A stretch of 64,000 bases of DNA from Bacteroidota bacterium (GTDB taxonomy: Bacteria > Bacteroidota > Bacteroidia > Chitinophagales > LD1). The translations under genes were made by a program, and so were the position numbers. The DNA is taken from NCBI GenBank assembly GCA_018267385.1, contig JAFDYN010000007.1, forward strand, positions 1-64,000, read 5' to 3'. Below are positions 1 through 64,000 of this stretch, piece by piece. Below the pieces are notes generated by a model. The model searched no databases. It saw only the letters and a program-made list of their open reading frames with translations, and had not been told where the DNA came from. Position 1 is the stretch's first letter. Each line of letters begins with the position of its first letter.

Positions 1-132
1 AGCGGAGGATAATAATCTATATATAGGCAGCTAACCTTATAAACATACTTATGAACCCCGCTTCTACGGAAACCTTTGTTATCTAATACCCTAAAGACAG
101 TTGGAGGCAAACTAAAGGAGACATAGAAATGC
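1..132. other. Leader region without a recognised gene
   Basis: No convincing gene is seen in these bases. Two purine-rich stretches resembling ribosome binding sites occur, ttggaggc near 101 and aaaggaga near 115. The second sits 11 nt before the small ORF at 133. The region could be the 5' leader of that ORF or the tail of something beginning outside the window. Confidence 0.3.
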
Positions 133-189
133 ATGCTGATACTGACGGTAGCTGTTTTCGTGCTTTTACTTTTGGTGAGTCATTTGTGA
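133..189 (+). CDS. Possible small hydrophobic peptide (18 aa)
   Basis: An ATG at 133 opens an 18-codon frame, M-L-I-L-T-V-A-V-F-V-L-L-L-L-V-S-H-L, ending at a TGA at 187. The peptide is almost wholly hydrophobic and would form a single membrane helix. A Shine-Dalgarno-like aaaggaga lies 11 nt upstream, which is unusual because most genes in this window lack such sites. The stop overlaps a palindromic repeat that could end transcription. No family is recognised. Chance hydrophobic ORFs of this size are common, and an overlapping frame starting at 129 is also open but runs antisense through the next gene, so confidence is low. Confidence 0.25.
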   Translation: MLILTVAVFVLLLLVSHL

Positions 190-214
190 AGCCGCAAAAT
201 ATTGCGGCTCTACG
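184..214. repeat. REP-like palindromic repeat, copy 1
   Basis: A 31-bp element has a palindromic core at 190-209 (agccgcaaaa / tattgcggct). A second copy in the opposite orientation lies at 6512-6540, with the same flanks ttgtgaagcc and ggctctacg. It starts 5 nt past the stop of the minus-strand TPR gene, so its hairpin may also act in 3'-end formation. Such short palindromes are widespread between genes in Bacteroidota. Confidence 0.7.
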
Positions 215-218
215 AGGA

Positions 219-2033
219 TCATTCCAGTTTGTCGCCGCGCAGTACACGGTAGCGCTTGCGGGCCTCGATCACGAGCAGGGAGCTATTGTAGTCCGTGATG
301 ATAGATTTGTACAGTTCTTTAGCGCGCTCGGTGTTGTGGAGCTCTTTCTCATTGATCTCAGCGAGGAGGAAGGTGGCATCATCGCCCTTCAGGTCTTTGC
401 CGTAGTTCTTGATGATGTCCTCCAGCAGCGGCACAGCCTTGGCAAAGTCGCGCTTGCGCACATAGATCTGGGCTTTGGTGTACTCTATATCATCATATAG
501 TGCGTGACCGGGAAACATGGTCACGATGCTATCGAGTTTGCGATTGGCTTCATCGTCTCTATTCTGAAACATGAGCAGGTCAGCATCTGCATACATGCTC
601 ATCGCCACAGAATTGGTATCCATGCCGAGGTTGTCTATGATAAACACGGATAGGTTGATCGCATCGTTGGCTATCAGCTCAGAGGTAGATGACTTGAGCA
701 CCTCCAGCTGCTCCTGCGCCCACTGGAAGTCACCGCGATAGTACGACAGCTTCGCATTGCGAAAGCGGGCCTCCTCGCCGAGCGGTGTTTCTTTTTCTTC
801 TTTGTCTACCTGCGAGTATAGAAGCGTGGACTCCCATACTTCGCCATTCATCAGGTAGAAATCTCCTAGGCTCAGCTTGGTCTCATTCTTCAGCCGGCCG
901 GGTATGCCGGGCATATCTATCACCCCCTGGCAGTCACTGATAGCCGCTCCGAGATCATGCAGGTAAAAGCCCTCCAGGTCGGCCAGCTCCTTCATAGAGG
1001 TGGCCGTCTGCGGGGTCTTACCATTCTCAGACAGGAAAGCCAGGTAGTCAGCCTTCAGCCCGAGCAGGTCCTCCTGTGTATAGTTGATGGTCTTTGATAT
1101 CTTCTCCTTGCGGCAGTTCAGCAGCTCTGTGCGCGCCTCAAAGTAGAGATTGCTGCGTGGCTCTTTTTTCACCACGTAGTCGTAGCCGTGTATGGCATCA
1201 TCATAGAAGCCCTCCGTCTGCGCTATGTGCGCGATATTGAGTACGCGGTAGCCATTCTCGTTTTTGCGCTTGTCCAGCGCACGCATCTGCACGATAGCCC
1301 CCTCAAAGTCCTTATTCTGTATATAGATCCAGGTGAGGAAGTCTACAAAGCTTTCGTTGTCCGATTGCTTCTGGATGCGCGCGTAGAGCTGGGTCTCTAT
1401 CTCACCCAGGAGTTTGTCCGCGCCCTTGGCTGTCTGCAGTACGTTCTTGATATTTTGCGCGTTCTGAGGCTCCTGGTCTATATCGTTTATAAAGTATTTT
1501 GCTGCATTCTCATTGTCACCTTTGGTGAAATAAGCCATGGCGATATCATAGTCAAAAATGATATTGCCCTTGAACATCTTCATACCTTTCTCATAGGCGG
1601 CTATCTCGTAGTCTGACTCGCGGTAGTTCTTGAAGGCTATAGCGGTCTGCCTTATTTCAGGCTCGGAGGGCTTGATATTTTTGATGACCTTGTCGTAGAC
1701 CTCTTTGCTTTTCGGCACATCGCCCTTGGTCTTATACACATACCCTAGGTCTATCTGGTATTGCACTACGTCGCTGAATTTCCTGATCTCTTTTTTGACC
1801 GTTTTCTCGGCATCGTCAAATTTTTTCAGCTCCAGATAGCAGCGCAGCAGCGGAGTGTAGTAGACGGGCGCATTGCCGCTCCGGTCCCAGAGCTGCTGGT
1901 AGAGCTCAGCAGCCTTGTCATACTCTCCATTCTGAAAATAACTCGCAGCCAACGTCTCATCGCGGCCCTTCTGGGCGCTGAGGCTGGTGAGTAAAACAAG
2001 CTGGAGAAAAATAACGACCGCTATGCGCTTCAT
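219..2033 (-). CDS. Exported tetratricopeptide-repeat protein
   Basis: A 604-aa protein with an N-terminal signal peptide (MKRIAVVIFLQLVLLTSLSAQ) is followed by tandem helical repeats of TPR type over most of its length. Examples are AASYFQNGEYDKAAELY near residue 30, DAIHGYDYVVKKEPRSNLYFEA mid-protein and AKAVPLLEDIIKNYG near the end. TPR proteins are scaffolds, and no catalytic domain is seen. The chosen start is the ATG that opens the signal peptide; an in-frame codon 66 nt upstream would bury it. A TAACTTTG -7 box lies only 5 nt before this ATG. The gene follows purF on the same strand after an 86-nt gap, so it may have its own promoter. It probably acts in the periplasm or at the outer membrane; its partner is unknown. 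Confidence 0.8.
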   Translation of the reverse strand: MKRIAVVIFLQLVLLTSLSAQKGRDETLAASYFQNGEYDKAAELYQQLWDRSGNAPVYYTPLLRCYLELKKFDDAEKTVKKEIRKFSDVVQYQIDLGYVYKTKGDVPKSKEVYDKVIKNIKPSEPEIRQTAIAFKNYRESDYEIAAYEKGMKMFKGNIIFDYDIAMAYFTKGDNENAAKYFINDIDQEPQNAQNIKNVLQTAKGADKLLGEIETQLYARIQKQSDNESFVDFLTWIYIQNKDFEGAIVQMRALDKRKNENGYRVLNIAHIAQTEGFYDDAIHGYDYVVKKEPRSNLYFEARTELLNCRKEKISKTINYTQEDLLGLKADYLAFLSENGKTPQTATSMKELADLEGFYLHDLGAAISDCQGVIDMPGIPGRLKNETKLSLGDFYLMNGEVWESTLLYSQVDKEEKETPLGEEARFRNAKLSYYRGDFQWAQEQLEVLKSSTSELIANDAINLSVFIIDNLGMDTNSVAMSMYADADLLMFQNRDDEANRKLDSIVTMFPGHALYDDIEYTKAQIYVRKRDFAKAVPLLEDIIKNYGKDLKGDDATFLLAEINEKELHNTERAKELYKSIITDYNSSLLVIEARKRYRVLRGDKLE

Positions 2034-2038
2034 GTGAC

Positions 2039-2046
2039 CAAAGTTA
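2039..2046 (-). promoter_or_regulatory. TAnnTTTG -7 box before the TPR gene
   Basis: Reading the minus strand, TAACTTTG ends 5 nt before the ATG at 2033. It matches the Bacteroidota -7 consensus TAnnTTTG exactly. No clear TTTG is seen at the -33 position. If used, the transcript would start at or almost at the start codon. Confidence 0.4.
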
Positions 2047-2119
2047 AACCAAATGAGTGAGATGCGGCAGATGAGAATAGCATCGGCCGCGTACCGCAAT
2101 ACAAAAAGCTATTGCTCTT

Positions 2120-4018
2120 TTAGTACGCCCGCTCGTTTCTGCCCTCCATGTAGTTCATAAAGGCTTTATTGGCCACGCGTGTACCGCCCGGCGTAGGATA
2201 GTCTCCTGTGAAGTACCAGTCACCCAGGTTCTTCGGGCAGGCCTTATGCAGGTTGTCTACCGTCTGGAAGATGACCTGCACATCGGCAAAGATCTGCTTA
2301 GGCCTTACGATCTCTGATATCTTGGCAGAGATCTCCTCGTCTGTATACATATTATAGAGCTCCTTCACGTGGTTCTTTGGCTCCGCAGGAGGATTGTCAT
2401 CATCTGTTTTGCACTTCTCATATACCTCCTGTAGCAGATGCTCCTTGCCCTGGTCTTTGATCAGCTCTATCAGCGCGCGGAAGGCGATGAAGTCATACAT
2501 CCGGCTCATGTCTATACCATAGCAGTCAGGATAGCGTATCTGCGGTGCAGAGCTGACGATGACGATCTTCTTTGGGCTCAGGCGGTCTAGTATGCTCAGG
2601 ATGCTCTTCTGCAGGGTAGTACCGCGCACGATAGAGTCATCTATCACTACCAGTGTATCCTGGTTTGGCCTCACGCTGCCGTAGGTCACGTCATACACAT
2701 GAGAGACCATCTCATCGCGGCTGGAGTCGTCAGAGATAAAGGTGCGCATCTTCACATCCTTTACAGCGGTCTTCTCTATGCGCAGCTTCCAGTGTATCAG
2801 CTTCTCCAGCTCGGCGGCGCTCATCTTGGGGTTCTTCTGTATGGCTTTCACCTTCTCCAGGGTGAGGTGGTCCTCCACGCCTTTGATCAGGCCATAGAAT
2901 GCTACCTCTGCTGTGTTGGGGATGAAAGAGAATACTGCATTCTCCACATCGTTATGTATCGCATCGAGTATCTGAGGCACCAGCAGCTCGCCCAGCTCTT
3001 TGCGCTCGGCGTATATCTCTTTGTCCGTACCACGGCTAAAGTAGATCCGCTCAAAGCTGCAGGCCTTGCGCTCCTGCGGCTCGAGGATCATCTCTTCTTT
3101 CACCCGGCCGTCTTTTTTCATGATCAGCGCGTAGCCCGGTTTGATCTCTTTGATGGAGTCAAAGTTGACATTGAAGGCCGTCTGTATACATGGACGCTCA
3201 GAGGCCACGACTACGATCTCCTCATCCTGGTAGTAATAGGCGGGACGGATACCATTTGGATCGCGCAGGACAAAGGCATCTCCATGCCCGATCATCCCCG
3301 CCATGGCAAAGCCCCCGTCAAAGTTCTTGGCAGCCCGCGTCAGGATGCGGCGCACGCTCATCTCCTTGATGATAAAGTCCGTGATCTCTTTATTGCCGTA
3401 GCCCTGGTCTTTGTATTTATCAAAGATCACCTGCACCTCTGCATCGAGAAAGTGGCCGATCTTCTCCATCACTGTGATGGTGTCGCTGCGCTCTACCGGG
3501 TGCTGGCCCAGTTGTATCAGGTTGGCAAAGAGCTCATTGACGTTAGTCATGTTAAAGTTGCCCGCTATGGCCAGGTTGCGCGTCATCCAGTTGTTTTCCC
3601 TCAGGAACGGATGGCAGTTCGTATCGCTGTTCTTGCCATAGGTGCCGTAGCGCAGGTGGCCCAGCAGCAGCTCTCCCATGAAAGGGACATTTTCTTTGTA
3701 CCACTTTGCCTCAGTCTCCGGATTGTCAGAGGCTTTCCTATTGGCCGGGAAGTGGGAGAAAATATGCTCGTATATCTTGGCTATGCTCTGCTGGTGGGTA
3801 GAGCGGAATCGGTCTATAAAGTGCGTGCCGGGTACCGGGTCCAGCTTGATCGCGGCTACTCCGGCGCCGTCCTGCCCGCGGTTGTGCTGCTTCTCCATCA
3901 GGAGGTACAGCTTATTCAGCGCGTAGGCCGGCGTACGGTATTTTTCTATGTAATAGTCGAGAGGCTTAAGGAGCCGGATGAGTGCTATGCCGCACTCGTG
4001 CTTGATCGCATCACTCAT
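2120..4018 (-). CDS. purF: Amidophosphoribosyltransferase (PurF)
   Basis: This enzyme catalyses the first step of de novo purine synthesis, transferring glutamine amide nitrogen to PRPP to give phosphoribosylamine. The 632-aa protein has the class II glutaminase signature CGI at Cys9, which must become N-terminal, so an 8-residue leader would be removed as in propeptide-bearing PurF. Glutaminase motifs NRGQDGAG (46-53) and LGHLRYGT (119-126) follow. The PRPP loop VVIDDSIVRGTT spans about 457-468. At 632 aa it is longer than the about 470-500-residue enzymes of many bacteria, with extra sequence around 375-425 and at the C-terminus, as in other Bacteroidota. It is cytoplasmic. A good promoter lies directly upstream. 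Confidence 0.95.
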   Translation of the reverse strand: MSDAIKHECGIALIRLLKPLDYYIEKYRTPAYALNKLYLLMEKQHNRGQDGAGVAAIKLDPVPGTHFIDRFRSTHQQSIAKIYEHIFSHFPANRKASDNPETEAKWYKENVPFMGELLLGHLRYGTYGKNSDTNCHPFLRENNWMTRNLAIAGNFNMTNVNELFANLIQLGQHPVERSDTITVMEKIGHFLDAEVQVIFDKYKDQGYGNKEITDFIIKEMSVRRILTRAAKNFDGGFAMAGMIGHGDAFVLRDPNGIRPAYYYQDEEIVVVASERPCIQTAFNVNFDSIKEIKPGYALIMKKDGRVKEEMILEPQERKACSFERIYFSRGTDKEIYAERKELGELLVPQILDAIHNDVENAVFSFIPNTAEVAFYGLIKGVEDHLTLEKVKAIQKNPKMSAAELEKLIHWKLRIEKTAVKDVKMRTFISDDSSRDEMVSHVYDVTYGSVRPNQDTLVVIDDSIVRGTTLQKSILSILDRLSPKKIVIVSSAPQIRYPDCYGIDMSRMYDFIAFRALIELIKDQGKEHLLQEVYEKCKTDDDNPPAEPKNHVKELYNMYTDEEISAKISEIVRPKQIFADVQVIFQTVDNLHKACPKNLGDWYFTGDYPTPGGTRVANKAFMNYMEGRNERAY

Positions 4019-4037
4019 GGATGGTGGAGGTAAGGCG

Positions 4038-4068
4038 CAAAAGTAAACCTTGCCACTGACACCCGCAA
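4038..4068 (-). promoter_or_regulatory. Promoter of purF
   Basis: On the minus strand, TTG at 4068-4066 is followed 20 nt later by TACTTTTG (4045-4038). Together these match the Bacteroidota -33/-7 promoter. The distance from the -7 box to the purF ATG at 4018 gives a short 5' leader. No purine riboswitch or PurR-type palindrome is evident. Confidence 0.55.
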
Positions 4069-4071
4069 GGT

Positions 4072-4533
4072 TTACCGCAGCCTGTCAACACTTTTTACCA
4101 ACTCCTCATCCTTGCGGATAAAGAACATGGCTATGAAAATGAAGACAATAGCGATGAGCGGAGACAGATTGCCAAAATAGAAATACTGGTCAAAGGTAGA
4201 CGGCGCTACCGACCAGTGATAGTACACATAGCAGAAAGAGAACAGCAGCGGCAGCACACTGAGCCAGCAGAGCGCTATCTGCAGCGGGCGGCGCCGGTAC
4301 AGGAAGATGGTGACCAGGTTTAGCCCTATGGCTACGAAAGCAGAATCCAGCGGGAGCAGCACAAAGTAGTGGCCTATCACCGGGAAGTTCACATTCTTAG
4401 AGAAGACTAGGTTGGTGACATAGAGGTAGTTGACAGCTGCTCCGATCTCTACCTTCACCACCGGGGCAAAGATATAGCCCACCATCACGAGGATGGCCAG
4501 GAGGAGAAATATGGTCTGCTTGCGCTGTATCAT
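4072..4533 (-). CDS. DUF4293-family integral membrane protein
   Basis: A 153-aa protein starts with MIQRKQTIFLLLAILVMVGYIF, the characteristic beginning of the DUF4293 family found across Bacteroidota. Four hydrophobic segments are visible: residues about 7-25, a segment ending VFSKNVNFPVIG, one around FVAIGLNLVTIFLY, and a C-terminal pair around LPLLFSFCYVYY and IAIVFIFIAMFFI. The short charged tail ends SVDRLR. The role of the family is unknown. The start was placed at the ATG opening the conserved N-terminus rather than an in-frame codon 57 nt upstream. It is transcribed toward purF with a 53-nt gap that holds the purF promoter. Confidence 0.75.
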   Translation of the reverse strand: MIQRKQTIFLLLAILVMVGYIFAPVVKVEIGAAVNYLYVTNLVFSKNVNFPVIGHYFVLLPLDSAFVAIGLNLVTIFLYRRRPLQIALCWLSVLPLLFSFCYVYYHWSVAPSTFDQYFYFGNLSPLIAIVFIFIAMFFIRKDEELVKSVDRLR

Positions 4534-4721
4534 GGGCGTTTCGTTTTGATGTCGTGGCTGCAAATATGTCAATTGTCCGCCAAACAGCAACAGGATTTAC
4601 GTGACTTGGTCCTGATTATAGGCTGTTCAAGTCTCCCCTTTAGGGATGATTTAGGGGGCCATAGCCAATAAAATAGAAAAAGTACTGGCGCGGCACTCTT
4701 TTTGCCGCTATCTTAGAGCCT

Positions 4722-5081
4722 ATGGATATTGAGACCTTCCGGGAGTATTGTCTGGGCAAGAAAGGTGTGGAGGAGGGGTTTCCCTTTGACAGTGATACGT
4801 TGGTGTTTAAGGTGATGGGAAAGATGTTTGCCCTCACCTCGCTGTCGTCTACTCCCTTCACAGTCAATCTCAAGATGGACGCAGACCGGGTGCCCGAGTA
4901 CCGCGAGCGCTATGATGATGTGCAGCCCGGTTGGCATATGAATAAGAAGATGTGGAACACCGTCTGCTTTGACTCCGGCGCTATACCACGGCGGGAGCTG
5001 CTCTGGATGGTAGACCACTCCTACGATGAGGTGGTACGCGGCCTGACAAAAAAGCTGCGAAATGAACTGGAACTGTTATAA
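4722..5081 (+). CDS. MmcQ/YjbR family protein
   Basis: A 119-aa protein of the YjbR (MmcQ-like) family. Recognisable features are the start MDIETFREYCLGKKGVEE, the FPFDSDTLVFKVMGKMFAL block (about 21-39), NLKMDADRV (about 48-56) and GWHMNKKMWNTV with DHSYDEVV near the C-terminus. The fold resembles a double-wing DNA-binding domain, but the biological role of these small cytoplasmic proteins is unsettled. It is followed after 11 nt by a small membrane protein and then an FAD oxidoreductase on the same strand, so the three may be co-transcribed. Confidence 0.85.
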   Translation: MDIETFREYCLGKKGVEEGFPFDSDTLVFKVMGKMFALTSLSSTPFTVNLKMDADRVPEYRERYDDVQPGWHMNKKMWNTVCFDSGAIPRRELLWMVDHSYDEVVRGLTKKLRNELELL

Positions 5082-5086
5082 CTTTG
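5079..5086 (+). promoter_or_regulatory. TAnnTTTG -7 box overlapping the yjbR-like stop
   Basis: TAACTTTG overlaps the TAA stop of the preceding gene and ends 6 nt before the ATG at 5093. It is an exact -7 consensus match, but no -33 TTTG is seen at the right distance. If active, the downstream message would be nearly leaderless. Confidence 0.3.
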
Positions 5087-5092
5087 CACAAT

Positions 5093-5458
5093 ATGGATAT
5101 CATTGTTTTAGCGATTTTTAGTTATGCGCTGTACAGGCTGGCTATGAGCCACCACATCCGCCCGTGGAGGTGGATCATCAATTATGTGCTCACATTCATG
5201 GTATCCACCTTTGTCATGGCCATAGTACTGATAAATATATATGGCCAGAATATGATGAAGGATATGGACTTTATGGCCAAAGTGGCGATCAAGGTAGAGC
5301 CCTTCATCCTGCTCTATCAGTTCGTACTGTTCTTCTTCTTCCGCACCCGCATTCTGAAGTATGTACACGCACTGGATGAGCTGGACAAGCTGGAAAATAC
5401 ACCACCTACGCCCCCTACACCCAAGAAGGAGGACAAAGACCTCTCCTATTTCAGATAA
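5093..5458 (+). CDS. Small membrane protein of unknown function
   Basis: A 121-aa protein with two or three hydrophobic segments (residues about 3-15, 25-48 and 70-85), a cytoplasmic helical stretch ILKYVHALDELDKLEN and a proline/threonine-rich, charged tail (TPPTPPTPKKEDKD). No family is recognised. I place the start at the ATG at 5093; a TTG at 5084 is also in frame. Its stop is immediately followed by the ATG of the FAD oxidoreductase at 5459, so the pair is translationally linked. Its job cannot be told from sequence. Confidence 0.65.
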   Translation: MDIIVLAIFSYALYRLAMSHHIRPWRWIINYVLTFMVSTFVMAIVLINIYGQNMMKDMDFMAKVAIKVEPFILLYQFVLFFFFRTRILKYVHALDELDKLENTPPTPPTPKKEDKDLSYFR

Positions 5459-6493
5459 ATGACACCCGACATCACGATAGTAGGGCAGGGCATATGCGGC
5501 TCGCTGCTGTCGTGGGCACTGATACAGCTCGGCGTCTCCGTACGCGTGTATGATACAGGCTCTCACCTCTCTGCTACTGCTGCTGCCTCCGGCATCATCA
5601 ACCCCATCACCGGCAAGCGCTACGTGAAATCATGGATGGTAGATGACCTGATACCCGTGGCAGAGCGCACCTATGCAGCTATCGGCCAGACGCTTGCTAC
5701 GCAGGTCTATACACCGCTGCCTATCTACAAGCTGCTCGCCTCCGTACGCGAGCAGAATGACTGGAGCGCCCGTACCACAGATACAGCCTACCGGCAGTAC
5801 CTCTCTGATACCACGCTGCACCGGCTCAGCCCGGAGTGGATGATCGATGACTTTGGCGCCTTTGCCATACAGGGTGGAGGCATCGTACATACGCCATCTT
5901 TTCTGGCGCGCTACCGCGACTACCTGCGTGAAAAGGGCATACTCTGTGAGGAGCCTCTGACGCAAGGACAAGCACTCACTCACAAAGGCCGCATTATCTT
6001 CTGCGATGGCTACCGGTCTGCACGGGAGGGTCTATTCACCACGCTGCCCTGGCAGATCGTCAAGGGAGAGTACCTGCTGATCCGCATGAAGGAATTCTAC
6101 GACGACCGCATAGTAGGTGGCGATACCACCATCTCTCCTGCAGGCCAGCCCGGCCTCTGGTATGCCGGCGCTACCTATCAGTGGCACTATGAGACCGTAG
6201 CGCCTACGGCGCAATATCGCGACGAAGTGATCGAGAGCCTGCACAAAATGCTGCGCTTGCCCTTTGAGGTGGTGCATCACGGTGCGGGCATCCGCCCCTC
6301 TACCCGGTATCGCCGCCCCTTTATCGGCTTTCACCCGCAGCATCCGCACATCGGCATCTTCAATGGCATGGGCACTAAGGGTATGTCACTGGCACCCTAC
6401 TGGTCGGAGCGGTTTGCCGAGCATATTGTGAGTGGTGCGCCCCTGAGTGATGAGGTAGATGTGGCACGACAGTTATTGGTTAATCCCGCATAA
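5459..6493 (+). CDS. FAD-dependent oxidoreductase (DAO superfamily)
   Basis: A 344-aa flavoprotein of the glycine/D-amino-acid oxidase (DAO) superfamily. The dinucleotide-binding motif VGQGICGSLLSWAL (about 7-20) opens the Rossmann fold and is followed by the acidic strand end VRVYD. Further family marks are ASGIINPITGKRYVKSW (about 43-59), a substrate-binding beta domain, and the C-terminal FAD-contacting GIRPSTRYRRPFIG and NGMGTKGMSLAPYW. It lacks the MnmC methyltransferase half, although its NP-x-TGKR motif recalls that branch. The substrate is unknown. It directly follows the small membrane protein and is followed 72 nt later by a pseudouridine synthase with its own promoter. Confidence 0.8.
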   Translation: MTPDITIVGQGICGSLLSWALIQLGVSVRVYDTGSHLSATAAASGIINPITGKRYVKSWMVDDLIPVAERTYAAIGQTLATQVYTPLPIYKLLASVREQNDWSARTTDTAYRQYLSDTTLHRLSPEWMIDDFGAFAIQGGGIVHTPSFLARYRDYLREKGILCEEPLTQGQALTHKGRIIFCDGYRSAREGLFTTLPWQIVKGEYLLIRMKEFYDDRIVGGDTTISPAGQPGLWYAGATYQWHYETVAPTAQYRDEVIESLHKMLRLPFEVVHHGAGIRPSTRYRRPFIGFHPQHPHIGIFNGMGTKGMSLAPYWSERFAEHIVSGAPLSDEVDVARQLLVNPA

Positions 6494-6503
6494 ACTATAT
6501 TTG
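6476..6503 (+). promoter_or_regulatory. Promoter of the pseudouridine synthase gene
   Basis: TTG at 6476-6478 is followed by 17 nt and then TATATTTG at 6496-6503, an exact match to TAnnTTTG. The box partly overlaps the stop region of the upstream oxidoreductase gene. The REP-like repeat at 6512-6540 would lie in the 5' leader. Confidence 0.5.
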
Positions 6504-6511
6504 TGCCTGCA

Positions 6512-6540
6512 CGTAGAGCCGCAATTTTGTGGCTTCACAA
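6512..6540. repeat. REP-like palindromic repeat, copy 2 (inverted)
   Basis: This copy is the reverse complement of the element at 184-214 with two internal bases missing and one change (core gagccgcaat / tttgtggctt). It sits between the predicted promoter and the start codon of the pseudouridine synthase gene, so a hairpin would form in the mRNA leader. Confidence 0.7.
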
Positions 6541-6565
6541 TGCCCCCAACCAGCTCAAAAAACTA

Positions 6566-7276
6566 ATGACAGTCGACGACCTCCGGATACTCTACGAAGA
6601 CAACCATATCATAGCGGTCAATAAACCCGCGGGCATGCTCGTGCAGGGAGACAAGACCGGCGACGAGACCCTGGGCGATATAGTCAAGCAATACATCAAA
6701 GCGAAATATGACAAACCTGGAGAGGTCTTTCTCGGTATCGTACACCGCATAGACAGGCCTGTGAGCGGCCTGGTACTCTTTGCCCGCACTACCAAGGCGC
6801 TGCAGCGGCTCAACGAGATGTTTCAGAAGCGCGAGATACAAAAGACCTACTGGGCCATCGTACAGAGCCCACCCGCACAGCAGCAGGCTGTACTGGTAGA
6901 CTGGCTACGAAAGAACGAAGAGAAAAACGCCTCCTATGTCTACCCCGAGGGTACCAAAGGTGCTCTGCGCTGCGAACTGGAATACAAGCTCCTGGCCAGC
7001 TCTGACAACTACTACCTGCTCGAGGTAGACCCGCATACGGGCCGTCACCACCAGATACGGGTGCAGCTCTCACACATGGGCTGCATCATAAAGGGTGACC
7101 TCAAGTATGGTGCGAAGCGCTCTAACCGAGATGGCTCCATCTGCCTCCATGCGAGAGCGATCGAGTTCATCCATCCTGTCAAAAAAGAAAGCATACAGAT
7201 CACAGCCCCCGTACCGGAGGACAACCTGTGGAAGGCCTTTGAGCAGATGGTGCGCGATACTACACCAGCAGCGTGA
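6566..7276 (+). CDS. RluA-family pseudouridine synthase
   Basis: A 236-aa enzyme that would convert specific uridines in rRNA or tRNA to pseudouridine. The catalytic motif HRIDRPVSGLVLFART (about 60-75) contains the invariant Asp63 of the RluA/RluC/RluD family. NKPAGMLVQGD (19-29) and the basic GRHHQIRVQLSHMG segment near 160-173 are also typical. There is no N-terminal S4 domain, as in RluA-type enzymes. The start is the ATG giving MTVDDLRIL; an upstream in-frame GTG lies inside the promoter and repeat. The 3' end overlaps by 17 bp with the convergent YfbM-like gene. The target site cannot be told from sequence. Confidence 0.88.
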   Translation: MTVDDLRILYEDNHIIAVNKPAGMLVQGDKTGDETLGDIVKQYIKAKYDKPGEVFLGIVHRIDRPVSGLVLFARTTKALQRLNEMFQKREIQKTYWAIVQSPPAQQQAVLVDWLRKNEEKNASYVYPEGTKGALRCELEYKLLASSDNYYLLEVDPHTGRHHQIRVQLSHMGCIIKGDLKYGAKRSNRDGSICLHARAIEFIHPVKKESIQITAPVPEDNLWKAFEQMVRDTTPAA

Positions 7277-7745
7277 TGATGGCCTCGCCATCGCGGGTGG
7301 CAGCAGCGTAGAAGTCCCGTATCCTGCTGTAGGACCGCACCAGCGCATCGGCATCCTCCTCCTCATCCCAGCCTGATGGATAAACGTCCTCCTGCGCCAT
7401 CAGTGCCGGGCTATAGCGCGCATAGAGCGATACCGGCTCTATAGCTGCCAGCTGCGCGCTCAGTGCTGAGACCTGAGCGGGCCTGAGGTAGTGCGCCGGC
7501 CCGTAGCCAAAGTCCTGGTGCTCATCTACCGCCTGGCCGCTGAAGAAGATATGCGACAGCGGGTGGTCTGTGCAGCCGGCCAGGGAGGTGCCGGTCAGCA
7601 GAAACAGGATACCATCCCAGTCCTTGTCTATATCTATCATCCGGAGGTCATCGCGGTCGAGCATATCCGCGAGGTGGCTGCTATCCTGCAGGAGGGTGCG
7701 CAGCGAGGGTTCATCTACTCTGATCAGGTACAATAACATACTCAT
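7260..7745 (-). CDS. DUF1877 (YfbM-like) family protein
   Basis: A 161-aa cytoplasmic protein resembling the YfbM/DUF1877 family. It opens MSMLLYLIRV and has the family's IDKDWDGILFLLTGTSL block (about 37-53), a histidine-containing loop GCTDHPLSHIFF (about 55-66) and a central region reading FGYGPAHYLRPAQVSALS. The family has known structures but no established function. It converges on and overlaps the pseudouridine synthase gene by 17 bp. The downstream neighbour on its strand ends 171 bp upstream of it, so it is likely monocistronic. Confidence 0.75.
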   Translation of the reverse strand: MSMLLYLIRVDEPSLRTLLQDSSHLADMLDRDDLRMIDIDKDWDGILFLLTGTSLAGCTDHPLSHIFFSGQAVDEHQDFGYGPAHYLRPAQVSALSAQLAAIEPVSLYARYSPALMAQEDVYPSGWDEEEDADALVRSYSRIRDFYAAATRDGEAIITLLV

Positions 7746-7850
7746 AAGCAGAAGATTTAAGTGGATAAATCTTCAGTAAGGTACGCATATTATTTCTGAT
7801 AAAGAAATCTTTCTAAGGGAAATAAAACCTCCCGAAAATCCCACTACTAC

Positions 7851-7882
7851 TCCCGGCAGCGAGGAGTACTTATCTGCCGGGA
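7851..7882 (-). terminator. Stem-loop downstream of the delta-60 repeat gene
   Basis: The sequences tcccggcag (7851-7859) and ctgccggga (7874-7882) form a perfect 9-bp stem with a 14-nt loop, 35 nt past the stop of the minus-strand gene ending at 7917. No strong T-tract follows directly on the minus strand, so it is at best a weak terminator or an mRNA-stabilising hairpin. Confidence 0.4.
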
Positions 7883-7916
7883 GGGTGTAGTGGCACGCGT
7901 TCGATAGATTAAAGTA

Positions 7917-9356
7917 TCATTGTACGGCTACACGCCTTGTGCTTATGATCTTTCGGTCTTTAGTATCTGATACAGTGATCAGGTAACTGCCAGATGTGAT
8001 CTCAGATGTGCTAAAGGCTATTTGGTGGATGGATGGGCTACCAGAGTAGAGCACTTTTATGGGGCGCCCCATCATATCGCTGATGACCACATCTACCTCA
8101 GCTGCTTCTACCTCGTCTATCATAATGGTGGCTTGTGCAGCTATGGGATTAGGATACACGGAAAGCAACTTCGCATCAGGGACATTCACTATACTCAGAG
8201 TCGGGCCGAGATTGCTTTTCAGTCTCGCTATACGATCCATGTGATGGCTATTATTAAAATAGAGGAAATCTCCGGCAGCAATTATTTTTCCATTCGACTG
8301 AACACCAGTACAATAAATACCCCCTTGGTCAAAGCCATTATTGAGATTGAATGTCGCATCATAGGTGCCATCTACATTGATGCGCACCAGCCCGAGCACC
8401 CCTACGCCGCGGTAGCCTGTCACGTAGCCCCCCACGAGCATTTTACCATCAGGCTGTATGACCACACTGGTAGGTGTATTCTGGTCAAACCCACTGCCAG
8501 CATCAAATGAATGATCTAAAGATCCATCATCATTTAATCTGTGTATTTCAGAATTGAGTGTTACGATCTTGCCATCATTTCTCACTGCGAAGGTGCCGAG
8601 ATAACCTACAGACCGCGCCACAAATGTAGGGTCTACATTGCCCATTGAGTCGATTCGCACAAGACCCGTATCAGCTACTCCATTGAAATGATCAAAGTCC
8701 CCGCTGACGAGCAGTTTACCAGATGGTAATGCGTATACCTTATCAATACCTCCAATGTTGCCTGTGCCGATATTGAAGCCGCTATTATCCAATATACCAG
8801 AAGAGGTCAGGCAGATTAGATTCTTCGGTATTATTGATCCGTTCAGCGTCAGGTCGCCTCCTACATATATCTTGCCTGATGGGAGTTCTGTGATAGATCT
8901 TACCCGGTTACCTTGATTATTGAGCACAGTATCCGGGTCAAAACTCATATCAATGGATCCATCATTATTCAGTCGCGCTATATTGTAGCGACGTATGCCA
9001 TTGATGCTATCAAAGTTGCCCCCTATCAGAATCTTGCCATCAGACTGTACATAGATGCACCTTACAGCGGGCCAAGTAGAGGAGGGAGATGATGTGACAC
9101 CACGACTGGTAGCAAGAAAACTATTGTCACATGTGCCGTCTGCATTCAGCCGTATAATGCATGCCCTCGGTGTACCGTTATAGGTCTGGAAGCTACCGCC
9201 AAGTAATATCTGATCGTTTGGCAATACGGTCATACAATAGACATCATCATCAAATCCGGATCCCGACTGAAAAGTGGCATCTAAAGAATCTGTCGGCAGC
9301 GCATAGAGCGATGCATAAAAGGAACACAGCAGAAAAGCAGCGATAAAATTTTTCAT
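7917..9356 (-). CDS. Secreted delta-60 repeat protein with type IX sorting domain
   Basis: A 479-aa protein with an N-terminal signal peptide (start MKNFIAAFLLCSFY) and about seven delta-60 repeats of roughly 55 residues. Each repeat has a glycine strand such as ILLGGSF, ILIGGNF or IYVGGDL and a motif of the form R-L-N-x-D-G-x-x-D-x-x-F. The last 80 or so residues (VYPNPIAAQATIMI to the end) form a type IX secretion C-terminal domain, seen in proteins cleaved and attached at the Bacteroidota surface. It is probably a beta-propeller-like surface or secreted protein whose ligand is unknown. The gene diverges from the helical-repeat protein at 9458. Confidence 0.85.
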   Translation of the reverse strand: MKNFIAAFLLCSFYASLYALPTDSLDATFQSGSGFDDDVYCMTVLPNDQILLGGSFQTYNGTPRACIIRLNADGTCDNSFLATSRGVTSSPSSTWPAVRCIYVQSDGKILIGGNFDSINGIRRYNIARLNNDGSIDMSFDPDTVLNNQGNRVRSITELPSGKIYVGGDLTLNGSIIPKNLICLTSSGILDNSGFNIGTGNIGGIDKVYALPSGKLLVSGDFDHFNGVADTGLVRIDSMGNVDPTFVARSVGYLGTFAVRNDGKIVTLNSEIHRLNDDGSLDHSFDAGSGFDQNTPTSVVIQPDGKMLVGGYVTGYRGVGVLGLVRINVDGTYDATFNLNNGFDQGGIYCTGVQSNGKIIAAGDFLYFNNSHHMDRIARLKSNLGPTLSIVNVPDAKLLSVYPNPIAAQATIMIDEVEAAEVDVVISDMMGRPIKVLYSGSPSIHQIAFSTSEITSGSYLITVSDTKDRKIISTRRVAVQ

Positions 9357-9377
9357 ATATTTTGTTTAGTTGATGAT

Positions 9378-9411
9378 TTTGCCTGATTTCAAAACTAGGT
9401 CTCTAATTTTG
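9378..9411 (+). promoter_or_regulatory. Promoter upstream of the 496-aa helical protein
   Basis: TTTG at 9378-9381 and TAATTTTG at 9404-9411 are separated by 22 nt and match the Bacteroidota -33/-7 pattern, with slightly long spacing. The predicted start lies about 40 nt before the ATG at 9458. Confidence 0.45.
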
Positions 9412-9457
9412 TACTCCAGGCATCATTTTTTTCAAAGATTAAAAGTCGGACGATCAT

Positions 9458-10948
9458 ATGGCACGTACTACAGGCAGTGATGATTTGTTTAAACTGATAC
9501 ACTCGCTTAGTCCCGAGGAGAGAGGCTACTTCAAAAAGCTCTCTGGCCGGCACTCTGCCGCAGATAAGATTTATGTCAGAATTTTTGACGACATAGTGAC
9601 TCAAACCGAATTTGAAGAAACAAGCCTGAAGAAGAAATACGCAAACTACGTGGTACTCAAGGTAAGGCTCTTTGACCAGATACTCCAAAGCCTGGTACTG
9701 CAGCAAAAGGATGATCATAAACTACAGCTACTTCAGGAAATCATGCACATATCCCTCCTACGGGATAAAGGCCTCAGTAATAAAGCAGAACAGGTAGCGC
9801 AGAAAGCCTTGGACAGGTCGCTCGAGACCGGAGAATTCGCCTTGGCCTATGAGCTGACCCATCTGGTCTACCATCTCCGAAAACAAAGCTGGAAACCCGG
9901 AGACAGACTGCGGCATATCCGGCAGTACGAAGCGGACTGCCAGGAGGTCATCGCCAAGATGCTCAACAGGGAGCAGTATGTACTAGCCACTCAAAAACTA
10001 ATGGCTATTGAACTGGATCACTTGAGCGGAAGCCAGAATGCTATTGATGTCGACAAGATGCCCGACATCCGATTCCTCCGTGACAAAACCCGGGTTCTCT
10101 CTGTAAGCAATGAGAGGCACCGCCTCTTGGCACTGCGACAGTATTATACGGTAAAGTCTGACGCAGAGAATTTTGTCAAAGCATCAAAAGAGCTGTATGC
10201 ACACGAGATGAGCCTCTGGCAAAATGATGATCCGCTTCGTTCTGCAGAGATGCTGGTCAAAGTCATAGCGGCTTATGTATCTGCGCTGATCATCATGACG
10301 AGAACCGCAGAAGCGGACGAAGTGGTAGAGCAGCTGAATACTATCAAACTGCCGGGCAAGACTTTGCGAGATGAAAATGCGCTTCGCTACACATACCTGA
10401 AGCAATATACACTTTGGGCACTCGGAAAACATAAGCAAGGCATGGATTTCTCCCGGGAGATGCTCAACAGGTTAAACCGACACAAGGATGTTCAAAGGTA
10501 CCGCAGTTATTTTATGGAGGTTTTAAGATCAAAGCTGCTTTTTGAATTTTCGTGTGGAGATTTTAAGTCTATGCAGTTGACTATCCACCAATTAGATGAG
10601 ATGAATGTGAAATCGAGCTATCCCAATTATTTGAAAAGTATTGAGATCCTTAATATTCTATCGTTGGCAGATATTAAAAACTATGCCGCGCTTAAAAAAT
10701 CGATTGCCCTATTACCCGAAAAAACAAAACCCATAGCCCTAAGCAGCAGTGAAAAATCCGTACTGGCTACCCTCAAAAAAATCCGACCGGACAATGAAAA
10801 GGAAATATGGAAGCAAATGAAAGAAAGCCTGGTAGCTGACCCTGTGCTTATATTTGGTCAGCCCACGATGCTGTACTGGGTAGAAAGCCAACTAACCAAA
10901 AAATCTATCGGCACTATCATTCAGGCCAGGGGTTACTCCTGGAAGTAG
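9458..10948 (+). CDS. Large alpha-helical protein of unknown function
   Basis: A 496-aa soluble protein that appears almost entirely helical, with TPR-like helix pairs such as LSNKAEQVAQKALDRSLETGEF (about 105-126). The N-terminal block DDLFKLIHSLSPEERGYFKK (8-27), followed by KIYVRIFDDI and LKKKYANYVVLKVRLFDQIL, resembles a conserved but uncharacterised family I recall from Bacteroidota genomes. There is no signal peptide, so it is cytoplasmic. The 3' end overlaps the convergent MurF-Alr gene by 16 bp. No catalytic motif is visible, and a scaffold or adaptor role is only a guess. Confidence 0.75.
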   Translation: MARTTGSDDLFKLIHSLSPEERGYFKKLSGRHSAADKIYVRIFDDIVTQTEFEETSLKKKYANYVVLKVRLFDQILQSLVLQQKDDHKLQLLQEIMHISLLRDKGLSNKAEQVAQKALDRSLETGEFALAYELTHLVYHLRKQSWKPGDRLRHIRQYEADCQEVIAKMLNREQYVLATQKLMAIELDHLSGSQNAIDVDKMPDIRFLRDKTRVLSVSNERHRLLALRQYYTVKSDAENFVKASKELYAHEMSLWQNDDPLRSAEMLVKVIAAYVSALIIMTRTAEADEVVEQLNTIKLPGKTLRDENALRYTYLKQYTLWALGKHKQGMDFSREMLNRLNRHKDVQRYRSYFMEVLRSKLLFEFSCGDFKSMQLTIHQLDEMNVKSSYPNYLKSIEILNILSLADIKNYAALKKSIALLPEKTKPIALSSSEKSVLATLKKIRPDNEKEIWKQMKESLVADPVLIFGQPTMLYWVESQLTKKSIGTIIQARGYSWK

Positions 10949-13440
10949 ACACGCTTCACCCGGGCCGAGATACCCGTCAGGATCTCATAGGCTATGGTGC
11001 CGGCGGCTTTGGCCACCTCCTCTACGCGCGGATGTGCCCCGAAGACGATCACCTCATCGCCCTCGCGGGCATCTATACCGGTGATATCTATCATGGTCAT
11101 GTCCATACATACATTGCCTATGACGGGTGCCAGATGGCTGCCTACGAGCATCCGGCCGGTGCCATTGCTCAGGCGGCGCTCCAGGCCATCGGCATAGCCT
11201 ATACCTACGGTGGCGATGGTCTTGTCTGTTTCCACTTTGCCCACGCGGCCATAGCCTACGGATTCGCCCGCTTTCACATGCTTGATCTGCGAGATGGTGG
11301 TCTTCAATGTAGAGACCGGCAGCAGTCGCGCCTGCACGGCCGGGGTCGGGTCGAGCCCATAGAGGCCGATGCCGAGGCGCACCATATCATACTGCGCCGT
11401 GGTGTGGCGGGAGATGCCGCTCGAGTTGAGTATATGCCTGATCACAGGATAGCTGAATGCCGCACAGATCCTGGCGCTCATCTGCTCAAAGGACGCTATC
11501 TGCCCGCGTGTGAACGCATCATACTCCGGCGCCTCACTGGCGGCGAGGTGCGAGAAAACAGAAGCCACCTCGATGCTCTCTGCGGCCTTGATGCGGTCTA
11601 TGAGCGCAGGGATATCGTGCATCTCAAAGCCGAGGCGGTTCATACCCGTCTCCAGCTCTACATGTATCTTATACCGTGCCGTAGCAGACTTGCGCTTCAG
11701 CTTGAGTATGGCTACGAACTTATCCAGCAGCGAGAGGCTGTAGATATCGGGCTCCAGGCCGTGCGTGACCATGGCCTCAAAGCTGCGCTCCTCGGGATTC
11801 ATGACCATGATGGGTAGCGTGATGCCATTCTTGCGCAGCTCTACGCCCTCATCAGCGTAGGCCACTGCGAGGTAGTCCACCCGGTTGAACTGCAGCACAT
11901 TGGCTATCTCATAGCTACCACTGCCGTAGCTGAAAGCCTTGACCATAGCCATGAGCTTTGTCTCTGGCCGTAGCAGTGATTGATAGACCTTGAGGTTATT
12001 GACCACCGCATTGAGGTTGATCTCCAGCACGGTCTGGTGTGCTTTTTTCTCCAGCAGTTTGGCTATCCGCTCAAACTCAAACTGGCGCGCACCCTTTAGC
12101 AGGATGACCTCATCATGCAGGGTAGTAGTGTCAAACTCTTTCAGCATCTCCTCGGTAGTGCTGTAGCAGATCAGCTCTGCGAGCCCCGCCGCCTCAAAGA
12201 TCTTTTTCTCGCGGGAGATAGACGGGCCTATGCCTATGAGGCGGTAGATGCCGTTTTGCTTCAGCAGTTTGGCCACCTCTGTGTAGAGGTCCAGCTCGCT
12301 GCGCCCGCTCTGGAGGATGTCTGAGAGGATGATGGTCTTGCGCGGATGCTGGTTTTGCTGGCGCAGAAAGTCTATGGCTATACGCAGCGACTCAAAGTCA
12401 GAGTTGTAGCTGTCGTTGATCAGTGAGCAGTTATTGATAGCATCGCGCATCTCCAGGCGCATGGCTATGCGGGTGAGGAGGCGCATACGGGCACGCAGCA
12501 TACCAAAGTCTTTGCCCAGTACCAGGAGCATGCAGGCACAGTGCATCGCATTCTCTACTGAGGCCTTGTCTGCAAAGGGGATCTCAAAGTCGAAATCCTG
12601 GCCGTGATACTGCGCAGAGACGTAGGAGTGGTTATTCTGCTGCAAGATAGAGGTGACGCGCACATCTGCATCTGAGTGCTGCGACCAGGTGAAGACCGGT
12701 ATGGCGTCGGCACCCTTCAGTCCATTGATCTCGGTGATGGCCTGATTGACATCTGCGTGATCCTTGCAGTAGATGAGGCGGTCCACCTTGGTAAAGAGCT
12801 TCAGTTTTTCCTTTGCCTTGTGCTTCAGGTTTAGAAAGCCCTCATTGTGCGCCTCGCCTATATTGGCAAAGATGCCGAGTGTGGGTTGGATGATGCGTGC
12901 CAGTTTATCCATCTCGTCACTTTCAGAGATACCCGCCTCTATGATGGCCAGGTCCTGCCGGTCGCTCATCTGCCAGAGCGAGAGGGGCACACCTATCTGC
13001 GAGTTGTAGCTCTTGGGGCTGCGTACGATCTTGTAGTCCTCATGGAGCAGCTGGTAGAGCCATTCTTTGATGATGGTCTTGCCATTGCTGCCGGTGATGC
13101 CGATCACGGGATATTGAAATTTGCTCCGGTGATAGCCAGCCAGCTTTTGCAGTGCAGCGATAGTATCTTTTACCACTATGAAATTGGCCCTGGGATAGCG
13201 CTCAGCCCAGTCGGCCTTGGTCACTACAAAGTTCTGTACACCACGCGCAGTGAGCTCGGCTATGAACTGATGCCCATCCTGCCGCGCCCCCGGCAGCGCA
13301 AAAAAGAGGCTGCTATCCGGATACTGTACCCTGCGGCTATCGAGCAGCAGGTGCTGAATGATCTTCTCCTCTCCGGCGCCCGCGTATAGTTTGCCGCCTG
13401 CCGCTTTTGCCGCTTCTGCTATGGTGTATCCTTTATTCAT
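10933..13440 (-). CDS. Bifunctional MurF ligase / alanine racemase
   Basis: An 835-aa fusion typical of Bacteroidota. The N-terminal half (about 1-465) is UDP-MurNAc-tripeptide:D-Ala-D-Ala ligase (MurF), with the Mur-ligase ATP loop GITGSNGKT (114-122), IIEAGISESDEM (about 166-177) and NDSYNSDFES (342-351). The C-terminal half (about 468-835) is a PLP-dependent alanine racemase, with PLP lysine Lys501 in MVKAFSYG, the tyrosine region YDMVRLGIGLYG and the VCMDMTMIDI strand. The fusion couples D-alanine supply to its use in peptidoglycan precursor synthesis in the cytoplasm. A TAnnTTTG box lies upstream. Confidence 0.95.
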   Translation of the reverse strand: MNKGYTIAEAAKAAGGKLYAGAGEEKIIQHLLLDSRRVQYPDSSLFFALPGARQDGHQFIAELTARGVQNFVVTKADWAERYPRANFIVVKDTIAALQKLAGYHRSKFQYPVIGITGSNGKTIIKEWLYQLLHEDYKIVRSPKSYNSQIGVPLSLWQMSDRQDLAIIEAGISESDEMDKLARIIQPTLGIFANIGEAHNEGFLNLKHKAKEKLKLFTKVDRLIYCKDHADVNQAITEINGLKGADAIPVFTWSQHSDADVRVTSILQQNNHSYVSAQYHGQDFDFEIPFADKASVENAMHCACMLLVLGKDFGMLRARMRLLTRIAMRLEMRDAINNCSLINDSYNSDFESLRIAIDFLRQQNQHPRKTIILSDILQSGRSELDLYTEVAKLLKQNGIYRLIGIGPSISREKKIFEAAGLAELICYSTTEEMLKEFDTTTLHDEVILLKGARQFEFERIAKLLEKKAHQTVLEINLNAVVNNLKVYQSLLRPETKLMAMVKAFSYGSGSYEIANVLQFNRVDYLAVAYADEGVELRKNGITLPIMVMNPEERSFEAMVTHGLEPDIYSLSLLDKFVAILKLKRKSATARYKIHVELETGMNRLGFEMHDIPALIDRIKAAESIEVASVFSHLAASEAPEYDAFTRGQIASFEQMSARICAAFSYPVIRHILNSSGISRHTTAQYDMVRLGIGLYGLDPTPAVQARLLPVSTLKTTISQIKHVKAGESVGYGRVGKVETDKTIATVGIGYADGLERRLSNGTGRMLVGSHLAPVIGNVCMDMTMIDITGIDAREGDEVIVFGAHPRVEEVAKAAGTIAYEILTGISARVKRVYFQE

Positions 13441-13451
13441 GTAGACAGGTG

Positions 13452-13459
13452 CAAATCTA
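13452..13459 (-). promoter_or_regulatory. TAnnTTTG -7 box before murF-alr
   Basis: Minus-strand TAGATTTG lies 11 nt before the ATG at 13440 and is an exact -7 consensus match. The region 20 nt upstream is AT-rich but has no clean TTTG. The leader would be very short. Confidence 0.4.
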
Positions 13460-13552
13460 AAGTTTTATAGTGTTTTAAATTTTGGACGCGATGCCGCCAT
13501 TTTGCTAACAGGCGGTTTGAGATTTGACTCTCCGGGAGTCGGAGGCAGGCTC

Positions 13553-13582
13553 CAAAACACAAAGTCCGCCGAAGCGGACTCT
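13553..13582 (-). terminator. Terminator of the small secreted protein gene
   Basis: On the minus strand the hairpin agtccgc-ttcg-gcggact has a 7-bp stem and a stable UUCG tetraloop. It is followed directly by tttgtgtttt, so it looks like a Rho-independent terminator for the gene ending at 13613. A second small hairpin, gactc-tccgg-gagtc, lies at 13526-13540. Confidence 0.7.
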
Positions 13583-13612
13583 GCAAACCATTAACTCTAA
13601 ATTAAATCTGTA

Positions 13613-14086
13613 TCAGAACTTGATCACCAGCTTATTGAATGGATCATCGCTCAGGGCATATTTCACCTCAGTAGCTTCCTTAGCTTCATCAGCTTTCAGG
13701 TAGAGGTCCAGCCCCACCAGCGCCGTGTTGGTCTTGATAGATTTGGCGATATACTTTTGGTATCCGTCTATCTTAAAGATGACGCGTACCGATTCGCCCA
13801 TTGCGCCCTTATTGAGGGCCACGGCATAGTTGCCATCTTGGTCTAGGCTGGCTGCTACCAGCTCATCGCCAAATTTGCCGAAGTTGATCTTCGCATCCTT
13901 GATCGTTTGATATGTTTCCGCGTCTACCAGCTTGCCCGATATCACCATGATCTCGGGATGGTTGATAGCCGCATTGAGCACCGCCTGTGTAGATGGCAGC
14001 AGTTTGGCTTTGTCTGCGCAGCCTTGCGCTTGCATGTTGGTGGCCACCAGGCCCACAGCGATGAGGATCATCAGTAGCTTTTTCAT
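13613..14086 (-). CDS. Small secreted protein with carboxypeptidase-regulatory-like fold
   Basis: A 157-aa protein with a clear signal peptide (MKKLLMILIAVGLVATNMQA). Residues about 48-125 read like a carboxypeptidase-D regulatory-like beta sandwich: ISGKLVDAETYQTIKDAKINFG, DGNYAVALNKG and VRVIFKIDGYQKYIAK, the pattern of self-modification domains common in Bacteroidota exported proteins. It is periplasmic or secreted, and its partner is unknown. A Shine-Dalgarno-like aaaggaga precedes the ATG, which is unusual in this window. The gene has its own hairpin terminator and long non-coding DNA upstream, so it is likely monocistronic. Confidence 0.75.
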   Translation of the reverse strand: MKKLLMILIAVGLVATNMQAQGCADKAKLLPSTQAVLNAAINHPEIMVISGKLVDAETYQTIKDAKINFGKFGDELVAASLDQDGNYAVALNKGAMGESVRVIFKIDGYQKYIAKSIKTNTALVGLDLYLKADEAKEATEVKYALSDDPFNKLVIKF

Positions 14087-14518
14087 AATTCTCTCCTTTT
14101 ATTTTATATATGTACTAATCCGATTGTTTGGAATAAGACGGCGGGTAGACCAATTTATTTTGCAGGATAGGGTCGAAACAACTAACGAGCTTTTTTCTTC
14201 AGCCAACTGATTTTTCATCTGCTTCCTGATGCAAAGATAACGCTGAAACCCGCACTATGTGCAGGCTTCAGCACTTATTAAAATGAAACGAAGGAGAAAA
14301 TCGGCGAACGAAACTTTTTTGTATTTCCTTAACGAGAGCCTATTTTAAACGTGCCTTTTTTCATCACGAACGGCTCATAGATTTGTCATGAAAACAAAAC
14401 AACAAAAAACACATTTGATTTATTTATAAAAATTGGTCTGCGTTCCTATTCCCGAATAAGTGCAGGTAAATAACCCCCGGCATACCAGCAAATCTTTCCT
14501 ATGCATTCCAATGGTCCT

Positions 14519-14636
14519 GGCTTTCAAGCCGGGGTAACCCGTCAATCCCTCCTTGGCTTTAGCCAAAGCGAGCCTCTGAAACATTTAGGCTAAAGCCCAA
14601 TACATTCCGCGACGTTGACCCTCGGCCTAAAGGCCG
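14519..14636. repeat. Cluster of hairpin repeats with ggc-aag-gcc arms
   Basis: Three related dyads are packed here: ggctttcaagcc (14519-14530), the pair ggctttagcc (14555-14564) with ggctaaagcc (14588-14597), and cggcctaaaggccg (14623-14636). The outer two are followed by ggggtaac or gggctacc, suggesting copies of one small repeat unit in different states of decay. Confidence 0.5.
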
Positions 14637-14735
14637 GGGCTACCGGAATGCTTAAGCAAGCCATTTCATAAAGTAGACAAGATTCCATGGACCAGACTCA
14701 CATAGCCGTCGAAGATACGGTGCTTCAACCTGTAG

Positions 14736-14787
14736 GTTCTTCCCTCTCCTTCGGAGAGGGAAGATGCCGAAGGCAGATGGGTGAGGT
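14736..14787. repeat. 52-nt interspersed repeat, copy 1
   Basis: A 52-nt unit differs at only three positions from the one at 23880-23931. It contains the dyad ccctctcc-ttc-ggagaggg and ends ggcagatgggtgaggt. It ends exactly where the ABC exporter stop codon begins on the other strand. Confidence 0.75.
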
Positions 14788-16611
14788 CTACTCAAACGCC
14801 TGCAGCTCCACCAGCTTCGCATACAGACCGCCGCCAGTCAGCAGCGTGCTATGCGTACCGCGCTCGGCTATGCGGCCCTCGCTCATCACGATGATCTCGT
14901 CAGCATTCTGGATCGTAGCCAGGCGGTGCGCTATCACGATCGTGGTGCGTCCCTTCATCAGGTTAGACAGGGCGTCCTGTACCAGCTTCTCAGACTCAGA
15001 GTCCAGCGATGACGTAGCCTCATCCAGTATCAGCACCGGCGGGTCTTTCAGCACCGCGCGGGCGATGGTCAGGCGCTGGCGTTCGCCACCACTCAGGCGG
15101 CCACCGCGGTCACCTATCACCGTATCATAGCCCTGCGGCAGGCGGGAGATGTAGTCATGCGCATTGGCCACGCGGGCTGCATCCTGTATCTGCTCATCAC
15201 CGATCCCCTCCTTGCCAAAGAGGATGTTGTTGCGCACCGTATCATTAAAGAGGATCGGCTCCTGGCTCACTACTCCAAAGAGGCCACGCAGGTCGGCTAT
15301 CCTCAGCTGGCGTACATCGGTGCCATCTATCTCTATACTACCGCCCGTCACATCATAGAAGCGCGGCAGCAGGTCTGCCAGTGTCGTCTTGCCGGCGCCG
15401 CTTTGGCCCACGAGGGCTATCACTTTGCCCTTGGCTATAGTCAGGTCGATGCCTTTCAGTATCTGTCTGTTTGGGTTAGACGGATAGTGGAAGGAGACAT
15501 TCTTATATACAATAGACTGGCTAAACAGCGCCGCAGGTTTCGCATCAGCGGCCTCTACGATAGTATTCGGCGCGTCCAGTATCTCAAAGACCCGCTCTGA
15601 GGAGGCCAGGCCAATATTGATCTTATAGAAAGCCGTAGAGAAGCTCTTCGCCGGCTGTATCAGCAGCGAGAACATGGCGATATATCCGATAAACGTAGCC
15701 GCCTCCATCTCCCCCCGCAGCACCAGCCCGCCGCCAAACCACAGCACGAGGCTGAAAACCGCGATAGCCAGAAACTCCGTGAGCGGTGAGCTCAGCTCAT
15801 AGCGGCGGTTGATCGCATTTCCCTGCTGATAGTGCAGCTCATTGGTCTCTTCAAACTGGCGCTTCTTATACCCCTCCGCACCAAAGGCCTGCACGATACG
15901 CAGGCCAGAAATGCTCTCCTCTACTATGGACATAAAGCGCCCTATCGTCTCCTGTATATTCTGCGACTGGCGCTTGAGCGTCTTGCCTATGCTGCCTATC
16001 AGCAGTCCCACCACGCCCAGCATCACAAACACGAAGAGCGTGAGTTTGGCACTCAGCATGAGCATCCAGGTGAGGGAGAGGATGATATTGACCGGCTCAC
16101 TGATGATCACCTCCAGCATGCTGAATATCCAGCCGTCTATGGCGCGGATATCGTCCGTCATGCGCGTGATCAGGTCGCCCTTGCGCTCCTGGCCGTAGTA
16201 GCTCAGCGGCAGGCTCAGCAGCTTGCCAAAGACCTCATTGCGCAGGTCGCGCATCACGCCTGTACGGATGGGCGATAGCACCCGCAGCGCCAGGTAGCGG
16301 AAGAAGTTCTTCAGGAAGATGACTAATATGATCGCCACGCAGACCTCCAGCAGCGCCTGCGCCGGGCCATGTATACGCTTCTCTGTAGAGAGTATATACT
16401 TGATGTATTCCAGGATCGAGTTGGCATTGGCGGTCAGGACCGGTTTCACCGTCACATCCGGCACCTGGTTGAAGATGAGCTGCAGCAGCGGGATCACCAT
16501 CACTACAGAGAAAAGGGAGAAGACCGCCGTCAGCACATTGAAAAAAAAGTTAAGCGCACCGAGTCCGGTATACGGCCTGAGATAGCTGACTATTCGCTTG
16601 AAATTTGACAC
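14788..16611 (-). CDS. MsbA-like ABC exporter (fused membrane and ATPase domains)
   Basis: A 607-aa half-transporter that would act as a homodimer in the inner membrane. Six hydrophobic helices occupy about residues 20-330. The ATPase domain has Walker A VGQSGAGKT (401-409), Q-loop VVSQEPILF, signature LSGGERQR (506-513), Walker B VLILDEA (526-532) and the H-loop AHRLAT. The order and length match MsbA/lipid A flippases and related multidrug exporters, so lipid export is the best guess. The start is a GTG at 16611 because no ATG occurs before residue 38. A TATCTTTG promoter box ends only 4 nt before it. Confidence 0.85.
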   Translation of the reverse strand: MSNFKRIVSYLRPYTGLGALNFFFNVLTAVFSLFSVVMVIPLLQLIFNQVPDVTVKPVLTANANSILEYIKYILSTEKRIHGPAQALLEVCVAIILVIFLKNFFRYLALRVLSPIRTGVMRDLRNEVFGKLLSLPLSYYGQERKGDLITRMTDDIRAIDGWIFSMLEVIISEPVNIILSLTWMLMLSAKLTLFVFVMLGVVGLLIGSIGKTLKRQSQNIQETIGRFMSIVEESISGLRIVQAFGAEGYKKRQFEETNELHYQQGNAINRRYELSSPLTEFLAIAVFSLVLWFGGGLVLRGEMEAATFIGYIAMFSLLIQPAKSFSTAFYKINIGLASSERVFEILDAPNTIVEAADAKPAALFSQSIVYKNVSFHYPSNPNRQILKGIDLTIAKGKVIALVGQSGAGKTTLADLLPRFYDVTGGSIEIDGTDVRQLRIADLRGLFGVVSQEPILFNDTVRNNILFGKEGIGDEQIQDAARVANAHDYISRLPQGYDTVIGDRGGRLSGGERQRLTIARAVLKDPPVLILDEATSSLDSESEKLVQDALSNLMKGRTTIVIAHRLATIQNADEIIVMSEGRIAERGTHSTLLTGGGLYAKLVELQAFE

Positions 16612-16615
16612 AGGG

Positions 16616-16623
16616 CAAAGATA
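16616..16623 (-). promoter_or_regulatory. TAnnTTTG -7 box abutting the ABC exporter start
   Basis: Minus-strand TATCTTTG, an exact consensus match, ends 4 nt before the GTG start at 16611. No clear -33 element is seen. If it is the promoter, the message is leaderless or the true start lies further in. Confidence 0.4.
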
Positions 16624-16695
16624 GGAGAAGGAATGAGTAATGGCAGATAACGGTGAAATGTCAGCGGTAGTATCCTATGGGATTCGCCTGTACAG

Positions 16696-17004
16696 TTATA
16701 TGCGCTTCTTTATTTCTGCCGGCTCTCTTTTAAAATGGATGATGCCCACGATCCGTATTTCGGCTATGTCTGGGAGCACCTGATAGTAGATACCATAGGG
16801 GAACTTCCTGATCACACACCTTCTATAGCCTTTATATACCTCCTGATAGATCTTGGGTGTCTTGGATATAGACTCGATAGATTGGTCTACTGACTCAATA
16901 AATTTATCTCCCAAACCTATCTGCTGTGTTTCATACCATATGAATGCCGTATCCAGGTCTATCTCCGCTTCCGATAGGATGGAAACATGATACTCCACTT
17001 TCAC
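16696..17004 (-). CDS. RelE/ParE-family toxin
   Basis: A 102-aa protein of the RelE/ParE toxin superfamily. Marks are YHVSILSEAEIDLDTAFIWYE at the N-terminus, the GDKFIESVDQSIESISKTP helix, the strand YRRCVIRKFPYGIYYQV (about 61-77) and the closing IRIVGIIHFKREP. RelE members cut mRNA at the ribosome and ParE members poison gyrase; sequence alone does not say which applies here. The GTG start overlaps the antitoxin stop (GTGA), the usual coupling of such pairs. The two genes form a self-contained module between the ABC exporter and the Bat operon. Confidence 0.85.
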   Translation of the reverse strand: MKVEYHVSILSEAEIDLDTAFIWYETQQIGLGDKFIESVDQSIESISKTPKIYQEVYKGYRRCVIRKFPYGIYYQVLPDIAEIRIVGIIHFKREPAEIKKRI

Positions 17005-17216
17005 TTTTTATACTTGGCTTTGACTTCTGACCATGGCCTGAAGGTCGCTTCGCCACTGTTAATCTTTGCTATTCGCTGATCCAGGATTTCCTTGTGCTCT
17101 TTGGATATAGATTCAAGCGAATTGTCGCGGGCGATATCATCCCACAGTTCTTGTACGAGCTGCAGCTTTTCTTCCACCGGTAGCTTATGAAGCTCTGCTA
17201 TTTGCGATTTATCCAT
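17001..17216 (-). CDS. Addiction-module antitoxin (CHP02574/PF09720 type)
   Basis: A 71-aa protein of the unstable antitoxin family that pairs with RelE/ParE toxins. The N-terminal helix KSQIAELHKLPVEEKLQLVQELWDDI carries the typical LPVEEKLQLV-x-x-LWDDI pattern. The C-terminal half, HKEILDQRIAKINSGE followed by the W-SEVKAK motif, is also characteristic. The ATG at 17216 is preferred, directly preceded by ggaggt; an in-frame TTG 18 nt upstream is the alternative. It is transcribed ahead of and overlaps the toxin gene by 4 nt. It should neutralise the toxin and may repress its own operon. Confidence 0.85.
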   Translation of the reverse strand: MDKSQIAELHKLPVEEKLQLVQELWDDIARDNSLESISKEHKEILDQRIAKINSGEATFRPWSEVKAKYKK

Positions 17217-17374
17217 ACCTCCGCTTTTACCCAAAGTTACCGATTCTTATCTTATCCATGAAGTGTGCTTCAGCGACTGGCCGTCTCAGTTGCACCTATC
17301 CCCCTGCTTAACATCTTTTTACAACGCCCTGCTTTGTTAAAACTTAAATTCGCTCTCCCAAAAGATACACGCAC

Positions 17375-18388
17375 ATGGAAGTAATCACACCATCCTCATC
17401 ATCTGTAGACATCGCGTCTCTGAATGATCGTATCAACCGCGAGAGCGCCTTCATAGACGTGCTGAATATGGAGCTCGGCAAGGTGGTCGTAGGCCAGAAG
17501 TACATGGTAGAGCGCCTGCTGCTCGCCGTCCTCTCCAATGGCCACATCCTCCTGGAGGGTGTGCCCGGCCTCGCCAAGACCCTCTCGATCAAATCGCTCG
17601 CCTCGGCGGTACACGCGGGTTTCTCGCGGATCCAGTTCACGCCGGACCTGCTCCCTGCCGATCTGATCGGTACCATGATATACAATCCAAAGGACCACGA
17701 GTTCAGCGTGAAGAAGGGCCCTGTATTCTCCAACTTTATCCTGGCAGATGAGATCAACCGTGCCCCGGCCAAGGTGCAGTCTGCACTGCTCGAGGCCATG
17801 CAGGAGCGCCAGGTGACCATCGGTGAGCAGACCTTCAAGCTGGAGGAGCCTTTCCTCGTGCTCGCCACGCAGAACCCGATAGAGCAGGAGGGTACCTACC
17901 CGCTGCCAGAGGCGCAGGTAGACCGCTTCATGCTAAAGGTGGTCGTGACCTATCCTAAAAAAGAAGAAGAGCAACTGATCATGCGTCAGAATATGTCGTA
18001 TGATGCGCCTAAGATCAACCCGGTCATCTCTAAAGAGGCCCTCGTCTCTGCCCGTCGTACTACCCGCGAGGTATATATGGATGAGAAGATCGAGCGCTAT
18101 ATCCTGGATATTGTTTTCGCTACCCGTCGTCCGGAGGACTACAAGCTGGGCAAGATCAAGCCGCTCATCACCTACGGTGGCTCCCCTCGCGCCAGTATCA
18201 ATCTGGCTCTCGCTGCCAAGGCTTACGCCTTTATCAAGCGCCGCGGCTATGTGATACCGGAGGACGTACGCGCCGTATGCTATGACGTACTGCGTCACCG
18301 TATCGGCCTGACTTACGAGGCTGAAGCCGAAAATGTAACAACAGAAGAGATCATCAGCGACATCCTGAACGCGGTAGAAGTACCATAG
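17375..18388 (+). CDS. MoxR-family AAA+ ATPase
   Basis: A 337-aa cytoplasmic AAA+ ATPase of the MoxR group, the first gene of the Bat operon. Walker A is GVPGLAKT (62-69) and Walker B FILADEINRAP (121-131). Sensor and lid segments ATQNPIEQEGTYPLPEAQ (about 168-185) and GGSPRASINLALAAKAYAF follow. MoxR proteins act as chaperone-like ATPases working with VWA-domain partners, here encoded directly downstream. The ATG at 17375 gives the usual N-terminus. The DUF58 gene follows after 6 nt. Confidence 0.92.
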   Translation: MEVITPSSSSVDIASLNDRINRESAFIDVLNMELGKVVVGQKYMVERLLLAVLSNGHILLEGVPGLAKTLSIKSLASAVHAGFSRIQFTPDLLPADLIGTMIYNPKDHEFSVKKGPVFSNFILADEINRAPAKVQSALLEAMQERQVTIGEQTFKLEEPFLVLATQNPIEQEGTYPLPEAQVDRFMLKVVVTYPKKEEEQLIMRQNMSYDAPKINPVISKEALVSARRTTREVYMDEKIERYILDIVFATRRPEDYKLGKIKPLITYGGSPRASINLALAAKAYAFIKRRGYVIPEDVRAVCYDVLRHRIGLTYEAEAENVTTEEIISDILNAVEVP

Positions 18389-18394
18389 ACCATC

Positions 18395-19321
18395 ATGACA
18401 AAGGCGTCTCAAATAAAGTCTGATAAAGCGCAGGCTGCAGATAGCGCGCAGAGTGAACGGCGGAAAAAGCTACGCAGGATCGAAATCAAGACCCGCAAGC
18501 TCTCCGCACAGGTTTTCTCTGGTAGCTATCACTCTGCCTTCAAGGGACGTGGTATTTCCTTTAGTGAGGTGCGTGAGTATCAGTTTGGAGATGATATCCG
18601 CTCTATAGATTGGAATGTGACCGCCCGTGCCAATAGGCCATTCATCAAGGTATTTGAAGAAGAGCGAGAGCAGACGCTGATGCTGCTTATAGATGTGAGC
18701 CGCTCTACCATGTTTGGCACGCAGACGGAGTTTAAGAAGGAGATCATCGAGATCATCAGCGGCATATTGGCTTTCTCTGCGATCACCAATAACGATAAGG
18801 TCGGTGTCATCTTCTTCAGTGATAAAGTAGAGAAGTTCATCCCTGCCAAGAAGGGCAAGTCGCACATCATGCGCATCATTTCTGAGATAGACAGCTTTGA
18901 GTCAAAGGAGCGCGGCACAGACCTGGCCGAGGCGCTGAAGTACTTTAATAATGTGAGCAAGAAGAAGGCGATCGCTTTTATGATATCAGACTTCATGGGG
19001 GGCAAGGATATTCAGAAGGAGCTGACCATCGCAGCCCGTAAGCATGATTTTATTGGCATTCAGATATATGACAAGCGTGAACGCCTGATGGAGGACGTCG
19101 GCACAGTACTCATACAGGATGCCGAGTCCGGCGTAGAGTTCTTTGCAGACACCTCTGACAAGCGTCTCCGCGCCCAGATACAAAAGCTGTTTGACGAGCA
19201 GCAGGTGAAGAACAAGGTCACTTTCGGCAAAGCCGGTGCCCAGTTCGTAAGCATCGATACTACTGCCAACTATGTGACAGCCCTCATGAAGATGTTTAAA
19301 GAAAGGGAGATAAAGCGGTAA
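18395..19321 (+). CDS. DUF58-domain protein (VWA-like, Bat operon)
   Basis: A 308-aa cytoplasmic protein of the DUF58 family, which pairs with MoxR ATPases. The DUF58 core motif reads EYQFGDDIRSIDWNVTAR (about 61-78). It is followed by a VWA-like segment LMLLIDVSRSTMFGT (about 92-106) with a partial metal-site DxSxS pattern. It lies 6 nt after moxR and its TAA shares a base with the ATG of the next gene. The protein is thought to be a substrate or adaptor of the MoxR ATPase, but its precise activity is not established. Confidence 0.9.
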   Translation: MTKASQIKSDKAQAADSAQSERRKKLRRIEIKTRKLSAQVFSGSYHSAFKGRGISFSEVREYQFGDDIRSIDWNVTARANRPFIKVFEEEREQTLMLLIDVSRSTMFGTQTEFKKEIIEIISGILAFSAITNNDKVGVIFFSDKVEKFIPAKKGKSHIMRIISEIDSFESKERGTDLAEALKYFNNVSKKKAIAFMISDFMGGKDIQKELTIAARKHDFIGIQIYDKRERLMEDVGTVLIQDAESGVEFFADTSDKRLRAQIQKLFDEQQVKNKVTFGKAGAQFVSIDTTANYVTALMKMFKEREIKR

Positions 19322-20385
19322 TGAAAGCGCTTCATAACATATCATATATCTCCGGTGGTCAAAGCCCGCTCCTGTCTGTAGGGACAGGTCGCGACCTGTC
19401 CCTACCAGCTAGGCGCATCAAGCATCTTGCATTGTCTTGCCTCTTGGTTCTTGCTTCTTGCGTCTCTCACGCCCAAATCTCCGCCACCTTCAAGGGTGAC
19501 TCGTCTAAGATCGAGATCGGAGACTACTTTAATATGAAGCTGGTGGTCAATGCGCAGCCGGATATCGTGGTAGACTTCCCGACCTTTCCCGGCGATACCA
19601 TCGGCAAGATCGGCATCGTCAAAAAGGACAAGATAGATACCGCTAAGATCGGTACGAGCACGATCTACTCACAGAATATCACCATACAGGCCTATGAGGG
19701 TGGGCAGTATATCTTCACCCCGCTAAAGGTCTACTCTATGAATACGGTGACGCGTGTGATAGACAGCGCCTACACCAATGCATACCAGCTGCAGGTCACT
19801 GAGCCGGCCGTAGACACTACCAAGCCGATCAAACCGATCAAGGCCCCGCTGAATGTGCCTTACCAGCTCAATGAGTTTTACAGCTGGATAGCCATAGGGC
19901 TGGTCATACTCGCGGCGATCATCATCGGCATCATACTCTATCTCCGGTACAAGAAGAAGCCGGCACCGGTCGTAGCCCGTCCGCGGCCAAAAGACCCCGC
20001 CCACATATGGGCAGCCAAAGAGCTGAAGAAGCTGGAGGATGAAAAGCTCTGGCAGAAGGACCAGGTCAAGCTCTACCACTCGCGCCTGGCAGATATCCTG
20101 CGCAGCTATCTTGAGTTCCGCTATGACTACTATGCACTGGAGTCTACCACTGGCGAGATAGAGCAGGAGCTGGACCGCCTGGGTATCGGCCTCGATGCGC
20201 GCAGCCGCATCATGGAGACCCTGCGTCTGGCCGACTTTGTCAAGTTTGCCAAGATGAACCCTGCACCTGATCAGAATATGCGCAGCATGCAGAATGCTTC
20301 TGCCTTTGTAGAAGAGACCAAACAGCTCGTGACCGAGCCGGCAGAGAATAAACAAAACCCACCCGCTAAAAAGAAGAAGAAATAG
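19321..20385 (+). CDS. Bat-operon membrane protein with repeat-derived N-terminus
   Basis: A 354-aa protein with an N-terminal signal peptide (core LALSCLLVLASCVSHA, about 36-51), a periplasmic beta-rich domain (about 52-175), one membrane helix (IAIGLVILAAIIIGIILYL, about 190-208) and a basic, helical cytoplasmic tail. The C-terminal helical domain (KEL-KLEDEKLWQ through LRLADFVKFAKMNP) matches the unnamed Bat-operon proteins found between DUF58 and batA. Residues 20-29 (VGTGRDLSLP) are encoded by a perfect 28-bp palindrome. This makes the region before the signal peptide unusually long at about 34 residues. The ATG shares a base with the preceding stop, and no better start exists after the palindrome. 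Confidence 0.8.
   Translation: MKALHNISYISGGQSPLLSVGTGRDLSLPARRIKHLALSCLLVLASCVSHAQISATFKGDSSKIEIGDYFNMKLVVNAQPDIVVDFPTFPGDTIGKIGIVKKDKIDTAKIGTSTIYSQNITIQAYEGGQYIFTPLKVYSMNTVTRVIDSAYTNAYQLQVTEPAVDTTKPIKPIKAPLNVPYQLNEFYSWIAIGLVILAAIIIGIILYLRYKKKPAPVVARPRPKDPAHIWAAKELKKLEDEKLWQKDQVKLYHSRLADILRSYLEFRYDYYALESTTGEIEQELDRLGIGLDARSRIMETLRLADFVKFAKMNPAPDQNMRSMQNASAFVEETKQLVTEPAENKQNPPAKKKKK
19378..19405. repeat. Perfect 28-bp palindrome inside a coding region
   Basis: Each arm reads gtagggacaggtcg, and the second arm is its exact reverse complement. The palindrome is in frame with the gene starting at 19321 and adds ten codons before the signal peptide core. The arms resemble a class of short palindromes usually seen between genes in Bacteroidota. 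Confidence 0.9.
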
Positions 20386-20386
20386 G

Positions 20387-21394
20387 ATGTTTCACCTGTC
20401 ACATATCACGTGGGCCAATCAGTGGGTGCTGTGGCTGATACCGGTGGTAGCCATCCTGGCCACCGTATGGTGGTACCTGCGCCGGCGGCGGCAGTATCCG
20501 ACATTGACCTTTTCTGATACGTCTGCCTTTAAGGGCTTCCAATCTCCTTTGAAAGGTGTACTGAAAAAATATGCACCGCTCCTGCGCATCCTCTCGCTCG
20601 GCTTCCTGCTCGTAGCGCTGGCCCGCCCGCAGAGCAGCTACGATGAGAGCAAGTCTACCACCGAGGGTATAGATATCGTCCTGGCTATGGACGTGTCTAC
20701 GTCTATGCTGTCTCAGGACTTCAAACCAAACCGCCTGGAGGCTGCCAAAAGTGTCGCATTAGACTTCGTGGAGGGTCGCCCGCATGACCGTATCGGGCTG
20801 GTGGTCTTTGCAGGTGAGAGCTTCACGCAGTGCCCGGTCACCATAGACCATGTGATCGTGAAGAACCAGCTCAAGGATATCAAAAATGGCATTCTGGAGG
20901 ATGGCACGGCCATAGGCATGGGCCTCTCTACCGCCGTGCAGCGGCTCAAGGACAGCGAGAGCAAGACCAAGGTGGTGATACTCATGACGGATGGTGTCAA
21001 TAACCGCGGCATCATAGATCCGCGCATGGCGGCCGATATCGCTACACAGTTTGGCGTGCGCTGCTATACCATCGGCGTGGGCAAGAACGGCCAGGCGCTG
21101 ACGCCTGTCGCGATGGGTCCCAATGGCCTCATCTTTGACTATGCCGAGGTGCAGATAGACGAGGCCCTGCTCAAGAGCATAGCAGACAAGACCGGCGGCA
21201 GGTACTACCGCGCCACAGACAATAAGACCCTGAAAGGGATCTTTGAGCAGATAGACAAACTGGAGAAGACCAAGATCAATGTCTCAGCCTTCACGCACAA
21301 GACGGAGAAATTCCAGCTCTTTGCCCTGATCGCTGCGGCGCTGCTCTTGATCGAGTGGATTTTACGTTACACCGTATTAAGGAGTATACCTTAA
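20387..21394 (+). CDS. batA: BatA: membrane-anchored VWA protein
   Basis: A 335-aa protein with two N-terminal membrane helices (about 14-31 and 63-80), a von Willebrand A domain and a C-terminal helix (LFALIAAALLLIEWILRY). The metal-ion site DVSTS (102-106) and the later T of VILMTDGVNNRG are intact. BatA belongs to the Bacteroides aerotolerance (Bat) system, where the VWA proteins are thought to assemble with BatB and the TPR proteins under MoxR control. The stop is followed by a 500-bp insertion carrying a broken S23 gene before batB, which breaks the normally tight spacing. Confidence 0.9.
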   Translation: MFHLSHITWANQWVLWLIPVVAILATVWWYLRRRRQYPTLTFSDTSAFKGFQSPLKGVLKKYAPLLRILSLGFLLVALARPQSSYDESKSTTEGIDIVLAMDVSTSMLSQDFKPNRLEAAKSVALDFVEGRPHDRIGLVVFAGESFTQCPVTIDHVIVKNQLKDIKNGILEDGTAIGMGLSTAVQRLKDSESKTKVVILMTDGVNNRGIIDPRMAADIATQFGVRCYTIGVGKNGQALTPVAMGPNGLIFDYAEVQIDEALLKSIADKTGGRYYRATDNKTLKGIFEQIDKLEKTKINVSAFTHKTEKFQLFALIAAALLLIEWILRYTVLRSIP

Positions 21395-21400
21395 ATACAG

Positions 21401-21429
21401 GGGACAAAGGGCGAAGGACGAGGGACGGA
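21401..21429. repeat. Left inverted repeat flanking the S23 element
   Basis: This arm contains gggcgaaggacg (21410-21421), exactly complementary to cgtccttcgccc at 21874-21885. The surrounding bases are also purine-rich repeats of gggac/aagg. It begins 6 nt after the batA stop codon. Confidence 0.7.
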
Positions 21430-21474
21430 ATACAAAAGGAACGCGGGATTGAGAAATTAAATAAAAATGAAACT

Positions 21475-21839
21475 ATGAAAGACCGGTTAGATGAGGTAGT
21501 ATTTTACACGCTATCTATGGAGTTGTGGGATGAGTTTTGGATAGATGGCGATACGTTAGAGCAGGATGTGAGGGGCCGGAAATACTGAAACAACTAACCA
21601 GAAGCGTAGGATCTATCAGTGCTAATATTGAAGAAGGATATGGCCGGGGTTTTGGAAAAGAGTACCCTCAGTTTCTAAGGTACTCCAGAGGCTCAGCCAG
21701 AGAATCTAAAGGATGGTACAAAAGATCTGAGAAGCTATTATCAAAAGAAAAAGTGCAAAAGAGGATTGAAAAATTGGATTCGATAATCGCAATGACAACT
21801 GCGGCTATAAACACATTAGAAGGTAAAAACAAAAAATAA
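21475..21839 (+). pseudogene. Frameshifted four-helix-bundle (S23/IVP-like) protein gene
   Basis: The sequence reads as a protein of the S23 or 23S-rRNA-intervening-sequence (four-helix bundle) family, but in two frames. The first frame starts at the ATG at 21475 (MKDRLDEVVFYTLSMELWDE) and runs to ...DVRGR, then hits TGA at 21586. The second frame continues from about 21570 with EILKQLTRSVGSISANIEEG, YGRGFGKEYPQFLRYSRGSA and a helical, Lys-rich C-terminus ending at 21839. One G appears missing near 21579, so this is a -1 frameshift, a real mutation or a sequencing error. Inverted repeats flank it, and it interrupts batA-batB. It may be a small mobile unit; the function of the intact family is not settled. 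Confidence 0.8.
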
Positions 21840-21870
21840 ATAAGAAGGGCCAATGACGGTCGCTTGTCGC

Positions 21871-21900
21871 CCCCGTCCTTCGCCCTCCGTCCCCCGTCCT
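21871..21900. repeat. Right inverted repeat flanking the S23 element
   Basis: This arm contains cgtccttcgccc (21874-21885), the exact reverse complement of 21410-21421, and continues as C/T-rich DNA directly to the batB ATG at 21901. The right edge of the insertion therefore supplies the entire leader of batB. Confidence 0.7.
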
Positions 21901-22911
21901 ATGTTCAGATTCGAACACATAGAATACCTACTACTGCTGGCCCTTCTGGTGCCGGTGCTGCTGCTGTTCATCTACTTCTCTGTATGGCGCAGGAAGAGCA
22001 TCGAGCGCTTTGGCAGCAAGTCTCTGGTGTACCAGCTCATTCCTGATTTCTCTGATGGCAAGCAGGTCATCAAGTTCGTACTCCTCACCCTGGCATACAT
22101 CTGCCTCGTCATCGCCATAGCCAATCCACAGATCGGCACCAAGCAGGAGAAGGTGAAACGCAATGGTATAGATGTAGTGGTGGCGCTGGACGTATCGCGC
22201 AGTATGCTCGCACAGGACGTGCAGCCTAACCGCCTGGCACGCGCCAAAAACTTTATCTCAAACTTTGTAGACCAGCTCAAAAATGACCGCTTTGCGATGG
22301 TCATCTTTGCAGGCCGCGCCTATCTGCAGATGCCACTGTCTGTAGACTATAGTGCGGTAAAGTTATACCTGCGATCGGTGAGCACGGAGAGCGTGCCTAC
22401 GCAGGGTACCAATATCGGTGAGGCGATCGATCTTGCCAATGAGTCTTTCGCCAAAGGCGATAACAAGTCGAAGGCCCTTATCATCATCTCTGACGGGGAG
22501 GACAACGAGCCGGGTGTAGAGGAGGCCCTCGAAAAGGCAGCGCAAAACGGTATCAAGGTCTTCACCGTGGCTGTCGGCACAGAGAAGGGTTCCCCTATCC
22601 CGCTGCCAAATGGCGACTACAAGCGCGATGCGGAGAATAACATCGTCCTCTCTAAAGTAAACATCGAGGCTATGCGCAGCTATGCGGCCAAGGGTAATGG
22701 CAAGGCGCTGATCCTCGGCAATGGCAAAGATGAGATAGAAGCGATATTCAAAGAGCTGGGCCGCATCTCTACCAAGGAAATAGATGACGTGGTCTTCACC
22801 GAGTACGACGACAAGTTCCAATATTTCCTCATAGCGGCTGCGCTGCTGCTCATAGCAGAGTTTATGCTCAGCGAGCGCCGCAGCAGGCTGTTTGAAAAGC
22901 TGAAGATATGA
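21901..22911 (+). CDS. batB: BatB: membrane-anchored VWA protein
   Basis: A 336-aa protein of the same plan as BatA: helices at about 9-27 and 58-75, a VWA domain with an intact metal site DVSRS (97-101) and IIISDGEDNEPG, and a C-terminal helix (YFLIAAALLLIAEFML). The ATG at 21901 directly follows the inverted repeat. An in-frame codon at 21853 lies inside the repeat and would add an unlikely basic, proline-rich leader. Its end overlaps batC by 4 nt (ATGA). It is thought to form the membrane VWA complex with BatA. Confidence 0.9.
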   Translation: MFRFEHIEYLLLLALLVPVLLLFIYFSVWRRKSIERFGSKSLVYQLIPDFSDGKQVIKFVLLTLAYICLVIAIANPQIGTKQEKVKRNGIDVVVALDVSRSMLAQDVQPNRLARAKNFISNFVDQLKNDRFAMVIFAGRAYLQMPLSVDYSAVKLYLRSVSTESVPTQGTNIGEAIDLANESFAKGDNKSKALIIISDGEDNEPGVEEALEKAAQNGIKVFTVAVGTEKGSPIPLPNGDYKRDAENNIVLSKVNIEAMRSYAAKGNGKALILGNGKDEIEAIFKELGRISTKEIDDVVFTEYDDKFQYFLIAAALLLIAEFMLSERRSRLFEKLKI

Positions 22912-23726
22912 TGAGGCAGATGGCACATATTATCCCATACTATCGGAGTACAGCAATACGCCTCAGCGCCTCAGCGCCTCTGCGGTTGATCTGTATTATG
23001 GTGTTTATCCTGGTCGCCTTATCCTCCTTTGCCCAAGAGGAGCGTGGCCTTACCCGCGATGGCAATAAGCTCTTCACCAAGGGGAAATACCCTGATGCAG
23101 AAGCCGCGTACAAAAAGGCGCTGGAGAAAAAGAATAACTTCCCTGAGGCGATCTTCAATCTGGGCGATGCCATCTACAAGCAGAAGCGCTACGATGACGC
23201 CATAGCGCAGTTTGAGCTGGCCGCCAAGACCTTCAAGGACCCAAAGCAAAAAGCTCAGGCCTATCACAACCTCGGCAATGCCCAGCTGGACAAAGAGGAA
23301 TACGAAAAGGCAGTAGATGCCTACAAGCAGGCGCTGAAGCTCAACCCTGCAGACCGTGACACCCGCTACAACCTGGCCTACGCCAATGCCAAACTGCGCA
23401 AAGAGCAGCAGCAAAACCAGCAGAACAAAAACAACAAGAACAACAAAGACAACAAGGACCAGAATAAGGACAATAAGGATCAGGATAAAAAGGACCAGCA
23501 GGGCAAAGGCGATAAGGATAAGAAGGATAATAAAGACCAGAAAGACAAAGACCAGCAGGGCAAAGGCGATAAAGATCAGAAGAAGCCAGGCGAGCAGCCT
23601 AAACTGACCAAGGAGCAGGCCGAGAAGCTGCTGGAAGCGCTGAAAGCCGAAGAGCAAAAGGCGCAGGACAAAATGCAGAAGAAAGCCGCAAAACCGGCAG
23701 ACGTCCAGATAGAGAAGGACTGGTAA
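22908..23726 (+). CDS. batC: BatC: exported TPR protein with K/D/N/Q-rich tail
   Basis: A 272-aa protein with a signal peptide (core LICIMVFILVALSSFA, about 28-43) and three TPR units (about 46-165). A highly charged low-complexity stretch of K, D, N and Q follows at about 166-225, then a helical C-terminus. The tail contains two copies of DQQGKGDKD about 57 nt apart. Residues about 17-27 (IRLSASAPLRL) come from a common interspersed repeat read in frame, lengthening the region before the signal core. ATGA coupling to batB fixes the start. It acts in the periplasm as a TPR scaffold of the Bat complex. Confidence 0.88.
   Translation: MMRQMAHIIPYYRSTAIRLSASAPLRLICIMVFILVALSSFAQEERGLTRDGNKLFTKGKYPDAEAAYKKALEKKNNFPEAIFNLGDAIYKQKRYDDAIAQFELAAKTFKDPKQKAQAYHNLGNAQLDKEEYEKAVDAYKQALKLNPADRDTRYNLAYANAKLRKEQQQNQQNKNNKNNKDNKDQNKDNKDQDKKDQQGKGDKDKKDNKDQKDKDQQGKGDKDQKKPGEQPKLTKEQAEKLLEALKAEEQKAQDKMQKKAAKPADVQIEKDW
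22958..22990. repeat. Interspersed repeat inside the batC start region
   Basis: A run of cgcctcag-cgcctcag-cgcctctg units, followed by cggttgat, resembles a repeat I recall as common between genes in Bacteroidota and other bacteria (reverse strand aaccgcagaggcgctgagg). Here it is in frame within batC before the signal peptide core. Confidence 0.5.
23493..23576 (+). repeat. Internal duplication in the batC low-complexity tail
   Basis: The 27-nt segments at 23493-23519 and 23550-23576 (gaccagcagg ... gataa-gat) differ at one base and are 57 nt apart. They encode DQQGKGDKD twice. This indicates slippage or unequal crossover in the K/D/N/Q-rich tail. Confidence 0.8.
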
Positions 23727-23742
23727 ATAGCGCTCTCTTGTT

Positions 23743-23838
23743 TTTTGTCATCCCGGGCAATAGCGAGGGATCTATGCCTCCCAGCCTTGGACCGCACCTG
23801 TCATAAATTCCATTATCACTTCGCTCTGGATGACAAAA
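23743..23838. repeat. 96-bp element with 11-bp terminal inverted repeats
   Basis: The ends ttttgtcatcc (23743-23753) and ggatgacaaaa (23828-23838) are perfect inverted repeats of each other. The interior has partial dyad symmetry (tagcgagg / cttcgctct) and no coding potential. It lies between batC and batD and looks like a short miniature or palindromic repeat of the type often seen in Bacteroidota. Confidence 0.7.
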
Positions 23839-23879
23839 TACAAAAGAAAGGATGCTCGACAGCGTCACTAGCTCACGTA

Positions 23880-23931
23880 GTTCTTCCATCTCCTTGGGAG
23901 AGGGAAGATGCCGAAGGCAGATAGGTGAGGT
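23880..23931. repeat. 52-nt interspersed repeat, copy 2
   Basis: It differs at three of 52 positions from the element at 14736-14787, in the same orientation on the plus strand. It is the second repeat in the batC-batD spacer, which is 279 nt long as a result. Confidence 0.75.
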
Positions 23932-24005
23932 GCCCACTTGTCAAAAATCCTTAACAATACCCCCTCTCTCTTGAGTTTTATCTATCCTTACTTCAATTTT
24001 GTATT

Positions 24006-25916
24006 GTGAAAGATAACCACCAGATAGCGCCTCATCGCCCGCGCCGGGCCGTCCTCCTGCTGGGCATGCTGCTGCTCACAGCGGCGGGTGCTTTTGCGCA
24101 GGTGCGCTTTGCGGCCTCTGCGCCTTCGTCGGTGGGTATCAATCAAAACTTTCAGGTAGACTATACCGTAGAGAATGGCAGCGCCAGGACCATTGATCCG
24201 GGCATCGGTAGCGACTTTCAAATTTTGAGCGGGCCCAATCCTACACAGCAGGTGCAGATCATGAATGGCCACATGAGCCAGTCAGTGATCTACTCCTACA
24301 TCGTGCACCCCAAAAAGGAGGGCGTCTTCAAGATAGGAAAGGCAAAGGCCAGCATAGAGGGCGCTACCATGGAGTCAAACGAGCTCACTATTACGGTGAC
24401 AGGCCCTGTGCAGCAGCAGGCCCGCCGCAGGCGCGATCCTTTCAATCCTTTTGACGATGACGATGATCCTTTTGCTGCCATGCAGCAGCAGATGCAGCAG
24501 CAGATGCAACAGATGCAGCAGCAGCCTGCCCAGCCGCAAAAATCCAACGCCGAGCTGGACAAGTCTATACGCGACAATGTGATCGTGCGCATGGAGACCG
24601 ACCGCAATAATGTCTACATAGGCGAGCGCATCTCCGCCACGATCAAGATCTACTTTAAGATGAACATCGGCAATGTATCGCCGACCAAGGCACCTTCCTT
24701 TGATGGCTTCTGGAGCCAGGAGGTGATGAATAATAAGCAGATCAAAGAGCACATAGAGACCTACAACGGGCAGAGGTACTATGCGGCTGACCTGATCCGG
24801 TACAATCTCTATCCGCAGCGTGCAGGCACCCTGCAGATCACACCAGCAGAGCTCAATATGATCGTGCAGGCGGAGGTGGGCCGCTCCTTCTGGGGTAGCC
24901 AGTACGCCAATGTGCCCTACAAGGCCAGCAGCAACGCCGTCACCATCAATGTGAAAGACGTACCTGCCGCCGGCAAACCAGCCGACTACAGCGGGGCCGT
25001 AGGCAAATTCAAATATGAGGTACATCTCTCTGACAAAGAAGGCAAGACAGACAATGCACTCACCTATACGGTAAAGATCAGCGGCGTGGGCAACCTCAAG
25101 ACCATTGAACTGCCCAAGCCACAGTTTCCTGACGGCTTTGAGACATTTGACCCCAAGGTGAAAGACGATGTGACCAATACCGATGCGGGCATGAGCGGCA
25201 GCATACAGTATGACTACCTCATCATCCCGCACCAGCCGGGAGATTTCAAGATAGCCGGCAGTTCGTTTTCTTTCTTTGATCCGGGAGCAGGCAAATATAT
25301 CACACAGACCTCTCCGGAGCTGGCGCTCAAGATCACCGGCGCACCATCTCAGAATCCTAACACCGGCACCGCGATGGTGAGCAAGGAAGATGTGGCGGCC
25401 CTGCACTCAGACATCCGTTTTATCAAGACACGCGCAGAGCTGGTGCGTGAGCAGAAACCCTTCTTTGGCTCTGCCGGTTTCTTCGGCTTGGTAGGTACTC
25501 CGTTCTTTGCTTTTATCGGGCTGCTGTTTGTGCGCAGGCGTACGGAGGACCTGGCCGCAGACATCGTAGGCGCCAAGCGCCGCCGTGCTACCCGGCTCGC
25601 CAAAAAACGCCTCTCTACGGCTGACAAGCACTTGGCCAAGGGCAATAAGGAGGCATTCTATGATGAGGTCTCCCGCGCCATGTGGGGCTACCTGGGAGAC
25701 AAGCTGAATATAGACCAGTCACAGCTGTCCAAAGACAATGTAGAGGAAAAGCTCCTGGCCAAAAATGTGAAGCCTGATACCATAGGCAAACTTAAATCAC
25801 TCATCCACACCTGTGAGCTGGCGCTCTACTCTCCGGTAGGCGCGGGAGATGAGATGAAGCAAAACTACAGCGCAGCCATAGAGCTGATAGCCGACCTGGA
25901 GGATGAGATCAAATGA
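24006..25916 (+). CDS. batD: BatD: large membrane-anchored beta-domain protein
   Basis: A 636-aa protein of the BatD (oxygen tolerance) family with a signal peptide (core VLLLGMLLLTAAGAFA, about 16-31). Repeated Ig-like beta domains occupy about 32-490, a membrane helix lies near GFFGLVGTPFFAFIGLLFV, and a helical cytoplasmic tail has the conserved KEAFYDEVSRAMWGYLGDKLNI segment. A Gln/Met-rich stretch (residues about 158-178) follows an acidic FDDDDDPF. The start is a GTG; no ATG is available before the signal core. The stop overlaps batE (ATGA). It should be the large periplasmic partner of the Bat VWA proteins. Confidence 0.88.
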   Translation: MKDNHQIAPHRPRRAVLLLGMLLLTAAGAFAQVRFAASAPSSVGINQNFQVDYTVENGSARTIDPGIGSDFQILSGPNPTQQVQIMNGHMSQSVIYSYIVHPKKEGVFKIGKAKASIEGATMESNELTITVTGPVQQQARRRRDPFNPFDDDDDPFAAMQQQMQQQMQQMQQQPAQPQKSNAELDKSIRDNVIVRMETDRNNVYIGERISATIKIYFKMNIGNVSPTKAPSFDGFWSQEVMNNKQIKEHIETYNGQRYYAADLIRYNLYPQRAGTLQITPAELNMIVQAEVGRSFWGSQYANVPYKASSNAVTINVKDVPAAGKPADYSGAVGKFKYEVHLSDKEGKTDNALTYTVKISGVGNLKTIELPKPQFPDGFETFDPKVKDDVTNTDAGMSGSIQYDYLIIPHQPGDFKIAGSSFSFFDPGAGKYITQTSPELALKITGAPSQNPNTGTAMVSKEDVAALHSDIRFIKTRAELVREQKPFFGSAGFFGLVGTPFFAFIGLLFVRRRTEDLAADIVGAKRRRATRLAKKRLSTADKHLAKGNKEAFYDEVSRAMWGYLGDKLNIDQSQLSKDNVEEKLLAKNVKPDTIGKLKSLIHTCELALYSPVGAGDEMKQNYSAAIELIADLEDEIK

Positions 25917-26707
25917 CCGGCAGGACCACATACACACATGGGCCCGGCGGGCTGCTGCCGCGTATCATGCTGGTGCTGCTATGTATGCTCAGCCTCGGCG
26001 GTGGCCTGTATGCAGAGGGCGCGGCACAGCTATTTGATGCAGCCAATACAGCCTACAAAAATAAAGACTACGACCTGGCCATAGCCGGCTATAGCAAGCT
26101 GCTCTCACAGGACTATAAGACTGCGGAGGTGTACTACAACCTCGGCAACGCTTTCTATAAAAAAGACTCTATAGGCCAGGCCATCCTCAGCTATGAGCGC
26201 GCGCTGCGCCTCGCCCCCGGCGATGAGGATATCCGCGTCAACCTCAAGCTGGCCAATCAGAAAACCATAGACCGCCTCATACCAGTGCCGCAGCTCGCCA
26301 TCGTGCAGCGCTGGGACCAATTCGTAGAGGCCCGCTCCTCACGTACCTGGAGCCTCCTGGCCGGTGCCTGTGTCTGGCTGGCGCTGGCGGGCTTCGCCGC
26401 CTATCTCTTTATACAGAGCATCCGCCGTATAGGCTTTTATCTCGGCGTGGTGCTGTTGCTCGCGGCGGGATTTTTTGGTTCGCTGGCATGGTCGCAGTCA
26501 CACACCGAGTATGGTGCAGACCAGGCTATCCTCACCACAGACAATGCCTACATCAAAAGCGCGCCTGATGCGTCATCTACCGACCTTTTCATGATCCATG
26601 AGGGTATCAAGATCCAGATACTCGACCACGTGGGCGACTGGTCTAAGGTGCGCCTCTCAGACGGCAAGGTGGGCTGGCTCCAGCAGGCCACCTACACCGT
26701 GATCTGA
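25913..26707 (+). CDS. batE: BatE: TPR and SH3-like membrane protein
   Basis: A 264-aa protein with a signal peptide, two TPR units (LFDAANTAYKNKDYDLAIAGY and AEVYYNLGNAFYKKDSIGQAI), two membrane helices (about 145-165 and 172-192) and a C-terminal bacterial SH3-like domain (AYIKSAPDASS through VGWLQQATYTVI). This is the standard BatE layout and closes the operon. ATGA overlap with batD shows coupling. The SH3 domain is probably periplasmic and may contact peptidoglycan or another Bat protein. Confidence 0.88.
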   Translation: MTGRTTYTHGPGGLLPRIMLVLLCMLSLGGGLYAEGAAQLFDAANTAYKNKDYDLAIAGYSKLLSQDYKTAEVYYNLGNAFYKKDSIGQAILSYERALRLAPGDEDIRVNLKLANQKTIDRLIPVPQLAIVQRWDQFVEARSSRTWSLLAGACVWLALAGFAAYLFIQSIRRIGFYLGVVLLLAAGFFGSLAWSQSHTEYGADQAILTTDNAYIKSAPDASSTDLFMIHEGIKIQILDHVGDWSKVRLSDGKVGWLQQATYTVI

Positions 26708-26908
26708 CCGCGCACCGCCTGGTGAATAACTATTCCTCTTGCCCTTCCCTTTGTGAACATTTCCGCCAGATAAATTCCGTCACATTGCAGACCTTTGCAC
26801 CATCACCACGCAGCCATTTATCAGCTGCCGGACCTATTAATCTCTCCGTGGTATCTTTTGTATTAAAATATCCATTTAGGTCGCAGATCCCGATTCAGTC
26901 AGGAGAGG

Positions 26909-26936
26909 TTTGGAGGGGGGGGGTACACTAGCTTTG
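26909..26936 (+). promoter_or_regulatory. Possible promoter containing a nine-G tract
   Basis: TTTG (26909-26912), a 16-nt spacer that includes nine consecutive G, then TAGCTTTG (26929-26936) fit the -33/-7 pattern with short spacing. G-run length change would alter the spacing. The nearest downstream gene starts almost 300 nt away, so the call is weak. Confidence 0.25.
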
Positions 26937-26982
26937 TATTTCTATGTCTCTATGCGGTCTATGTGGCTCAAAAATGTATTTC

Positions 26983-27064
26983 TGTATTATTCTGTCAATT
27001 CTAAAATCCTGCAAATTCTGATTCAGACGATGTATTTGCATTAAAGTCCCTCTCCTTTGGAGAG
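26983..27064. repeat. 82-nt direct repeat, copy 1
   Basis: It differs at about eight of 82 positions from 27101-27182 and shares its core (caatt-x-aaatcctgcaaat and ctgattcaga) with the third copy at 28583. It ends with the dyad ccctctcc-ttt-ggagag. The unit is typical of dispersed intergenic repeats in Bacteroidota. Confidence 0.8.
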
Positions 27065-27100
27065 TGGGTCCCGAGGCTCCGGGAGGGAGAGGTGGCTGTT

Positions 27101-27182
27101 TGTATTATTCGGTCAATTCCGAAATCCTGCAAATCCTGATTCAGAAATTGTATTTGTATTAAAGTCCCTCTCCTTTGGAGAG
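27101..27182. repeat. 82-nt direct repeat, copy 2
   Basis: Second copy in the same orientation, 118 nt after copy 1, ending 46 nt before the ATG at 27229. Its terminal hairpin would be in the leader of that gene. Confidence 0.8.
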
Positions 27183-27228
27183 GGATTTAGGGAGAGGTCG
27201 TATTCTTTCACTCAAAATAAAATCACCT

Positions 27229-27852
27229 ATGTCCGCCCCTACCGGCAACACCAACGCGTCCCGATGGACCCGCGAGAAAACCATTGCTACTCTCCACCAG
27301 ATCGAGCAGCTCGCCCTCGATGAATTCTCCATTACCAATACCCTCACCGAGGCCCTCTTCAAGGTCCGCTGCTACAAGCAGCTCTGGAGCTACTGGAAGA
27401 AGAAATGGGAAATCGATGAAGAGGTCATGGACCAGATCTACTTTATCGAGCAGATCTTCACCCACAAGCTCGAAGAAGGCGCCCTCTTCAAACGGATGAA
27501 CGCCTCCACCTGCCATTTCATCCTAAAGCACAACTATGGCTACAATACCAAAGGCGAAACGGAGCTGCCTAGCCATCTGAGGCATGAGTTTCCGGAGGAA
27601 AAAACAGTAGCTCAAAAAGCCTCCACCGGTTCAAAATCAAAAAAGAATAATGGTGAAGAGCCTTATACTCAGGAGGAACTGGACTATATCAATGATCCGG
27701 CCTACAAGGATTTCAGCGATAGGGAGACTGATGATGAGCAGATGAAGTGGTTCCGTGCCGATGCCCGCAAGTATCCGGACCTTTACACCGCCAAGACACC
27801 CGTCCGCGGCAACTACATCAAGATCGCAGAGGACCTGTACTCGCCGATATAG
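27229..27852 (+). CDS. Unknown protein, possibly terminase-small-subunit-like
   Basis: A 207-aa soluble protein. Residues about 10-105 are helical and read like small DNA-packaging (gp3/terminase small subunit-like) proteins. The clues are a Ser/Thr-rich start, TREKTIATLHQIEQLALDE, a KQLWSYWKKKW segment of helix-turn-helix flavour, a helix through YFIEQIFTHKLEEGALFKR, and NASTCHFILKHNYGY. The C-terminal half is acidic and contains a lysine-rich linker (GSKSKKNN). No phage gene is nearby, so it would be an orphan or a host protein with the same fold. The ATG at 27229 is chosen over an upstream frame that runs through the repeat. Confidence 0.6.
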   Translation: MSAPTGNTNASRWTREKTIATLHQIEQLALDEFSITNTLTEALFKVRCYKQLWSYWKKKWEIDEEVMDQIYFIEQIFTHKLEEGALFKRMNASTCHFILKHNYGYNTKGETELPSHLRHEFPEEKTVAQKASTGSKSKKNNGEEPYTQEELDYINDPAYKDFSDRETDDEQMKWFRADARKYPDLYTAKTPVRGNYIKIAEDLYSPI

Positions 27853-27923
27853 TCTTTTGCCGCCAGGCTGCACATACCAAAAGCAAGAAATAATAGCCAG
27901 TTTCGCGCTGTTATCGCATCCGT

Positions 27924-28562
27924 ATGAGCATGATACTCGATCCCTCCGGCATAGACACCATCATATTTGACCTGGGCAATGTGATCATTGATATTGACTT
28001 TGATGTGATGATCGGGGCCTTTCGCGGCATAGCTGCGCGTGACTTCAGTGAGCTGATCACCTACACACAGCAGGATGATCTCTTTAGCCGCTATGAGCGT
28101 GGCGATATCGGCTCCGCAGACTTTCGCGCTGCGCTGCGGCCCTATCTGCGCGCGGATGTGGCAGATTCAGAGATAGACCACGCGTGGAATGCGATCCTCT
28201 GTCACTACCCGGCGGCCAAGTTTGACCGCCTGAGGGAATTGCGAGGCAACTATAAGGTCTACGCGCTGAGCAATATCAATGAGATACACCTGGCAGACAT
28301 AGACCGCTACATCAGCCTGCATCTCGGCTCCGCAGATATGCGCAGCTATTTTGACTATGCCTACTACTCTCACGAGCTGCGCATGCGCAAACCTGAGAGC
28401 CGCATCTACAGATATGTGTTAGATCACGCAGGTATTGATCCGCAGCGTTCTTTATTTATCGATGACAAGCTGGAAAACACTGCCGCCGCCTCAGACCTGG
28501 GCTTCCGCGTCCATCACCTCACAGACCGCGACTCTCTTCTCACACTACTCTCCCGGTTCTAA
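27924..28562 (+). CDS. HAD-superfamily hydrolase (HAD-IA)
   Basis: A 212-aa cytoplasmic haloacid-dehalogenase-type hydrolase, probably a small-molecule phosphatase. Motif I FDLGNVII holds the nucleophile Asp16, motif II is YALSNINEIH (about 113-122), motif III includes the Lys of RMRKPESRIY and motif IV is LFIDDKLEN (about 177-185). The helical cap lies between motifs I and II, as in subclass IA, and the sequence resembles YihX/epoxide-hydrolase-type members. The substrate cannot be predicted. It stands alone between the unknown gene and a repeat-filled spacer. Confidence 0.85.
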   Translation: MSMILDPSGIDTIIFDLGNVIIDIDFDVMIGAFRGIAARDFSELITYTQQDDLFSRYERGDIGSADFRAALRPYLRADVADSEIDHAWNAILCHYPAAKFDRLRELRGNYKVYALSNINEIHLADIDRYISLHLGSADMRSYFDYAYYSHELRMRKPESRIYRYVLDHAGIDPQRSLFIDDKLENTAAASDLGFRVHHLTDRDSLLTLLSRF

Positions 28563-28582
28563 AACAATAAACCGGGAGTTGA

Positions 28583-28690
28583 TTTCTGTTTTGATTCCAT
28601 CAATTCTAAAATCCCGCAAATTCTTATTCAGACACAGTATTTGTATTAAAGCTCCCCTTCAGGGAGTCCCTGGGCTTCGGGAGGGAGAGG
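28583..28690. repeat. Third copy of the dispersed repeat with extended tail
   Basis: The core (caattctaaaatcc-gcaaattct-attcagac ... gtatttgtattaaag) matches the two 82-nt repeats at 26983 and 27101. The tail, ending cttcgggagggagagg, matches the DNA just after copy 1 (27065-27092). It fills the space between the HAD gene and the stop of the Kir channel gene. Confidence 0.75.
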
Positions 28691-28694
28691 CGCC

Positions 28695-29711
28695 TTACAG
28701 ATCCAGCATCTCACCCTCTACCTCATAAGGGGCAGCGGGTATATCTATAGGGATAGTGCGCTGTGGCAGGTCTACCAGATCATAGCTGCCTACCTTGCGC
28801 AGGTCCATCACCATCTTGCCATCCGTACCGACGTAGAATGGCTTCTGGAATTTGGCGCCGTAGATCAGGTCGCGCCAGGTGTAGGACATGCGCACGTAGA
28901 TGGTCTGCGCGTAGGTCTCATCATAGCCGCGCAGCGTGATGAAGATCTCTATCTCCTGATCCTTCATATCCTGCTCGGTCATACCATAGAGCGGGCTCTG
29001 ATCGTCTATGACATGATTGATGGTCCAGCTCAGCGGAAACATAGCGATCTTAGACAGCTCCAGATTGAGCTGCTTGAATCTGCGCAGGCCGTCATTATTG
29101 CTGTTGTCCACCCAGCTGTAGTTTACCGTGGCCTCGAGGTCCATGATGTTTGACGAGCGCTGATTGGCAAAGATGAACTGCAGGCCTGTCAGTTCGCCTA
29201 CCGGCGCGACGATGAGGTTGCGGCCAAACTTCATCAGGGGTTTCGGTTTTGAGAAGCGGCCATACAGGGTGCCGGTGAGTACTGCAAAACCCATGAGCCC
29301 GGTGAAGGCCTCCAGCGATGCCATCCAGCTGCTGAATACATCTACCGGGTACATAGCGCCATAGCCTACTGTAGTAAAAGTCTGGCTGGAGAAGAAGAAG
29401 CACTGCATGAACTTACTGATGCCGCTCACACCACTCACGCCGTTGATACCTTGTGCGTCACAGAGGTAGTATACCACTGCGTAAAAAAGGTTGACACCGC
29501 CATAAAAGAGAAACACGGTGATCCAGTAGTTCTTCCACTTAGTCGTGAGCAGCCAGTGGTAGAGGTCAAAGTCTATGCGGTCGCCGGTCACCTTGCGGAT
29601 ATTGTAGCTGCCGTCCAGGTTGACCGTGCGCTGGCGGCCCTCCTGTGCACCGTGGTCCAGGCCTATATCTACATTGTTGCGGTTTCTGTTTATCCGGTCG
29701 CGGAGCGCCAT
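28695..29711 (-). CDS. Inward-rectifier (Kir-type) potassium channel
   Basis: A 338-aa inner-membrane channel of the KirBac type. It has a cytoplasmic N-terminus, an outer helix (about 60-84), the pore helix and selectivity filter TVGYG (114-118), an inner helix (about 130-152), and a large C-terminal immunoglobulin-like cytoplasmic domain (about 160-330, with GLQFIFANQRSSNIMDLEATV and YDETYAQTIYVRMSYTW). The turret loop has an unusual GVSGVSGI repeat. The length matches bacterial Kir proteins. The gene is monocistronic on the minus strand. Its role is probably K+ homeostasis. Confidence 0.93.
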   Translation of the reverse strand: MALRDRINRNRNNVDIGLDHGAQEGRQRTVNLDGSYNIRKVTGDRIDFDLYHWLLTTKWKNYWITVFLFYGGVNLFYAVVYYLCDAQGINGVSGVSGISKFMQCFFFSSQTFTTVGYGAMYPVDVFSSWMASLEAFTGLMGFAVLTGTLYGRFSKPKPLMKFGRNLIVAPVGELTGLQFIFANQRSSNIMDLEATVNYSWVDNSNNDGLRRFKQLNLELSKIAMFPLSWTINHVIDDQSPLYGMTEQDMKDQEIEIFITLRGYDETYAQTIYVRMSYTWRDLIYGAKFQKPFYVGTDGKMVMDLRKVGSYDLVDLPQRTIPIDIPAAPYEVEGEMLDL

Positions 29712-29883
29712 AGGGGATTCTGTTTTAGCGTTTGCAATTTAATGTCTTTAAATAAAACGGCCAGGGCATAGGTTTTGTACCTCATCGTCTTGAGTTGCAT
29801 TCCATACGGGGTCACTGCCATGCAACACCAAAAGTGCATACGGGGCAGCCGATTTTGACCGTTCGGAAAAATGGCTAACTTTC

Positions 29884-30300
29884 ATGCTAATAAAAACTGA
29901 CGTGAAGTTTGACGAAGAAATACTAGCCAGCCTGACCAGTGACCTGCAGACCTGCCGGAGCTACATCCGCCAGGTGAGCCAGGGCATGCTGAAAGGCAAC
30001 GTGAGCAAGTACCCGATCTTTGTCGCGACGCGGTCTGAGGCTGACATAGACCTCGGCCTGCCTATCATCAGCCGCGAGGAGATGGACCTCACCTGGGCCA
30101 TCAATGCCTCCCACCTGGAGGACTTTGTACATCACGGCGTGGTGAGCGAGGAGAAGGTGCAGGACTTTATCCGAAACTATAAGAACCCCGACGAGTTCAT
30201 GTGTATCTTTCTGGCAGAGGAGGGGCTTATGAGTTTTCTCTTCATGCCGTATGAGACGCCGCCAAGCAAACTGGATGTGAGCAAAGAGCAGCTCAACTGA
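29884..30300 (+). CDS. Conserved small acidic protein of unknown function
   Basis: A 138-aa soluble protein without a signal peptide or membrane segment. Notable stretches are YIRQVSQGMLKGNVSKYPIFVATRSE (about 27-52), LGLPIISREEMDLTWAINASHLEDF (about 57-81) and FMCIFLAEEGLMSFLFMPYE (about 104-123), suggesting an alpha/beta domain. I do not recognise a named family. The stop is one nucleotide before the NamZ gene, and DUF167 follows, so the three form an operon. TTTTG, 18 nt, TAACTTTC stands directly before the ATG, a near-consensus promoter. Confidence 0.7.
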   Translation: MLIKTDVKFDEEILASLTSDLQTCRSYIRQVSQGMLKGNVSKYPIFVATRSEADIDLGLPIISREEMDLTWAINASHLEDFVHHGVVSEEKVQDFIRNYKNPDEFMCIFLAEEGLMSFLFMPYETPPSKLDVSKEQLN

Positions 30301-30301
30301 T

Positions 30302-31504
30302 ATGATCGGCTTCATCAGATATAGTATTCCCCTTCTCTTCTTTTCAATGATCATAGCTGCCGCCGGCTATGGCAAAGGAGTTGGCGTGCATATCACAGTG
30401 GGTGCAGAGCGGATGACCGAGTACCTGCCTATGCTGCAGGGCAAACGCGTGGCTCTGCTGGTGAACCAGACCAGCCGTATAGGCAAGGCCCATCTGGCAG
30501 ATACGCTGAAGGCGCTGGGTACGGACATCCGCGTGATCTTTGCGCCGGAGCATGGCTTTCGCGGCGATGCGGATGCCGGGGCGCACGTGGCCAATACGAC
30601 AGACAGCAAGACCGGCATACCCGTCATCTCCCTCTACGGCAAGAAGCAGAAGCCCACGGCAGAAGACCTGAAAGATATAGATGTAGTGGTCTATGATATA
30701 CAGGACGTGGGCTGTAGGTTCTACACCTTTATCTCCACGCTGCACTACCTGATGGATGCCTGTGCTGCCTATGGCAAAAAGCTGATCGTGCTGGACAGGC
30801 CGGACCCCAATGGCTTCTATATAGACGGACCGGTGCAGGATCTCAGGTACCGCTCCTTTGTAGGGATAGATGCGCTGCCGGTGGTCTATGGCCTCACACC
30901 CGGCGAATATGCACACATGGCCAAAGGGGAACAGTGGATAGACAGTGCTGCCAACCTGGACCTGACAGTGATCAGCTGCGCGGACTATGACCACAGCATG
31001 CGCTACCACCTGCCCGTAGCCCCCTCGCCCAATCTGAAAAATGACCGTGCGATCTTCCTCTATCCATCGCTGTGTTTCTTTGAGGGGACCAATGTGAGTG
31101 TGGGGCGTGGTACGCCGTGGCCCTTTGAGGTGATCGGCTCTCCTGATGCGGGACTGGATAGTGCTTTCAGCTTTACGCCAAAGAGTACCCCCGGCGCCAC
31201 CGACCCGATGAATAAAGGCAAGCTCTGTGTGGGCTATGACCTGCGCCACTATCGCAAAGACCTGAGCACAGAGATGCACGGGGTCAACGTGAGATACCTG
31301 CTGCGTATGTATGCGGTGGCCAAGGATAAGGCGAAGTTCTTTAGCAGCCCGGATTTCTTTGACAAGCTGGCTGGCACGGATGAGCTGCGCAAACAGATAC
31401 TGGACGGCAAAACCGAAGCTGAGATCAAGGCCAGCTGGCAGCCAGCGCTGAAGGCATACAAAGAAATGCGGCAGAAGTATCTACTATATAAGGATAGCAA
31501 ATAG
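30302..31504 (+). CDS. DUF1343 exo-beta-N-acetylmuramidase (NamZ/YbbC family)
   Basis: A 400-aa exported enzyme of the DUF1343 (YbbC) family, whose characterised members (NamZ) release terminal MurNAc from peptidoglycan fragments. After a signal peptide (residues 1-24) come VALLVNQTSRIG (about 50-61), FAPEHGFRGDADAG (about 80-93), YDIQDVGCRFYTFISTLHYLM (about 126-146) and the GTNVSVGRGTPWPFEVIGSP block of the catalytic region. All family blocks are present at normal length. It is probably periplasmic and serves cell-wall recycling. It is coupled to the unknown gene upstream (1-nt gap) and to DUF167 downstream (5-nt gap). Confidence 0.9.
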   Translation: MIGFIRYSIPLLFFSMIIAAAGYGKGVGVHITVGAERMTEYLPMLQGKRVALLVNQTSRIGKAHLADTLKALGTDIRVIFAPEHGFRGDADAGAHVANTTDSKTGIPVISLYGKKQKPTAEDLKDIDVVVYDIQDVGCRFYTFISTLHYLMDACAAYGKKLIVLDRPDPNGFYIDGPVQDLRYRSFVGIDALPVVYGLTPGEYAHMAKGEQWIDSAANLDLTVISCADYDHSMRYHLPVAPSPNLKNDRAIFLYPSLCFFEGTNVSVGRGTPWPFEVIGSPDAGLDSAFSFTPKSTPGATDPMNKGKLCVGYDLRHYRKDLSTEMHGVNVRYLLRMYAVAKDKAKFFSSPDFFDKLAGTDELRKQILDGKTEAEIKASWQPALKAYKEMRQKYLLYKDSK

Positions 31505-31509
31505 AGGCC

Positions 31510-31764
31510 ATGCTGTTCCGTATCAAAGTAAAGCCTAACTCGCGCACAGACGAGGTCAGCCGTGAGGCGGATGGCACGATCCGTGTGAAGATCAAAGCCC
31601 CGCCTGTGGAGGGCAAAGCTAATAAGTACCTCATAGAATATATAGCTATACGGCTGGGCATAGCGCCTTCACGCGTGGTCCTGCTCAAAGGAACGGGCAC
31701 AGCCTACAAGACACTCGAAATAGATGCAGAGGAGGCCTATGTGCTGCAAAAACTCGGTCTCTGA
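31510..31764 (+). CDS. DUF167 / YggU-family protein
   Basis: An 84-aa protein of the DUF167 (YggU) family. It carries the hallmark KVKPNSRTDEV near the N-terminus, KIKAPPVEGKANKYLIEYIA (about 35-54) and the closing KGTGTAYKTLEI. The fold is a small alpha/beta domain and the function is unsettled. It ends the NamZ operon, and a tRNA gene follows 76 nt later with its own promoter. Confidence 0.88.
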   Translation: MLFRIKVKPNSRTDEVSREADGTIRVKIKAPPVEGKANKYLIEYIAIRLGIAPSRVVLLKGTGTAYKTLEIDAEEAYVLQKLGL

Positions 31765-31795
31765 AGTCAAAGCGGTCGAAAAGGCCCCGGAATGT

Positions 31796-31825
31796 TTTGA
31801 AAAACTGGCAAAAAGTCTATATTTG
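31796..31825 (+). promoter_or_regulatory. Promoter of tRNA-Phe
   Basis: TTTG at 31796-31799, an 18-nt spacer and TATATTTG at 31818-31825 make an almost ideal Bacteroidota promoter. It sits 15 nt before the mature tRNA 5' end and is the best promoter match in the window. Confidence 0.75.
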
Positions 31826-31840
31826 CCGTCCCTCAGACAA

Positions 31841-31913
31841 GGTTGAGTAGCTCAGTTGGTAGAGCAATAGACTGAAAATCTATGTGTCGGGGGTTCAATT
31901 CCCTCCTCAACCA
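31841..31913 (+). tRNA. tRNA-Phe (anticodon GAA)
   Basis: A complete cloverleaf can be drawn. The acceptor arm ggttgag/ctcaacc has seven pairs, the D arm begins gctc, the anticodon stem ataga/tctat carries the loop ctgaaaa with anticodon GAA, the variable loop is gtgtc, and the T arm reads ggggg-ttcaatt-ccctc. The discriminator base is A and CCA is not fully encoded (acac follows). It has its own promoter and terminator and stands alone. Confidence 0.97.
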
Positions 31914-31918
31914 CACCT

Positions 31919-31948
31919 AATCCTCGTCCTCCCGGCGGGGATTTTTTA
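31919..31948 (+). terminator. Rho-independent terminator of tRNA-Phe
   Basis: The arms atcctc and ggggat pair across a small inner cc/gg stem and are followed by a run of T (attttttatt). It begins 6 nt after the tRNA and precedes the radical SAM operon. Confidence 0.65.
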
Positions 31949-32006
31949 TTTGGGGCCGGAGACGGCATGGGAATATTGTGTATTTTAGAAGGGCAAAGCG
32001 CGCTGA

Positions 32007-33542
32007 ATGATCGATCTTTTCGAGGCCATCAAGACCAACTGGCAGGCAGACCGGAGACATGCCGAGGCGGTACAGCAAGGCTACCAGCCCCTGGACAGCG
32101 CCCGTTACCGCCGGTATAATAAATTTCGTCCGCAGGGGCCTAAGCCGATCTTTTGCTATCTGCCATTCAGCAGTATGACCTTCTCCTTTAGCGGAGCAGT
32201 CTATGTCTGTGGATACAATAGGGACATCCTGCTGGGCCGCTATCCTGACAACAAGATAGATGAGATCTGGCACGGCCCCGAGGCACGCCGCCTGCGCGCG
32301 CATATGGAGCACAATGATCTGGAGTACGGCTGCCGCCATTGCAAGTTCTTTTTTGACAAAGAGAAATTTTCTAACCTGCGTCCGCTCGTCTTTGACAAAT
32401 ACTACAAGAACACAGCGGCTACCTATCCTCAGGTCTTTGAGTTTGAGCTGAGCAATGAGTGCAACCTGGAGTGCCAGATGTGTCATGGCGAGGTGTCGAG
32501 CAGTATCCGCAAAAACCGTGATAACCTGCCACCCATACCTACACCTTATGACGATGAGTTTGTAGCGCAGCTGGCGCAGTACATACCACACCTCAAGGAG
32601 GCGAAGTTTTATGGCGGGGAGCCATTTCTGATACCGGTCTACTACAAGATATGGGAAAAGATAGCAGCGCTGAATCCCGGGCTGGAGCTCTTTGTGATCA
32701 CAAATGGTACCCACTGGAATAAGAAGATAGAAAGCCTGGTGACGGAGCTGAACTTTGACGTGGCTATCTCTATAGATGCACTGGACCGGCAGAAGCTGGA
32801 GACGATACGAAAGAATGTGGTGTATGACAAGCTGATGGATAACATTCGCCGCTTCAGCGCGATCTGCAATAAAAAAGGGAAACATCTCTCCCTGAGTTTC
32901 ACCGTGCAGAAAGATAACTGGGAGCAGCTGCCACTGGTCATCGGCCTGTGCAATGAAGTCAATGCCTATATCTACGTGAGCTATCTGGAGCGGCCATCCA
33001 GATATTCTATAGCAGACCTGCCGCTGAAGGAGCTGCGCCGGATCAGAGATTATATGGAGGGTGTCACTCTGCCACGCCATACGCAAAAGGAGCGGCACAA
33101 TGACAACTGCTTTCAGGACTTCAAGACATACCTGGATAAGTACCTGGACAATAGTGAAGAGAAGCGCTATCAGGATTATGAATTCAAAAAAGAACCGCAG
33201 CCACCTACGGAGGCAGATAAAATAAAAGAATTTGAAGTGCTGGTGCCGGTCACCTCTGAGCAACTGCTGCAGTGGGTAGCAGATAGCTATCGTGCAGATC
33301 AGGCGCTCTCCGATGAACTGCCGCAGGCGGCTCTGATGGAGCAGCTGGAGGCGCTGCTGAAGGGATATGACGAAGATGACAGGACTCTGCTGCACGCCTT
33401 TATCATCAGGAATGACATGAGGATATTTCTGCAAAGCCTGAAGGCATATCCTGCTGATGCGCTGCACGGGATGAGCCGCGCCTCTCTGGAGGAGTATAAA
33501 AGACTACTGAGTCTCCACGACCAAAAGACGCTGAGCGTGTAA
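32007..33542 (+). CDS. Radical SAM protein with N-terminal twitch-like module (1 of 3)
   Basis: A 511-aa cytoplasmic iron-sulfur enzyme. The radical SAM cluster motif CNLECQMC (Cys152, 156, 159) lies unusually far in, followed by KFYGGEPFLI and FVITNGT. Before it sits a cysteine-bearing module with Cys50, Cys68, Cys109 and Cys112 (CYLPFSS, VCGYN, GCRHC). This resembles half of a SPASM/twitch auxiliary-cluster domain, placed N-terminally instead of C-terminally. I recall such N-terminal-twitch radical SAM proteins as a recognised but uncharacterised type. The C-terminal 120 residues are helical. A close relative starts 2 nt downstream and a third faces them. The substrate is unknown; a peptide or sugar precursor is possible. 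Confidence 0.85.
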   Translation: MIDLFEAIKTNWQADRRHAEAVQQGYQPLDSARYRRYNKFRPQGPKPIFCYLPFSSMTFSFSGAVYVCGYNRDILLGRYPDNKIDEIWHGPEARRLRAHMEHNDLEYGCRHCKFFFDKEKFSNLRPLVFDKYYKNTAATYPQVFEFELSNECNLECQMCHGEVSSSIRKNRDNLPPIPTPYDDEFVAQLAQYIPHLKEAKFYGGEPFLIPVYYKIWEKIAALNPGLELFVITNGTHWNKKIESLVTELNFDVAISIDALDRQKLETIRKNVVYDKLMDNIRRFSAICNKKGKHLSLSFTVQKDNWEQLPLVIGLCNEVNAYIYVSYLERPSRYSIADLPLKELRRIRDYMEGVTLPRHTQKERHNDNCFQDFKTYLDKYLDNSEEKRYQDYEFKKEPQPPTEADKIKEFEVLVPVTSEQLLQWVADSYRADQALSDELPQAALMEQLEALLKGYDEDDRTLLHAFIIRNDMRIFLQSLKAYPADALHGMSRASLEEYKRLLSLHDQKTLSV

Positions 33543-33544
33543 GG

Positions 33545-34999
33545 ATGAATAAGACGATCAACAAACTGCTGAGCAAGGTCTTTGTCACCGATAGGAAATC
33601 CGGCCCCGGCCTGAGCAAGGAGACCATAGCTGAGTATAATATAGCAAGAGGCAAACCAACCTCCGGCCACATCTGCCACGCCCCTTTTACAAACATGTAC
33701 TTCAACGTACATGGAGACTGTGCGCCGTGCTGGCTCACCTTTCTGGATCCGGACAGCTATCCGCAAAAATCGGTACGTGACATCTGGTTTGGGGAGAGAT
33801 ACCAGTCCCTGCGCCGCCACCTGCTGGACTATGACCTGCGCCATAAATGCAATACCTGCCTGAAAAACCTGCAAGGAGGCAACTATACCTCTGTCCTGGC
33901 GCGTGCCTATGATATCAACCCTGTGCAAGACTACCCCTCTATGCTGGAGCTGGAGCTGGAAAACACCTGCAACCTCGAGTGCGTGATGTGCATAGGAGAA
34001 CTATCTTCGGCCATCCGCAAAAACCGCGAAAAACTACCAGCACTCAAGAGTCCTTATGATCAGGCTTTTGTAGACCAGCTCGAGGAGTTTATCCCGCATC
34101 TCAGAGAGTTGAGGTTCAATGGCGGAGAGCCATTTCTGATCAACTGGGTATACCGGATATTTGAAAAGGTAGAAAAGCTCAACCCATCACTGAAAATAGT
34201 AGTGGCTACCAATGGTACAGTGGTAAACTACAAGGTAAAAGAGTGGCTGGACAAACTCAATATACATATCAACTTTTCGCTCGACTCACTGACCCCGGAG
34301 ATATATGAAGGTATACGGGTGAATGCGCACTATGACAGGGTGATGGAGAACTTCCGGTTCTTTCATGAGTATACACGTACGCACCGCCGTACTATGTGCC
34401 TGATGGTAAATCCGATGCGAAACAACTGGCATGAGATGCCTGAGTTCATCCGCTTTGTCAATAAGCATAACATCAACATCTGGTTTAATACTATACAGAG
34501 ACCGGAGGAGCTATCTATCTGGGCACTGCCATATGATGAGCTGCGCCGGGTATACCATACGCTGAGTAGTGTAGTCTATACTCCTGAGGAGCGCAGCAGC
34601 CCGATATCAGGATATAACATATCTATCTACAACAATCTGGTGAAGGTGCAGATCAAAAACTGGCTGGAAGAAGCCGAAGGACGCACCGCACCTGTGACCG
34701 GAGACCATGAAGGCACATCGCTGCCGGATAATGACAATGCGAAAGCGATCATAGAAAAAAACCTCTCAGACTATGCGCTGGGCCAGTTTAAGGACTCCAT
34801 AGAGCAGCGCAGCCGCAGGCTCACACTGCTGATGCAGAAAATAGAAAAAATACAATCAGAGCTGAATGAGCGCAATGGGGCGGTAGACTTTTACGCAGCT
34901 ATCTATCAGACCCCGGCAGATGTGCTGTATAGCAGGCTGGAGGGCCGCAGTGTACAGGATCTGGTGGCAGAATTTGAATCACACTTCCTGCGTGTCTAG
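33545..34999 (+). CDS. Radical SAM protein with N-terminal twitch-like module (2 of 3)
   Basis: A 484-aa paralogue of the upstream protein. The core motif is CNLECVMC (Cys142, 146, 149), with LRFNGGEPFLI and VATNGT after it. The N-terminal module is better preserved: CHAPF (Cys44), Cys59 and Cys62 in DCAPCW, and Cys102/Cys105 in KCNTC, followed by GGNYTSV. Residues 1-12 form a short amphipathic start (NKTINKLLSKVF) absent from the first paralogue. The C-terminus is helical with a coiled-coil-like stretch. It is 2 nt downstream of the first copy. Its TAG stop shares the palindrome CTAG with the stop of the opposing paralogue. Confidence 0.85.
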   Translation: MNKTINKLLSKVFVTDRKSGPGLSKETIAEYNIARGKPTSGHICHAPFTNMYFNVHGDCAPCWLTFLDPDSYPQKSVRDIWFGERYQSLRRHLLDYDLRHKCNTCLKNLQGGNYTSVLARAYDINPVQDYPSMLELELENTCNLECVMCIGELSSAIRKNREKLPALKSPYDQAFVDQLEEFIPHLRELRFNGGEPFLINWVYRIFEKVEKLNPSLKIVVATNGTVVNYKVKEWLDKLNIHINFSLDSLTPEIYEGIRVNAHYDRVMENFRFFHEYTRTHRRTMCLMVNPMRNNWHEMPEFIRFVNKHNINIWFNTIQRPEELSIWALPYDELRRVYHTLSSVVYTPEERSSPISGYNISIYNNLVKVQIKNWLEEAEGRTAPVTGDHEGTSLPDNDNAKAIIEKNLSDYALGQFKDSIEQRSRRLTLLMQKIEKIQSELNERNGAVDFYAAIYQTPADVLYSRLEGRSVQDLVAEFESHFLRV

Positions 35000-36549
35000 C
35001 CGAAAGCGGCCGCCAGCTGAGACCGGAGGCTCTCTGTATCTGCCTGATAGAAACTGTGCGCGAGATCTGACGGTGTAGCCCGGGACATCATGACCAGTAC
35101 CTGATCGCGGCGCGGATGTGCCTCTATCATAGCAGCGATCTCTGCCGCCCTGGCTGAGTAGCTGCCCGGATCTGCCTCCGGGCAAAAATCAAAGTAACAG
35201 AGAATGACATCCTGCAGGCTGCCGGGCGGCGTAGCGACAAAGAGATTGGCCAGACGATTGAGCAGTGCTACTTCCTTGTCTACATAGGCTGTGCCACTCA
35301 CCTCTGCGAGTGCGCGGAGCTTATCTTTGATCTCCTGCAGGCTCCAGGTGCCGACCTGCTCTCTGATGAGCGGCACCTCCATAGCCGTATATACCGGTGC
35401 GTCTGTGGCTTGTAGCGTTTCCTTCTTCTCCGCCAGCCAGCCCTTTAGCATCAGGATGAAGTCAGCATAGGCCCTCACACTGAGCCGGGCCGGAGAGGTG
35501 GCGCCTCCGCTCACGGCAGGCAGGGGGTATGCCTCCAGCGTGCTGATCACATGCTGCAGATAGGCCTGAGACTGGTCGCGCAGAGAGTATTCTGATGGTG
35601 AGAAAACGGCGTTAAAGTAAAGCGCGATGTCTCTATCGAGGCAAAACCTGAGCATCTCGGGTAGCTCCTGCCAGTTGTATGTAATAGGGCAAGCTGCCAG
35701 AGATAGAAATGTCTTTTTGCGCCGTGTATAGTCTCGAAAGTACTCAAGGTTTTCCATCACTTTCTGGTAGTTGCCATTCACCCGTATCTTGCGGTAGGTA
35801 TCCGGATTGACAGAGTCTATGGATAGTATTATGCCTGCATTGAGTCCATCCAGCAGGTCTTTGATCCGCCGGTTGAGAAAGGTAGCATTGGTAGTGATGT
35901 GTATGCGGATGCCGGGGTTGATCTGGCGTATACGCTCCCATATCCTGAGATAGATATCTATCATAAAGGGCTCTCCGCCCAGAAACTTGGCATCTGTCAG
36001 GTGCGGGATAAACTCCTCCAGCTCATCTACAAAGCGGTCGTCATACACCATCGGTACCGGTGGCAGCTTCTCGCGGTTTTTGCGGATACTGGAGGAAAAG
36101 TAGCCGTTGCACATCACGCACTCCAGGTTGCACTCATTGCTCAGCTCAAACTCCATGACCCTGGGGTATGGCTGCCGGCCGCGCATCTTGCGGTACCAGC
36201 GCTGTACGGTGGCCATCGGACCTCCGGGGGCATACTCGTCATAGTAGTGTGCACGTACACCCTGATAGTTTCCGGAGGTGATCATGTGGCCGCACTCTGC
36301 GCAGCCGCCGCCCAGATCATGGTGGGCTATATAGTCTCGGAGCTCCTGTGCCGCAGCTCCCTGCCACATATCCTGCAGTGTCTGCTGTGGCCATATACCG
36401 AGGCTGTGTTTTGTATTGTAGCAGCAGGCACGTACGTTACCGTTTTGCTCAAAGTTCAGATTGACATACGGAGCATGGCATACCAGAGACCGGTCTGTGC
36501 CGGTGCGGGATGCATTGTAGGCGCTGATGATGCTGTCCGATAGTTTCAT
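34996..36549 (-). CDS. Radical SAM protein with N-terminal twitch-like module (3 of 3)
   Basis: A 517-aa paralogue on the opposite strand. The core motif is CNLECVMC (Cys140, 144, 147), then KFLGGEPFMI and HITTNATF. N-terminal module cysteines are Cys24 (CHAPY), Cys42/43 (ACCYN) and Cys83/86 (GCAEC), with SGNYQGV after them. All three paralogues share the SS-x-IRKNR-x-LP-x-P block after the core motif. It is the last gene of a minus-strand operon (methyltransferase, UbiA, glycosyltransferase, this gene; gaps 1, 2 and 8 nt), which ties this enzyme to lipid or glycan building steps. Confidence 0.85.
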   Translation of the reverse strand: MKLSDSIISAYNASRTGTDRSLVCHAPYVNLNFEQNGNVRACCYNTKHSLGIWPQQTLQDMWQGAAAQELRDYIAHHDLGGGCAECGHMITSGNYQGVRAHYYDEYAPGGPMATVQRWYRKMRGRQPYPRVMEFELSNECNLECVMCNGYFSSSIRKNREKLPPVPMVYDDRFVDELEEFIPHLTDAKFLGGEPFMIDIYLRIWERIRQINPGIRIHITTNATFLNRRIKDLLDGLNAGIILSIDSVNPDTYRKIRVNGNYQKVMENLEYFRDYTRRKKTFLSLAACPITYNWQELPEMLRFCLDRDIALYFNAVFSPSEYSLRDQSQAYLQHVISTLEAYPLPAVSGGATSPARLSVRAYADFILMLKGWLAEKKETLQATDAPVYTAMEVPLIREQVGTWSLQEIKDKLRALAEVSGTAYVDKEVALLNRLANLFVATPPGSLQDVILCYFDFCPEADPGSYSARAAEIAAMIEAHPRRDQVLVMMSRATPSDLAHSFYQADTESLRSQLAAAFG

Positions 36550-36557
36550 GATCTGGA

Positions 36558-38561
36558 TTACCTGTTGAAGATAGTAAACCTGCGCAGGAGCTGGCTATGG
36601 CGGGCCGTATTGAGCAGTTCTGCCGCACGTGATTCTGGCACTGCTGCCAGCTGATAGCTGCGCAGCAGGCGGGCCAGCGCCGAGCGGTAGTAGAAGCTGC
36701 TCCTGCTTACGTTTTGCGTACGCCACTCTTCATTCTGCCAGTGTATGAAGTACCACTGCGGCGGCAGCTCGGCATCGGTCCATATATAGCGGCTCGTGCT
36801 ATCCCAGCGGTCTTGATTGCTCACTCCTCGCACGATATATTTATCCAGGCCCAGCCGTGTGATATTATCGTTCAGGATATTGATCGGCTTATGCCAGTCT
36901 GTATTGTGCTCGGTGACCTGCTCTATGGCCTCCTCGTAGCAGCGGAGCATCAGCTCTGAGTGTCGTGGACACTTCATCACATTGCCTACCACCTTCAGCT
37001 CATGATGCTCACGAAAGAAATAGGCCTGCGCGAAGTCCAGCGGCCTGAGACAGGTCACATCCATATCTGCCCACCAGCCACCTTTGTCATATAGTAGCTT
37101 GTAGCGAAATATATCAGAAAAGCCTGCATAGCTGCCCTGTCCGTGGCCATACGCGTTTTTGTGGCGATAGGAGAAAACCCGCTCGCGAGGGATGATCTCA
37201 TTAGCATCGCCTATGATCACTCCATCGGGCAGGGACGTTTGCAGGGGATCATACAACCATAGTTTGTAGCGATAGCCAAATGATAAAAACGAGCGGATAG
37301 TGAGCAGCTCCAGCGCACTGAGCGTAGAGCCGATCCATAGACCATTGATGGTCTGGCTGTCCGGATCTACCTCTATACCTGTGGCGCGCTCTACCGCCTG
37401 CCACACATCCCACCTTTTGTCTGCCCAGTGATGGTAGATATGCGCCAGCACCGGACGTATCTCTGCCTGCTCCTTTTTGAGCCGAAAGACCAGGTCGCCC
37501 AGGTGGTCTATATTGCGGTGCATATAGTCGGCTATCAGGTTGTAGCGGCGGGATAGCATCGGGTGGTGCTGCAGACCGTACTCCCAGGCCGTAGCGATCA
37601 GTGTGCCCTGGTCCCGCGTTTTCCAGCCCGGGAGGTCAAATATTTTCATGGTCTTGTCATGCCATGATTGCAAAAAATCGCTGCTGGTATCATCAAAGAG
37701 GAAGACACCCCCATTCCAGTGCTGCCACTGCGGATCACTTACCTCTATATTGAAAACCTGGCGTATAGCCTCTATGAGGTGTGTACACCGCGCATCAAAA
37801 ACATCCAGCCCATCGCGCGTCCAGATGCCACCGCGGTCAGCCTCGCAGCGGTATGGTGTGGTGAGCTCTATCATCTCTACAGAGCTCAGCACCGGATTCT
37901 CATAGAGTATGGGAGCGCCGGTACGGTCATGCCAGTAGTGTTCCTTTTTATTGAGAAAAGTATCCTGATCCAGCTTGAATATTTTGCGTGCTGCATTAAA
38001 GCGAAGCGACAGGACCGCATATCTGAGTTTATCTTTTCTTGCCTCGTCCAGGTACTTCAGCAGCCGTTCTTTTTTTTCTGCATCCTCGGGCTGGCGTATG
38101 AGGTCTTTATATACCAGGAAAAGCTCCTTTAGCTCCTTCTCCCATGCATTGAACTTCTCTGTGCAGCCACAGCGCATGGCAAACGGACTGAACTGATCTG
38201 CTACACAGTGGTCCGGCGCAAATGTGACAGGGCTGACGTACTGGTCAAAGATCTCATCTACCCCATCGCGCACGGCTACGACGTCGGTATCCAGATAGCA
38301 ATACAGGGGCCCTGACGGCAGGAAACGATGCAAGCCGGTCTTGAGGTAGATGCTGGCCTGGTGGTGGTCATAGTGCTCAGGTGTGCGGATATCTATGACG
38401 TGTGGATGAGAAACGGGCACTTCGTTTCGACTGCTGTCGGTGACCACCCACAGGGGGTGCCGGGTGCGCGCAGCGAGCGCGGCCAGGCTATAGTGCAGCG
38501 TATCTATATGCTCCTGCGCTCCGCATACTACAAAAACGAAAACTTTTTCCTGGTGCTGCAT
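36558..38561 (-). CDS. Two-domain glycosyltransferase (two DxD sites)
   Basis: A 667-aa protein with two glycosyltransferase-like halves. The N-terminal half (about 5-350) resembles GT8-type enzymes: YCYLDTDVVAV with a DxD at 91-93, then HWNGGVFLF (281-289) and DQGTLIATAW (about 317-326). The C-terminal half (about 405-620) resembles the DxD sugar-transferase (GT32-like) family: LWIGSTLSALELL, YDPLQTSLPDG, FRYKLLYDKGGWWADMDV with a second DxD at 499-501. The ATG at 38561 is preferred because it lies 2 nt after the UbiA stop. It is probably cytoplasmic and adds two sugars in sequence; donors and acceptor are unknown. Confidence 0.75.
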   Translation of the reverse strand: MQHQEKVFVFVVCGAQEHIDTLHYSLAALAARTRHPLWVVTDSSRNEVPVSHPHVIDIRTPEHYDHHQASIYLKTGLHRFLPSGPLYCYLDTDVVAVRDGVDEIFDQYVSPVTFAPDHCVADQFSPFAMRCGCTEKFNAWEKELKELFLVYKDLIRQPEDAEKKERLLKYLDEARKDKLRYAVLSLRFNAARKIFKLDQDTFLNKKEHYWHDRTGAPILYENPVLSSVEMIELTTPYRCEADRGGIWTRDGLDVFDARCTHLIEAIRQVFNIEVSDPQWQHWNGGVFLFDDTSSDFLQSWHDKTMKIFDLPGWKTRDQGTLIATAWEYGLQHHPMLSRRYNLIADYMHRNIDHLGDLVFRLKKEQAEIRPVLAHIYHHWADKRWDVWQAVERATGIEVDPDSQTINGLWIGSTLSALELLTIRSFLSFGYRYKLWLYDPLQTSLPDGVIIGDANEIIPRERVFSYRHKNAYGHGQGSYAGFSDIFRYKLLYDKGGWWADMDVTCLRPLDFAQAYFFREHHELKVVGNVMKCPRHSELMLRCYEEAIEQVTEHNTDWHKPINILNDNITRLGLDKYIVRGVSNQDRWDSTSRYIWTDAELPPQWYFIHWQNEEWRTQNVSRSSFYYRSALARLLRSYQLAAVPESRAAELLNTARHSQLLRRFTIFNR

Positions 38562-38563
38562 AT

Positions 38564-39688
38564 TTACCTTTGATGCCTGTGCATCCTCCTGCGTATATAG
38601 CCGAGGGCATCTGTCTGCTCCTTGATCAGATCGATGCCGGCCAGGCGAAATATAAGATAGATAAGCCAATTGCCCGCGAGCCTCACCCTGTCGGCTACCG
38701 CCACCAATGCCCTACGCACGGCTGCGGCATAGTGTGCCCACGGGATACTGTGATAGAGCTCAGACACGATAGCACGTGAAAATAAAATACCGTGTAAAGG
38801 TATCAGCAGCAAATAGCGGATATCCTGACAGGCCAGGAGGATGATAAATGTGTATGGCAGCCACTGGTCGTACAGGATATTGGGATAGTACCGCCTGTAG
38901 CCATCGGTCTCGGGCATACGCGCACAGACCAGTAGAGATAGTGCCACAGCGGGTAGAGCCCAGACAAAGGAATGCCGGGTGGCGCTGCCATACACCAGCA
39001 GTGACACCAGGAGCAGCAGCTCAGCTATGCGCAGGCGCTGCAGTAGTACAGCGGAGATACCTCCCCGCCGTGTGGCATAGGTGATGGTACCACTGCGGGT
39101 GTCGTGGCCGATATCATCCTGCTGGTGCAGGAGTACATTGCGCAGGCCGGCTGCCAGCTGCCAGCCCAGCAGCAGGCCTAAGAACATCAGGTCTGGCCGC
39201 GCCCCGGAGAGCAGCATATAGGTATAGGTGGCCATCATAGCCGGGATGCCATGGGCATATAGCGCATCGACCAATATGCCGGCCGCGCCCCGCTCCTTCA
39301 GACGCAGCGGAGGCGCAGAGTAGACCAGGTATGCCAGTAGCTGACCCGCCATCAGGCACAGGGTATAGAGATCCCATGGAAGAAAGTACCACGGCGCTGC
39401 GAGCAAAAAGACAGCTACGAGCAAAAGGCCGGCCTGCTCTGCGACACCCTTGCCCAGCAGAAAATTCTTCTTGCCGGCCAGGCGGTCAGAGTCACGATCG
39501 AAATAATCATTCAGCAGATAACCAAGAGCGGCAAATCCAATAATAGTGCACATGGAGCACGCAGCCCACAGTGCAAAAGAGCCGAACGCAATGCCAAATA
39601 GCGCCGACAGCATATATACCATGCCCATGAGCATAGAGGCTTTGCCTATCCACCAGTCTTCTGCCCTAAAGATCTTGCCAGCCTTCAT
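38564..39688 (-). CDS. UbiA-family prenyltransferase
   Basis: A 374-aa integral membrane enzyme of the UbiA superfamily with about eight or nine helices. The first aspartate motif NDYFDRDSD (60-68) and second motif DDIGHD (191-196) are both present, as are YSAPPLRLKERG (123-134) and LRNVLLHQQ. Members transfer a prenyl or polyprenyl-type chain to an acceptor such as an aromatic ring, or a phosphoribosyl group to decaprenyl phosphate. The acceptor here is unknown. The C-terminus extends about 90 residues past the usual core with more hydrophobic helices. It sits between the methyltransferase (1-nt gap) and the two-domain glycosyltransferase (2-nt gap), suggesting formation of a lipid carrier or lipid-linked product. 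Confidence 0.85.
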   Translation of the reverse strand: MKAGKIFRAEDWWIGKASMLMGMVYMLSALFGIAFGSFALWAACSMCTIIGFAALGYLLNDYFDRDSDRLAGKKNFLLGKGVAEQAGLLLVAVFLLAAPWYFLPWDLYTLCLMAGQLLAYLVYSAPPLRLKERGAAGILVDALYAHGIPAMMATYTYMLLSGARPDLMFLGLLLGWQLAAGLRNVLLHQQDDIGHDTRSGTITYATRRGGISAVLLQRLRIAELLLLVSLLVYGSATRHSFVWALPAVALSLLVCARMPETDGYRRYYPNILYDQWLPYTFIILLACQDIRYLLLIPLHGILFSRAIVSELYHSIPWAHYAAAVRRALVAVADRVRLAGNWLIYLIFRLAGIDLIKEQTDALGYIRRRMHRHQR

Positions 39689-39689
39689 T

Positions 39690-40565
39690 TTACTGCGGCC
39701 TGTTCAGGAAATACAGATGCTTCTCCTTATTGATATCAAAGGGAGGTTTCATCACTTTGACCTCGTAGAAATCTATAGGGAATACGTAGTCCTCCCATGA
39801 TATTATTTTGCCGATGTCAAAGAGGTTCTGAAAGTCATTGGATATAGTGAGGTGCTCAAACTCTTCTGTCCTGATCTCAGGTGTCTTGACAAAGAGAAGA
39901 ATAAAGTTGAGCCTGCGGATGGTCTTCATCACTTCTGTGAAATCGGCTACATTGTAGGCATAGGCCTGATTGATAGCTGCGATGATATTGTCTATGCGCC
40001 TGCCGTCTTCTGCATTGGGATGCTCCCTGCGAAAGAGGTCCTTGATATAAAGTATGCCACCGGGCTTGAGTACTTTATAGGCTTTCTCTATTAGCAGATT
40101 CTGATCCGGAGAGTGTCCAAACGACTCCAGGAATAGTACACGGTCAAAAACATTTTCGCCAAAGAGCTGATCTATATCATGGTAGTCTCCTTGCCTGATG
40201 GTCACCGTGCCTTTGAGTGTTTTGTCTGCGAGGATCTCTTTTGACTTTGCTACCTGATAGTCTGAGATGGTCACACCGGTGATATCTGCCTGCAGACGTG
40301 AGGCAAAGTATGACGCAGGACCGCCTACTCCGCAGCCCGCATCCAGTATGCGCTGGCCATCTCTCAGCTCGGCGCTCTGTATGGTATAGTCCAGATAGTC
40401 AGTCACTTGGTTGGTACGGAAGGCCTGTATGACCTCCCCGTATACCTGCATGAATTTATCTGTGTTGTTATTGTAAAAATTTCTCACCTGTTCCACGCCA
40501 GTAGGCGGTGTAGGGGGCGCGGTCGCTGCAGGGCGCGGCCAGAGCTTGGAAAATACAGATAGCAT
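39690..40565 (-). CDS. SAM-dependent methyltransferase
   Basis: A 291-aa class I methyltransferase. The SAM-binding motif I ILDAGCGVGGP (73-83) is of the type seen in tocopherol, sterol and other small-molecule C- or O-methyltransferases. Further marks are GVTISDYQVAKSKEIL (about 96-111), the post-I acidic site RQGDYHDI and LKPGGILYIKDLF (about 166-178). It starts with a short amphipathic segment (LSVFSKLW) and a proline/threonine linker (residues 10-22), which could tether the enzyme to the membrane. It is the first gene of the minus-strand operon and diverges from the PhyH operon with about 95 bp between starts. Confidence 0.82.
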   Translation of the reverse strand: MLSVFSKLWPRPAATAPPTPPTGVEQVRNFYNNNTDKFMQVYGEVIQAFRTNQVTDYLDYTIQSAELRDGQRILDAGCGVGGPASYFASRLQADITGVTISDYQVAKSKEILADKTLKGTVTIRQGDYHDIDQLFGENVFDRVLFLESFGHSPDQNLLIEKAYKVLKPGGILYIKDLFRREHPNAEDGRRIDNIIAAINQAYAYNVADFTEVMKTIRRLNFILLFVKTPEIRTEEFEHLTISNDFQNLFDIGKIISWEDYVFPIDFYEVKVMKPPFDINKEKHLYFLNRPQ

Positions 40566-40619
40566 AGCGTGTGTAAGATATAGAAAATGACGCTATGTAG
40601 CCTGAGTGGTGGCGGCTTT

Positions 40620-40627
40620 TACTTTTG
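40620..40627 (+). promoter_or_regulatory. -7 box before the PhyH operon
   Basis: TACTTTTG matches TAnnTTTG exactly and lies 33 nt before the ATG at 40661, which supports that start over an in-frame ATG at 40634 that would coincide with the transcription start. No clear -33 TTTG is visible. Confidence 0.4.
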
Positions 40628-40660
40628 GGTGAAATGGATTACATTTCATATCGTGATGCG

Positions 40661-41542
40661 ATGAGTACAGTAGCACCCATATTTATAGATGCAGAGCTCC
40701 AGCGGCAGTTTGACAGAGATGGCTATGCCAGGATCAAAATACTGGATGAGGCGCAGACGCGCGAGCTGAGGGAGTTTTTCATGGCTACCCAGCGGGAGCA
40801 CGAGGCGGTAAACAGCCTCTATCAGTCTACCACGCACACCAATGATCCCGACCTGATACGCAGGGTAGATGACAAGATCCGCTCTGTGATGGCACCGGAG
40901 CTGCCGCGGTTCTTTCAAAACTATGAACCGATGATGTGTACGTACATCACCAAACAGCCGGGAGAGGGATCAGATACGCGCATACACCAGGACCCTACAT
41001 TTGTAGATGAGCAGAAATATGTCACAGCCAATATATGGGTGGCGCTGCATGATATCAACCATGATAACGGCAATATGTTTTTCATACCTGGTACGCACAG
41101 GTATATGCGCTCGCTGCGCGTGACACCCGTGTGCCCCTCTGCGTATGACGGGGTCTTTGACCTGCTGCGGGAAAACATAACAGAGGTGCCGGTACAGGCG
41201 GGAGAGGCGATAGTGATCAATCATGCCGTGATGCACGGTGCCACGCCCAATCTCTCCGGTGGCCCGCGCATGGCAGCAGTGATGGCCATCCGGTCTGCGG
41301 GTTCTGAGCTTATCTTTCACTACCTGGAGCCCGGTGCACCTACTGACCGCATAGAGCAGTATAGCTTTGATATGGATACCTTCTTTCACCTCAAAAGAGA
41401 CGGCAGGCCGGACGAGTCGCGCTTCCTGCGCTATATATCCTGGGACTTTCCACAGATCACGAGAGATGATTTTCTGGCACAAATAGGAAAGCTACGCCCC
41501 AAGGAAAAGCGCAAATCATGGTTTGAAAAAATATTCAGCTAG
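40661..41542 (+). CDS. PhyH-family dioxygenase 1
   Basis: A 293-aa Fe(II)/2-oxoglutarate oxygenase of the phytanoyl-CoA dioxygenase (PhyH) family, which hydroxylates aliphatic carbons. The iron triad is intact: His109 and Asp111 in IHQDPTFVDE and His192 in VMHGATPN. Arg203 is placed to bind 2-oxoglutarate. The family strand NMFFIPGTHR is present. It ends in a basic, amphipathic tail KSWFEKIFS shared in character with its paralogues. The start at 40661 matches paralogue lengths and the promoter position; 40634 is the alternative. It is the first gene of a ten-gene operon and overlaps the next gene by one base. Confidence 0.85.
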   Translation: MSTVAPIFIDAELQRQFDRDGYARIKILDEAQTRELREFFMATQREHEAVNSLYQSTTHTNDPDLIRRVDDKIRSVMAPELPRFFQNYEPMMCTYITKQPGEGSDTRIHQDPTFVDEQKYVTANIWVALHDINHDNGNMFFIPGTHRYMRSLRVTPVCPSAYDGVFDLLRENITEVPVQAGEAIVINHAVMHGATPNLSGGPRMAAVMAIRSAGSELIFHYLEPGAPTDRIEQYSFDMDTFFHLKRDGRPDESRFLRYISWDFPQITRDDFLAQIGKLRPKEKRKSWFEKIFS

Positions 41543-42405
41543 TGGCGGTACACCCCATTTTCCGAGCGCAGGAGCTACAGCATGAGTTTGATAGAAATGG
41601 ATTCGTGCGGCTGCCACTACTCACAGAGGAGCAGGTGGATGCCCTGCAGCGATCATATGATACCCTGGCTGCTGCACATGAGCGGATCGGCCTGCCCTTT
41701 ACCACTACCAGCCATAGCAATGACCATGAGCTGATACGACAGGCAGATCAATATATAGCAGACGTGATGGCACCCGAGATGGACAGAGTGCTGTGTGACT
41801 ATCAGCGGCTTTTTGGCAATTTTCTGATCAAGCAGACCGGCAGCGAGTCAGCTACACCGCTCCACCAGGATACCACCTTTGTAGATGAAGACCGCTACCG
41901 CAGTATCAGCGTATGGGTCTCTCTCGTAGACACAGACCGTACTAACGGTTGTATGCGCTTTGTGAGAGGCAGCCACCTGTTCACCCGCTTTCTGCGGCCT
42001 ACACATGGCTATGCCTGGCCCTATGAGCCGGTGCGTGCAGAGCTGGAGGGGATGCTAGAGGACTATCCATCGCGCAGGGGGGAGGCCTTTATCTTTGACC
42101 ATGCGGTCATACATGCCTCTCATCCTAACCTCACCGGCCAGCCTCGCGTAGCCGCTGTCATGGCGGCCTACCCGCAGGAGGCAGACCTGCTCATGTACTA
42201 TGCGCAGAGTGACCCGCAGCAGCTGGGCAGGTACATCATGAGCAGAGAGGCATACCTGAGATTTGTAAAGGGAGAAGCCCCGCAGGCTACACTGGCCGGG
42301 ATAGTACCGGCAGACCACAGCCCCGTGACTGCAGCAGCACTAAGGCGTATGACCGCCAAACCAATGTCCCTGCTGGACCGCCTGAGAGCGGCGCTGCACT
42401 CCTGA
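41542..42405 (+). CDS. PhyH-family dioxygenase 2
   Basis: A 287-aa PhyH protein closely resembling the first, for example HSNDHELIRQADQYIADVMAPEM versus the matching segment upstream. The triad is His108 and Asp110 (LHQDTTFVDE) and His191 (VIHASHPN), with Arg202 for 2-oxoglutarate. The start is a GTG overlapping the preceding TAG (TAGTG), so translation is coupled. The C-terminus SLLDRLRAALHS is amphipathic and basic. It is probably cytoplasmic at the membrane face. It arose by tandem duplication with gene 1; the substrate is unknown. Confidence 0.83.
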   Translation: MAVHPIFRAQELQHEFDRNGFVRLPLLTEEQVDALQRSYDTLAAAHERIGLPFTTTSHSNDHELIRQADQYIADVMAPEMDRVLCDYQRLFGNFLIKQTGSESATPLHQDTTFVDEDRYRSISVWVSLVDTDRTNGCMRFVRGSHLFTRFLRPTHGYAWPYEPVRAELEGMLEDYPSRRGEAFIFDHAVIHASHPNLTGQPRVAAVMAAYPQEADLLMYYAQSDPQQLGRYIMSREAYLRFVKGEAPQATLAGIVPADHSPVTAAALRRMTAKPMSLLDRLRAALHS

Positions 42406-42435
42406 GAGCTTATTTTTTACTGCTATATTGTGCAC

Positions 42436-43245
42436 ATGGAGCCACTGATCATCACGGCAAAACCCATATCACAGACAGAATACTGGAGGCGGCTGATCCG
42501 CTACCGCAGCCTCATCTGGATATTCGCCTGGCAGGAGCTAAAGGTGGCGTATGCGCAGACATACTTCGGACTGCTATGGGCTGTGCTCAGGCCGGTTATT
42601 ATCTTATCTATTTTCACCGTGCTCTTCGGCTATCTGCTGCACATAGAGACCTCCTCTCCCTACCTGCTTTTTGCTTTCTCCGGTATGATCGCGTGGAATT
42701 TCTTTTCGCAGATAGTCACTACTGCATCTGTGGCCATCACAGACCGGCAGGACCTGATCCGGCGCATGTATTTTCCCAGGCTCATACTGCCGCTATCCAA
42801 GGTGCTGATAGCCGGAGTAGAGACGGTGATCTCCCTGCTGCTGCTGTTCATTTTTATGGTAGTGCTGCGATATCATGTGTCATGGCACCTGCTGCTGCTG
42901 CCGTTTTTCATAGGTATGAATGTGTGCCTCGGCTTGGCGGTATCTCTCTGGCTCACGCTGGCCAGTGTGCGCTATCGCGACCTACACCAGGTAGTGATGC
43001 CACTGATCAGTATAGGCATCTGGGTCACACCGGTATTCTTTCCCCGCACGATCATTCCTGATGCATATCAGTTTCTGCTTTACTTTAACCCGATGGCTGC
43101 TATCATAGCGGGCTACCGCTATGCCCTGCTGGGAGAGCCGGTAGATGGGTGGTACTGGCTCTCATATGGCGTGGTGGCGGTGCTGCTGGCTATAGCCGTC
43201 CTGCTGCTGGCGCGCGCTGAGGATGATATAGTAGACTATGCCTGA
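42436..43245 (+). CDS. ABC-2 type permease of polysaccharide exporter (Wzm-like)
   Basis: A 269-aa integral membrane protein of the ABC-2 family with six helices. The N-terminal cytoplasmic helix ending in KVAYAQTYFGLLWAVLRP (about 37-54) is the hallmark of Wzm/TagG permeases that export O-antigen, teichoic acid or capsule linked to a lipid carrier. RQDLIRRMYFPRLILPLS and NPMAAIIAGYRYALLG fit the same family. The ATG at 42436 is used; a GTG six bases upstream is also open. It lies 30 nt after PhyH 2 within the operon. The ATPase partner (Wzt), usually adjacent, is not found in this window. Confidence 0.88.
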   Translation: MEPLIITAKPISQTEYWRRLIRYRSLIWIFAWQELKVAYAQTYFGLLWAVLRPVIILSIFTVLFGYLLHIETSSPYLLFAFSGMIAWNFFSQIVTTASVAITDRQDLIRRMYFPRLILPLSKVLIAGVETVISLLLLFIFMVVLRYHVSWHLLLLPFFIGMNVCLGLAVSLWLTLASVRYRDLHQVVMPLISIGIWVTPVFFPRTIIPDAYQFLLYFNPMAAIIAGYRYALLGEPVDGWYWLSYGVVAVLLAIAVLLLARAEDDIVDYA

Positions 43246-43312
43246 GCATGGTGAGATAGATCAGCACAGGGCACACTATTATTTTGTATCTTAGCAAGAC
43301 AAGGTTTGCACT

Positions 43313-44230
43313 ATGCGAAGAGTACTGAATGATGATGCACTGAATGCCGAATTTATAAAGAACGGGTATGTACGCGTACCGTTCATCTCTCCGGAGGAGG
43401 TGGCTTTTCTCAAACAGAATTTCTTTGATACCCTGCCGCATAGTGGCGGCCAGATCACGGCGGGTGAGACCGGTGTAGACGGCACGCCGCTGATCACATA
43501 CGACTTCACATTCATAGACAAGAATGTAGAATACAAAAAAATGGTGTTTGACGCGATCACAGCGCGCTTCAAAAAAAAGATGGATGAGCTGCTGGCAGAC
43601 TATCGCCCCATCATAGCCAACTATATCAGGAAGCAATCGCAAAATGGCGAGGTGCCACTGCATGAGAACTGGGCATTTGCAGATGAGCGCAAATGCTACA
43701 CCGTGTCTATCTGGTGCCCTCTGGTAGACTCTACTGTAGCCAACGGCACCCTACAGGTGGTGCCGGGCAGTCACAAAAGGTTCGGTGAGGTGAGGGGGCC
43801 TATGATACCGTGGGAGCTGGATAATGTAAAGCAAGAGATCATAGACAAATACCTGGTGCCGCTGGAGACCAAAGCCGGAGACTGTGTGATACTGGATGAT
43901 AGTATAGTGCATTACTCTGCCCTCAATAAAACCAACGACCTGCGACTGGCCATACAGCTGATCTGCATACCGGCAGAGATGCCATCTATACACTACCACA
44001 TGAATCCGGCAGTGAGCCAAAACGAAGTAGAAGTGCTGGAGGTAGATGTGGACTTCTATATGCAGTTTAACCCATGGAAAAACCCGGGCGCTGTGAAGCG
44101 GCTGCGCACTATACCCTATCAGTACAGGCCTATAGATGCGAAGGAGTTTGCACAGCGGCTGAGAGGACCTGCCTATGATGAGCCGCAAAAGAAAAACCTG
44201 ATATCCAGGATCAAAGAGGTATTTGCCTGA
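43313..44230 (+). CDS. PhyH-family protein 3, with altered iron site
   Basis: A 305-aa PhyH-family protein in which the first iron motif reads LHENWAFADE instead of the HxD form. His117 is kept but Asn119 replaces the Asp ligand. Distal His200 (IVHYSALN) and Arg211 are present. Asn at this place would weaken iron binding, so it may be a non-catalytic partner or use the metal differently. It is the most diverged of the set, with an insertion around 43-65. The tail NLISRIKEVFA is amphipathic and basic like the others. It lies 67 nt after the permease and 23 nt before the tandem-domain gene. Confidence 0.8.
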   Translation: MRRVLNDDALNAEFIKNGYVRVPFISPEEVAFLKQNFFDTLPHSGGQITAGETGVDGTPLITYDFTFIDKNVEYKKMVFDAITARFKKKMDELLADYRPIIANYIRKQSQNGEVPLHENWAFADERKCYTVSIWCPLVDSTVANGTLQVVPGSHKRFGEVRGPMIPWELDNVKQEIIDKYLVPLETKAGDCVILDDSIVHYSALNKTNDLRLAIQLICIPAEMPSIHYHMNPAVSQNEVEVLEVDVDFYMQFNPWKNPGAVKRLRTIPYQYRPIDAKEFAQRLRGPAYDEPQKKNLISRIKEVFA

Positions 44231-44253
44231 TCGCTACAGTATAATACTCCGGC

Positions 44254-46182
44254 ATGCTATTTAAGGATGAAAAATTACAGCGCCAGTTTGACCTGCAGGG
44301 ATATGTGGTCGTACCCTTTCTGCCGGAGGTAGATGTGGCAGAGCTGCGCAGTTTGTTTTTTGCATCCTACCCTGATCCGCCGGAGGGATTCTACTCCAGC
44401 AGCTTTGACGCCGATGAGCGCAAGCGTATCTCGCTCAATGAAAAGATAACAGCAGTAGTAGACAGGTATGTGCCGGAGCGGTTCGGCGAGATCAGGAAGC
44501 TGGGCAGCTGTTTTCTCAATAAGCAACCCGGTGCTGCGGGAGAGATGCCCATACACCAGGACTGGACCATGACCGATGAGCCGGCTCATGACAGCGTGAC
44601 CATCTGGATACCACTGCAGGATACCGATGAGACCAATGGTGCGATACAGGTGATAGACGGCAGCCATCGCTTCTCAGGGGCGCTGAGGGCACCCTCACTG
44701 CCGGATCCTTTCCGCGAGGTGCAGAGCGAGCTGCGGCAGGACCTGAAAATACTGCGCATGAAAGCCGGTGAAGCATTCATATTCTCTCATGCGCTGCTGC
44801 ATGCCTCGCCTCCCAATACCGGAGCATCACCACGCGTAGCTGTGACCTATGGACTCACGGCTGCAGATGCGCCGTTGTTATTCTATCACCACGAGGCCGG
44901 GGGGCAGACAGACCGCTATGCTGTGGAGGCAGATTTTTTCCAGCGGTATAACAGGCAGATAGGCAGCAGGCCCGATTTCGGCCATGTGACGGCCTCACTG
45001 GACTATGAGCAACACTTTGTGACAGCTGCCGAGTACCGGCAGATGAAACTAAATTTCCTACATCAAAAGTCAGAAGCGATGTATAAAATGATCCCGATAT
45101 TCCGTGACAGGGCTATGCAGGCCTCTTTTGAACAAGAAGGCTATGCAGTATTTCCGCTACTGGGCCCGGATGAGATAGAAGAGCTGAAGCAGTATTATTT
45201 CTCCAAGCATATTAAAGATGACCGCGGGTTTGGTTTTCATGTCAGCATGGACCAGGCAGACAAGGAAATGTGTCGTGAGATCAGGGAGAAGATATGGGGT
45301 GTGGTGATGCCAAAGCTCAATGAGCACCTGGAGAAATTTAAACCCTTTGTGGCCAGCTACGTGGTCAAAGAAGTAAACCCTAAAGGTGTAGTTCCCGCAC
45401 ACCAGGATTGGAGTTTTGCAGATCGTGAGGAGGATGGCTACTGCTCTATCACCTGCTGGATAGCACTGGTAGATACCAATATAGACAATGGTGGCATGGG
45501 CGTGATCCGGGGCAGCCACAAGTTTATGATGAACCACCGCCCGTCGCCCTCGCCGCAGTGCCCTGTGCCACTGAGCGATCATATGTTCAGCATATTCCCC
45601 TACCTGCATACCATAGATATGAAGGCTGGAGAGGTGTTGATGTTTGACAACAGGACCTTTCACGCATCTCCGCCCAATGTATCTGATGGCGTGCGCCTGG
45701 CAGTAGGAGTAGGAGTGACACAGGAAGACGCCGACCTGGTACACTACTATATGAGGCCGGATGGCACCTTCCGGACTATGCTGCGCTACAATGTAGATAC
45801 AGACTTCTACCTCAGATACGACAACTCTGCTCTGGCGCGCCTCTATGATGCCGGTGGTGTGATAGAAGGGTACGGTACACCGACAGAGGTGTCGTACGAC
45901 TTCACCCGATACACTACCGATGAGCTGCTGGATGTGATGAAGGCCGCAGGCAACACCTTTAATGTGCCGATGACGGAAAAGCTAGCGAAGATATTTGGCA
46001 ATATGTCTGCACCGCAGGAGCAAAAGCAGGAAGAGCCGGCCACCGTGCAGCCACCTGACACTGCCGCCACAGAGCCACAGCCCGAGCTGCCTGCACCATG
46101 GGTAGATACGAGGACATTTGCCGAAAAATACACGCTGAAGAATATAGCCAAGGAAATAAAAATGAGGCTGGTAGGAGCCTGA
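44254..46182 (+). CDS. Tandem PhyH-family dioxygenase (two domains)
   Basis: A 642-aa protein with two full PhyH domains in one frame. Domain 1 (about 1-275) has His101/Asp103 (IHQDWTMTDE), His183 and Arg194. Domain 2 (about 278-570) has His383/Asp385 (AHQDWSFAD), His470 and Arg481. A linker rich in Pro, Glu, Gln and Ala (about 585-620) leads to a terminal segment KNIAKEIKMRLVGA, the same kind of amphipathic tail as in the single-domain paralogues. Both sites look active, so it could perform two oxidations on one substrate. There is no internal stop or frameshift; the fusion joins what are separate genes on both sides. Confidence 0.85.
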   Translation: MLFKDEKLQRQFDLQGYVVVPFLPEVDVAELRSLFFASYPDPPEGFYSSSFDADERKRISLNEKITAVVDRYVPERFGEIRKLGSCFLNKQPGAAGEMPIHQDWTMTDEPAHDSVTIWIPLQDTDETNGAIQVIDGSHRFSGALRAPSLPDPFREVQSELRQDLKILRMKAGEAFIFSHALLHASPPNTGASPRVAVTYGLTAADAPLLFYHHEAGGQTDRYAVEADFFQRYNRQIGSRPDFGHVTASLDYEQHFVTAAEYRQMKLNFLHQKSEAMYKMIPIFRDRAMQASFEQEGYAVFPLLGPDEIEELKQYYFSKHIKDDRGFGFHVSMDQADKEMCREIREKIWGVVMPKLNEHLEKFKPFVASYVVKEVNPKGVVPAHQDWSFADREEDGYCSITCWIALVDTNIDNGGMGVIRGSHKFMMNHRPSPSPQCPVPLSDHMFSIFPYLHTIDMKAGEVLMFDNRTFHASPPNVSDGVRLAVGVGVTQEDADLVHYYMRPDGTFRTMLRYNVDTDFYLRYDNSALARLYDAGGVIEGYGTPTEVSYDFTRYTTDELLDVMKAAGNTFNVPMTEKLAKIFGNMSAPQEQKQEEPATVQPPDTAATEPQPELPAPWVDTRTFAEKYTLKNIAKEIKMRLVGA

Positions 46183-46208
46183 TAGCGGATCAAGAAAAAG
46201 TAAAGCGA

Positions 46209-47180
46209 ATGTTCAGTTTCCCGGATAAGATGATGCCTGTTTTCAGAGAGGAGAGCCACCAGGCTTTCTTTGAGAAGAATGGGTATGTTATTCTGCCTTT
46301 TTATGATGCCGCAGAGATCAGAGAGCTGGAGGCCCTCTATCATGAGCTGCACCCCAGGGATGAGCATGGCTTTTTTCCCAGCACTTTCTCGCATGACAAA
46401 AACTACAGGCAGGTAGCGGACCGCGAGATCAGGAGGATATGCCAGAGGGGCATAGACCTGTACTGCCAGGATGTGAAGGTGATGTGCGGTGCCTTTATAG
46501 TGAAGACGCCGGGGCCGGAGAGCGCCATGTGCGTGCACCAGGATATGAGCCTGGTAGATGAGAGCCGCTATACGGGTATCAATATCTGGGTACCGCTGTG
46601 CGATCTCTCTGTGACCAATGGTACACTATTCGTACTGCCCGGCAGCCACAGGCTGATGCCCACCTACAGAGGCAGCAGCATACCGGAGTTTTTCTCACCG
46701 GTCATGGATGACATGATAGACTACATGGTGCCCGTAGAGATCAAGGCAGGTGAGGCCGTTTTCTTTGATCAGAGCATCATTCATTATTCTCCGCCCAACT
46801 ATTCTGACCGGATCCGCATCGTGACGAATACTTACTTCACTCATAAAGATGCAGCATTCCGTACCTACTATTGGGATGAGGCATACGGCGGCAAGGTGGA
46901 AGCGTTTGCACAGAATGATTCCTTCATGCTGGATTTTGAGCAGTTTGGCGATAATATCCGCGACCGGCCAAAGGTGGGCGAGTCTCTCGGCCTCGTGGCG
47001 TATGATTTTCCTAAGATATCCAAAGAGTACCTGGCGGAGCGGTTTCGCCCTACCGGAGCGCGCGAGATGATCAGGAGTGCAGTACCACCACAGCCGTCGG
47101 TGCCGGACAGCAGCCATACTGCCGGCGAAGAGGCCCCGAGGAAATCTATCTTGCAACGCATCAAAGAAATGATCAGCTGA
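46209..47180 (+). CDS. PhyH-family dioxygenase 5
   Basis: A 323-aa PhyH protein with intact His110/Asp112 (VHQDMSLVDE), His192 (IIHYSPPN) and an Arg at about 203. The strand LFVLPGSHR is conserved. The C-terminal 40 residues form a flexible Pro/Ser/Ala linker followed by KSILQRIKEMIS, an amphipathic helix. The ATG at 46209 is chosen because the frame upstream overlaps the preceding gene and has no family features. The TGA overlaps the ATG of the next PhyH gene (TGATG), showing coupling. The substrate is unknown. Confidence 0.85.
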   Translation: MFSFPDKMMPVFREESHQAFFEKNGYVILPFYDAAEIRELEALYHELHPRDEHGFFPSTFSHDKNYRQVADREIRRICQRGIDLYCQDVKVMCGAFIVKTPGPESAMCVHQDMSLVDESRYTGINIWVPLCDLSVTNGTLFVLPGSHRLMPTYRGSSIPEFFSPVMDDMIDYMVPVEIKAGEAVFFDQSIIHYSPPNYSDRIRIVTNTYFTHKDAAFRTYYWDEAYGGKVEAFAQNDSFMLDFEQFGDNIRDRPKVGESLGLVAYDFPKISKEYLAERFRPTGAREMIRSAVPPQPSVPDSSHTAGEEAPRKSILQRIKEMIS

Positions 47181-48091
47181 TGTCAAAGAGGATCTTCCGG
47201 TCAGCAGCGCATCAGGAGCTCTTTGACAGGCAAGGCTTCATCGTCCTGCCATTTGTCAATGCAGCAGAGGTGGCACAGCTCAATAGTTTATTTGATACGC
47301 TACACCCTGACATCGGGCAGAGTGGGTTCTTTAGTGGTAGCTACAGCGCAGATTTTGAATACAAGAAAAAGGCGAGCGACGAGATCGTAAAAGTCTTCAG
47401 CCGTGCTTACGAAGACCTCTTTATAGACTATACTCCCTTTGGGGGAGCTTTTTTATACAAAGTGCCCGGTGCCAATAGTGCACTGGCAGCACATCAGGAC
47501 TGGACCATAGTAGACGAGCAGGAGCATGTAGCGCTAAACTGCTGGGTGCCGCTGCAGGACATCACCGCGGATAACGGACCGATCATGATACTGCCGGGTA
47601 GCCAGTATGACAATTTCAATGTGGTGCGCGCGCCTACATTGCCGTTTTTCTTTTCGGGAAACGAAGATGTGATACACCCCGAGCTGATACCGATGATCGT
47701 ACCGGCGGGTACTGCGGTGATCCTCAATCAAAGTGTGATACACTACTCTCCTGACAATAAAAGTGCGGAGGTCAGGCGTGCTATCACCGCAGGTGTCAAG
47801 AGCGCAGGAGCCAGGATGAAGTTTCACTACCGGGTGCCGGGCAGGGATGCGCTGGAAGTCTTTGATATGGAAGATGATTTTCTGATCAGCTTCCGTGATT
47901 TCGCCCGGGATATAGGCCAGCGGCCGTATCTCGGCACCTATCAGGGAGAGATCCCCTACACGATGCCGCAGCCTGACAGAGAGCGGCTCAGGCAGATGAT
48001 CTCTGATATGAAAACCCGGGCAGGATACAGTATGAGCCAGCCACCACGCAGTATGATGCAGCGGGTACGGTCCTGGCTATCCCGCGTGTAG
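47180..48091 (+). CDS. PhyH-family dioxygenase 6
   Basis: A 303-aa PhyH protein: His105/Asp107 in AHQDWTIVDE, His188 in VIHYSPDN and Arg199. In the strand IMILPGSQ the usual His of PGSH is Gln, a small departure near the active site. The N-terminal RIFRSAAHQELFDRQGFIVLPF closely follows the family pattern. The tail SMMQRVRSWLSRV is basic and amphipathic. The ATG shares a base with the previous stop. After it the operon has its longest gap, 75 nt, before the Gfo/Idh/MocA gene. Confidence 0.85.
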   Translation: MSKRIFRSAAHQELFDRQGFIVLPFVNAAEVAQLNSLFDTLHPDIGQSGFFSGSYSADFEYKKKASDEIVKVFSRAYEDLFIDYTPFGGAFLYKVPGANSALAAHQDWTIVDEQEHVALNCWVPLQDITADNGPIMILPGSQYDNFNVVRAPTLPFFFSGNEDVIHPELIPMIVPAGTAVILNQSVIHYSPDNKSAEVRRAITAGVKSAGARMKFHYRVPGRDALEVFDMEDDFLISFRDFARDIGQRPYLGTYQGEIPYTMPQPDRERLRQMISDMKTRAGYSMSQPPRSMMQRVRSWLSRV

Positions 48092-48166
48092 GGACTCTGA
48101 CTTTCGTCTTCACTTTTTGATAGTATTGTATTATTTTGAAATGCGAACAAAAGGCAGCCGCTGTCA

Positions 48167-49216
48167 ATGACAGATGACAAGATCAACATAGGCCTGATAG
48201 GCTACGGATACTGGGGTATCAACCTGCTGCGCAATATCGTGCAGCACGGCGCATCGGGCCGTGTGGTAGTCTGTGATATAGATCCGGACAGGCTGAGGGC
48301 TGTACAGTCAGTATATATCAATCTGGAAACCACCACAGACCCGGTAGCAGACATCTGGCTCAATGAAGAAATAGATGCTGTGGTCATAGCCACACCCACC
48401 TCTACCCACTACCGCCTGGTCAAAGAAGCGCTGCTGCATGGCAAGCATGTACTGGCGGAGAAGCCTCTGGCTACCTCTGTGGCAGAGGTGGAGGAGCTGA
48501 TCAGCATAGCCGCAGCGCGTGGCCTGATACTGATGGTAGACCATATCTACCTGTACAACCCCGTAGTACGCCAGCTAAAGAAATATATCACGGAGGACTT
48601 TCTGGGGCGGATCAACTATATAGACGCCACACGCATCAACCTGGGCATCTATCAGGATGATGTAAATGTGCTCTGGGACCTGGCCTGTCATGACATCTCC
48701 ATTATCAACTACCTGATAGACGAAAGGCCCCAGTCGGCACGGGCCATAGGCAAGCTCAACTTTAACAGTAAGGTAGAGGACCTGGCCTATCTCTTTCTGG
48801 AGTACAGGTCTGGCCTGCTCATACAGATCAATGACTCGTGGGCCTCTCCGGTCAAGATCAGGAAAATGATCATAGGCGGAGAGAAGAAGATGATCATCTA
48901 TGACGATATAGAGTCTACCAATAAACTGGTGATATACGACTATGTCAATAACAACGCACCAGACCCTACCAAGAGCCGCCTGATAGACTACCGCCTGGGA
49001 GATATCACGATACCCAAGTATGAGATCACAGAGCCGCTGAGCAATGTGATAGCGGAGTTTTATGACTGCGTACGTACCGGCCGCACACCATTATCAGATG
49101 GTGTGAACGCGCTGGATACTATACGGATACTGGAGAGGGCCGAGCACTCGCTCCGCTCAAATAGCGCTAAAATACCTGTAGATGGATCTATCTATCATCA
49201 TCTTCTGCTACAATGA
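48167..49216 (+). CDS. Gfo/Idh/MocA-family oxidoreductase A
   Basis: A 349-aa NAD(P)-dependent dehydrogenase of the Gfo/Idh/MocA family, which oxidises or reduces sugars, often nucleotide-sugar intermediates. The nucleotide-binding motif is GLIGYGYWGINLLRN (about 9-23), the signature EKPLAT (about 99-104) contains the family Lys, and the substrate-side LWDLACHDISI (about 167-177) holds the catalytic-region His. The C-terminal half is the typical beta sheet. The 3' end overlaps the next glycosyltransferase gene by 35 nt. A mirror-image pair with the same gene order lies on the other strand at 50781-52495. Confidence 0.88.
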   Translation: MTDDKINIGLIGYGYWGINLLRNIVQHGASGRVVVCDIDPDRLRAVQSVYINLETTTDPVADIWLNEEIDAVVIATPTSTHYRLVKEALLHGKHVLAEKPLATSVAEVEELISIAAARGLILMVDHIYLYNPVVRQLKKYITEDFLGRINYIDATRINLGIYQDDVNVLWDLACHDISIINYLIDERPQSARAIGKLNFNSKVEDLAYLFLEYRSGLLIQINDSWASPVKIRKMIIGGEKKMIIYDDIESTNKLVIYDYVNNNAPDPTKSRLIDYRLGDITIPKYEITEPLSNVIAEFYDCVRTGRTPLSDGVNALDTIRILERAEHSLRSNSAKIPVDGSIYHHLLLQ

Positions 49217-49916
49217 GCATGGCACCATAGCGCATGTAGCAGCTGAGGCCCGGCAGCTGGCTATAGCTATGGGCGGCAGCAGCGAGGTGATAGCTGTGGA
49301 TGATGGTAGTGATGACGGCACCGCAGAGATACTGGCCGCAGAACCCGATATCAGGTATATACGCCACGCGCAGAATCAGGGCATAGGTATGGCCCTCCGT
49401 ACAGGCTATGCTGCTGCGCGGTGTGAGTACATCTGTGCAGTGCCCGGAGACGGGCAGTTTGACGTCAGAGAGCTGATGCAGGTGCAGGCATTCGGGTTTG
49501 ATGCTTTCTACGCGCTGTACAGGCCGCAGGCAGACTATGGCCCCTACAGGGCGCTACTGACACGCGTCAATAGATTTTTCAATAAGCACCTCCTCGGACT
49601 GGATATGAAAGACGTGAACTGGATCAAGGTATACCGCAGGGACCAGCTGGACTATGTCAAGCCGGAGCTGCAAAGCTCCATAGTAGAAAGCGAGATCTGC
49701 AGCAAGCTGCAGAAGGCCGGGATCCGACCCATAGAGCTGCCATCAGCATACCACAGCCGCACATCTGGCGTAGCCAAAGGTGGAAACTGGAAAACACTAC
49801 GCAAGGCTATCATGGAGATGTGGACGCTATACACCGTCACGGAGCGCTTTGCACGCAGTATAAAAATCAAAAATGACAGCAGTGGACAGCCACTGGCCTG
49901 GATCAAAGAAAAATAA
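49182..49916 (+). CDS. Glycosyltransferase family 2 protein A
   Basis: A 244-aa GT2 enzyme. The opening LSIIIFCYNEHGTI, nucleotide-sugar site VIAVDDGSDDGTAE (about 36-49), NQGIGMALRTGY (about 65-76) and AVPGDGQFD, which supplies the DxD-equivalent, are typical of dolichyl-phosphate-mannose-synthase-like enzymes that charge polyprenyl phosphates. No C-terminal membrane helix is evident. It starts inside the preceding dehydrogenase gene (35-nt overlap) and shares a base with the next PhyH gene. It probably transfers a sugar whose precursor the dehydrogenase modifies. Confidence 0.87.
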   Translation: MDLSIIIFCYNEHGTIAHVAAEARQLAIAMGGSSEVIAVDDGSDDGTAEILAAEPDIRYIRHAQNQGIGMALRTGYAAARCEYICAVPGDGQFDVRELMQVQAFGFDAFYALYRPQADYGPYRALLTRVNRFFNKHLLGLDMKDVNWIKVYRRDQLDYVKPELQSSIVESEICSKLQKAGIRPIELPSAYHSRTSGVAKGGNWKTLRKAIMEMWTLYTVTERFARSIKIKNDSSGQPLAWIKEK

Positions 49917-50779
49917 TGAAACCGATCATCAAAGACCTGCAGCTCGACGCGCGGCTACTCTCCGAGGGATATATCGTAGTTCCCTTCCTGACAGGGGCCG
50001 AAGTAGAAACGCTCAAAAAGATCTACTATCAGCATCACGCTCAGGCGCTGGATGGCATGGCCGCCACAGCGCACCTGCCGGACCTGGATATGCGCATGAA
50101 GATGAATGATGCAGTCAAGGAGGTTTTTCGCCGGGCGATAGATGAAAACATGATCAACGCCAACCCACTGGGCGGTTCATTCATAGCCAAGGGCAAAGGC
50201 CAACGTGGTACCCTCTCGCCGCATCAGGACTGGAATATAGTTGACGAAGACCTCTACCGCTCTTTCAATATATGGGTGCCGCTGGTAGACCTCACAGCCG
50301 ACAACGGTGCTATATGTATCATGCCGCGCAGCCACACCTGGATACCATCCTACAGATCTGCTAATATCCACTCCCTGTACAATCAAGTGGAACAGCAACT
50401 CTGGCAGGACATGACACCGCTATATATGCGTGCAGGAGAGGCGCTGATATATGACCACCGCCTGATACACGCCTCCGGCGAAAACCATACGGATGAGATC
50501 CGCCTCGCAGCAGTGTATGGGGTGATACCGGCAGGTGCCCCGATGTACTACTACCACCAGAAGGACGAGCAGACTATAGAGGTCTATGCCTCTAACAAGG
50601 AATTCTTTCTCTATGAAAATATATTTCAAGGACCCCGGACGCTGCAAAAAATAAGCGAGGCTCAGTACTCGTATGCACCGGTCACACCTGATCAATACAG
50701 CAGGCTCCGGTCAGGGCAGCCGCTACAGCAGCAGCCGAGAGGAGCCTTGGAGCGCGTGCGTCAGTGGCTCGGCCTATGA
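49916..50779 (+). CDS. PhyH-family dioxygenase 7
   Basis: A 287-aa PhyH protein with His103/Asp105 (PHQDWNIVDE), His185 (LIHASGEN) and Arg196. The strand motif is IMPRSHT, so the usual Gly before Ser is Arg. The tail GALERVRQWLGL is amphipathic. The ATG overlaps the preceding TAA. It closes the ten-gene operon and ends one base before the stop of the convergent minus-strand glycosyltransferase. Its place after the dehydrogenase-glycosyltransferase pair suggests a sugar- or glycolipid-linked substrate. Confidence 0.85.
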   Translation: MKPIIKDLQLDARLLSEGYIVVPFLTGAEVETLKKIYYQHHAQALDGMAATAHLPDLDMRMKMNDAVKEVFRRAIDENMINANPLGGSFIAKGKGQRGTLSPHQDWNIVDEDLYRSFNIWVPLVDLTADNGAICIMPRSHTWIPSYRSANIHSLYNQVEQQLWQDMTPLYMRAGEALIYDHRLIHASGENHTDEIRLAAVYGVIPAGAPMYYYHQKDEQTIEVYASNKEFFLYENIFQGPRTLQKISEAQYSYAPVTPDQYSRLRSGQPLQQQPRGALERVRQWLGL

Positions 50780-50780
50780 G

Positions 50781-51473
50781 CTAGCCATGCCACCGGAAGG
50801 AGAGCAGATCTCTGATCGTGCGCAGGATGGCTGCTGGCCGCGACGCTGTAGCGATGCCGGTGAGCCTTTCTGTTTGTTCTACTTCAAATTCGTAAAACGT
50901 GAAGCCACCCCTTTTTGCCTTGATGAGTATCTCGGCCAGCATAAAGATCCCATCATACCGGATAGAGATGCCGCCATCACGGAAGATGCGCCTGTCATAC
51001 ATATGTATCCAGTTGTAATCCCTGAGGCGCATGCCAAAGAGCACAGAGATCATGCGCTGGTACACATAGGAGTTGACCAGCTTGATAAAAGAGTAGCCGA
51101 GCTTCTGCCGCCTGTAGCTGACGAGTACATCGGCACGGTGGGCGTGTGTGCTAAATGCAGTATACAGAGCAGGTGTGAGAGGACTATCTGCCGGGATACA
51201 TAGTATATACTGCCTGTCCGCAGCCGCGATACCTGTGCGGATGGCGCTGCCGAAACCTTCATTCTTTTCTTTGTGAATGATGCGGATACCCTGCGTAGAT
51301 GCAAAGGAGCGGTTCAATATCTCTGCAGTAGCATCGCTGCTGCCGTCATTTACTACTATGATCTCATAGTCAGCAGCTGCGGCGGAGAGGATATCATGTG
51401 CGGCCTGTACAGCGCCCTGTATGATGGCCTCTTCATTATATGCCGGTATGATGACAGAAACCTGGAACGCCAT
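50781..51473 (-). CDS. Glycosyltransferase family 2 protein B
   Basis: A 230-aa GT2 enzyme related to the one at 49182: VSVIIPAYNEEAII, IIVVNDGSSDATAE (about 38-51), NEGFGSAIRTGI (about 70-81) and CIPADSPL in place of PGDGQFD. It has the same late DYNWIHMYDR block as the DVNWIKVYRR of its counterpart. The C-terminus AILRTIRDLLSF is amphipathic, recalling the PhyH tails. The ATG shares a base with the stop of the upstream dehydrogenase gene (TAATG). It is probably cytoplasmic at the membrane, charging a polyprenyl phosphate or extending a glycan. Confidence 0.87.
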   Translation of the reverse strand: MAFQVSVIIPAYNEEAIIQGAVQAAHDILSAAAADYEIIVVNDGSSDATAEILNRSFASTQGIRIIHKEKNEGFGSAIRTGIAAADRQYILCIPADSPLTPALYTAFSTHAHRADVLVSYRRQKLGYSFIKLVNSYVYQRMISVLFGMRLRDYNWIHMYDRRIFRDGGISIRYDGIFMLAEILIKAKRGGFTFYEFEVEQTERLTGIATASRPAAILRTIRDLLSFRWHG

Positions 51474-52495
51474 TATGTGATCAGTATTTTTTTGCCATCC
51501 TGGCGTATGGACTCCTGAGCAGCCTCCAGTACACGCACGACCCTGTGTGCATAGCGCCCATCAGTACGCGGCGCACTGCCGCTGTGTATACACTCCGCAA
51601 AATGCTCCAGCTCTGTGACGAGAGACTCAGGATATTGCAAATTGGGTATGATGATCTGCCCGTCTTTCACAGAGAGCTGAAAGCTGCCAAAATCCCCCTT
51701 AGGGTCCTGATAGTTTTGGCCCATTTCTACGATCTTTAGTTTCTCTCCCAGAGAGAGATCATCAAATAGGAGCATTTTGTCCCTTCCTACTATTTTGACG
51801 AGGCGCTGCTTGATCGGGTCCAGCCATGAAACATTGATACTGGCTATAACACCTCCTGGCAAAGTCAGCTGAATGAAGGCCACATCCTCCAAGCCAGACG
51901 ACTGAAAAGACTGCCCGGTGGCCGTGACAGACAGCGGCATGGCGCCAGCTATAGAGAGAGCGATAGCTACATCATGCGCCGCCAGGTCAAAGATCACGCT
52001 CACATCTCTGCGTACCGGGCCGAGGCCCATGCGGGTGAACTGCAGGTATCGCAACGGGCCGATCTCATCAGCCGCTATCATGCGCTGCATATAGTTGATC
52101 ACGCTATTGTACTCAAATACGTGCCCCACCATCAGGCACCGCTGCATCTGCTGCGCCAGATCGTAGAGGTATAGGCATCCATCGGCGGTACCTGTGAGCG
52201 GTTTCTCGCAGAGCACATGCTTGCCACTGCGTAGTAGCAGCTCAGTGAGTGGCAGGTGCGTCTCTACAGGTGTGCAGATCACAGCGGCCTGAATCCCCAT
52301 GTCACTGGTCACATCTGAGATATCTCCTGTGAATGTGATGTGCGGGTACTGAGCGTGCATGGCAGCCCTTCTGTCCGCATCTGTATCGCAGACCGCCACC
52401 AGTGTGACGAGTGGTGATCCCGCCAGGACACGCAAAAAATTGGCACCCCAGTAGCCACAGCCTATGAGGGCAAATTTTATTTTGGCAGCAACCAT
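51473..52495 (-). CDS. Gfo/Idh/MocA-family oxidoreductase B
   Basis: A 340-aa NAD(P)-dependent oxidoreductase similar in plan to the one at 48167. It has FALIGCGYWGANFLRV (about 7-22), CEKPLTG (about 99-105) and VIFDLAAHDVAI (about 170-181). The ATG at 52495 gives MVAAKIKFALIG, the usual N-terminus; an upstream in-frame codon adds 49 residues without family similarity. It is co-transcribed with GT2 B and diverges from the desaturase gene across about 106 bp. It probably makes or modifies a sugar used by the adjacent glycosyltransferase. Confidence 0.88.
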   Translation of the reverse strand: MVAAKIKFALIGCGYWGANFLRVLAGSPLVTLVAVCDTDADRRAAMHAQYPHITFTGDISDVTSDMGIQAAVICTPVETHLPLTELLLRSGKHVLCEKPLTGTADGCLYLYDLAQQMQRCLMVGHVFEYNSVINYMQRMIAADEIGPLRYLQFTRMGLGPVRRDVSVIFDLAAHDVAIALSIAGAMPLSVTATGQSFQSSGLEDVAFIQLTLPGGVIASINVSWLDPIKQRLVKIVGRDKMLLFDDLSLGEKLKIVEMGQNYQDPKGDFGSFQLSVKDGQIIIPNLQYPESLVTELEHFAECIHSGSAPRTDGRYAHRVVRVLEAAQESIRQDGKKILIT

Positions 52496-52564
52496 ACGAT
52501 AAATATCGAAACTTAATTTACAAGTTTCCAGACAAGGCACACACTGATTTATAGACCGAATGGG

Positions 52565-52572
52565 TATCTTTG
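52565..52572 (+). promoter_or_regulatory. -7 box before the desaturase gene
   Basis: TATCTTTG is an exact TAnnTTTG match lying 29 nt before the ATG at 52602. It overlaps the alternative start at 52560, which argues that 52602 is the true start. No obvious -33 TTTG is seen. Confidence 0.4.
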
Positions 52573-52601
52573 AAAAAACGGTCGCGGGATACAACATCAA
52601 G

Positions 52602-53570
52602 ATGGAGACATCATACCATACTGACAAATCGAAGATCATCAATAGCAGCGGTACGCGCTATGTAGATTTTCGTGCGGGGCTGCGCGCCAGGTATGGTATC
52701 GTATGGAGAGATATCTCGCTCGCATACATAGTGCTGCTGCTCGCATTGGCCGGCGCTATGCTGATGCAGCAGCAGTACCCGTGGCTATGGATGGTCACAG
52801 TACCTGCGGGCGCCGTGATCATAGGTGGCGCGATAGCCTATCTGCATCTCTTCATGCATGAGGCGGCACACTTCAATATAGCGGCAGATAAAACGAATAA
52901 CGATCGGCTGGCCAATATCTTTATCGGAATACTGACGGGGCTGGATGTGAAGTTTTACCGTGTGATGCATGCGGCACACCACCGCTACCTGGGCACAGTA
53001 CAGGATACGGAGAAATCATACTTTGATGCTATCACACCGATGCTGATCATCGACCTGGTCACAGGCCTCAAGGTGCTAAAGGTACTGCTGCTCCGCAAAA
53101 AAAACATGATCCGCCATGAGGGGCAGGAGATAGGTGGCCACCTGGTGCGCAGGAGCCAGATGGTCTTTGCTGCCAGCATGCTGCTGCATGCCATCATGGC
53201 CGGCTGCCTGGCATTGGCAGGGTACTGGCAGGCAGGTGCGGCGTGGCTGCTGGGCGTAGGTGTAGGATATCCGCTGCTGTCAGTACTGCGGCAGATCACG
53301 GAGCACCGCAGGCTGGATGCTGATGGCAGTGTAGACTACAATGTGACTGATCACGGGGAGATGCACCGCATGTTTGGAGATAGCCTGCTGAGCAGGCTGC
53401 TGGGCCCGGCGGGGTTCAACAGGCACCTGATACACCACTGGGACCCTCAGGTTTCCTATACGCGCTTTGCCGAGGTGGAGGCATTTCTGATGGATACGGA
53501 TATGAGGGACTACCTGCAGGCCAGTCAGACTACCTATAGCCGCACTTTCCTATCCCTGCTCCGGCGCTGA
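52602..53570 (+). CDS. Membrane fatty-acid desaturase-like di-iron enzyme
   Basis: A 322-aa integral membrane protein of the fatty-acid desaturase/hydroxylase superfamily. The histidine boxes are HEAAH (86-90), HAAHH (123-127) and HLIHH (275-279), with extra His in TEHRR (about 235) and HGEMH (251-255). Hydrophobic pairs lie at about 38-80 and 190-226. It inserts a double bond or a hydroxyl into an acyl or other lipid chain using O2. The start at 52602 fits the promoter; 52560 is also in frame. Placed between glycan genes and the radical SAM operon, it probably tailors the lipid part of the locus product. Confidence 0.85.
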   Translation: METSYHTDKSKIINSSGTRYVDFRAGLRARYGIVWRDISLAYIVLLLALAGAMLMQQQYPWLWMVTVPAGAVIIGGAIAYLHLFMHEAAHFNIAADKTNNDRLANIFIGILTGLDVKFYRVMHAAHHRYLGTVQDTEKSYFDAITPMLIIDLVTGLKVLKVLLLRKKNMIRHEGQEIGGHLVRRSQMVFAASMLLHAIMAGCLALAGYWQAGAAWLLGVGVGYPLLSVLRQITEHRRLDADGSVDYNVTDHGEMHRMFGDSLLSRLLGPAGFNRHLIHHWDPQVSYTRFAEVEAFLMDTDMRDYLQASQTTYSRTFLSLLRR

Positions 53571-53575
53571 TGATA

Positions 53576-55282
53576 TTACGGCGCCTCGCGGGCCGCCACG
53601 GTATCCTGCCGTAGTTTTACCGTACGCAGCTCCAGAGAGTCCGTCTGCATATTGTTTAGCCTGACCAGGTCATTGACACGTACGGGGTCATCAAAGTATA
53701 CATCACATCCATAGACGGTCTGCATGTATCTGGCAGTCAGGCCGGACCTGTAGGGCCGGGCCAGGTAGAGCGCATTCTGGCTGGCAAACCACCGGAAGAG
53801 TGCGGCAGGATCACCGGCATCGCACCCGCAGCTGCGGCTCAGGTAGTCTACATAGCGCGGGGTGCTGGCAAAGGTGAACCAGTCGTATAATATATAGTGA
53901 TTGGCAGTATAGTTGTGATTCCACACAGAGAAGTGCTGATCAAACAGGAAGCGCCCATCTATCGTGCTGATCACCAGCCTGCCCGTGTAGCGGGATTCTA
54001 TGGCCTTCATCATCTGCTCCGCGGCCTCTATATCGGCATAGGTGCTTCTATTGTCCCGGGCATACCCCGCGATGGTGAGGCCGAGGAATATAAAAGCGAT
54101 GAGCAGTGCAAGCACCACCCTGACCGGCCGGAGCAGTATATCAGAGATGCCCTGCTGGTGAAAAAAGAAATAGGAAAGGACGAGCAGAGAGGTAAACTGG
54201 AGATTGAGAAAGTGGCGGTCACAGACCAGAAAACCATTGTAGTCCAGCAGGTATATCACCACAAACGAGAAGACAGCGAGAGCCACCATGCGCGCTATAC
54301 CGCGCCAGTCCCTCTGCGGAGCCAGCAGGCTGAGCAGCAGCAGCACTGCGATAAATGCATCAATGAAGGAATAGTACCCATAGAAGCTACATACATGATA
54401 AAAGACGGCCAGCGAATGTGCCAAGCTAAAATCACCCCCCGGCAGCAAGATGCTCCGCATATACTCAGGAGACATGCCTCTCGTATCAAACCACATTCCG
54501 ATCTTCATAGCTTCCCGTTTCACAGAGTCCTGTGGTGTCTTCATAGCGCTGAAGGGGAGCATCCGGTCAGCCATCACCTTGTATTCTATCTCGGGCTCTA
54601 TCTTGCGCACATATATATCTGTGGTCTGCAGGTCTATGGCAAAAAGAACGAGGAACAGGGTCACGATGGAGGCAGGTATCCAAAGCCGGCGAAGCGTGTA
54701 CCTGATATCGAGCGTAAAAAGCAGCAAGCCCGCACCAGCCAGCAGCAGCGTACCGATGCTGCTCTCTGGCCGCAGCAGCAGGCCGGTGATATACAAGAGG
54801 GTATCAGCTATAGTGTCCTGCCGGCGAGGGCGCTGCAAAAAGGCCAGCCGGAAAACAGCCACTCCGCAGAAGATGATGGAAACACGCGTATGAGAGACAG
54901 AGATGATATCCTCTATATACAAAAGGCCAAACAGGATCTGCAGCGCTACTATCAGCCACTCAGTGGTCACGATCTCCAGTGCGATACTGCGGAGGACGCG
55001 CAATAAAAGATAAAGCCCGGCAAACTCGGTCACTATACTAAAGACGTAGTGCCAGTTGATCTGCGGCAGGAGGTAATAGAAAGCCTTGTATACCTCCCTG
55101 ATACCTATATAGCCCTGCCAGTGAAAATCAAAATATGAGAAGTCGCAAAACTGATGCGCAGCCAGGCTACTGGCAAAGAAGGAATAATCGTCTACCACGG
55201 GGTGAAAAAAGAGATAGCTGACAGCAAAGATGAAACAGCAGATCAGTAGCTCAGATATCCTGTGTCCGGGTAGTTTTTTCAC
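53576..55282 (-). CDS. Large multi-pass membrane protein of unknown function
   Basis: A 568-aa protein with about ten or eleven membrane helices in the first 420 residues and a soluble C-terminal part of about 140 residues. The pattern, including HPVVDDYSFFASS after the first helix (an acidic pair in the first extracytoplasmic loop), recalls membrane glycosyltransferases of the GT-C fold, but no diagnostic motif confirms this. The C-terminal part has the cysteine-bearing RSCGCDAGDPAALFRWFA. It is the last gene of the minus-strand operon, after three cobalamin-type radical SAM genes, and converges with the desaturase. Confidence 0.6.
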   Translation of the reverse strand: MKKLPGHRISELLICCFIFAVSYLFFHPVVDDYSFFASSLAAHQFCDFSYFDFHWQGYIGIREVYKAFYYLLPQINWHYVFSIVTEFAGLYLLLRVLRSIALEIVTTEWLIVALQILFGLLYIEDIISVSHTRVSIIFCGVAVFRLAFLQRPRRQDTIADTLLYITGLLLRPESSIGTLLLAGAGLLLFTLDIRYTLRRLWIPASIVTLFLVLFAIDLQTTDIYVRKIEPEIEYKVMADRMLPFSAMKTPQDSVKREAMKIGMWFDTRGMSPEYMRSILLPGGDFSLAHSLAVFYHVCSFYGYYSFIDAFIAVLLLLSLLAPQRDWRGIARMVALAVFSFVVIYLLDYNGFLVCDRHFLNLQFTSLLVLSYFFFHQQGISDILLRPVRVVLALLIAFIFLGLTIAGYARDNRSTYADIEAAEQMMKAIESRYTGRLVISTIDGRFLFDQHFSVWNHNYTANHYILYDWFTFASTPRYVDYLSRSCGCDAGDPAALFRWFASQNALYLARPYRSGLTARYMQTVYGCDVYFDDPVRVNDLVRLNNMQTDSLELRTVKLRQDTVAAREAP

Positions 55283-55324
55283 GCACTAAAAATAGGGAAG
55301 CAAAGTAAATGGAGCCGCTAAAAT

Positions 55325-56917
55325 TCAGGCAACACTGGATGCGCCCTCAGGTACAGCCGGCTGGTAAAACGACACATCGGCCCGGGGCCTGGTAGCCGGC
55401 ACGTTGCGGATGCCCATTTTGCGCAGGGCAAACCTCCAGATATGAAAGAGATTGTGCAGTGCATAGGCGCGAAACTCTGGATTGCGCAGCATAAATCCGG
55501 TAATGACATCGCTGAGCATAGACAGCGGCCGGATGAAAAGGCGCGGAATGCGCAGGATATGCTTAGGCAGTATCCTTTTGCGCAGACCGGTAGGTAGCAC
55601 TGGCATGATACGGAAAATGACCTCATAGGCTTTGTAGAGGTCCATCAGCTTTTCATCTTTGATATTCTCTGTATTGCGAAAGAAGTAGAAGTCCTCACCC
55701 TCATTGATCTTGGTCACCTGCTCCTCTGTGAGCCTGTTTTTTTCTATGGCATCATTCATCATCTCGGTGCCGGGCAGGTAGCAGGTCCAGAAGGTCTGTA
55801 TGCGCCGGGCCGGGTGATCTGCATAGAGCAGACGCGCATTTTCCTGAGCGCTGATGGGTTCGTCAGGCAGGCCAAACATATGGTCCACCTTGACCTTCAT
55901 GCCGTATTTATTCATCACATCTATGGCTTCGCTCACATCTTCGCTACGCTCGTATCGCAGCAGGGTGTCTTTTTTGAAACTTTCATCCATAGATTGCACG
56001 CCCATCTGTATCCACTGGCAGCCGGCATGGCTCAGCCAGCGGGCCACATCCTCATCCATATAGCGCGGATGCGTGAGTATCTGAAAAGGTTTATTGATCT
56101 CCTTGCGATAGAGGGCGAGGAAATCCTGCAGCCATTTTTTGCTGGTGGTAAAGATGTCATCCTGAAAGTCTACTACCTGTATGTTATACCGCTGCTTAGC
56201 TATTTTCAGCTCGGCTATCATATGCTCTGGGCTGCGCAGCCGTACATACTTGCCTGATTTTTCCTCAGGTAGCTTGGCAAAGAAATTATTGAAGCAAAAG
56301 GTGCAGCGATAGGGGCATCCGCGCGATGCCATGGCCAGGTAGAGGTCGCCGATGCGCACGTGCTCCTCCCACAGGGGTTTATCTGCAAAGGGCAGCGCAT
56401 CGAGATCTTGTATAAATCCTTTTTGCGGACCGGTGATAATGTGGCCGGCGGCGCTTTTATAGCGCGTATTGGCTATCGGCTGGCTGTAGGCCGGATCTGT
56501 GGCAGCGCGTATGATCTCGGGGAAAGCAACATCCCCCTCGCCTACTACTACGAAGTCGATCTCCGGCCTGCGCAGCAGGAGATGCGGCACAGCAGAGGCA
56601 TGCACTCCGCCAAAAACAGTTTTTATATGAGGGTTGGACTCCTTGGCGCGGCGAGCTATCTCCAGGCTCCACTGATAGGTAGAGGTCAATGGTGAGAAGG
56701 CGAGCACATCCGGCTGCTGCTGCTCTATGGCGCGGTATACCTCCTGAGTGTCGTCAAAGAACGGTGCCAGCCCGGGCATCTCCAGATTGAAGCGGTCATG
56801 AAAAAGCGACGCAGAGAAAGCCAGCCCAGTCTGATGGCCATGAGACCGCGCTATGGCTGAAAGCATGCTGATGCCCAGCTGCTCCGTACCCAATGCCGCA
56901 AAAGTCACTTTAGCCAT
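55325..56917 (-). CDS. Cobalamin-domain radical SAM protein A (BchE-like layout)
   Basis: A 530-aa protein. The N-terminal domain (about 1-150) has the Rossmann-like cobalamin-binding plan, with VFGGVHASAVP (101-111) and FVVVGEGD (122-129), but no DxHxxG motif. The radical SAM core follows with CPYRCTFC (Cys201, 205, 208), VVDFQDDIF and MGVQSMDESFKK. A C-terminal helical region of about 150 residues ends the protein. Such B12-dependent enzymes methylate or rearrange unactivated carbons. It is diverged from the two upstream paralogues, for example ASRGCPYRCTFCFNN rather than the SSPQMWG type. Confidence 0.83.
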   Translation of the reverse strand: MAKVTFAALGTEQLGISMLSAIARSHGHQTGLAFSASLFHDRFNLEMPGLAPFFDDTQEVYRAIEQQQPDVLAFSPLTSTYQWSLEIARRAKESNPHIKTVFGGVHASAVPHLLLRRPEIDFVVVGEGDVAFPEIIRAATDPAYSQPIANTRYKSAAGHIITGPQKGFIQDLDALPFADKPLWEEHVRIGDLYLAMASRGCPYRCTFCFNNFFAKLPEEKSGKYVRLRSPEHMIAELKIAKQRYNIQVVDFQDDIFTTSKKWLQDFLALYRKEINKPFQILTHPRYMDEDVARWLSHAGCQWIQMGVQSMDESFKKDTLLRYERSEDVSEAIDVMNKYGMKVKVDHMFGLPDEPISAQENARLLYADHPARRIQTFWTCYLPGTEMMNDAIEKNRLTEEQVTKINEGEDFYFFRNTENIKDEKLMDLYKAYEVIFRIMPVLPTGLRKRILPKHILRIPRLFIRPLSMLSDVITGFMLRNPEFRAYALHNLFHIWRFALRKMGIRNVPATRPRADVSFYQPAVPEGASSVA

Positions 56918-56959
56918 GCTGTAAAATAAATGATTTCCATCAGTTTTTGATCAATGCTG

Positions 56960-58558
56960 TCATGCGCCACTCTCGGTCAGGGCGGCAGGCTTGCCCGTCA
57001 GGCCAGGGTCACGCCGGCTGTGATGTTCTTTTTTTGATAGCCAGAGTTTGGTAAAGGTCTGCGCAAGCACCAGCTCTGCCCGCGACTCATGATTTTTAGT
57101 GATCAGGTTGCGGATCAGTTTGTACAGCCGTACTGGCCTGAACAGGAAATTGCTGCCGTAAAAGGTCAGATACATGATAAGTGTATAAGTCTTGACAGCA
57201 AAGGGGCTCATGCGGTGCGTATAGGTGCGGCCCGGCCATAGGTCGTGAGAGTTGACTATCTCCATGATATAGCCGTCATCATACAGGTCTACCATGCCCT
57301 CGGCCTGTAGCCTGTCATAGAGTGCACTGCCGGGGTATGGCGAGAAGACACCCGGGTACATGTCATGGGCGCCATACCAGCTGGACTGTATCAGAAACCA
57401 GATAGTGCGCCAGATATCGCCATGCGTCTCATCTGGGAATCCCGCTATGATATTCAGCTTGATATTCATGCCGACCTCATATGAGTAGCGTATCGAGTCC
57501 AGCATATTAGAGAGCTTGACCTTCTTCTTGATGTCATGCAGTACGCGCGGCGAGCCGGACTCCGGCGCGTAGGTGATATTGCGACAGCCCGACTGGAAGA
57601 GCTTCATGGCTACCTCTCTATCTATAGCCTCTGAGCGTGTGCCCGCAGGTATCTGGTAGCTGATATCCAGCCCACGCGCTATGATCTCGTCACAGAGGCG
57701 TATGATCCAGTCCTTGTATATGATAGCTGTCAGGTCAAAGAAATCAAAATTGACCACGCCGTAATGCCTGTAGTAGTGCTCCATCTCATCCACAAAGTCT
57801 TTTACGTTGCGGAGGTTATACTTTTTGCCCCACATCTGGGGGCTGGAGCAGAAGGTGCACTCATAGGGACAGCCGCGCGAAGCCATGACCGGCAGGGTAT
57901 TGCCGCGATATACACCATAGCTGACCTTGTAGCCGAAATACTTGTCGAGCGGGAAAAGATCCCATGCCGGCCAGGGGATCGCGTCTATATTTTCTATCCG
58001 CTTGATGCGCCGGCTGAAGTTATTGACGACCACCTCGTCTGCACTCCGGTAGGCTATGCGGGCTACCTCTGCCACAGGTGTACCCTGCGCGATGCAGTCG
58101 AGCAGCTCGCAGACTGTAGCCTCACCTTCGCCGAGAACGATATAATCAATATCGGGTGCTGTGTCAAAGCAATAGGCTGGTGCAGCTGTCACGTGCTCAC
58201 CGCCCGCTATGATCACTGCCTGCGGGAAGCGCCGCCTGGTAGCTGCTACCAGCTCTTTGTCAAAGTACCAGCTATTGGTATACATCAGGCTGAAGCAAAT
58301 GACATCTGTGCCCTCTCTGATGCGGCTCACGGTGTTGTCTATATTCAGCCCAAAAATGTAGGTATCAAATGTGAAGCGGTCTGTCTCAAATTTCTCTACA
58401 TCATACAGTCCCTCTATGGCGGCATCTATAGCCTGCACATCATGGCCCTGCTGCCGTATGGCTGCAGCTACATAGGCGGGGCCCAGCGGTGCTCCCGGCA
58501 TGTGTGAGAACGCCATCTCCTTGTGTATGACGGCGGGCCTGATGATACAAACTTTCAT
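56960..58558 (-). CDS. Cobalamin-domain radical SAM protein B
   Basis: A 532-aa protein starting MKVCIIRPAV with a cobalamin-binding-type domain (VIIAGGEHVTAAP, 115-127; YIVLGEGEATV, 139-149). The radical SAM core contains CPYECTFC (Cys230, 234, 237) followed by SSPQMWG. The sequence through IPAGTRSEAIDREV and YAPESGS is nearly the same as in the 58640 paralogue, so the two are recent duplicates. The C-terminal region has a hydrophobic segment (YTLIMYLTFYGSNFLF) that may contact the membrane. The substrate is unknown, plausibly a lipid or glycolipid carbon in the locus product. Confidence 0.85.
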   Translation of the reverse strand: MKVCIIRPAVIHKEMAFSHMPGAPLGPAYVAAAIRQQGHDVQAIDAAIEGLYDVEKFETDRFTFDTYIFGLNIDNTVSRIREGTDVICFSLMYTNSWYFDKELVAATRRRFPQAVIIAGGEHVTAAPAYCFDTAPDIDYIVLGEGEATVCELLDCIAQGTPVAEVARIAYRSADEVVVNNFSRRIKRIENIDAIPWPAWDLFPLDKYFGYKVSYGVYRGNTLPVMASRGCPYECTFCSSPQMWGKKYNLRNVKDFVDEMEHYYRHYGVVNFDFFDLTAIIYKDWIIRLCDEIIARGLDISYQIPAGTRSEAIDREVAMKLFQSGCRNITYAPESGSPRVLHDIKKKVKLSNMLDSIRYSYEVGMNIKLNIIAGFPDETHGDIWRTIWFLIQSSWYGAHDMYPGVFSPYPGSALYDRLQAEGMVDLYDDGYIMEIVNSHDLWPGRTYTHRMSPFAVKTYTLIMYLTFYGSNFLFRPVRLYKLIRNLITKNHESRAELVLAQTFTKLWLSKKEHHSRRDPGLTGKPAALTESGA

Positions 58559-58639
58559 ATCGGGCTATTCAGGGCTGCACCTTTTTTTAGCTGCAGCCGC
58601 GATATTATTTATTAGTCAAAAAATCAGTTTTCCAGGTGA

Positions 58640-60187
58640 TCATGACTGCCACTCCACAGATAGGTCTGCAGGGTCTTTGATCCTGATGCGCGACCGCTTG
58701 ATCAGCTCACCGAGGGCCATCTCTGCCCGCGATTCATATTTCCTGGTCATCAGGTTGCGCAGCGTTTTGAATAAACGCGTAGGATGAAAAATATAATTGG
58801 ACGAATAAAAAACAAATAAGTATAGCAGCAGGTAAAAGCGCAGCATGTGCTTATTTACTTTATCATTATAAAAGAAATTATTAAAGAACGTGTCTACATA
58901 GATGATCTGATAGAAGTAATCGTCATTGGTCATGTCTATTTTGCCGGCATCAAGTAGCTGCGTGAAGAGCTCACTGCCCGGATAGGGAGAGAAGACCGAT
59001 GGTGCCATGTCATTGACCCCGTGCCAGCTCGCGCGTATGAGGAAGAGGGCCGTCTGCCAGATATTCCTATGCCCCTCACTAGGGAAACCGATGATAACAT
59101 TGATCTTGATATTCATCTTCTCTGCGCTGGAGTAGGTGATAGACTCCAGCATTTTGGGCAGGGAGACTTTCTTTTTGATGAGACGCAGGGTCTCCTCAGA
59201 GCCACTCTCTGGCGCGTAGGTGATGTTTCTGCAGCCGGATTTGTACAGGTAGTGTGCTACCTCTCTGTCTATGGCCTCAGAGCGGGTGCCGGCGGGTATC
59301 TGCCAGGTGATATTCAGGTCGCGCGCTATCACCTCTTTGGCAAAGTCTATGATCCACTGCTTGCGTATGATGGCAGTGAGATCATAGAAGTCAAAGTTTA
59401 AAGCACCGAACGTATTTTTGAAATATTCGATCTCATCGGCCACATCTGTCGGACTACGCATGAAGTAGCGCGTGCCCCACATCTGGGGGCTGCTACAGAA
59501 TGTGCACTCATACGGGCAGCCGCGCGTAGCCATGAGCGGCAGGGAGTATACATCACGGTCTACGCCGTAGATGATGCTGTGCTGTTTGTATTTGTCCAGC
59601 GGGAAAAACTGCCAGCCCGGCCATGCCACGTCCTCTACCTCACGTATGCGCCGCCGCGCCTCGGTACGAATGGGACTGCCTGCTGCATCCCTATACACTA
59701 TGCCGGCTATGTGCTCAAATGAAGTACCGGCGTCAATCGCTGCTGCCACCTCTACCACAGTATCCTCTCCCTCGCCACAGATAGCCACCTGCAGGTGCCG
59801 TGTCTGCCGGATACAAAACTCCGGCGCAGCGGTCAGGTGCTCGCCGCCGGCTATGATCACGGCCTGTGGGAAGCGAGCGCCGAGGTAGTCAATAAGTTTA
59901 CGGTTGTGGAGCCAGTTGCCGCTAAACATGAGGCTGAGGCCTATCATGCGCGTATCCGGATCTATCAGATCAGCTATCTCGCCCTCCGTGAGACCATTCA
60001 GCACGATATCATCTTTGAAATAGATGTACTGATCCGGGGCCTCAGCCATGGAGTCTACTACCTGTATAGTATGACCCGCACGATGCAGCGCACCTGCTAT
60101 GAATCCTAGCCCCAGTGGTGGGGAGGGCTTCATGGTGGCGCTCATCGGCTTCATGAGCCGGGATGGATTGATCAAGCAAACTTTCAT
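58640..60187 (-). CDS. Cobalamin-domain radical SAM protein C
   Basis: A 515-aa paralogue of the 56960 protein with the same order: MKVCLINPSR, SPPLGLGFIAGAL, VIIAGGEHLTAAP (110-122), core CPYECTFC (Cys224, 228, 231) and SSPQMWGTRY. The C-terminal hydrophobic segment (LRFYLLLYLFVFYSSNYIF) is again present. The ATG at 60187 gives the same MKVC start as the paralogue; ten extra codons upstream are unlikely. Duplicated enzymes with matching specificity blocks suggest two successive radical steps on related positions of one molecule. Confidence 0.85.
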   Translation of the reverse strand: MKVCLINPSRLMKPMSATMKPSPPLGLGFIAGALHRAGHTIQVVDSMAEAPDQYIYFKDDIVLNGLTEGEIADLIDPDTRMIGLSLMFSGNWLHNRKLIDYLGARFPQAVIIAGGEHLTAAPEFCIRQTRHLQVAICGEGEDTVVEVAAAIDAGTSFEHIAGIVYRDAAGSPIRTEARRRIREVEDVAWPGWQFFPLDKYKQHSIIYGVDRDVYSLPLMATRGCPYECTFCSSPQMWGTRYFMRSPTDVADEIEYFKNTFGALNFDFYDLTAIIRKQWIIDFAKEVIARDLNITWQIPAGTRSEAIDREVAHYLYKSGCRNITYAPESGSEETLRLIKKKVSLPKMLESITYSSAEKMNIKINVIIGFPSEGHRNIWQTALFLIRASWHGVNDMAPSVFSPYPGSELFTQLLDAGKIDMTNDDYFYQIIYVDTFFNNFFYNDKVNKHMLRFYLLLYLFVFYSSNYIFHPTRLFKTLRNLMTRKYESRAEMALGELIKRSRIRIKDPADLSVEWQS

Positions 60188-60271
60188 GCTGCTGTGGGTA
60201 ATAACACTAACTGGCAATCCGATAATTAATACATAAAAACCGAAATAGCAAATCCTATGTTCGGCGACGCA

Positions 60272-61054
60272 TCATAAGAAGCTGAAAGTGCGCTGTATAG
60301 GAAGATAAAATCGCCAGCCCAAAGCCAGGATAGAGCACACCATATCGGCCCAGGAGTCTGGCAGTCTGCGAAATATGGGAAAGCGCTGCTCCAGATAGTT
60401 GAATGACTGGGCGCCGAGCAGCGTAGTGCAGACTTTTATTTTGCTCTGACCCATAAAGGCAGGCACGAAATCGAGCACGAGCACATATCTTTTTTGATCG
60501 GAGTTATTCCACGCGCCGTGCAGGTAGGCCTCAGTGAAGAGCACCAGCTCGCCATCCTGCCAGCCCCGCTCCTCCTGGCCCACGCGTATGCCACAGTCAG
60601 GCAGCCCGGCAGGGATGATGAGGCCCAGGTGACTGCGCACTATGCCATTGGTATCGCCATAGTGAGGCTTGATGATCGTATGTGGAGACAATACACTGAT
60701 GACCGCAAAGGAGCAACCGGGTATCTGGTCTATGACTGAGCTGAGGAAAGGAAACTTCTTGTGATTGCGATGATGCCGGATCATAAAATTTTCCAGAAAG
60801 AGGTTGCTCCATTCTATGCCTTCTATCTGGGGAGCTACGTATGGATTTGAGTCCAGTCCTTTGATAGCACCGTGCCGGCGCTCATACTCTAGTATCTCAT
60901 CCCGTATAGTCTGCCAGTGATCAGTGAGCGGCTTTAGCTCGGGAAACCACTCCGGCTCAAAGAAAAATGGCAGATGCCCCTCGTAGCGCTCTTGTCTCTT
61001 GAGAGCTACGAGCGGCTCCTTTTCCGGTTTTTGAGGGGCTATGACAGCATCCAT
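60272..61054 (-). CDS. Aspartyl/asparaginyl beta-hydroxylase-like dioxygenase
   Basis: A 260-aa non-heme iron 2-oxoglutarate oxygenase of the Asp_Arg_Hydrox (PF05118) type. Iron ligands appear as His131 in IKPHYGDTNG and His179 in AYLHGAWN. SHLGLIIP (141-148), CGIRVGQEERGWQDGELVLF and the Arg of KRYVLVLDF fit the family, where an Arg binds 2-oxoglutarate. The C-terminus (about 240-260) is hydrophobic and basic. Family members hydroxylate peptide Asp/Asn or lipid/amide groups (LpxO-like). With three cobalamin radical SAM genes downstream on the same strand, a role in lipid tailoring is plausible but not shown. Confidence 0.83.
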   Translation of the reverse strand: MDAVIAPQKPEKEPLVALKRQERYEGHLPFFFEPEWFPELKPLTDHWQTIRDEILEYERRHGAIKGLDSNPYVAPQIEGIEWSNLFLENFMIRHHRNHKKFPFLSSVIDQIPGCSFAVISVLSPHTIIKPHYGDTNGIVRSHLGLIIPAGLPDCGIRVGQEERGWQDGELVLFTEAYLHGAWNNSDQKRYVLVLDFVPAFMGQSKIKVCTTLLGAQSFNYLEQRFPIFRRLPDSWADMVCSILALGWRFYLPIQRTFSFL

Positions 61055-61243
61055 ATCTTTGCTTAGATTTATACAGCAGAAAAGTATGCGTGCAGCACGG
61101 GCAAAACCGCAGCGCAGAGTAAATTTATCCTCTTTTCTGATACCTGTGATAGCGCGGCCGCGAGATAGATGCTATTTTTTTGTTTATTTCAGCATCTCCG
61201 GTCTTTACGATAGCAGACTTTAAAACCGGCAGGCTGTATTTTC

Positions 61244-62308
61244 ATGACCATACGTACCATAGTAGATCTGACACTCAAAAACCTGCAGCATGGGTACTAC
61301 AAGCTGACAGGTCAACGGCATAAGATCATACCATATAAAATAGTAGTAGAACTCACTACCCAGTGCAACTCGCGATGCCTCTACTGCGATATATGGAAAA
61401 TAAAAAAGGAAGATGTCAAAAAGATCAACCTAAGTGACTTTGAGATATTTCTCAAAAGGATGAACAGCGACCTGCTATGGATAGCACTGACCGGTGGCGA
61501 GGTCACTACTAATAATCAGTTTCCCGAGGTGGTGCGGCTGATAAAAGATAACTGCCCCAGGCTCCGTATCATCACTTTCACTACCAATGGTCTCATGCCA
61601 CAGCGCATACTGGACTATGCACTGCTGATCAAAAGAGAGCTGAAAGCCGACCTTTTCATCACCATCAGCCTGGATGGAGATGAAGAGACACATGACACGA
61701 TGAGGGGTATCAAGGGCAACTATGCCCGCTGTATGGAGACCTATGACCTGCTCACGGCGCACGGCATACAGGCGCACTTTGGCATCACGGTGGCAGATAC
61801 CAATCACTCCTTTATCACTACATCTTATCATGCCTTCAGAGACAAGATCAAGGCTGTGACCTTTGTACATACCGGCGGGATATTTCTGACAGAATATGGC
61901 AAAGAGGCAGACAGGGAGTTTAACCAGAATATCGCTGAGTCGCTCAAGACGATATACCGTAGCTATAAGATATCCTCGCTGGGAGATTGGATAGTAAAGC
62001 TATATATCAAGATTGGCATTTTCTTTTTGCAAAAAAACCGTACGACTAATATCATTCCCTGTGACGTGGGCCTCTCCTCTGCCCACCTGATGGCTACGGG
62101 TGAGGTGCATCAGTGCATGTTCCTGCCGCCGGTCAGCCGGATAGGAGCAGGCTTTGATCCGGCCCACTACCATAGCCCTGAGGCAGAGGCGCTGCTGGCA
62201 GATATCAAGAGGGATAAGTGCCCCCACTGCTGGATGAGCTGCTATGGCCCGCACAATATGCTGCAGCACCCGGTACAGTCTCTGACCGCCCTGATCAAAC
62301 CGGTATAG
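61244..62308 (+). CDS. Radical SAM protein with C-terminal cysteine-rich region
   Basis: A 354-aa radical SAM enzyme with CNSRCLYC (Cys41, 45, 48) near the N-terminus, IALTGGEVTTN (the GGE motif), FTTNG and ITISLDGDEETHD. The C-terminal part bears further cysteines in IIPCDVGLSS, VHQCMFLPP and KCPHCWMSCYGPH, the pattern of a SPASM-like auxiliary cluster domain. Unlike the three proteins at 32-36 kb, its auxiliary domain is in the usual C-terminal position. The stop abuts the ATG of the next membrane protein at 62309, so the two are coupled. Substrate unknown. Confidence 0.85.
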   Translation: MTIRTIVDLTLKNLQHGYYKLTGQRHKIIPYKIVVELTTQCNSRCLYCDIWKIKKEDVKKINLSDFEIFLKRMNSDLLWIALTGGEVTTNNQFPEVVRLIKDNCPRLRIITFTTNGLMPQRILDYALLIKRELKADLFITISLDGDEETHDTMRGIKGNYARCMETYDLLTAHGIQAHFGITVADTNHSFITTSYHAFRDKIKAVTFVHTGGIFLTEYGKEADREFNQNIAESLKTIYRSYKISSLGDWIVKLYIKIGIFFLQKNRTTNIIPCDVGLSSAHLMATGEVHQCMFLPPVSRIGAGFDPAHYHSPEAEALLADIKRDKCPHCWMSCYGPHNMLQHPVQSLTALIKPV

Positions 62309-63826
62309 ATGAATAAGAGGCAGATCATCTTTTTTGTTTTTGTGTTTGCAGTACTGCTAGCGGGCAGGATACTGCTAGCGGGCAAAGGCTACCTGGAAGA
62401 CCCTGATGAATTTCTTTTTATCTGGATAGATATGCACCTGGCAGATTTCGTCCATCTGTCTACATGGGCACATGCAATAGGCGAAATGCAGGCACAGTTG
62501 CCAGAATTAGCTACGCGGCTGGCAGAGTATATCAGCTTGCTGCCTATATCATACGCCACCGGCAGGCAAATGCTAAGCGCTGACATGCTTTGTCTGATGG
62601 GCATGTATAACATAGGAGTCTCGCTGCTCATCCTGTACGTGTTTCACAGAATACTGATCAAACTGGGTTTCACCTTCGAGTTTTCTTTGACGGGTACGCT
62701 ACTCCTGGGCACTCTCGTCAACTTTAATCTGTACACCCGCCATATACTGCCTTATGACCAGGCATTGCTATGGCAGCTGCTGGCTTTGAACCTGCTGCTA
62801 CGGGAGGAGCAGAGACCACGTACGCTCATGCTGGCCGGCCTGCTATCGGCTATCGGGCTCACTAATTATCTCGGTTGCTTCATGTTCATTTTTATCAATG
62901 TAGGTTTTCTCACCCTGAGGCACTACAGGCTCGGGAAGCCAGTGATAAAAAGCGTAGCATATTTTGTCGCTCCTTTTATAGTTTTGGTGCTGTTTTATGA
63001 GGCTATCATGAGGCATGCGGGACGGTCATACCTGGGCTTCATCTTCGATTATTCAAAAACGATAGAAGGAGAAGGTAGTAACGAGGAAGGGCTGTACTTT
63101 ATAGGATTATATTTCTATCTGGTCGAGAAGTGGTGGGGAATAGTTTTGCTGCTGCTATCCACTGCAGGGGGATTATCACTACTTAGGCTAAAAGATCAAT
63201 ATAATGCCAAGCTACTGTTAGTGCTCGGTGCGATAGCATACCTGACATTTGGGATTTACGTGGTCTTTTTCCGGCAGATGGTTTTTGAGGGCCGGGTACT
63301 GCATATTTATTATCCCTTTGTGATCATGGGAGTAGTAGGTTTCCTGCAGCAGCAAAAGCTATGGAGACCAGGCGTTGTCCTGTGGAGTATGGTGCTGCTG
63401 GCATGCATCAATTACGGATTTGTGATCAAAGATCTTAATGCAATAGAATATCCGAGGCACGCGATCTATAAGTATCATTTGTATAAAAAAAAGGGAAGGA
63501 CAGATTTCAACTATTATCAGGAGCTTTCGCCTGCCGTTTATTATTCATATCGGGGCAGGTATCATATAGATAGCACCGGTACTGCCATATTAGCTCCGGG
63601 TCATTATACGCTCGTCAATATCTGCTTTTTGCCGCATTATCCTGATACTTTGCTGAATAGTTACAAGCCCTGGCAGAAATCGGCGGGCGACAGTGTGATT
63701 TTTGAAGAGCCTCATTTTCAATCTCATCCAGCCTACACATTGGAATATTGCAGCCGCCATGGCAGGCAGTTTTTCATAAAAAATGCATTTAAAATACGTG
63801 TAGTGAGAACTCAGATAAAAAGTTAG
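62309..63826 (+). CDS. Multi-pass membrane protein, possible GT-C glycosyltransferase
   Basis: A 505-aa protein with about ten hydrophobic helices over the first 380 residues and a soluble C-terminal part of about 120 residues. The first loop after helix 1 contains LEDPDEFLF, an acidic motif in the place where GT-C membrane glycosyltransferases (ArnT-like) keep their catalytic Asp/Glu. Later TRHILPYDQALLWQL and TNYLGCF resemble that fold. This is suggestive only. The 3' part is visibly more AT-rich than its neighbours. It is coupled without a gap to the radical SAM gene upstream. Confidence 0.6.
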   Translation: MNKRQIIFFVFVFAVLLAGRILLAGKGYLEDPDEFLFIWIDMHLADFVHLSTWAHAIGEMQAQLPELATRLAEYISLLPISYATGRQMLSADMLCLMGMYNIGVSLLILYVFHRILIKLGFTFEFSLTGTLLLGTLVNFNLYTRHILPYDQALLWQLLALNLLLREEQRPRTLMLAGLLSAIGLTNYLGCFMFIFINVGFLTLRHYRLGKPVIKSVAYFVAPFIVLVLFYEAIMRHAGRSYLGFIFDYSKTIEGEGSNEEGLYFIGLYFYLVEKWWGIVLLLLSTAGGLSLLRLKDQYNAKLLLVLGAIAYLTFGIYVVFFRQMVFEGRVLHIYYPFVIMGVVGFLQQQKLWRPGVVLWSMVLLACINYGFVIKDLNAIEYPRHAIYKYHLYKKKGRTDFNYYQELSPAVYYSYRGRYHIDSTGTAILAPGHYTLVNICFLPHYPDTLLNSYKPWQKSAGDSVIFEEPHFQSHPAYTLEYCSRHGRQFFIKNAFKIRVVRTQIKS

Positions 63827-63899
63827 CCGCTATTTTCATTACCCCATTAGTTAGATGATTATTTTAGTTACCTTCAAAATCATTAGCTCTTTCAATAAG

Positions 63900-64000
63900 G
63901 TGAAAAAATCTCTTTTAGGTCTCTTTTTCCTTTTTCTTTTCAGCCAGTGCAAACACGGCATACAACCTGCGGCTCCTGTGGACGGGGTCCTGATTTACGA
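63900..64000 (+). CDS. Start of an exported protein (cut by window end)
   Basis: A GTG at 63900 opens a frame reading MKKSLLGLFFLFLFSQCKHG and then IQPAAPVDGVLIY, up to the window edge. The first 17 residues form a signal peptide with a Cys at 17. The preceding FSQ is a poor lipobox (Gln before Cys is unusual), so it may be a lipoprotein or an ordinary exported protein. It lies 73 nt after the membrane protein and may continue its operon. Only 33 codons are visible. Confidence 0.4.
   Translation, partial: MKKSLLGLFFLFLFSQCKHGIQPAAPVDGVLIY

Follow-up and report, generated by a model that had tools for sequence, protein, structure and literature searches.

An ordered block of PhyH-type oxygenase genes behind a Wzm-like permease gene in a Bacteroidota genome

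Described systems closest to the locus

Besides hydroxylation, relatives of PhyH catalyze epimerization, cyclization, O-demethylation, and halogenation, and the substrate of PHYH itself is a fatty acyl-CoA. Several PhyH-type oxygenases serve a single oligosaccharide pathway in orthosomycin biosynthesis (EvdO1, EvdO2, EvdMO1, and AviO1), as does HygX, a situation similar to that proposed for the locus described here. Those enzymes, however, belong to secreted actinomycete antibiotics and lack an ordered, conserved block with Wzm. Sugar O-methyl chemistry within the same family is represented by PHYHD1 and the bacterial 2'-O-methyl nucleoside demethylases, which are single HxD enzymes of nucleoside breakdown without an array or exporter (PMC12709175).

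A parallel for the overall gene content is provided by ABC-transporter-dependent Wzm/Wzt O-antigen pathways (Aquifex 8dku; PMC9445017), with which the locus shares a Wzm-like permease, glycosyltransferases, and a Wzt-like ATPase carrying an extra C-terminal region. In these pathways, the glycan is modified in the cytosol before export (PMC9445017), and by analogy we propose the same for the PhyH locus. Its putative modifiers, in contrast, are five to eight PhyH domains in a set order, where other such pathways usually have methyl- or phosphate-type caps. Two further precedents concern the oxygenases themselves. TlxI and TlxJ form a pair of a non-catalytic and a catalytic subunit, with TalA as a fused homologue (PMC12141560, PMC11880133), and PhyH genes are numerous in Poribacteria (PMC3909097).

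Gene content, order, and phylogeny of the array

We analyzed a window of 64,000 nucleotides from the contig of a Bacteroidota bacterium. Seven intact plus-strand PhyH open reading frames with eight domains span positions 40625-50779 (Table 1). All match PF05721 (E 7e-18 to 3e-43) with scores of 66 to 149 bits, against a curated cut-off of 22 bits. Together with the matches to PF01061, PF01408, and PF00535, this confirms a preliminary description of seven genes and eight domains accompanied on the same strand by a permease, a dehydrogenase, and a glycosyltransferase. Of the bounds given there, 40661-50779, the end holds and the start moves to about 40625, the first in-frame TTG of P1 (an ATG lies at 40634). 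No intergenic gap exceeds 75 bp, and several of the genes overlap, making co-transcription plausible.

Table 1. Features of the array and its neighborhood
Feature	Position	Strand	Evidence and remarks
Glycosyltransferase with DXD sugar-binding region	36558..38564	-	PF04488 8.7e-6; travels with UbiA and methyltransferase
UbiA-family membrane prenyltransferase	38564..39688	-	PF01040 1e-13; near block in 13/33 loci
SAM-dependent methyltransferase, divergent neighbor	39690..40565	-	PF08241 1.8e-17; homologue near block in 17/33 loci
P1 PhyH oxygenase, HQD..H..R	40625..41542	+	PF05721 E=4.5e-25; second module; sister of P2/P9
P2 PhyH oxygenase, HQD..H..R	41542..42405	+	PF05721 5e-26; second module
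ABC-2 permease, Wzm/KpsM-like	42430..43245	+	PF01061 2.5e-14; opens conserved block
P3 PhyH-fold protein, H-E-N replacing HxD	43313..44230	+	PF05721 7.9e-19
P4a/P4b two-domain PhyH oxygenase	44254..46182	+	PF05721 in two stretches, 3.4e-43
P5 PhyH oxygenase, HQD..H..R	46209..47180	+	PF05721 4.5e-25
P6 PhyH oxygenase, HQD..H..R	47180..48091	+	PF05721 7.2e-18
Gfo/Idh/MocA dehydrogenase, UDP-GlcNAc 3-dehydrogenase-like	48167..49216	+	PF01408 4e-24; NF040723 1.1e-44, under cut-off
GT2 glycosyltransferase	49182..49916	+	PF00535 8e-17
P7 PhyH oxygenase, HQD..H..R	49916..50779	+	PF05721 1.7e-21; closes block
WelO5-like gene	C25:71268-72134, outside window		PF22814 1e-52

The HxD..H iron ligands and the 2-oxoglutarate (2OG) arginine are kept in P1, P2, P4a, P4b, P5, P6, and P7. 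The earlier count of seven complete sites among eight domains is thus upheld, with P3 (HEN..H with the arginine) as the exception, and the alternative that most domains are inactive remnants does not fit these intact sites and the conserved variant of P3. Halogenase-type sites were sought among the eight PhyH domains of the window, and none was found. A profile search of the genome's contigs placed 14 of the 17 PhyH domains of the 4.55-Mb genome within C25:40625-102391, 62 kb of the contig, where an even spread would put ~0.2 by simple arithmetic; this concentration is therefore not due to chance. The array is part of a larger system that runs ~50 kb beyond it.

Phylogenetic trees ruled out a single clade arising from recent local duplication. 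P3, P4a, P4b, P5, P6, and P7 each form one clade across several Bacteroidota families (SH-aLRT 98-100; P5 99, P6 98, and P7 99), indicating that their roles are old and distinct, and nearly every member retains the iron and 2OG residues. P1, P2, and P9 group in one other clade (support 98; P2 itself 96), and relatives of P1/P2 in other loci travel with a WelO5-like gene. Of 33 informative loci, spread over several families, 29 are colinear for permease-P3-P4-P5-P6-P7, so the genes are not scattered singletons; further neighbors vary, and the permease accompanies the block in 22 of the 33. By its trees and gene order, the array is two modules, a P3-P4a/b-P5-P6-P7 block behind the permease and a P1/P2 pair from another clade. 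Of the view of the seven genes as one paralogue array, the ordered neighborhood stands and the single family does not. The dehydrogenase, inserted into the block here, moves with GT2, and the same pair occurs in three other loci (L016, L020, and L030).

Neighboring oxygenases are also found fused, P3 with P4b in seven loci and P5 with P6 in two, and P3 adjoins P4b in nearly all remaining loci. P4a/P4b has a disordered linker and a conserved C-terminal tail (alignment A1; AF2 model). Similar C-terminal tails are shared by several PhyH proteins and are concentrated in such proteins, the patterns having been picked after inspection.

Recurrent neighbors of the block among the 33 loci are the methyltransferase, UbiA, GT2d, and GNAT. 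The UbiA homologue is fused to GT4 in L066 and L086, and the DXD glycosyltransferase has the same neighbors in L022, L026, and L034. The WelO5-like gene, another recurrent neighbor, aligns with WelO5 over its whole length and reads HCG where WelO5 has HVG; as a candidate WelO5-type halogenase, it combines the family match with the HxG site. Its homologues carry HxG in 11 of 16 cases and differ from WelO5 in the remaining 5, which read HCE. The island also contains lipid-type genes, namely a fatty acid desaturase (52560), LpxO-like Asp/Arg hydroxylases (60272 and others), and KAS III.

The variant iron site of P3

The aspartate of HxD is replaced by asparagine in all 51 members of the P3 clade (support 0.999), and all 31 sequences aligned have both histidines and the 2OG arginine. 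The AF2 model of P3 has a pLDDT of 91.5. We regard P3 as a PhyH-fold homologue with a conserved variant site that is probably kept for function, any activity being predicted from sequence. A decayed remnant was excluded, as every other site residue is invariant, and so was a standard Fe/2OG halogenase, since the aspartate position holds asparagine in all members and never Gly/Ala.

By sequence, the best PDB match of the P3 profile is PHYHD1 (2opw, 1.7e-10). Profile and model also match EvdO2, AviO1, HygX, and EvdMO1, a remote similarity (EvdO2 2e-7); the literature sources used note no HxN member among the orthosomycin oxygenases and HygX. The best structural matches are SnoK and SnoN, the nogalamycin carbocyclase and epimerase (Foldseek 4e-12; Z 18.6), which share ~18-20% identity, belong to aromatic polyketide biosynthesis, and, unlike P3, have the HxD motif.

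A phylum-wide scan with the P3 profile matched 2 of 296 genomes at 1e-30. The second match, in G115, is not a P3 orthologue because its site reads HQD. Judged by this profile, true P3 is rare in the flat genome sample. One HxN gene is present in the actinobacterium IMCC26207.

Export genes and a proposed pathway

The permease exceeds the PF01061 cut-off, and its best NCBIfam matches are Wzm/RfbD (NF050109, 2.3e-14) and KpsM, both under their equivalog cut-offs. It points to a predicted function in Wzm/Wzt-type glycan export, a point absent from the preliminary description. The genome has its own Wzt-type ATPase at C25:82703-84049, outside the window and 40 kb from the permease, and 15 of the 33 loci have such an ATPase close to the block. 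The profile of this ATPase family (A5) aligns with full-length Aquifex Wzm-Wzt (8dku, 6e-94) up to residue 377 of 404 and also matches TarH/TagH and RfbE structures. Pfam Wzt_C was sought in the genome without a match; in L081 it matches at 2.5e-4, under the Pfam cut-off.

Based on the genes observed and their order, the distinct clades, the retained residues, the fused neighbors, the tails, and the Wzm- and Wzt-like genes, we lean towards the locus being the oxidative tailoring part of a Wzm/Wzt-type surface-glycan pathway, in which specialized PhyH oxygenases would modify a lipid-linked glycan before export. Substrate, product, reactions, P3 activity, complex, and membrane position are all predicted. 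Glycosyltransferases would assemble the lipid-linked glycan at the inner face of the cytoplasmic membrane, and each specialized Fe(II)/2OG oxygenase would perform one distinct oxidation on it, either a hydroxylation or one of the ring-forming, epimerizing, or O-demethylating variants known in the PhyH fold. The oxygenases are probably associated subunits, whose C-terminal tails may hold them near the membrane or exporter, and the permease and Wzt-type ATPase would export the finished product. P3 would have been retained for its function, whether it works as an oxygenase through a 2-His-1-Asn site or as a non-canonical partner of P4b. Counting against this model are the 40-kb distance of the ATPase, the sub-cut-off Wzt_C, and the lipid-type genes of the island. 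As to the earlier proposal of stepwise hydroxylation of one large or repetitive molecule, a common product is plausible because the paralogues sit with glycan genes; "hydroxylation" may be too narrow given the wider chemistry of PhyH relatives, and a "large or repetitive" molecule stays conjectural. To our knowledge, neither a product nor an enzyme of such a system has been described.

The desaturase, Asp/Arg hydroxylase-type, and KAS III genes, as well as the substrate of PHYH itself, would also suit oxygenases that oxidize the lipid part, namely the acyl or polyprenyl chains of a compound using the same exporter, be it a glycolipid or a natural product resembling a lipid. We consider this unlikely, as the desaturase is not recurrent, few loci have Asp/Arg hydroxylases, and KAS III occurs in 5 of 33, whereas the core loci recurrently carry exporter, methyltransferase, UbiA, and glycosyltransferase genes and the closest solved relatives mostly use sugars, cyclic compounds, or amino acids. 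Ordinary growth of a gene family, leaving a loose set of unrelated enzymes, seems very improbable. PhyH genes are indeed numerous in the source's bacterial family, and also in uncultured groups such as Poribacteria (PMC3909097), and the islands are patchy, one genome (G006) having a single PhyH gene and three (G014, G015, and G024) none; one-to-one orthologues, an order kept amid differing surroundings, fusions of neighbors, and similar tails nevertheless argue against it.

A different question is whether P3 itself is active. We give a nearly even chance to P3 having no catalysis of its own and assisting P4b as one half of a heterodimer, with HxN marking lost chemistry, a reading that is compatible with the glycan-tailoring model and competes on P3 only. 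The fusion and near-constant adjacency of P3 and P4b suggest such a pairing by analogy with TlxI-TlxJ, a non-canonical and a canonical subunit of the same fold fused in some relatives, and TlxIJ is among the structures that the P3 model matches (Z 16.7). The TlxI-TlxJ enzymes, however, are fungal and meroterpenoid, and TlxI has lost the 2OG arginine, whereas P3 lacks the Asp ligand but keeps the arginine; its invariant histidines and arginine count against a silent subunit, which would not need them. A tentative and rather doubtful proposal is that P3, like its orthologues, is an active Fe(II)/2OG enzyme of a conserved class whose iron site is 2-His-1-Asn, with a chemistry distinct from that of carboxylate-ligand oxygenases and Gly/Ala halogenases, and that it forms one station in a multi-oxygenase assembly making a heavily oxidized, possibly halogenated, novel surface glycan.

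Full-text searches of mainly openly available literature, covering PhyH in gene clusters for polysaccharides, O-antigen, or glycosyltransferases, 2-His-1-Asn/HXN triads, and WelO5 together with O-antigen, yielded no description of this system. The conserved HxN site offers a natural test case for Fe/2OG chemistry with an amide in place of the acid ligand, and with the block and the HxN motif as simple markers, further clusters of this kind can be located and cultivable hosts chosen. If the glycan-tailoring model is true, the locus would represent a patchy but widespread pathway, mostly of uncultured lineages, in which at least five oxygenases are devoted to rewriting a single exported glycan, and current catalogues would be missing a type of surface polysaccharide chemistry.

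The PhyH array and its genomic setting

Our gene calls and PF05721 (PhyH) matches identified seven intact PhyH genes, one with two domains, alongside an ABC-2 permease, a Gfo/Idh/MocA dehydrogenase, and a GT2 glycosyltransferase, agreeing to within a few dozen bases with the coordinates and the gene and domain counts of the preliminary description. The domains are numbered in order P1, P2, P3, P4a/P4b (one gene), P5, P6, and P7. Because intergenic gaps are ≤75 bp and several gene junctions overlap, co-transcription is plausible; immediately upstream of P1 is a sequence that fits a Bacteroidota-like promoter at all but one position.

The source assembly comprises 4.55 Mb in 27 contigs, and the window is C25:1-64000. 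Of 17 PhyH domains genome-wide, 14 fall within one stretch that looks like a surface-glycan island with many oxidative enzymes. It also holds three Asp/Arg hydroxylase-type genes, seven radical SAM genes, a WelO5-family gene, a JmjC/cupin gene, glycosyltransferases, a carbamoyltransferase, a WbuX-like amidotransferase, and KAS III. The conserved module containing KAS III adjoins the P3–P7 block in other genomes. A second exporter-like pair, on contig C26, lies near another PhyH gene (P13) and a B12 radical SAM gene.

Coordinates of features in the array, its surroundings, and related loci
Feature	Coordinates	Strand
PhyH array	window 40625-50779	plus
Promoter match	window 40594-40627	
Island with 14 PhyH domains	C25:40625-102391	
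Seven radical SAM genes	window 32007-62308	
Three consecutive B12-binding radical SAM genes	window 55325-60217	minus
Other four radical SAM genes	window 32007-36549 and 61244	
Inward-rectifier-type potassium channel gene (IRK_C, Ion_trans_2)	window 28695-29711	minus
WelO5-family gene, halogenase-type HCG site; outside window, beside PhyH genes P8/P9	L009:8268-9134 (C25:71268-72134)	
Wzt-like ABC ATPase, 448 residues	C25:82703-84049	
KAS III, ArnC-like GT2, GNAT, 300-aa gene u300	L010:5256-8822 (C25:88256-91822)	
Second Wzt-like ATPase and Wzm-like permease	L012:4984-10658 (C26:89983-95657)	
P4b, P5, P6, P7 with near-identical tails	L058:9995-14869	

Conservation and phylogeny of the block

Among 29 genomes sampled from the same family, 25 had 3 to 23 PhyH matches, one had a single match, and three had none; matches were mostly few in other families of the order. 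The order permease-P3-P4-P5-P6-P7 recurs in relatives and in named genome contigs. When 35 loci were scored for colinearity, 31 lacked inversions; removing two uninformative loci (L020 and L087) from these left 29 of 33 colinear, and relatives' loci merged with named contigs contribute additional cases. Among the exceptions, P4 precedes P3 in L077, L078, and L081, and L045 carries an extra P3-like gene. The array of the preliminary description, which had proposed searching for this order in other Bacteroidota, is real and conserved, and its extent is greater than first given. Since other neighbors vary between loci, the sequences indicate that the P3–P7 block and its permease are kept or moved as one unit. 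Carriers are mostly MAGs labeled Chitinophagales, Flavobacteriales, Crocinitomicaceae, Saprospiraceae, Sediminibacterium, or Fluviicola; carriers labeled Verrucomicrobia, Chryseobacterium gleum, or Bifidobacterium breve were probably misbinned or misnamed.

Whether the copies form one clade or joined from separate sources, a question raised at the outset, was addressed with two trees. P3, P4a, P4b, P5, P6, and P7 each formed one clade with members from several families, both in a FastTree of 400 domains and in an IQ-TREE of 76 (SH-aLRT 98 to 100 in the latter), indicating old and specialized paralogues. Basal support was low for the widest P3 and P6 groupings in the 400-domain tree; the trees do not settle the deep order among clades, and the outgroup cannot be placed safely because of long branches. 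P1 and P2 grouped with P9 (support 98, IQ-TREE), and their neighbors in relatives are WelO5-like, P8, and Wzt-like genes (L022, L026, L029, L030, and L031), indicating that they belong apart from the block.

The HxN member, fusions, and C-terminal tails

P3 carries the motif HEN at the iron site, where the other array domains have HQD. The 51 P3-group HxN sequences formed a single clade (support 0.999) with no HxD members inside, which rules out decay; one extra HxN, in L066, is of separate origin. The clade includes four actinobacterial-type loci, among them IMCC26207, where HVD and HQD paralogues adjoin the HxN gene. Both histidines, the asparagine, and the 2-oxoglutarate-holding arginine are invariant across 31 aligned P3 sequences. 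AF2 predicts P3 with confidence (pLDDT 91.5), and the model is similar to SnoK, SnoN, PHYHD1, EvdO2, MysH, SyrB2, and others.

Two readings fit P3. It might be an active enzyme, its asparagine filling or vacating the third iron position; AspH, with two histidines and water at the iron, indicates that a carboxylate is not strictly required (PMC13168262). By analogy with TlxI, which assists TlxJ (PMC12141560, PMC11880133), it might instead be a helper subunit. Fusion of P3 to P4b in seven loci favors a partnership, whereas the retained arginine, lost in TlxI, disfavors a plain helper. Other fusions of neighbors are P4a+P4b (most loci) and P5+P6 (two loci), with P8a+P8b and P8b+P7 as further PhyH cases.

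Short C-terminal tails, basic and amphipathic, are present in many of the core proteins. In P4b, a variable linker precedes a conserved KYTPxNIxREIKxRL-type tail; in the P4a/P4b model, residues 583-618 have pLDDT <50 and 628-640 form a low-confidence helix. Within the loci this pattern was confined to PhyH proteins (45 of 337), and a looser second one was shared by 56 PhyH proteins and three non-PhyH proteins; because the patterns were written after viewing the sequences, these figures describe rather than test. Over their final 18 residues, most PhyH groups carry a median net charge of ~+3, compared with 0.5 for P3 and +1 for unlabeled neighbors. The tails would make sense if the proteins docked onto one shared partner or onto the membrane. 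In L058, P4b, P5, P6, and P7 have nearly identical tails (YTPxNIxREIKxRxTG), as if copied between genes or sharing a docking partner.

Exporter, chemistry, and proposed role

The PhyH fold supports hydroxylation, epimerization, cyclization, and halogenation. PHYHD1 and bacterial relatives also strip 2'-O-methyl groups from nucleosides (PMC12709175). Because these known reactions are diverse, the hydroxylation first proposed for the array stands as one option only. The WelO5-like gene aligns with WelO5 along its length (HCG versus HVG); since 5 of 16 homologues have HCE, halogenation by this neighbor is at most possible.

The block permease is Wzm/KpsM-like. A profile of ATPase homologues matched full-length Aquifex Wzm-Wzt (8dku, 6e-94) over most of its length, and Pfam Wzt_C gave no match reaching the cut-off in the Wzt-like ATPases searched (own genome and homologues). 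Near the block we counted a SAM-dependent methyltransferase in 17, the Wzt-like ATPase in 15, a UbiA-family prenyltransferase in 13, and a WelO5-like gene in 12 of 33 loci, within fetched stretches often truncated at contig ends. In L066 and L086, UbiA and a GT4 glycosyltransferase form one fused protein; in Citrobacter, a UbiA-family enzyme loads pentose onto polyprenyl phosphate for O-polysaccharide decoration (PMC11127046). Wzm/Wzt exports cytosol-made lipid-linked glycan, often recognizing a modified terminus (PMC9445017).

We found no earlier description of this array system in the literature open to searching. Loci that combine PhyH tailoring enzymes with glycan and ABC-export genes are already known in general; this one is a new form, in which several oxygenases stand in an ordered block that includes a conserved HxN member. 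By analogy, the simplest reading is that the PhyH oxygenases would tailor a glycan in the cytosol, ahead of export.
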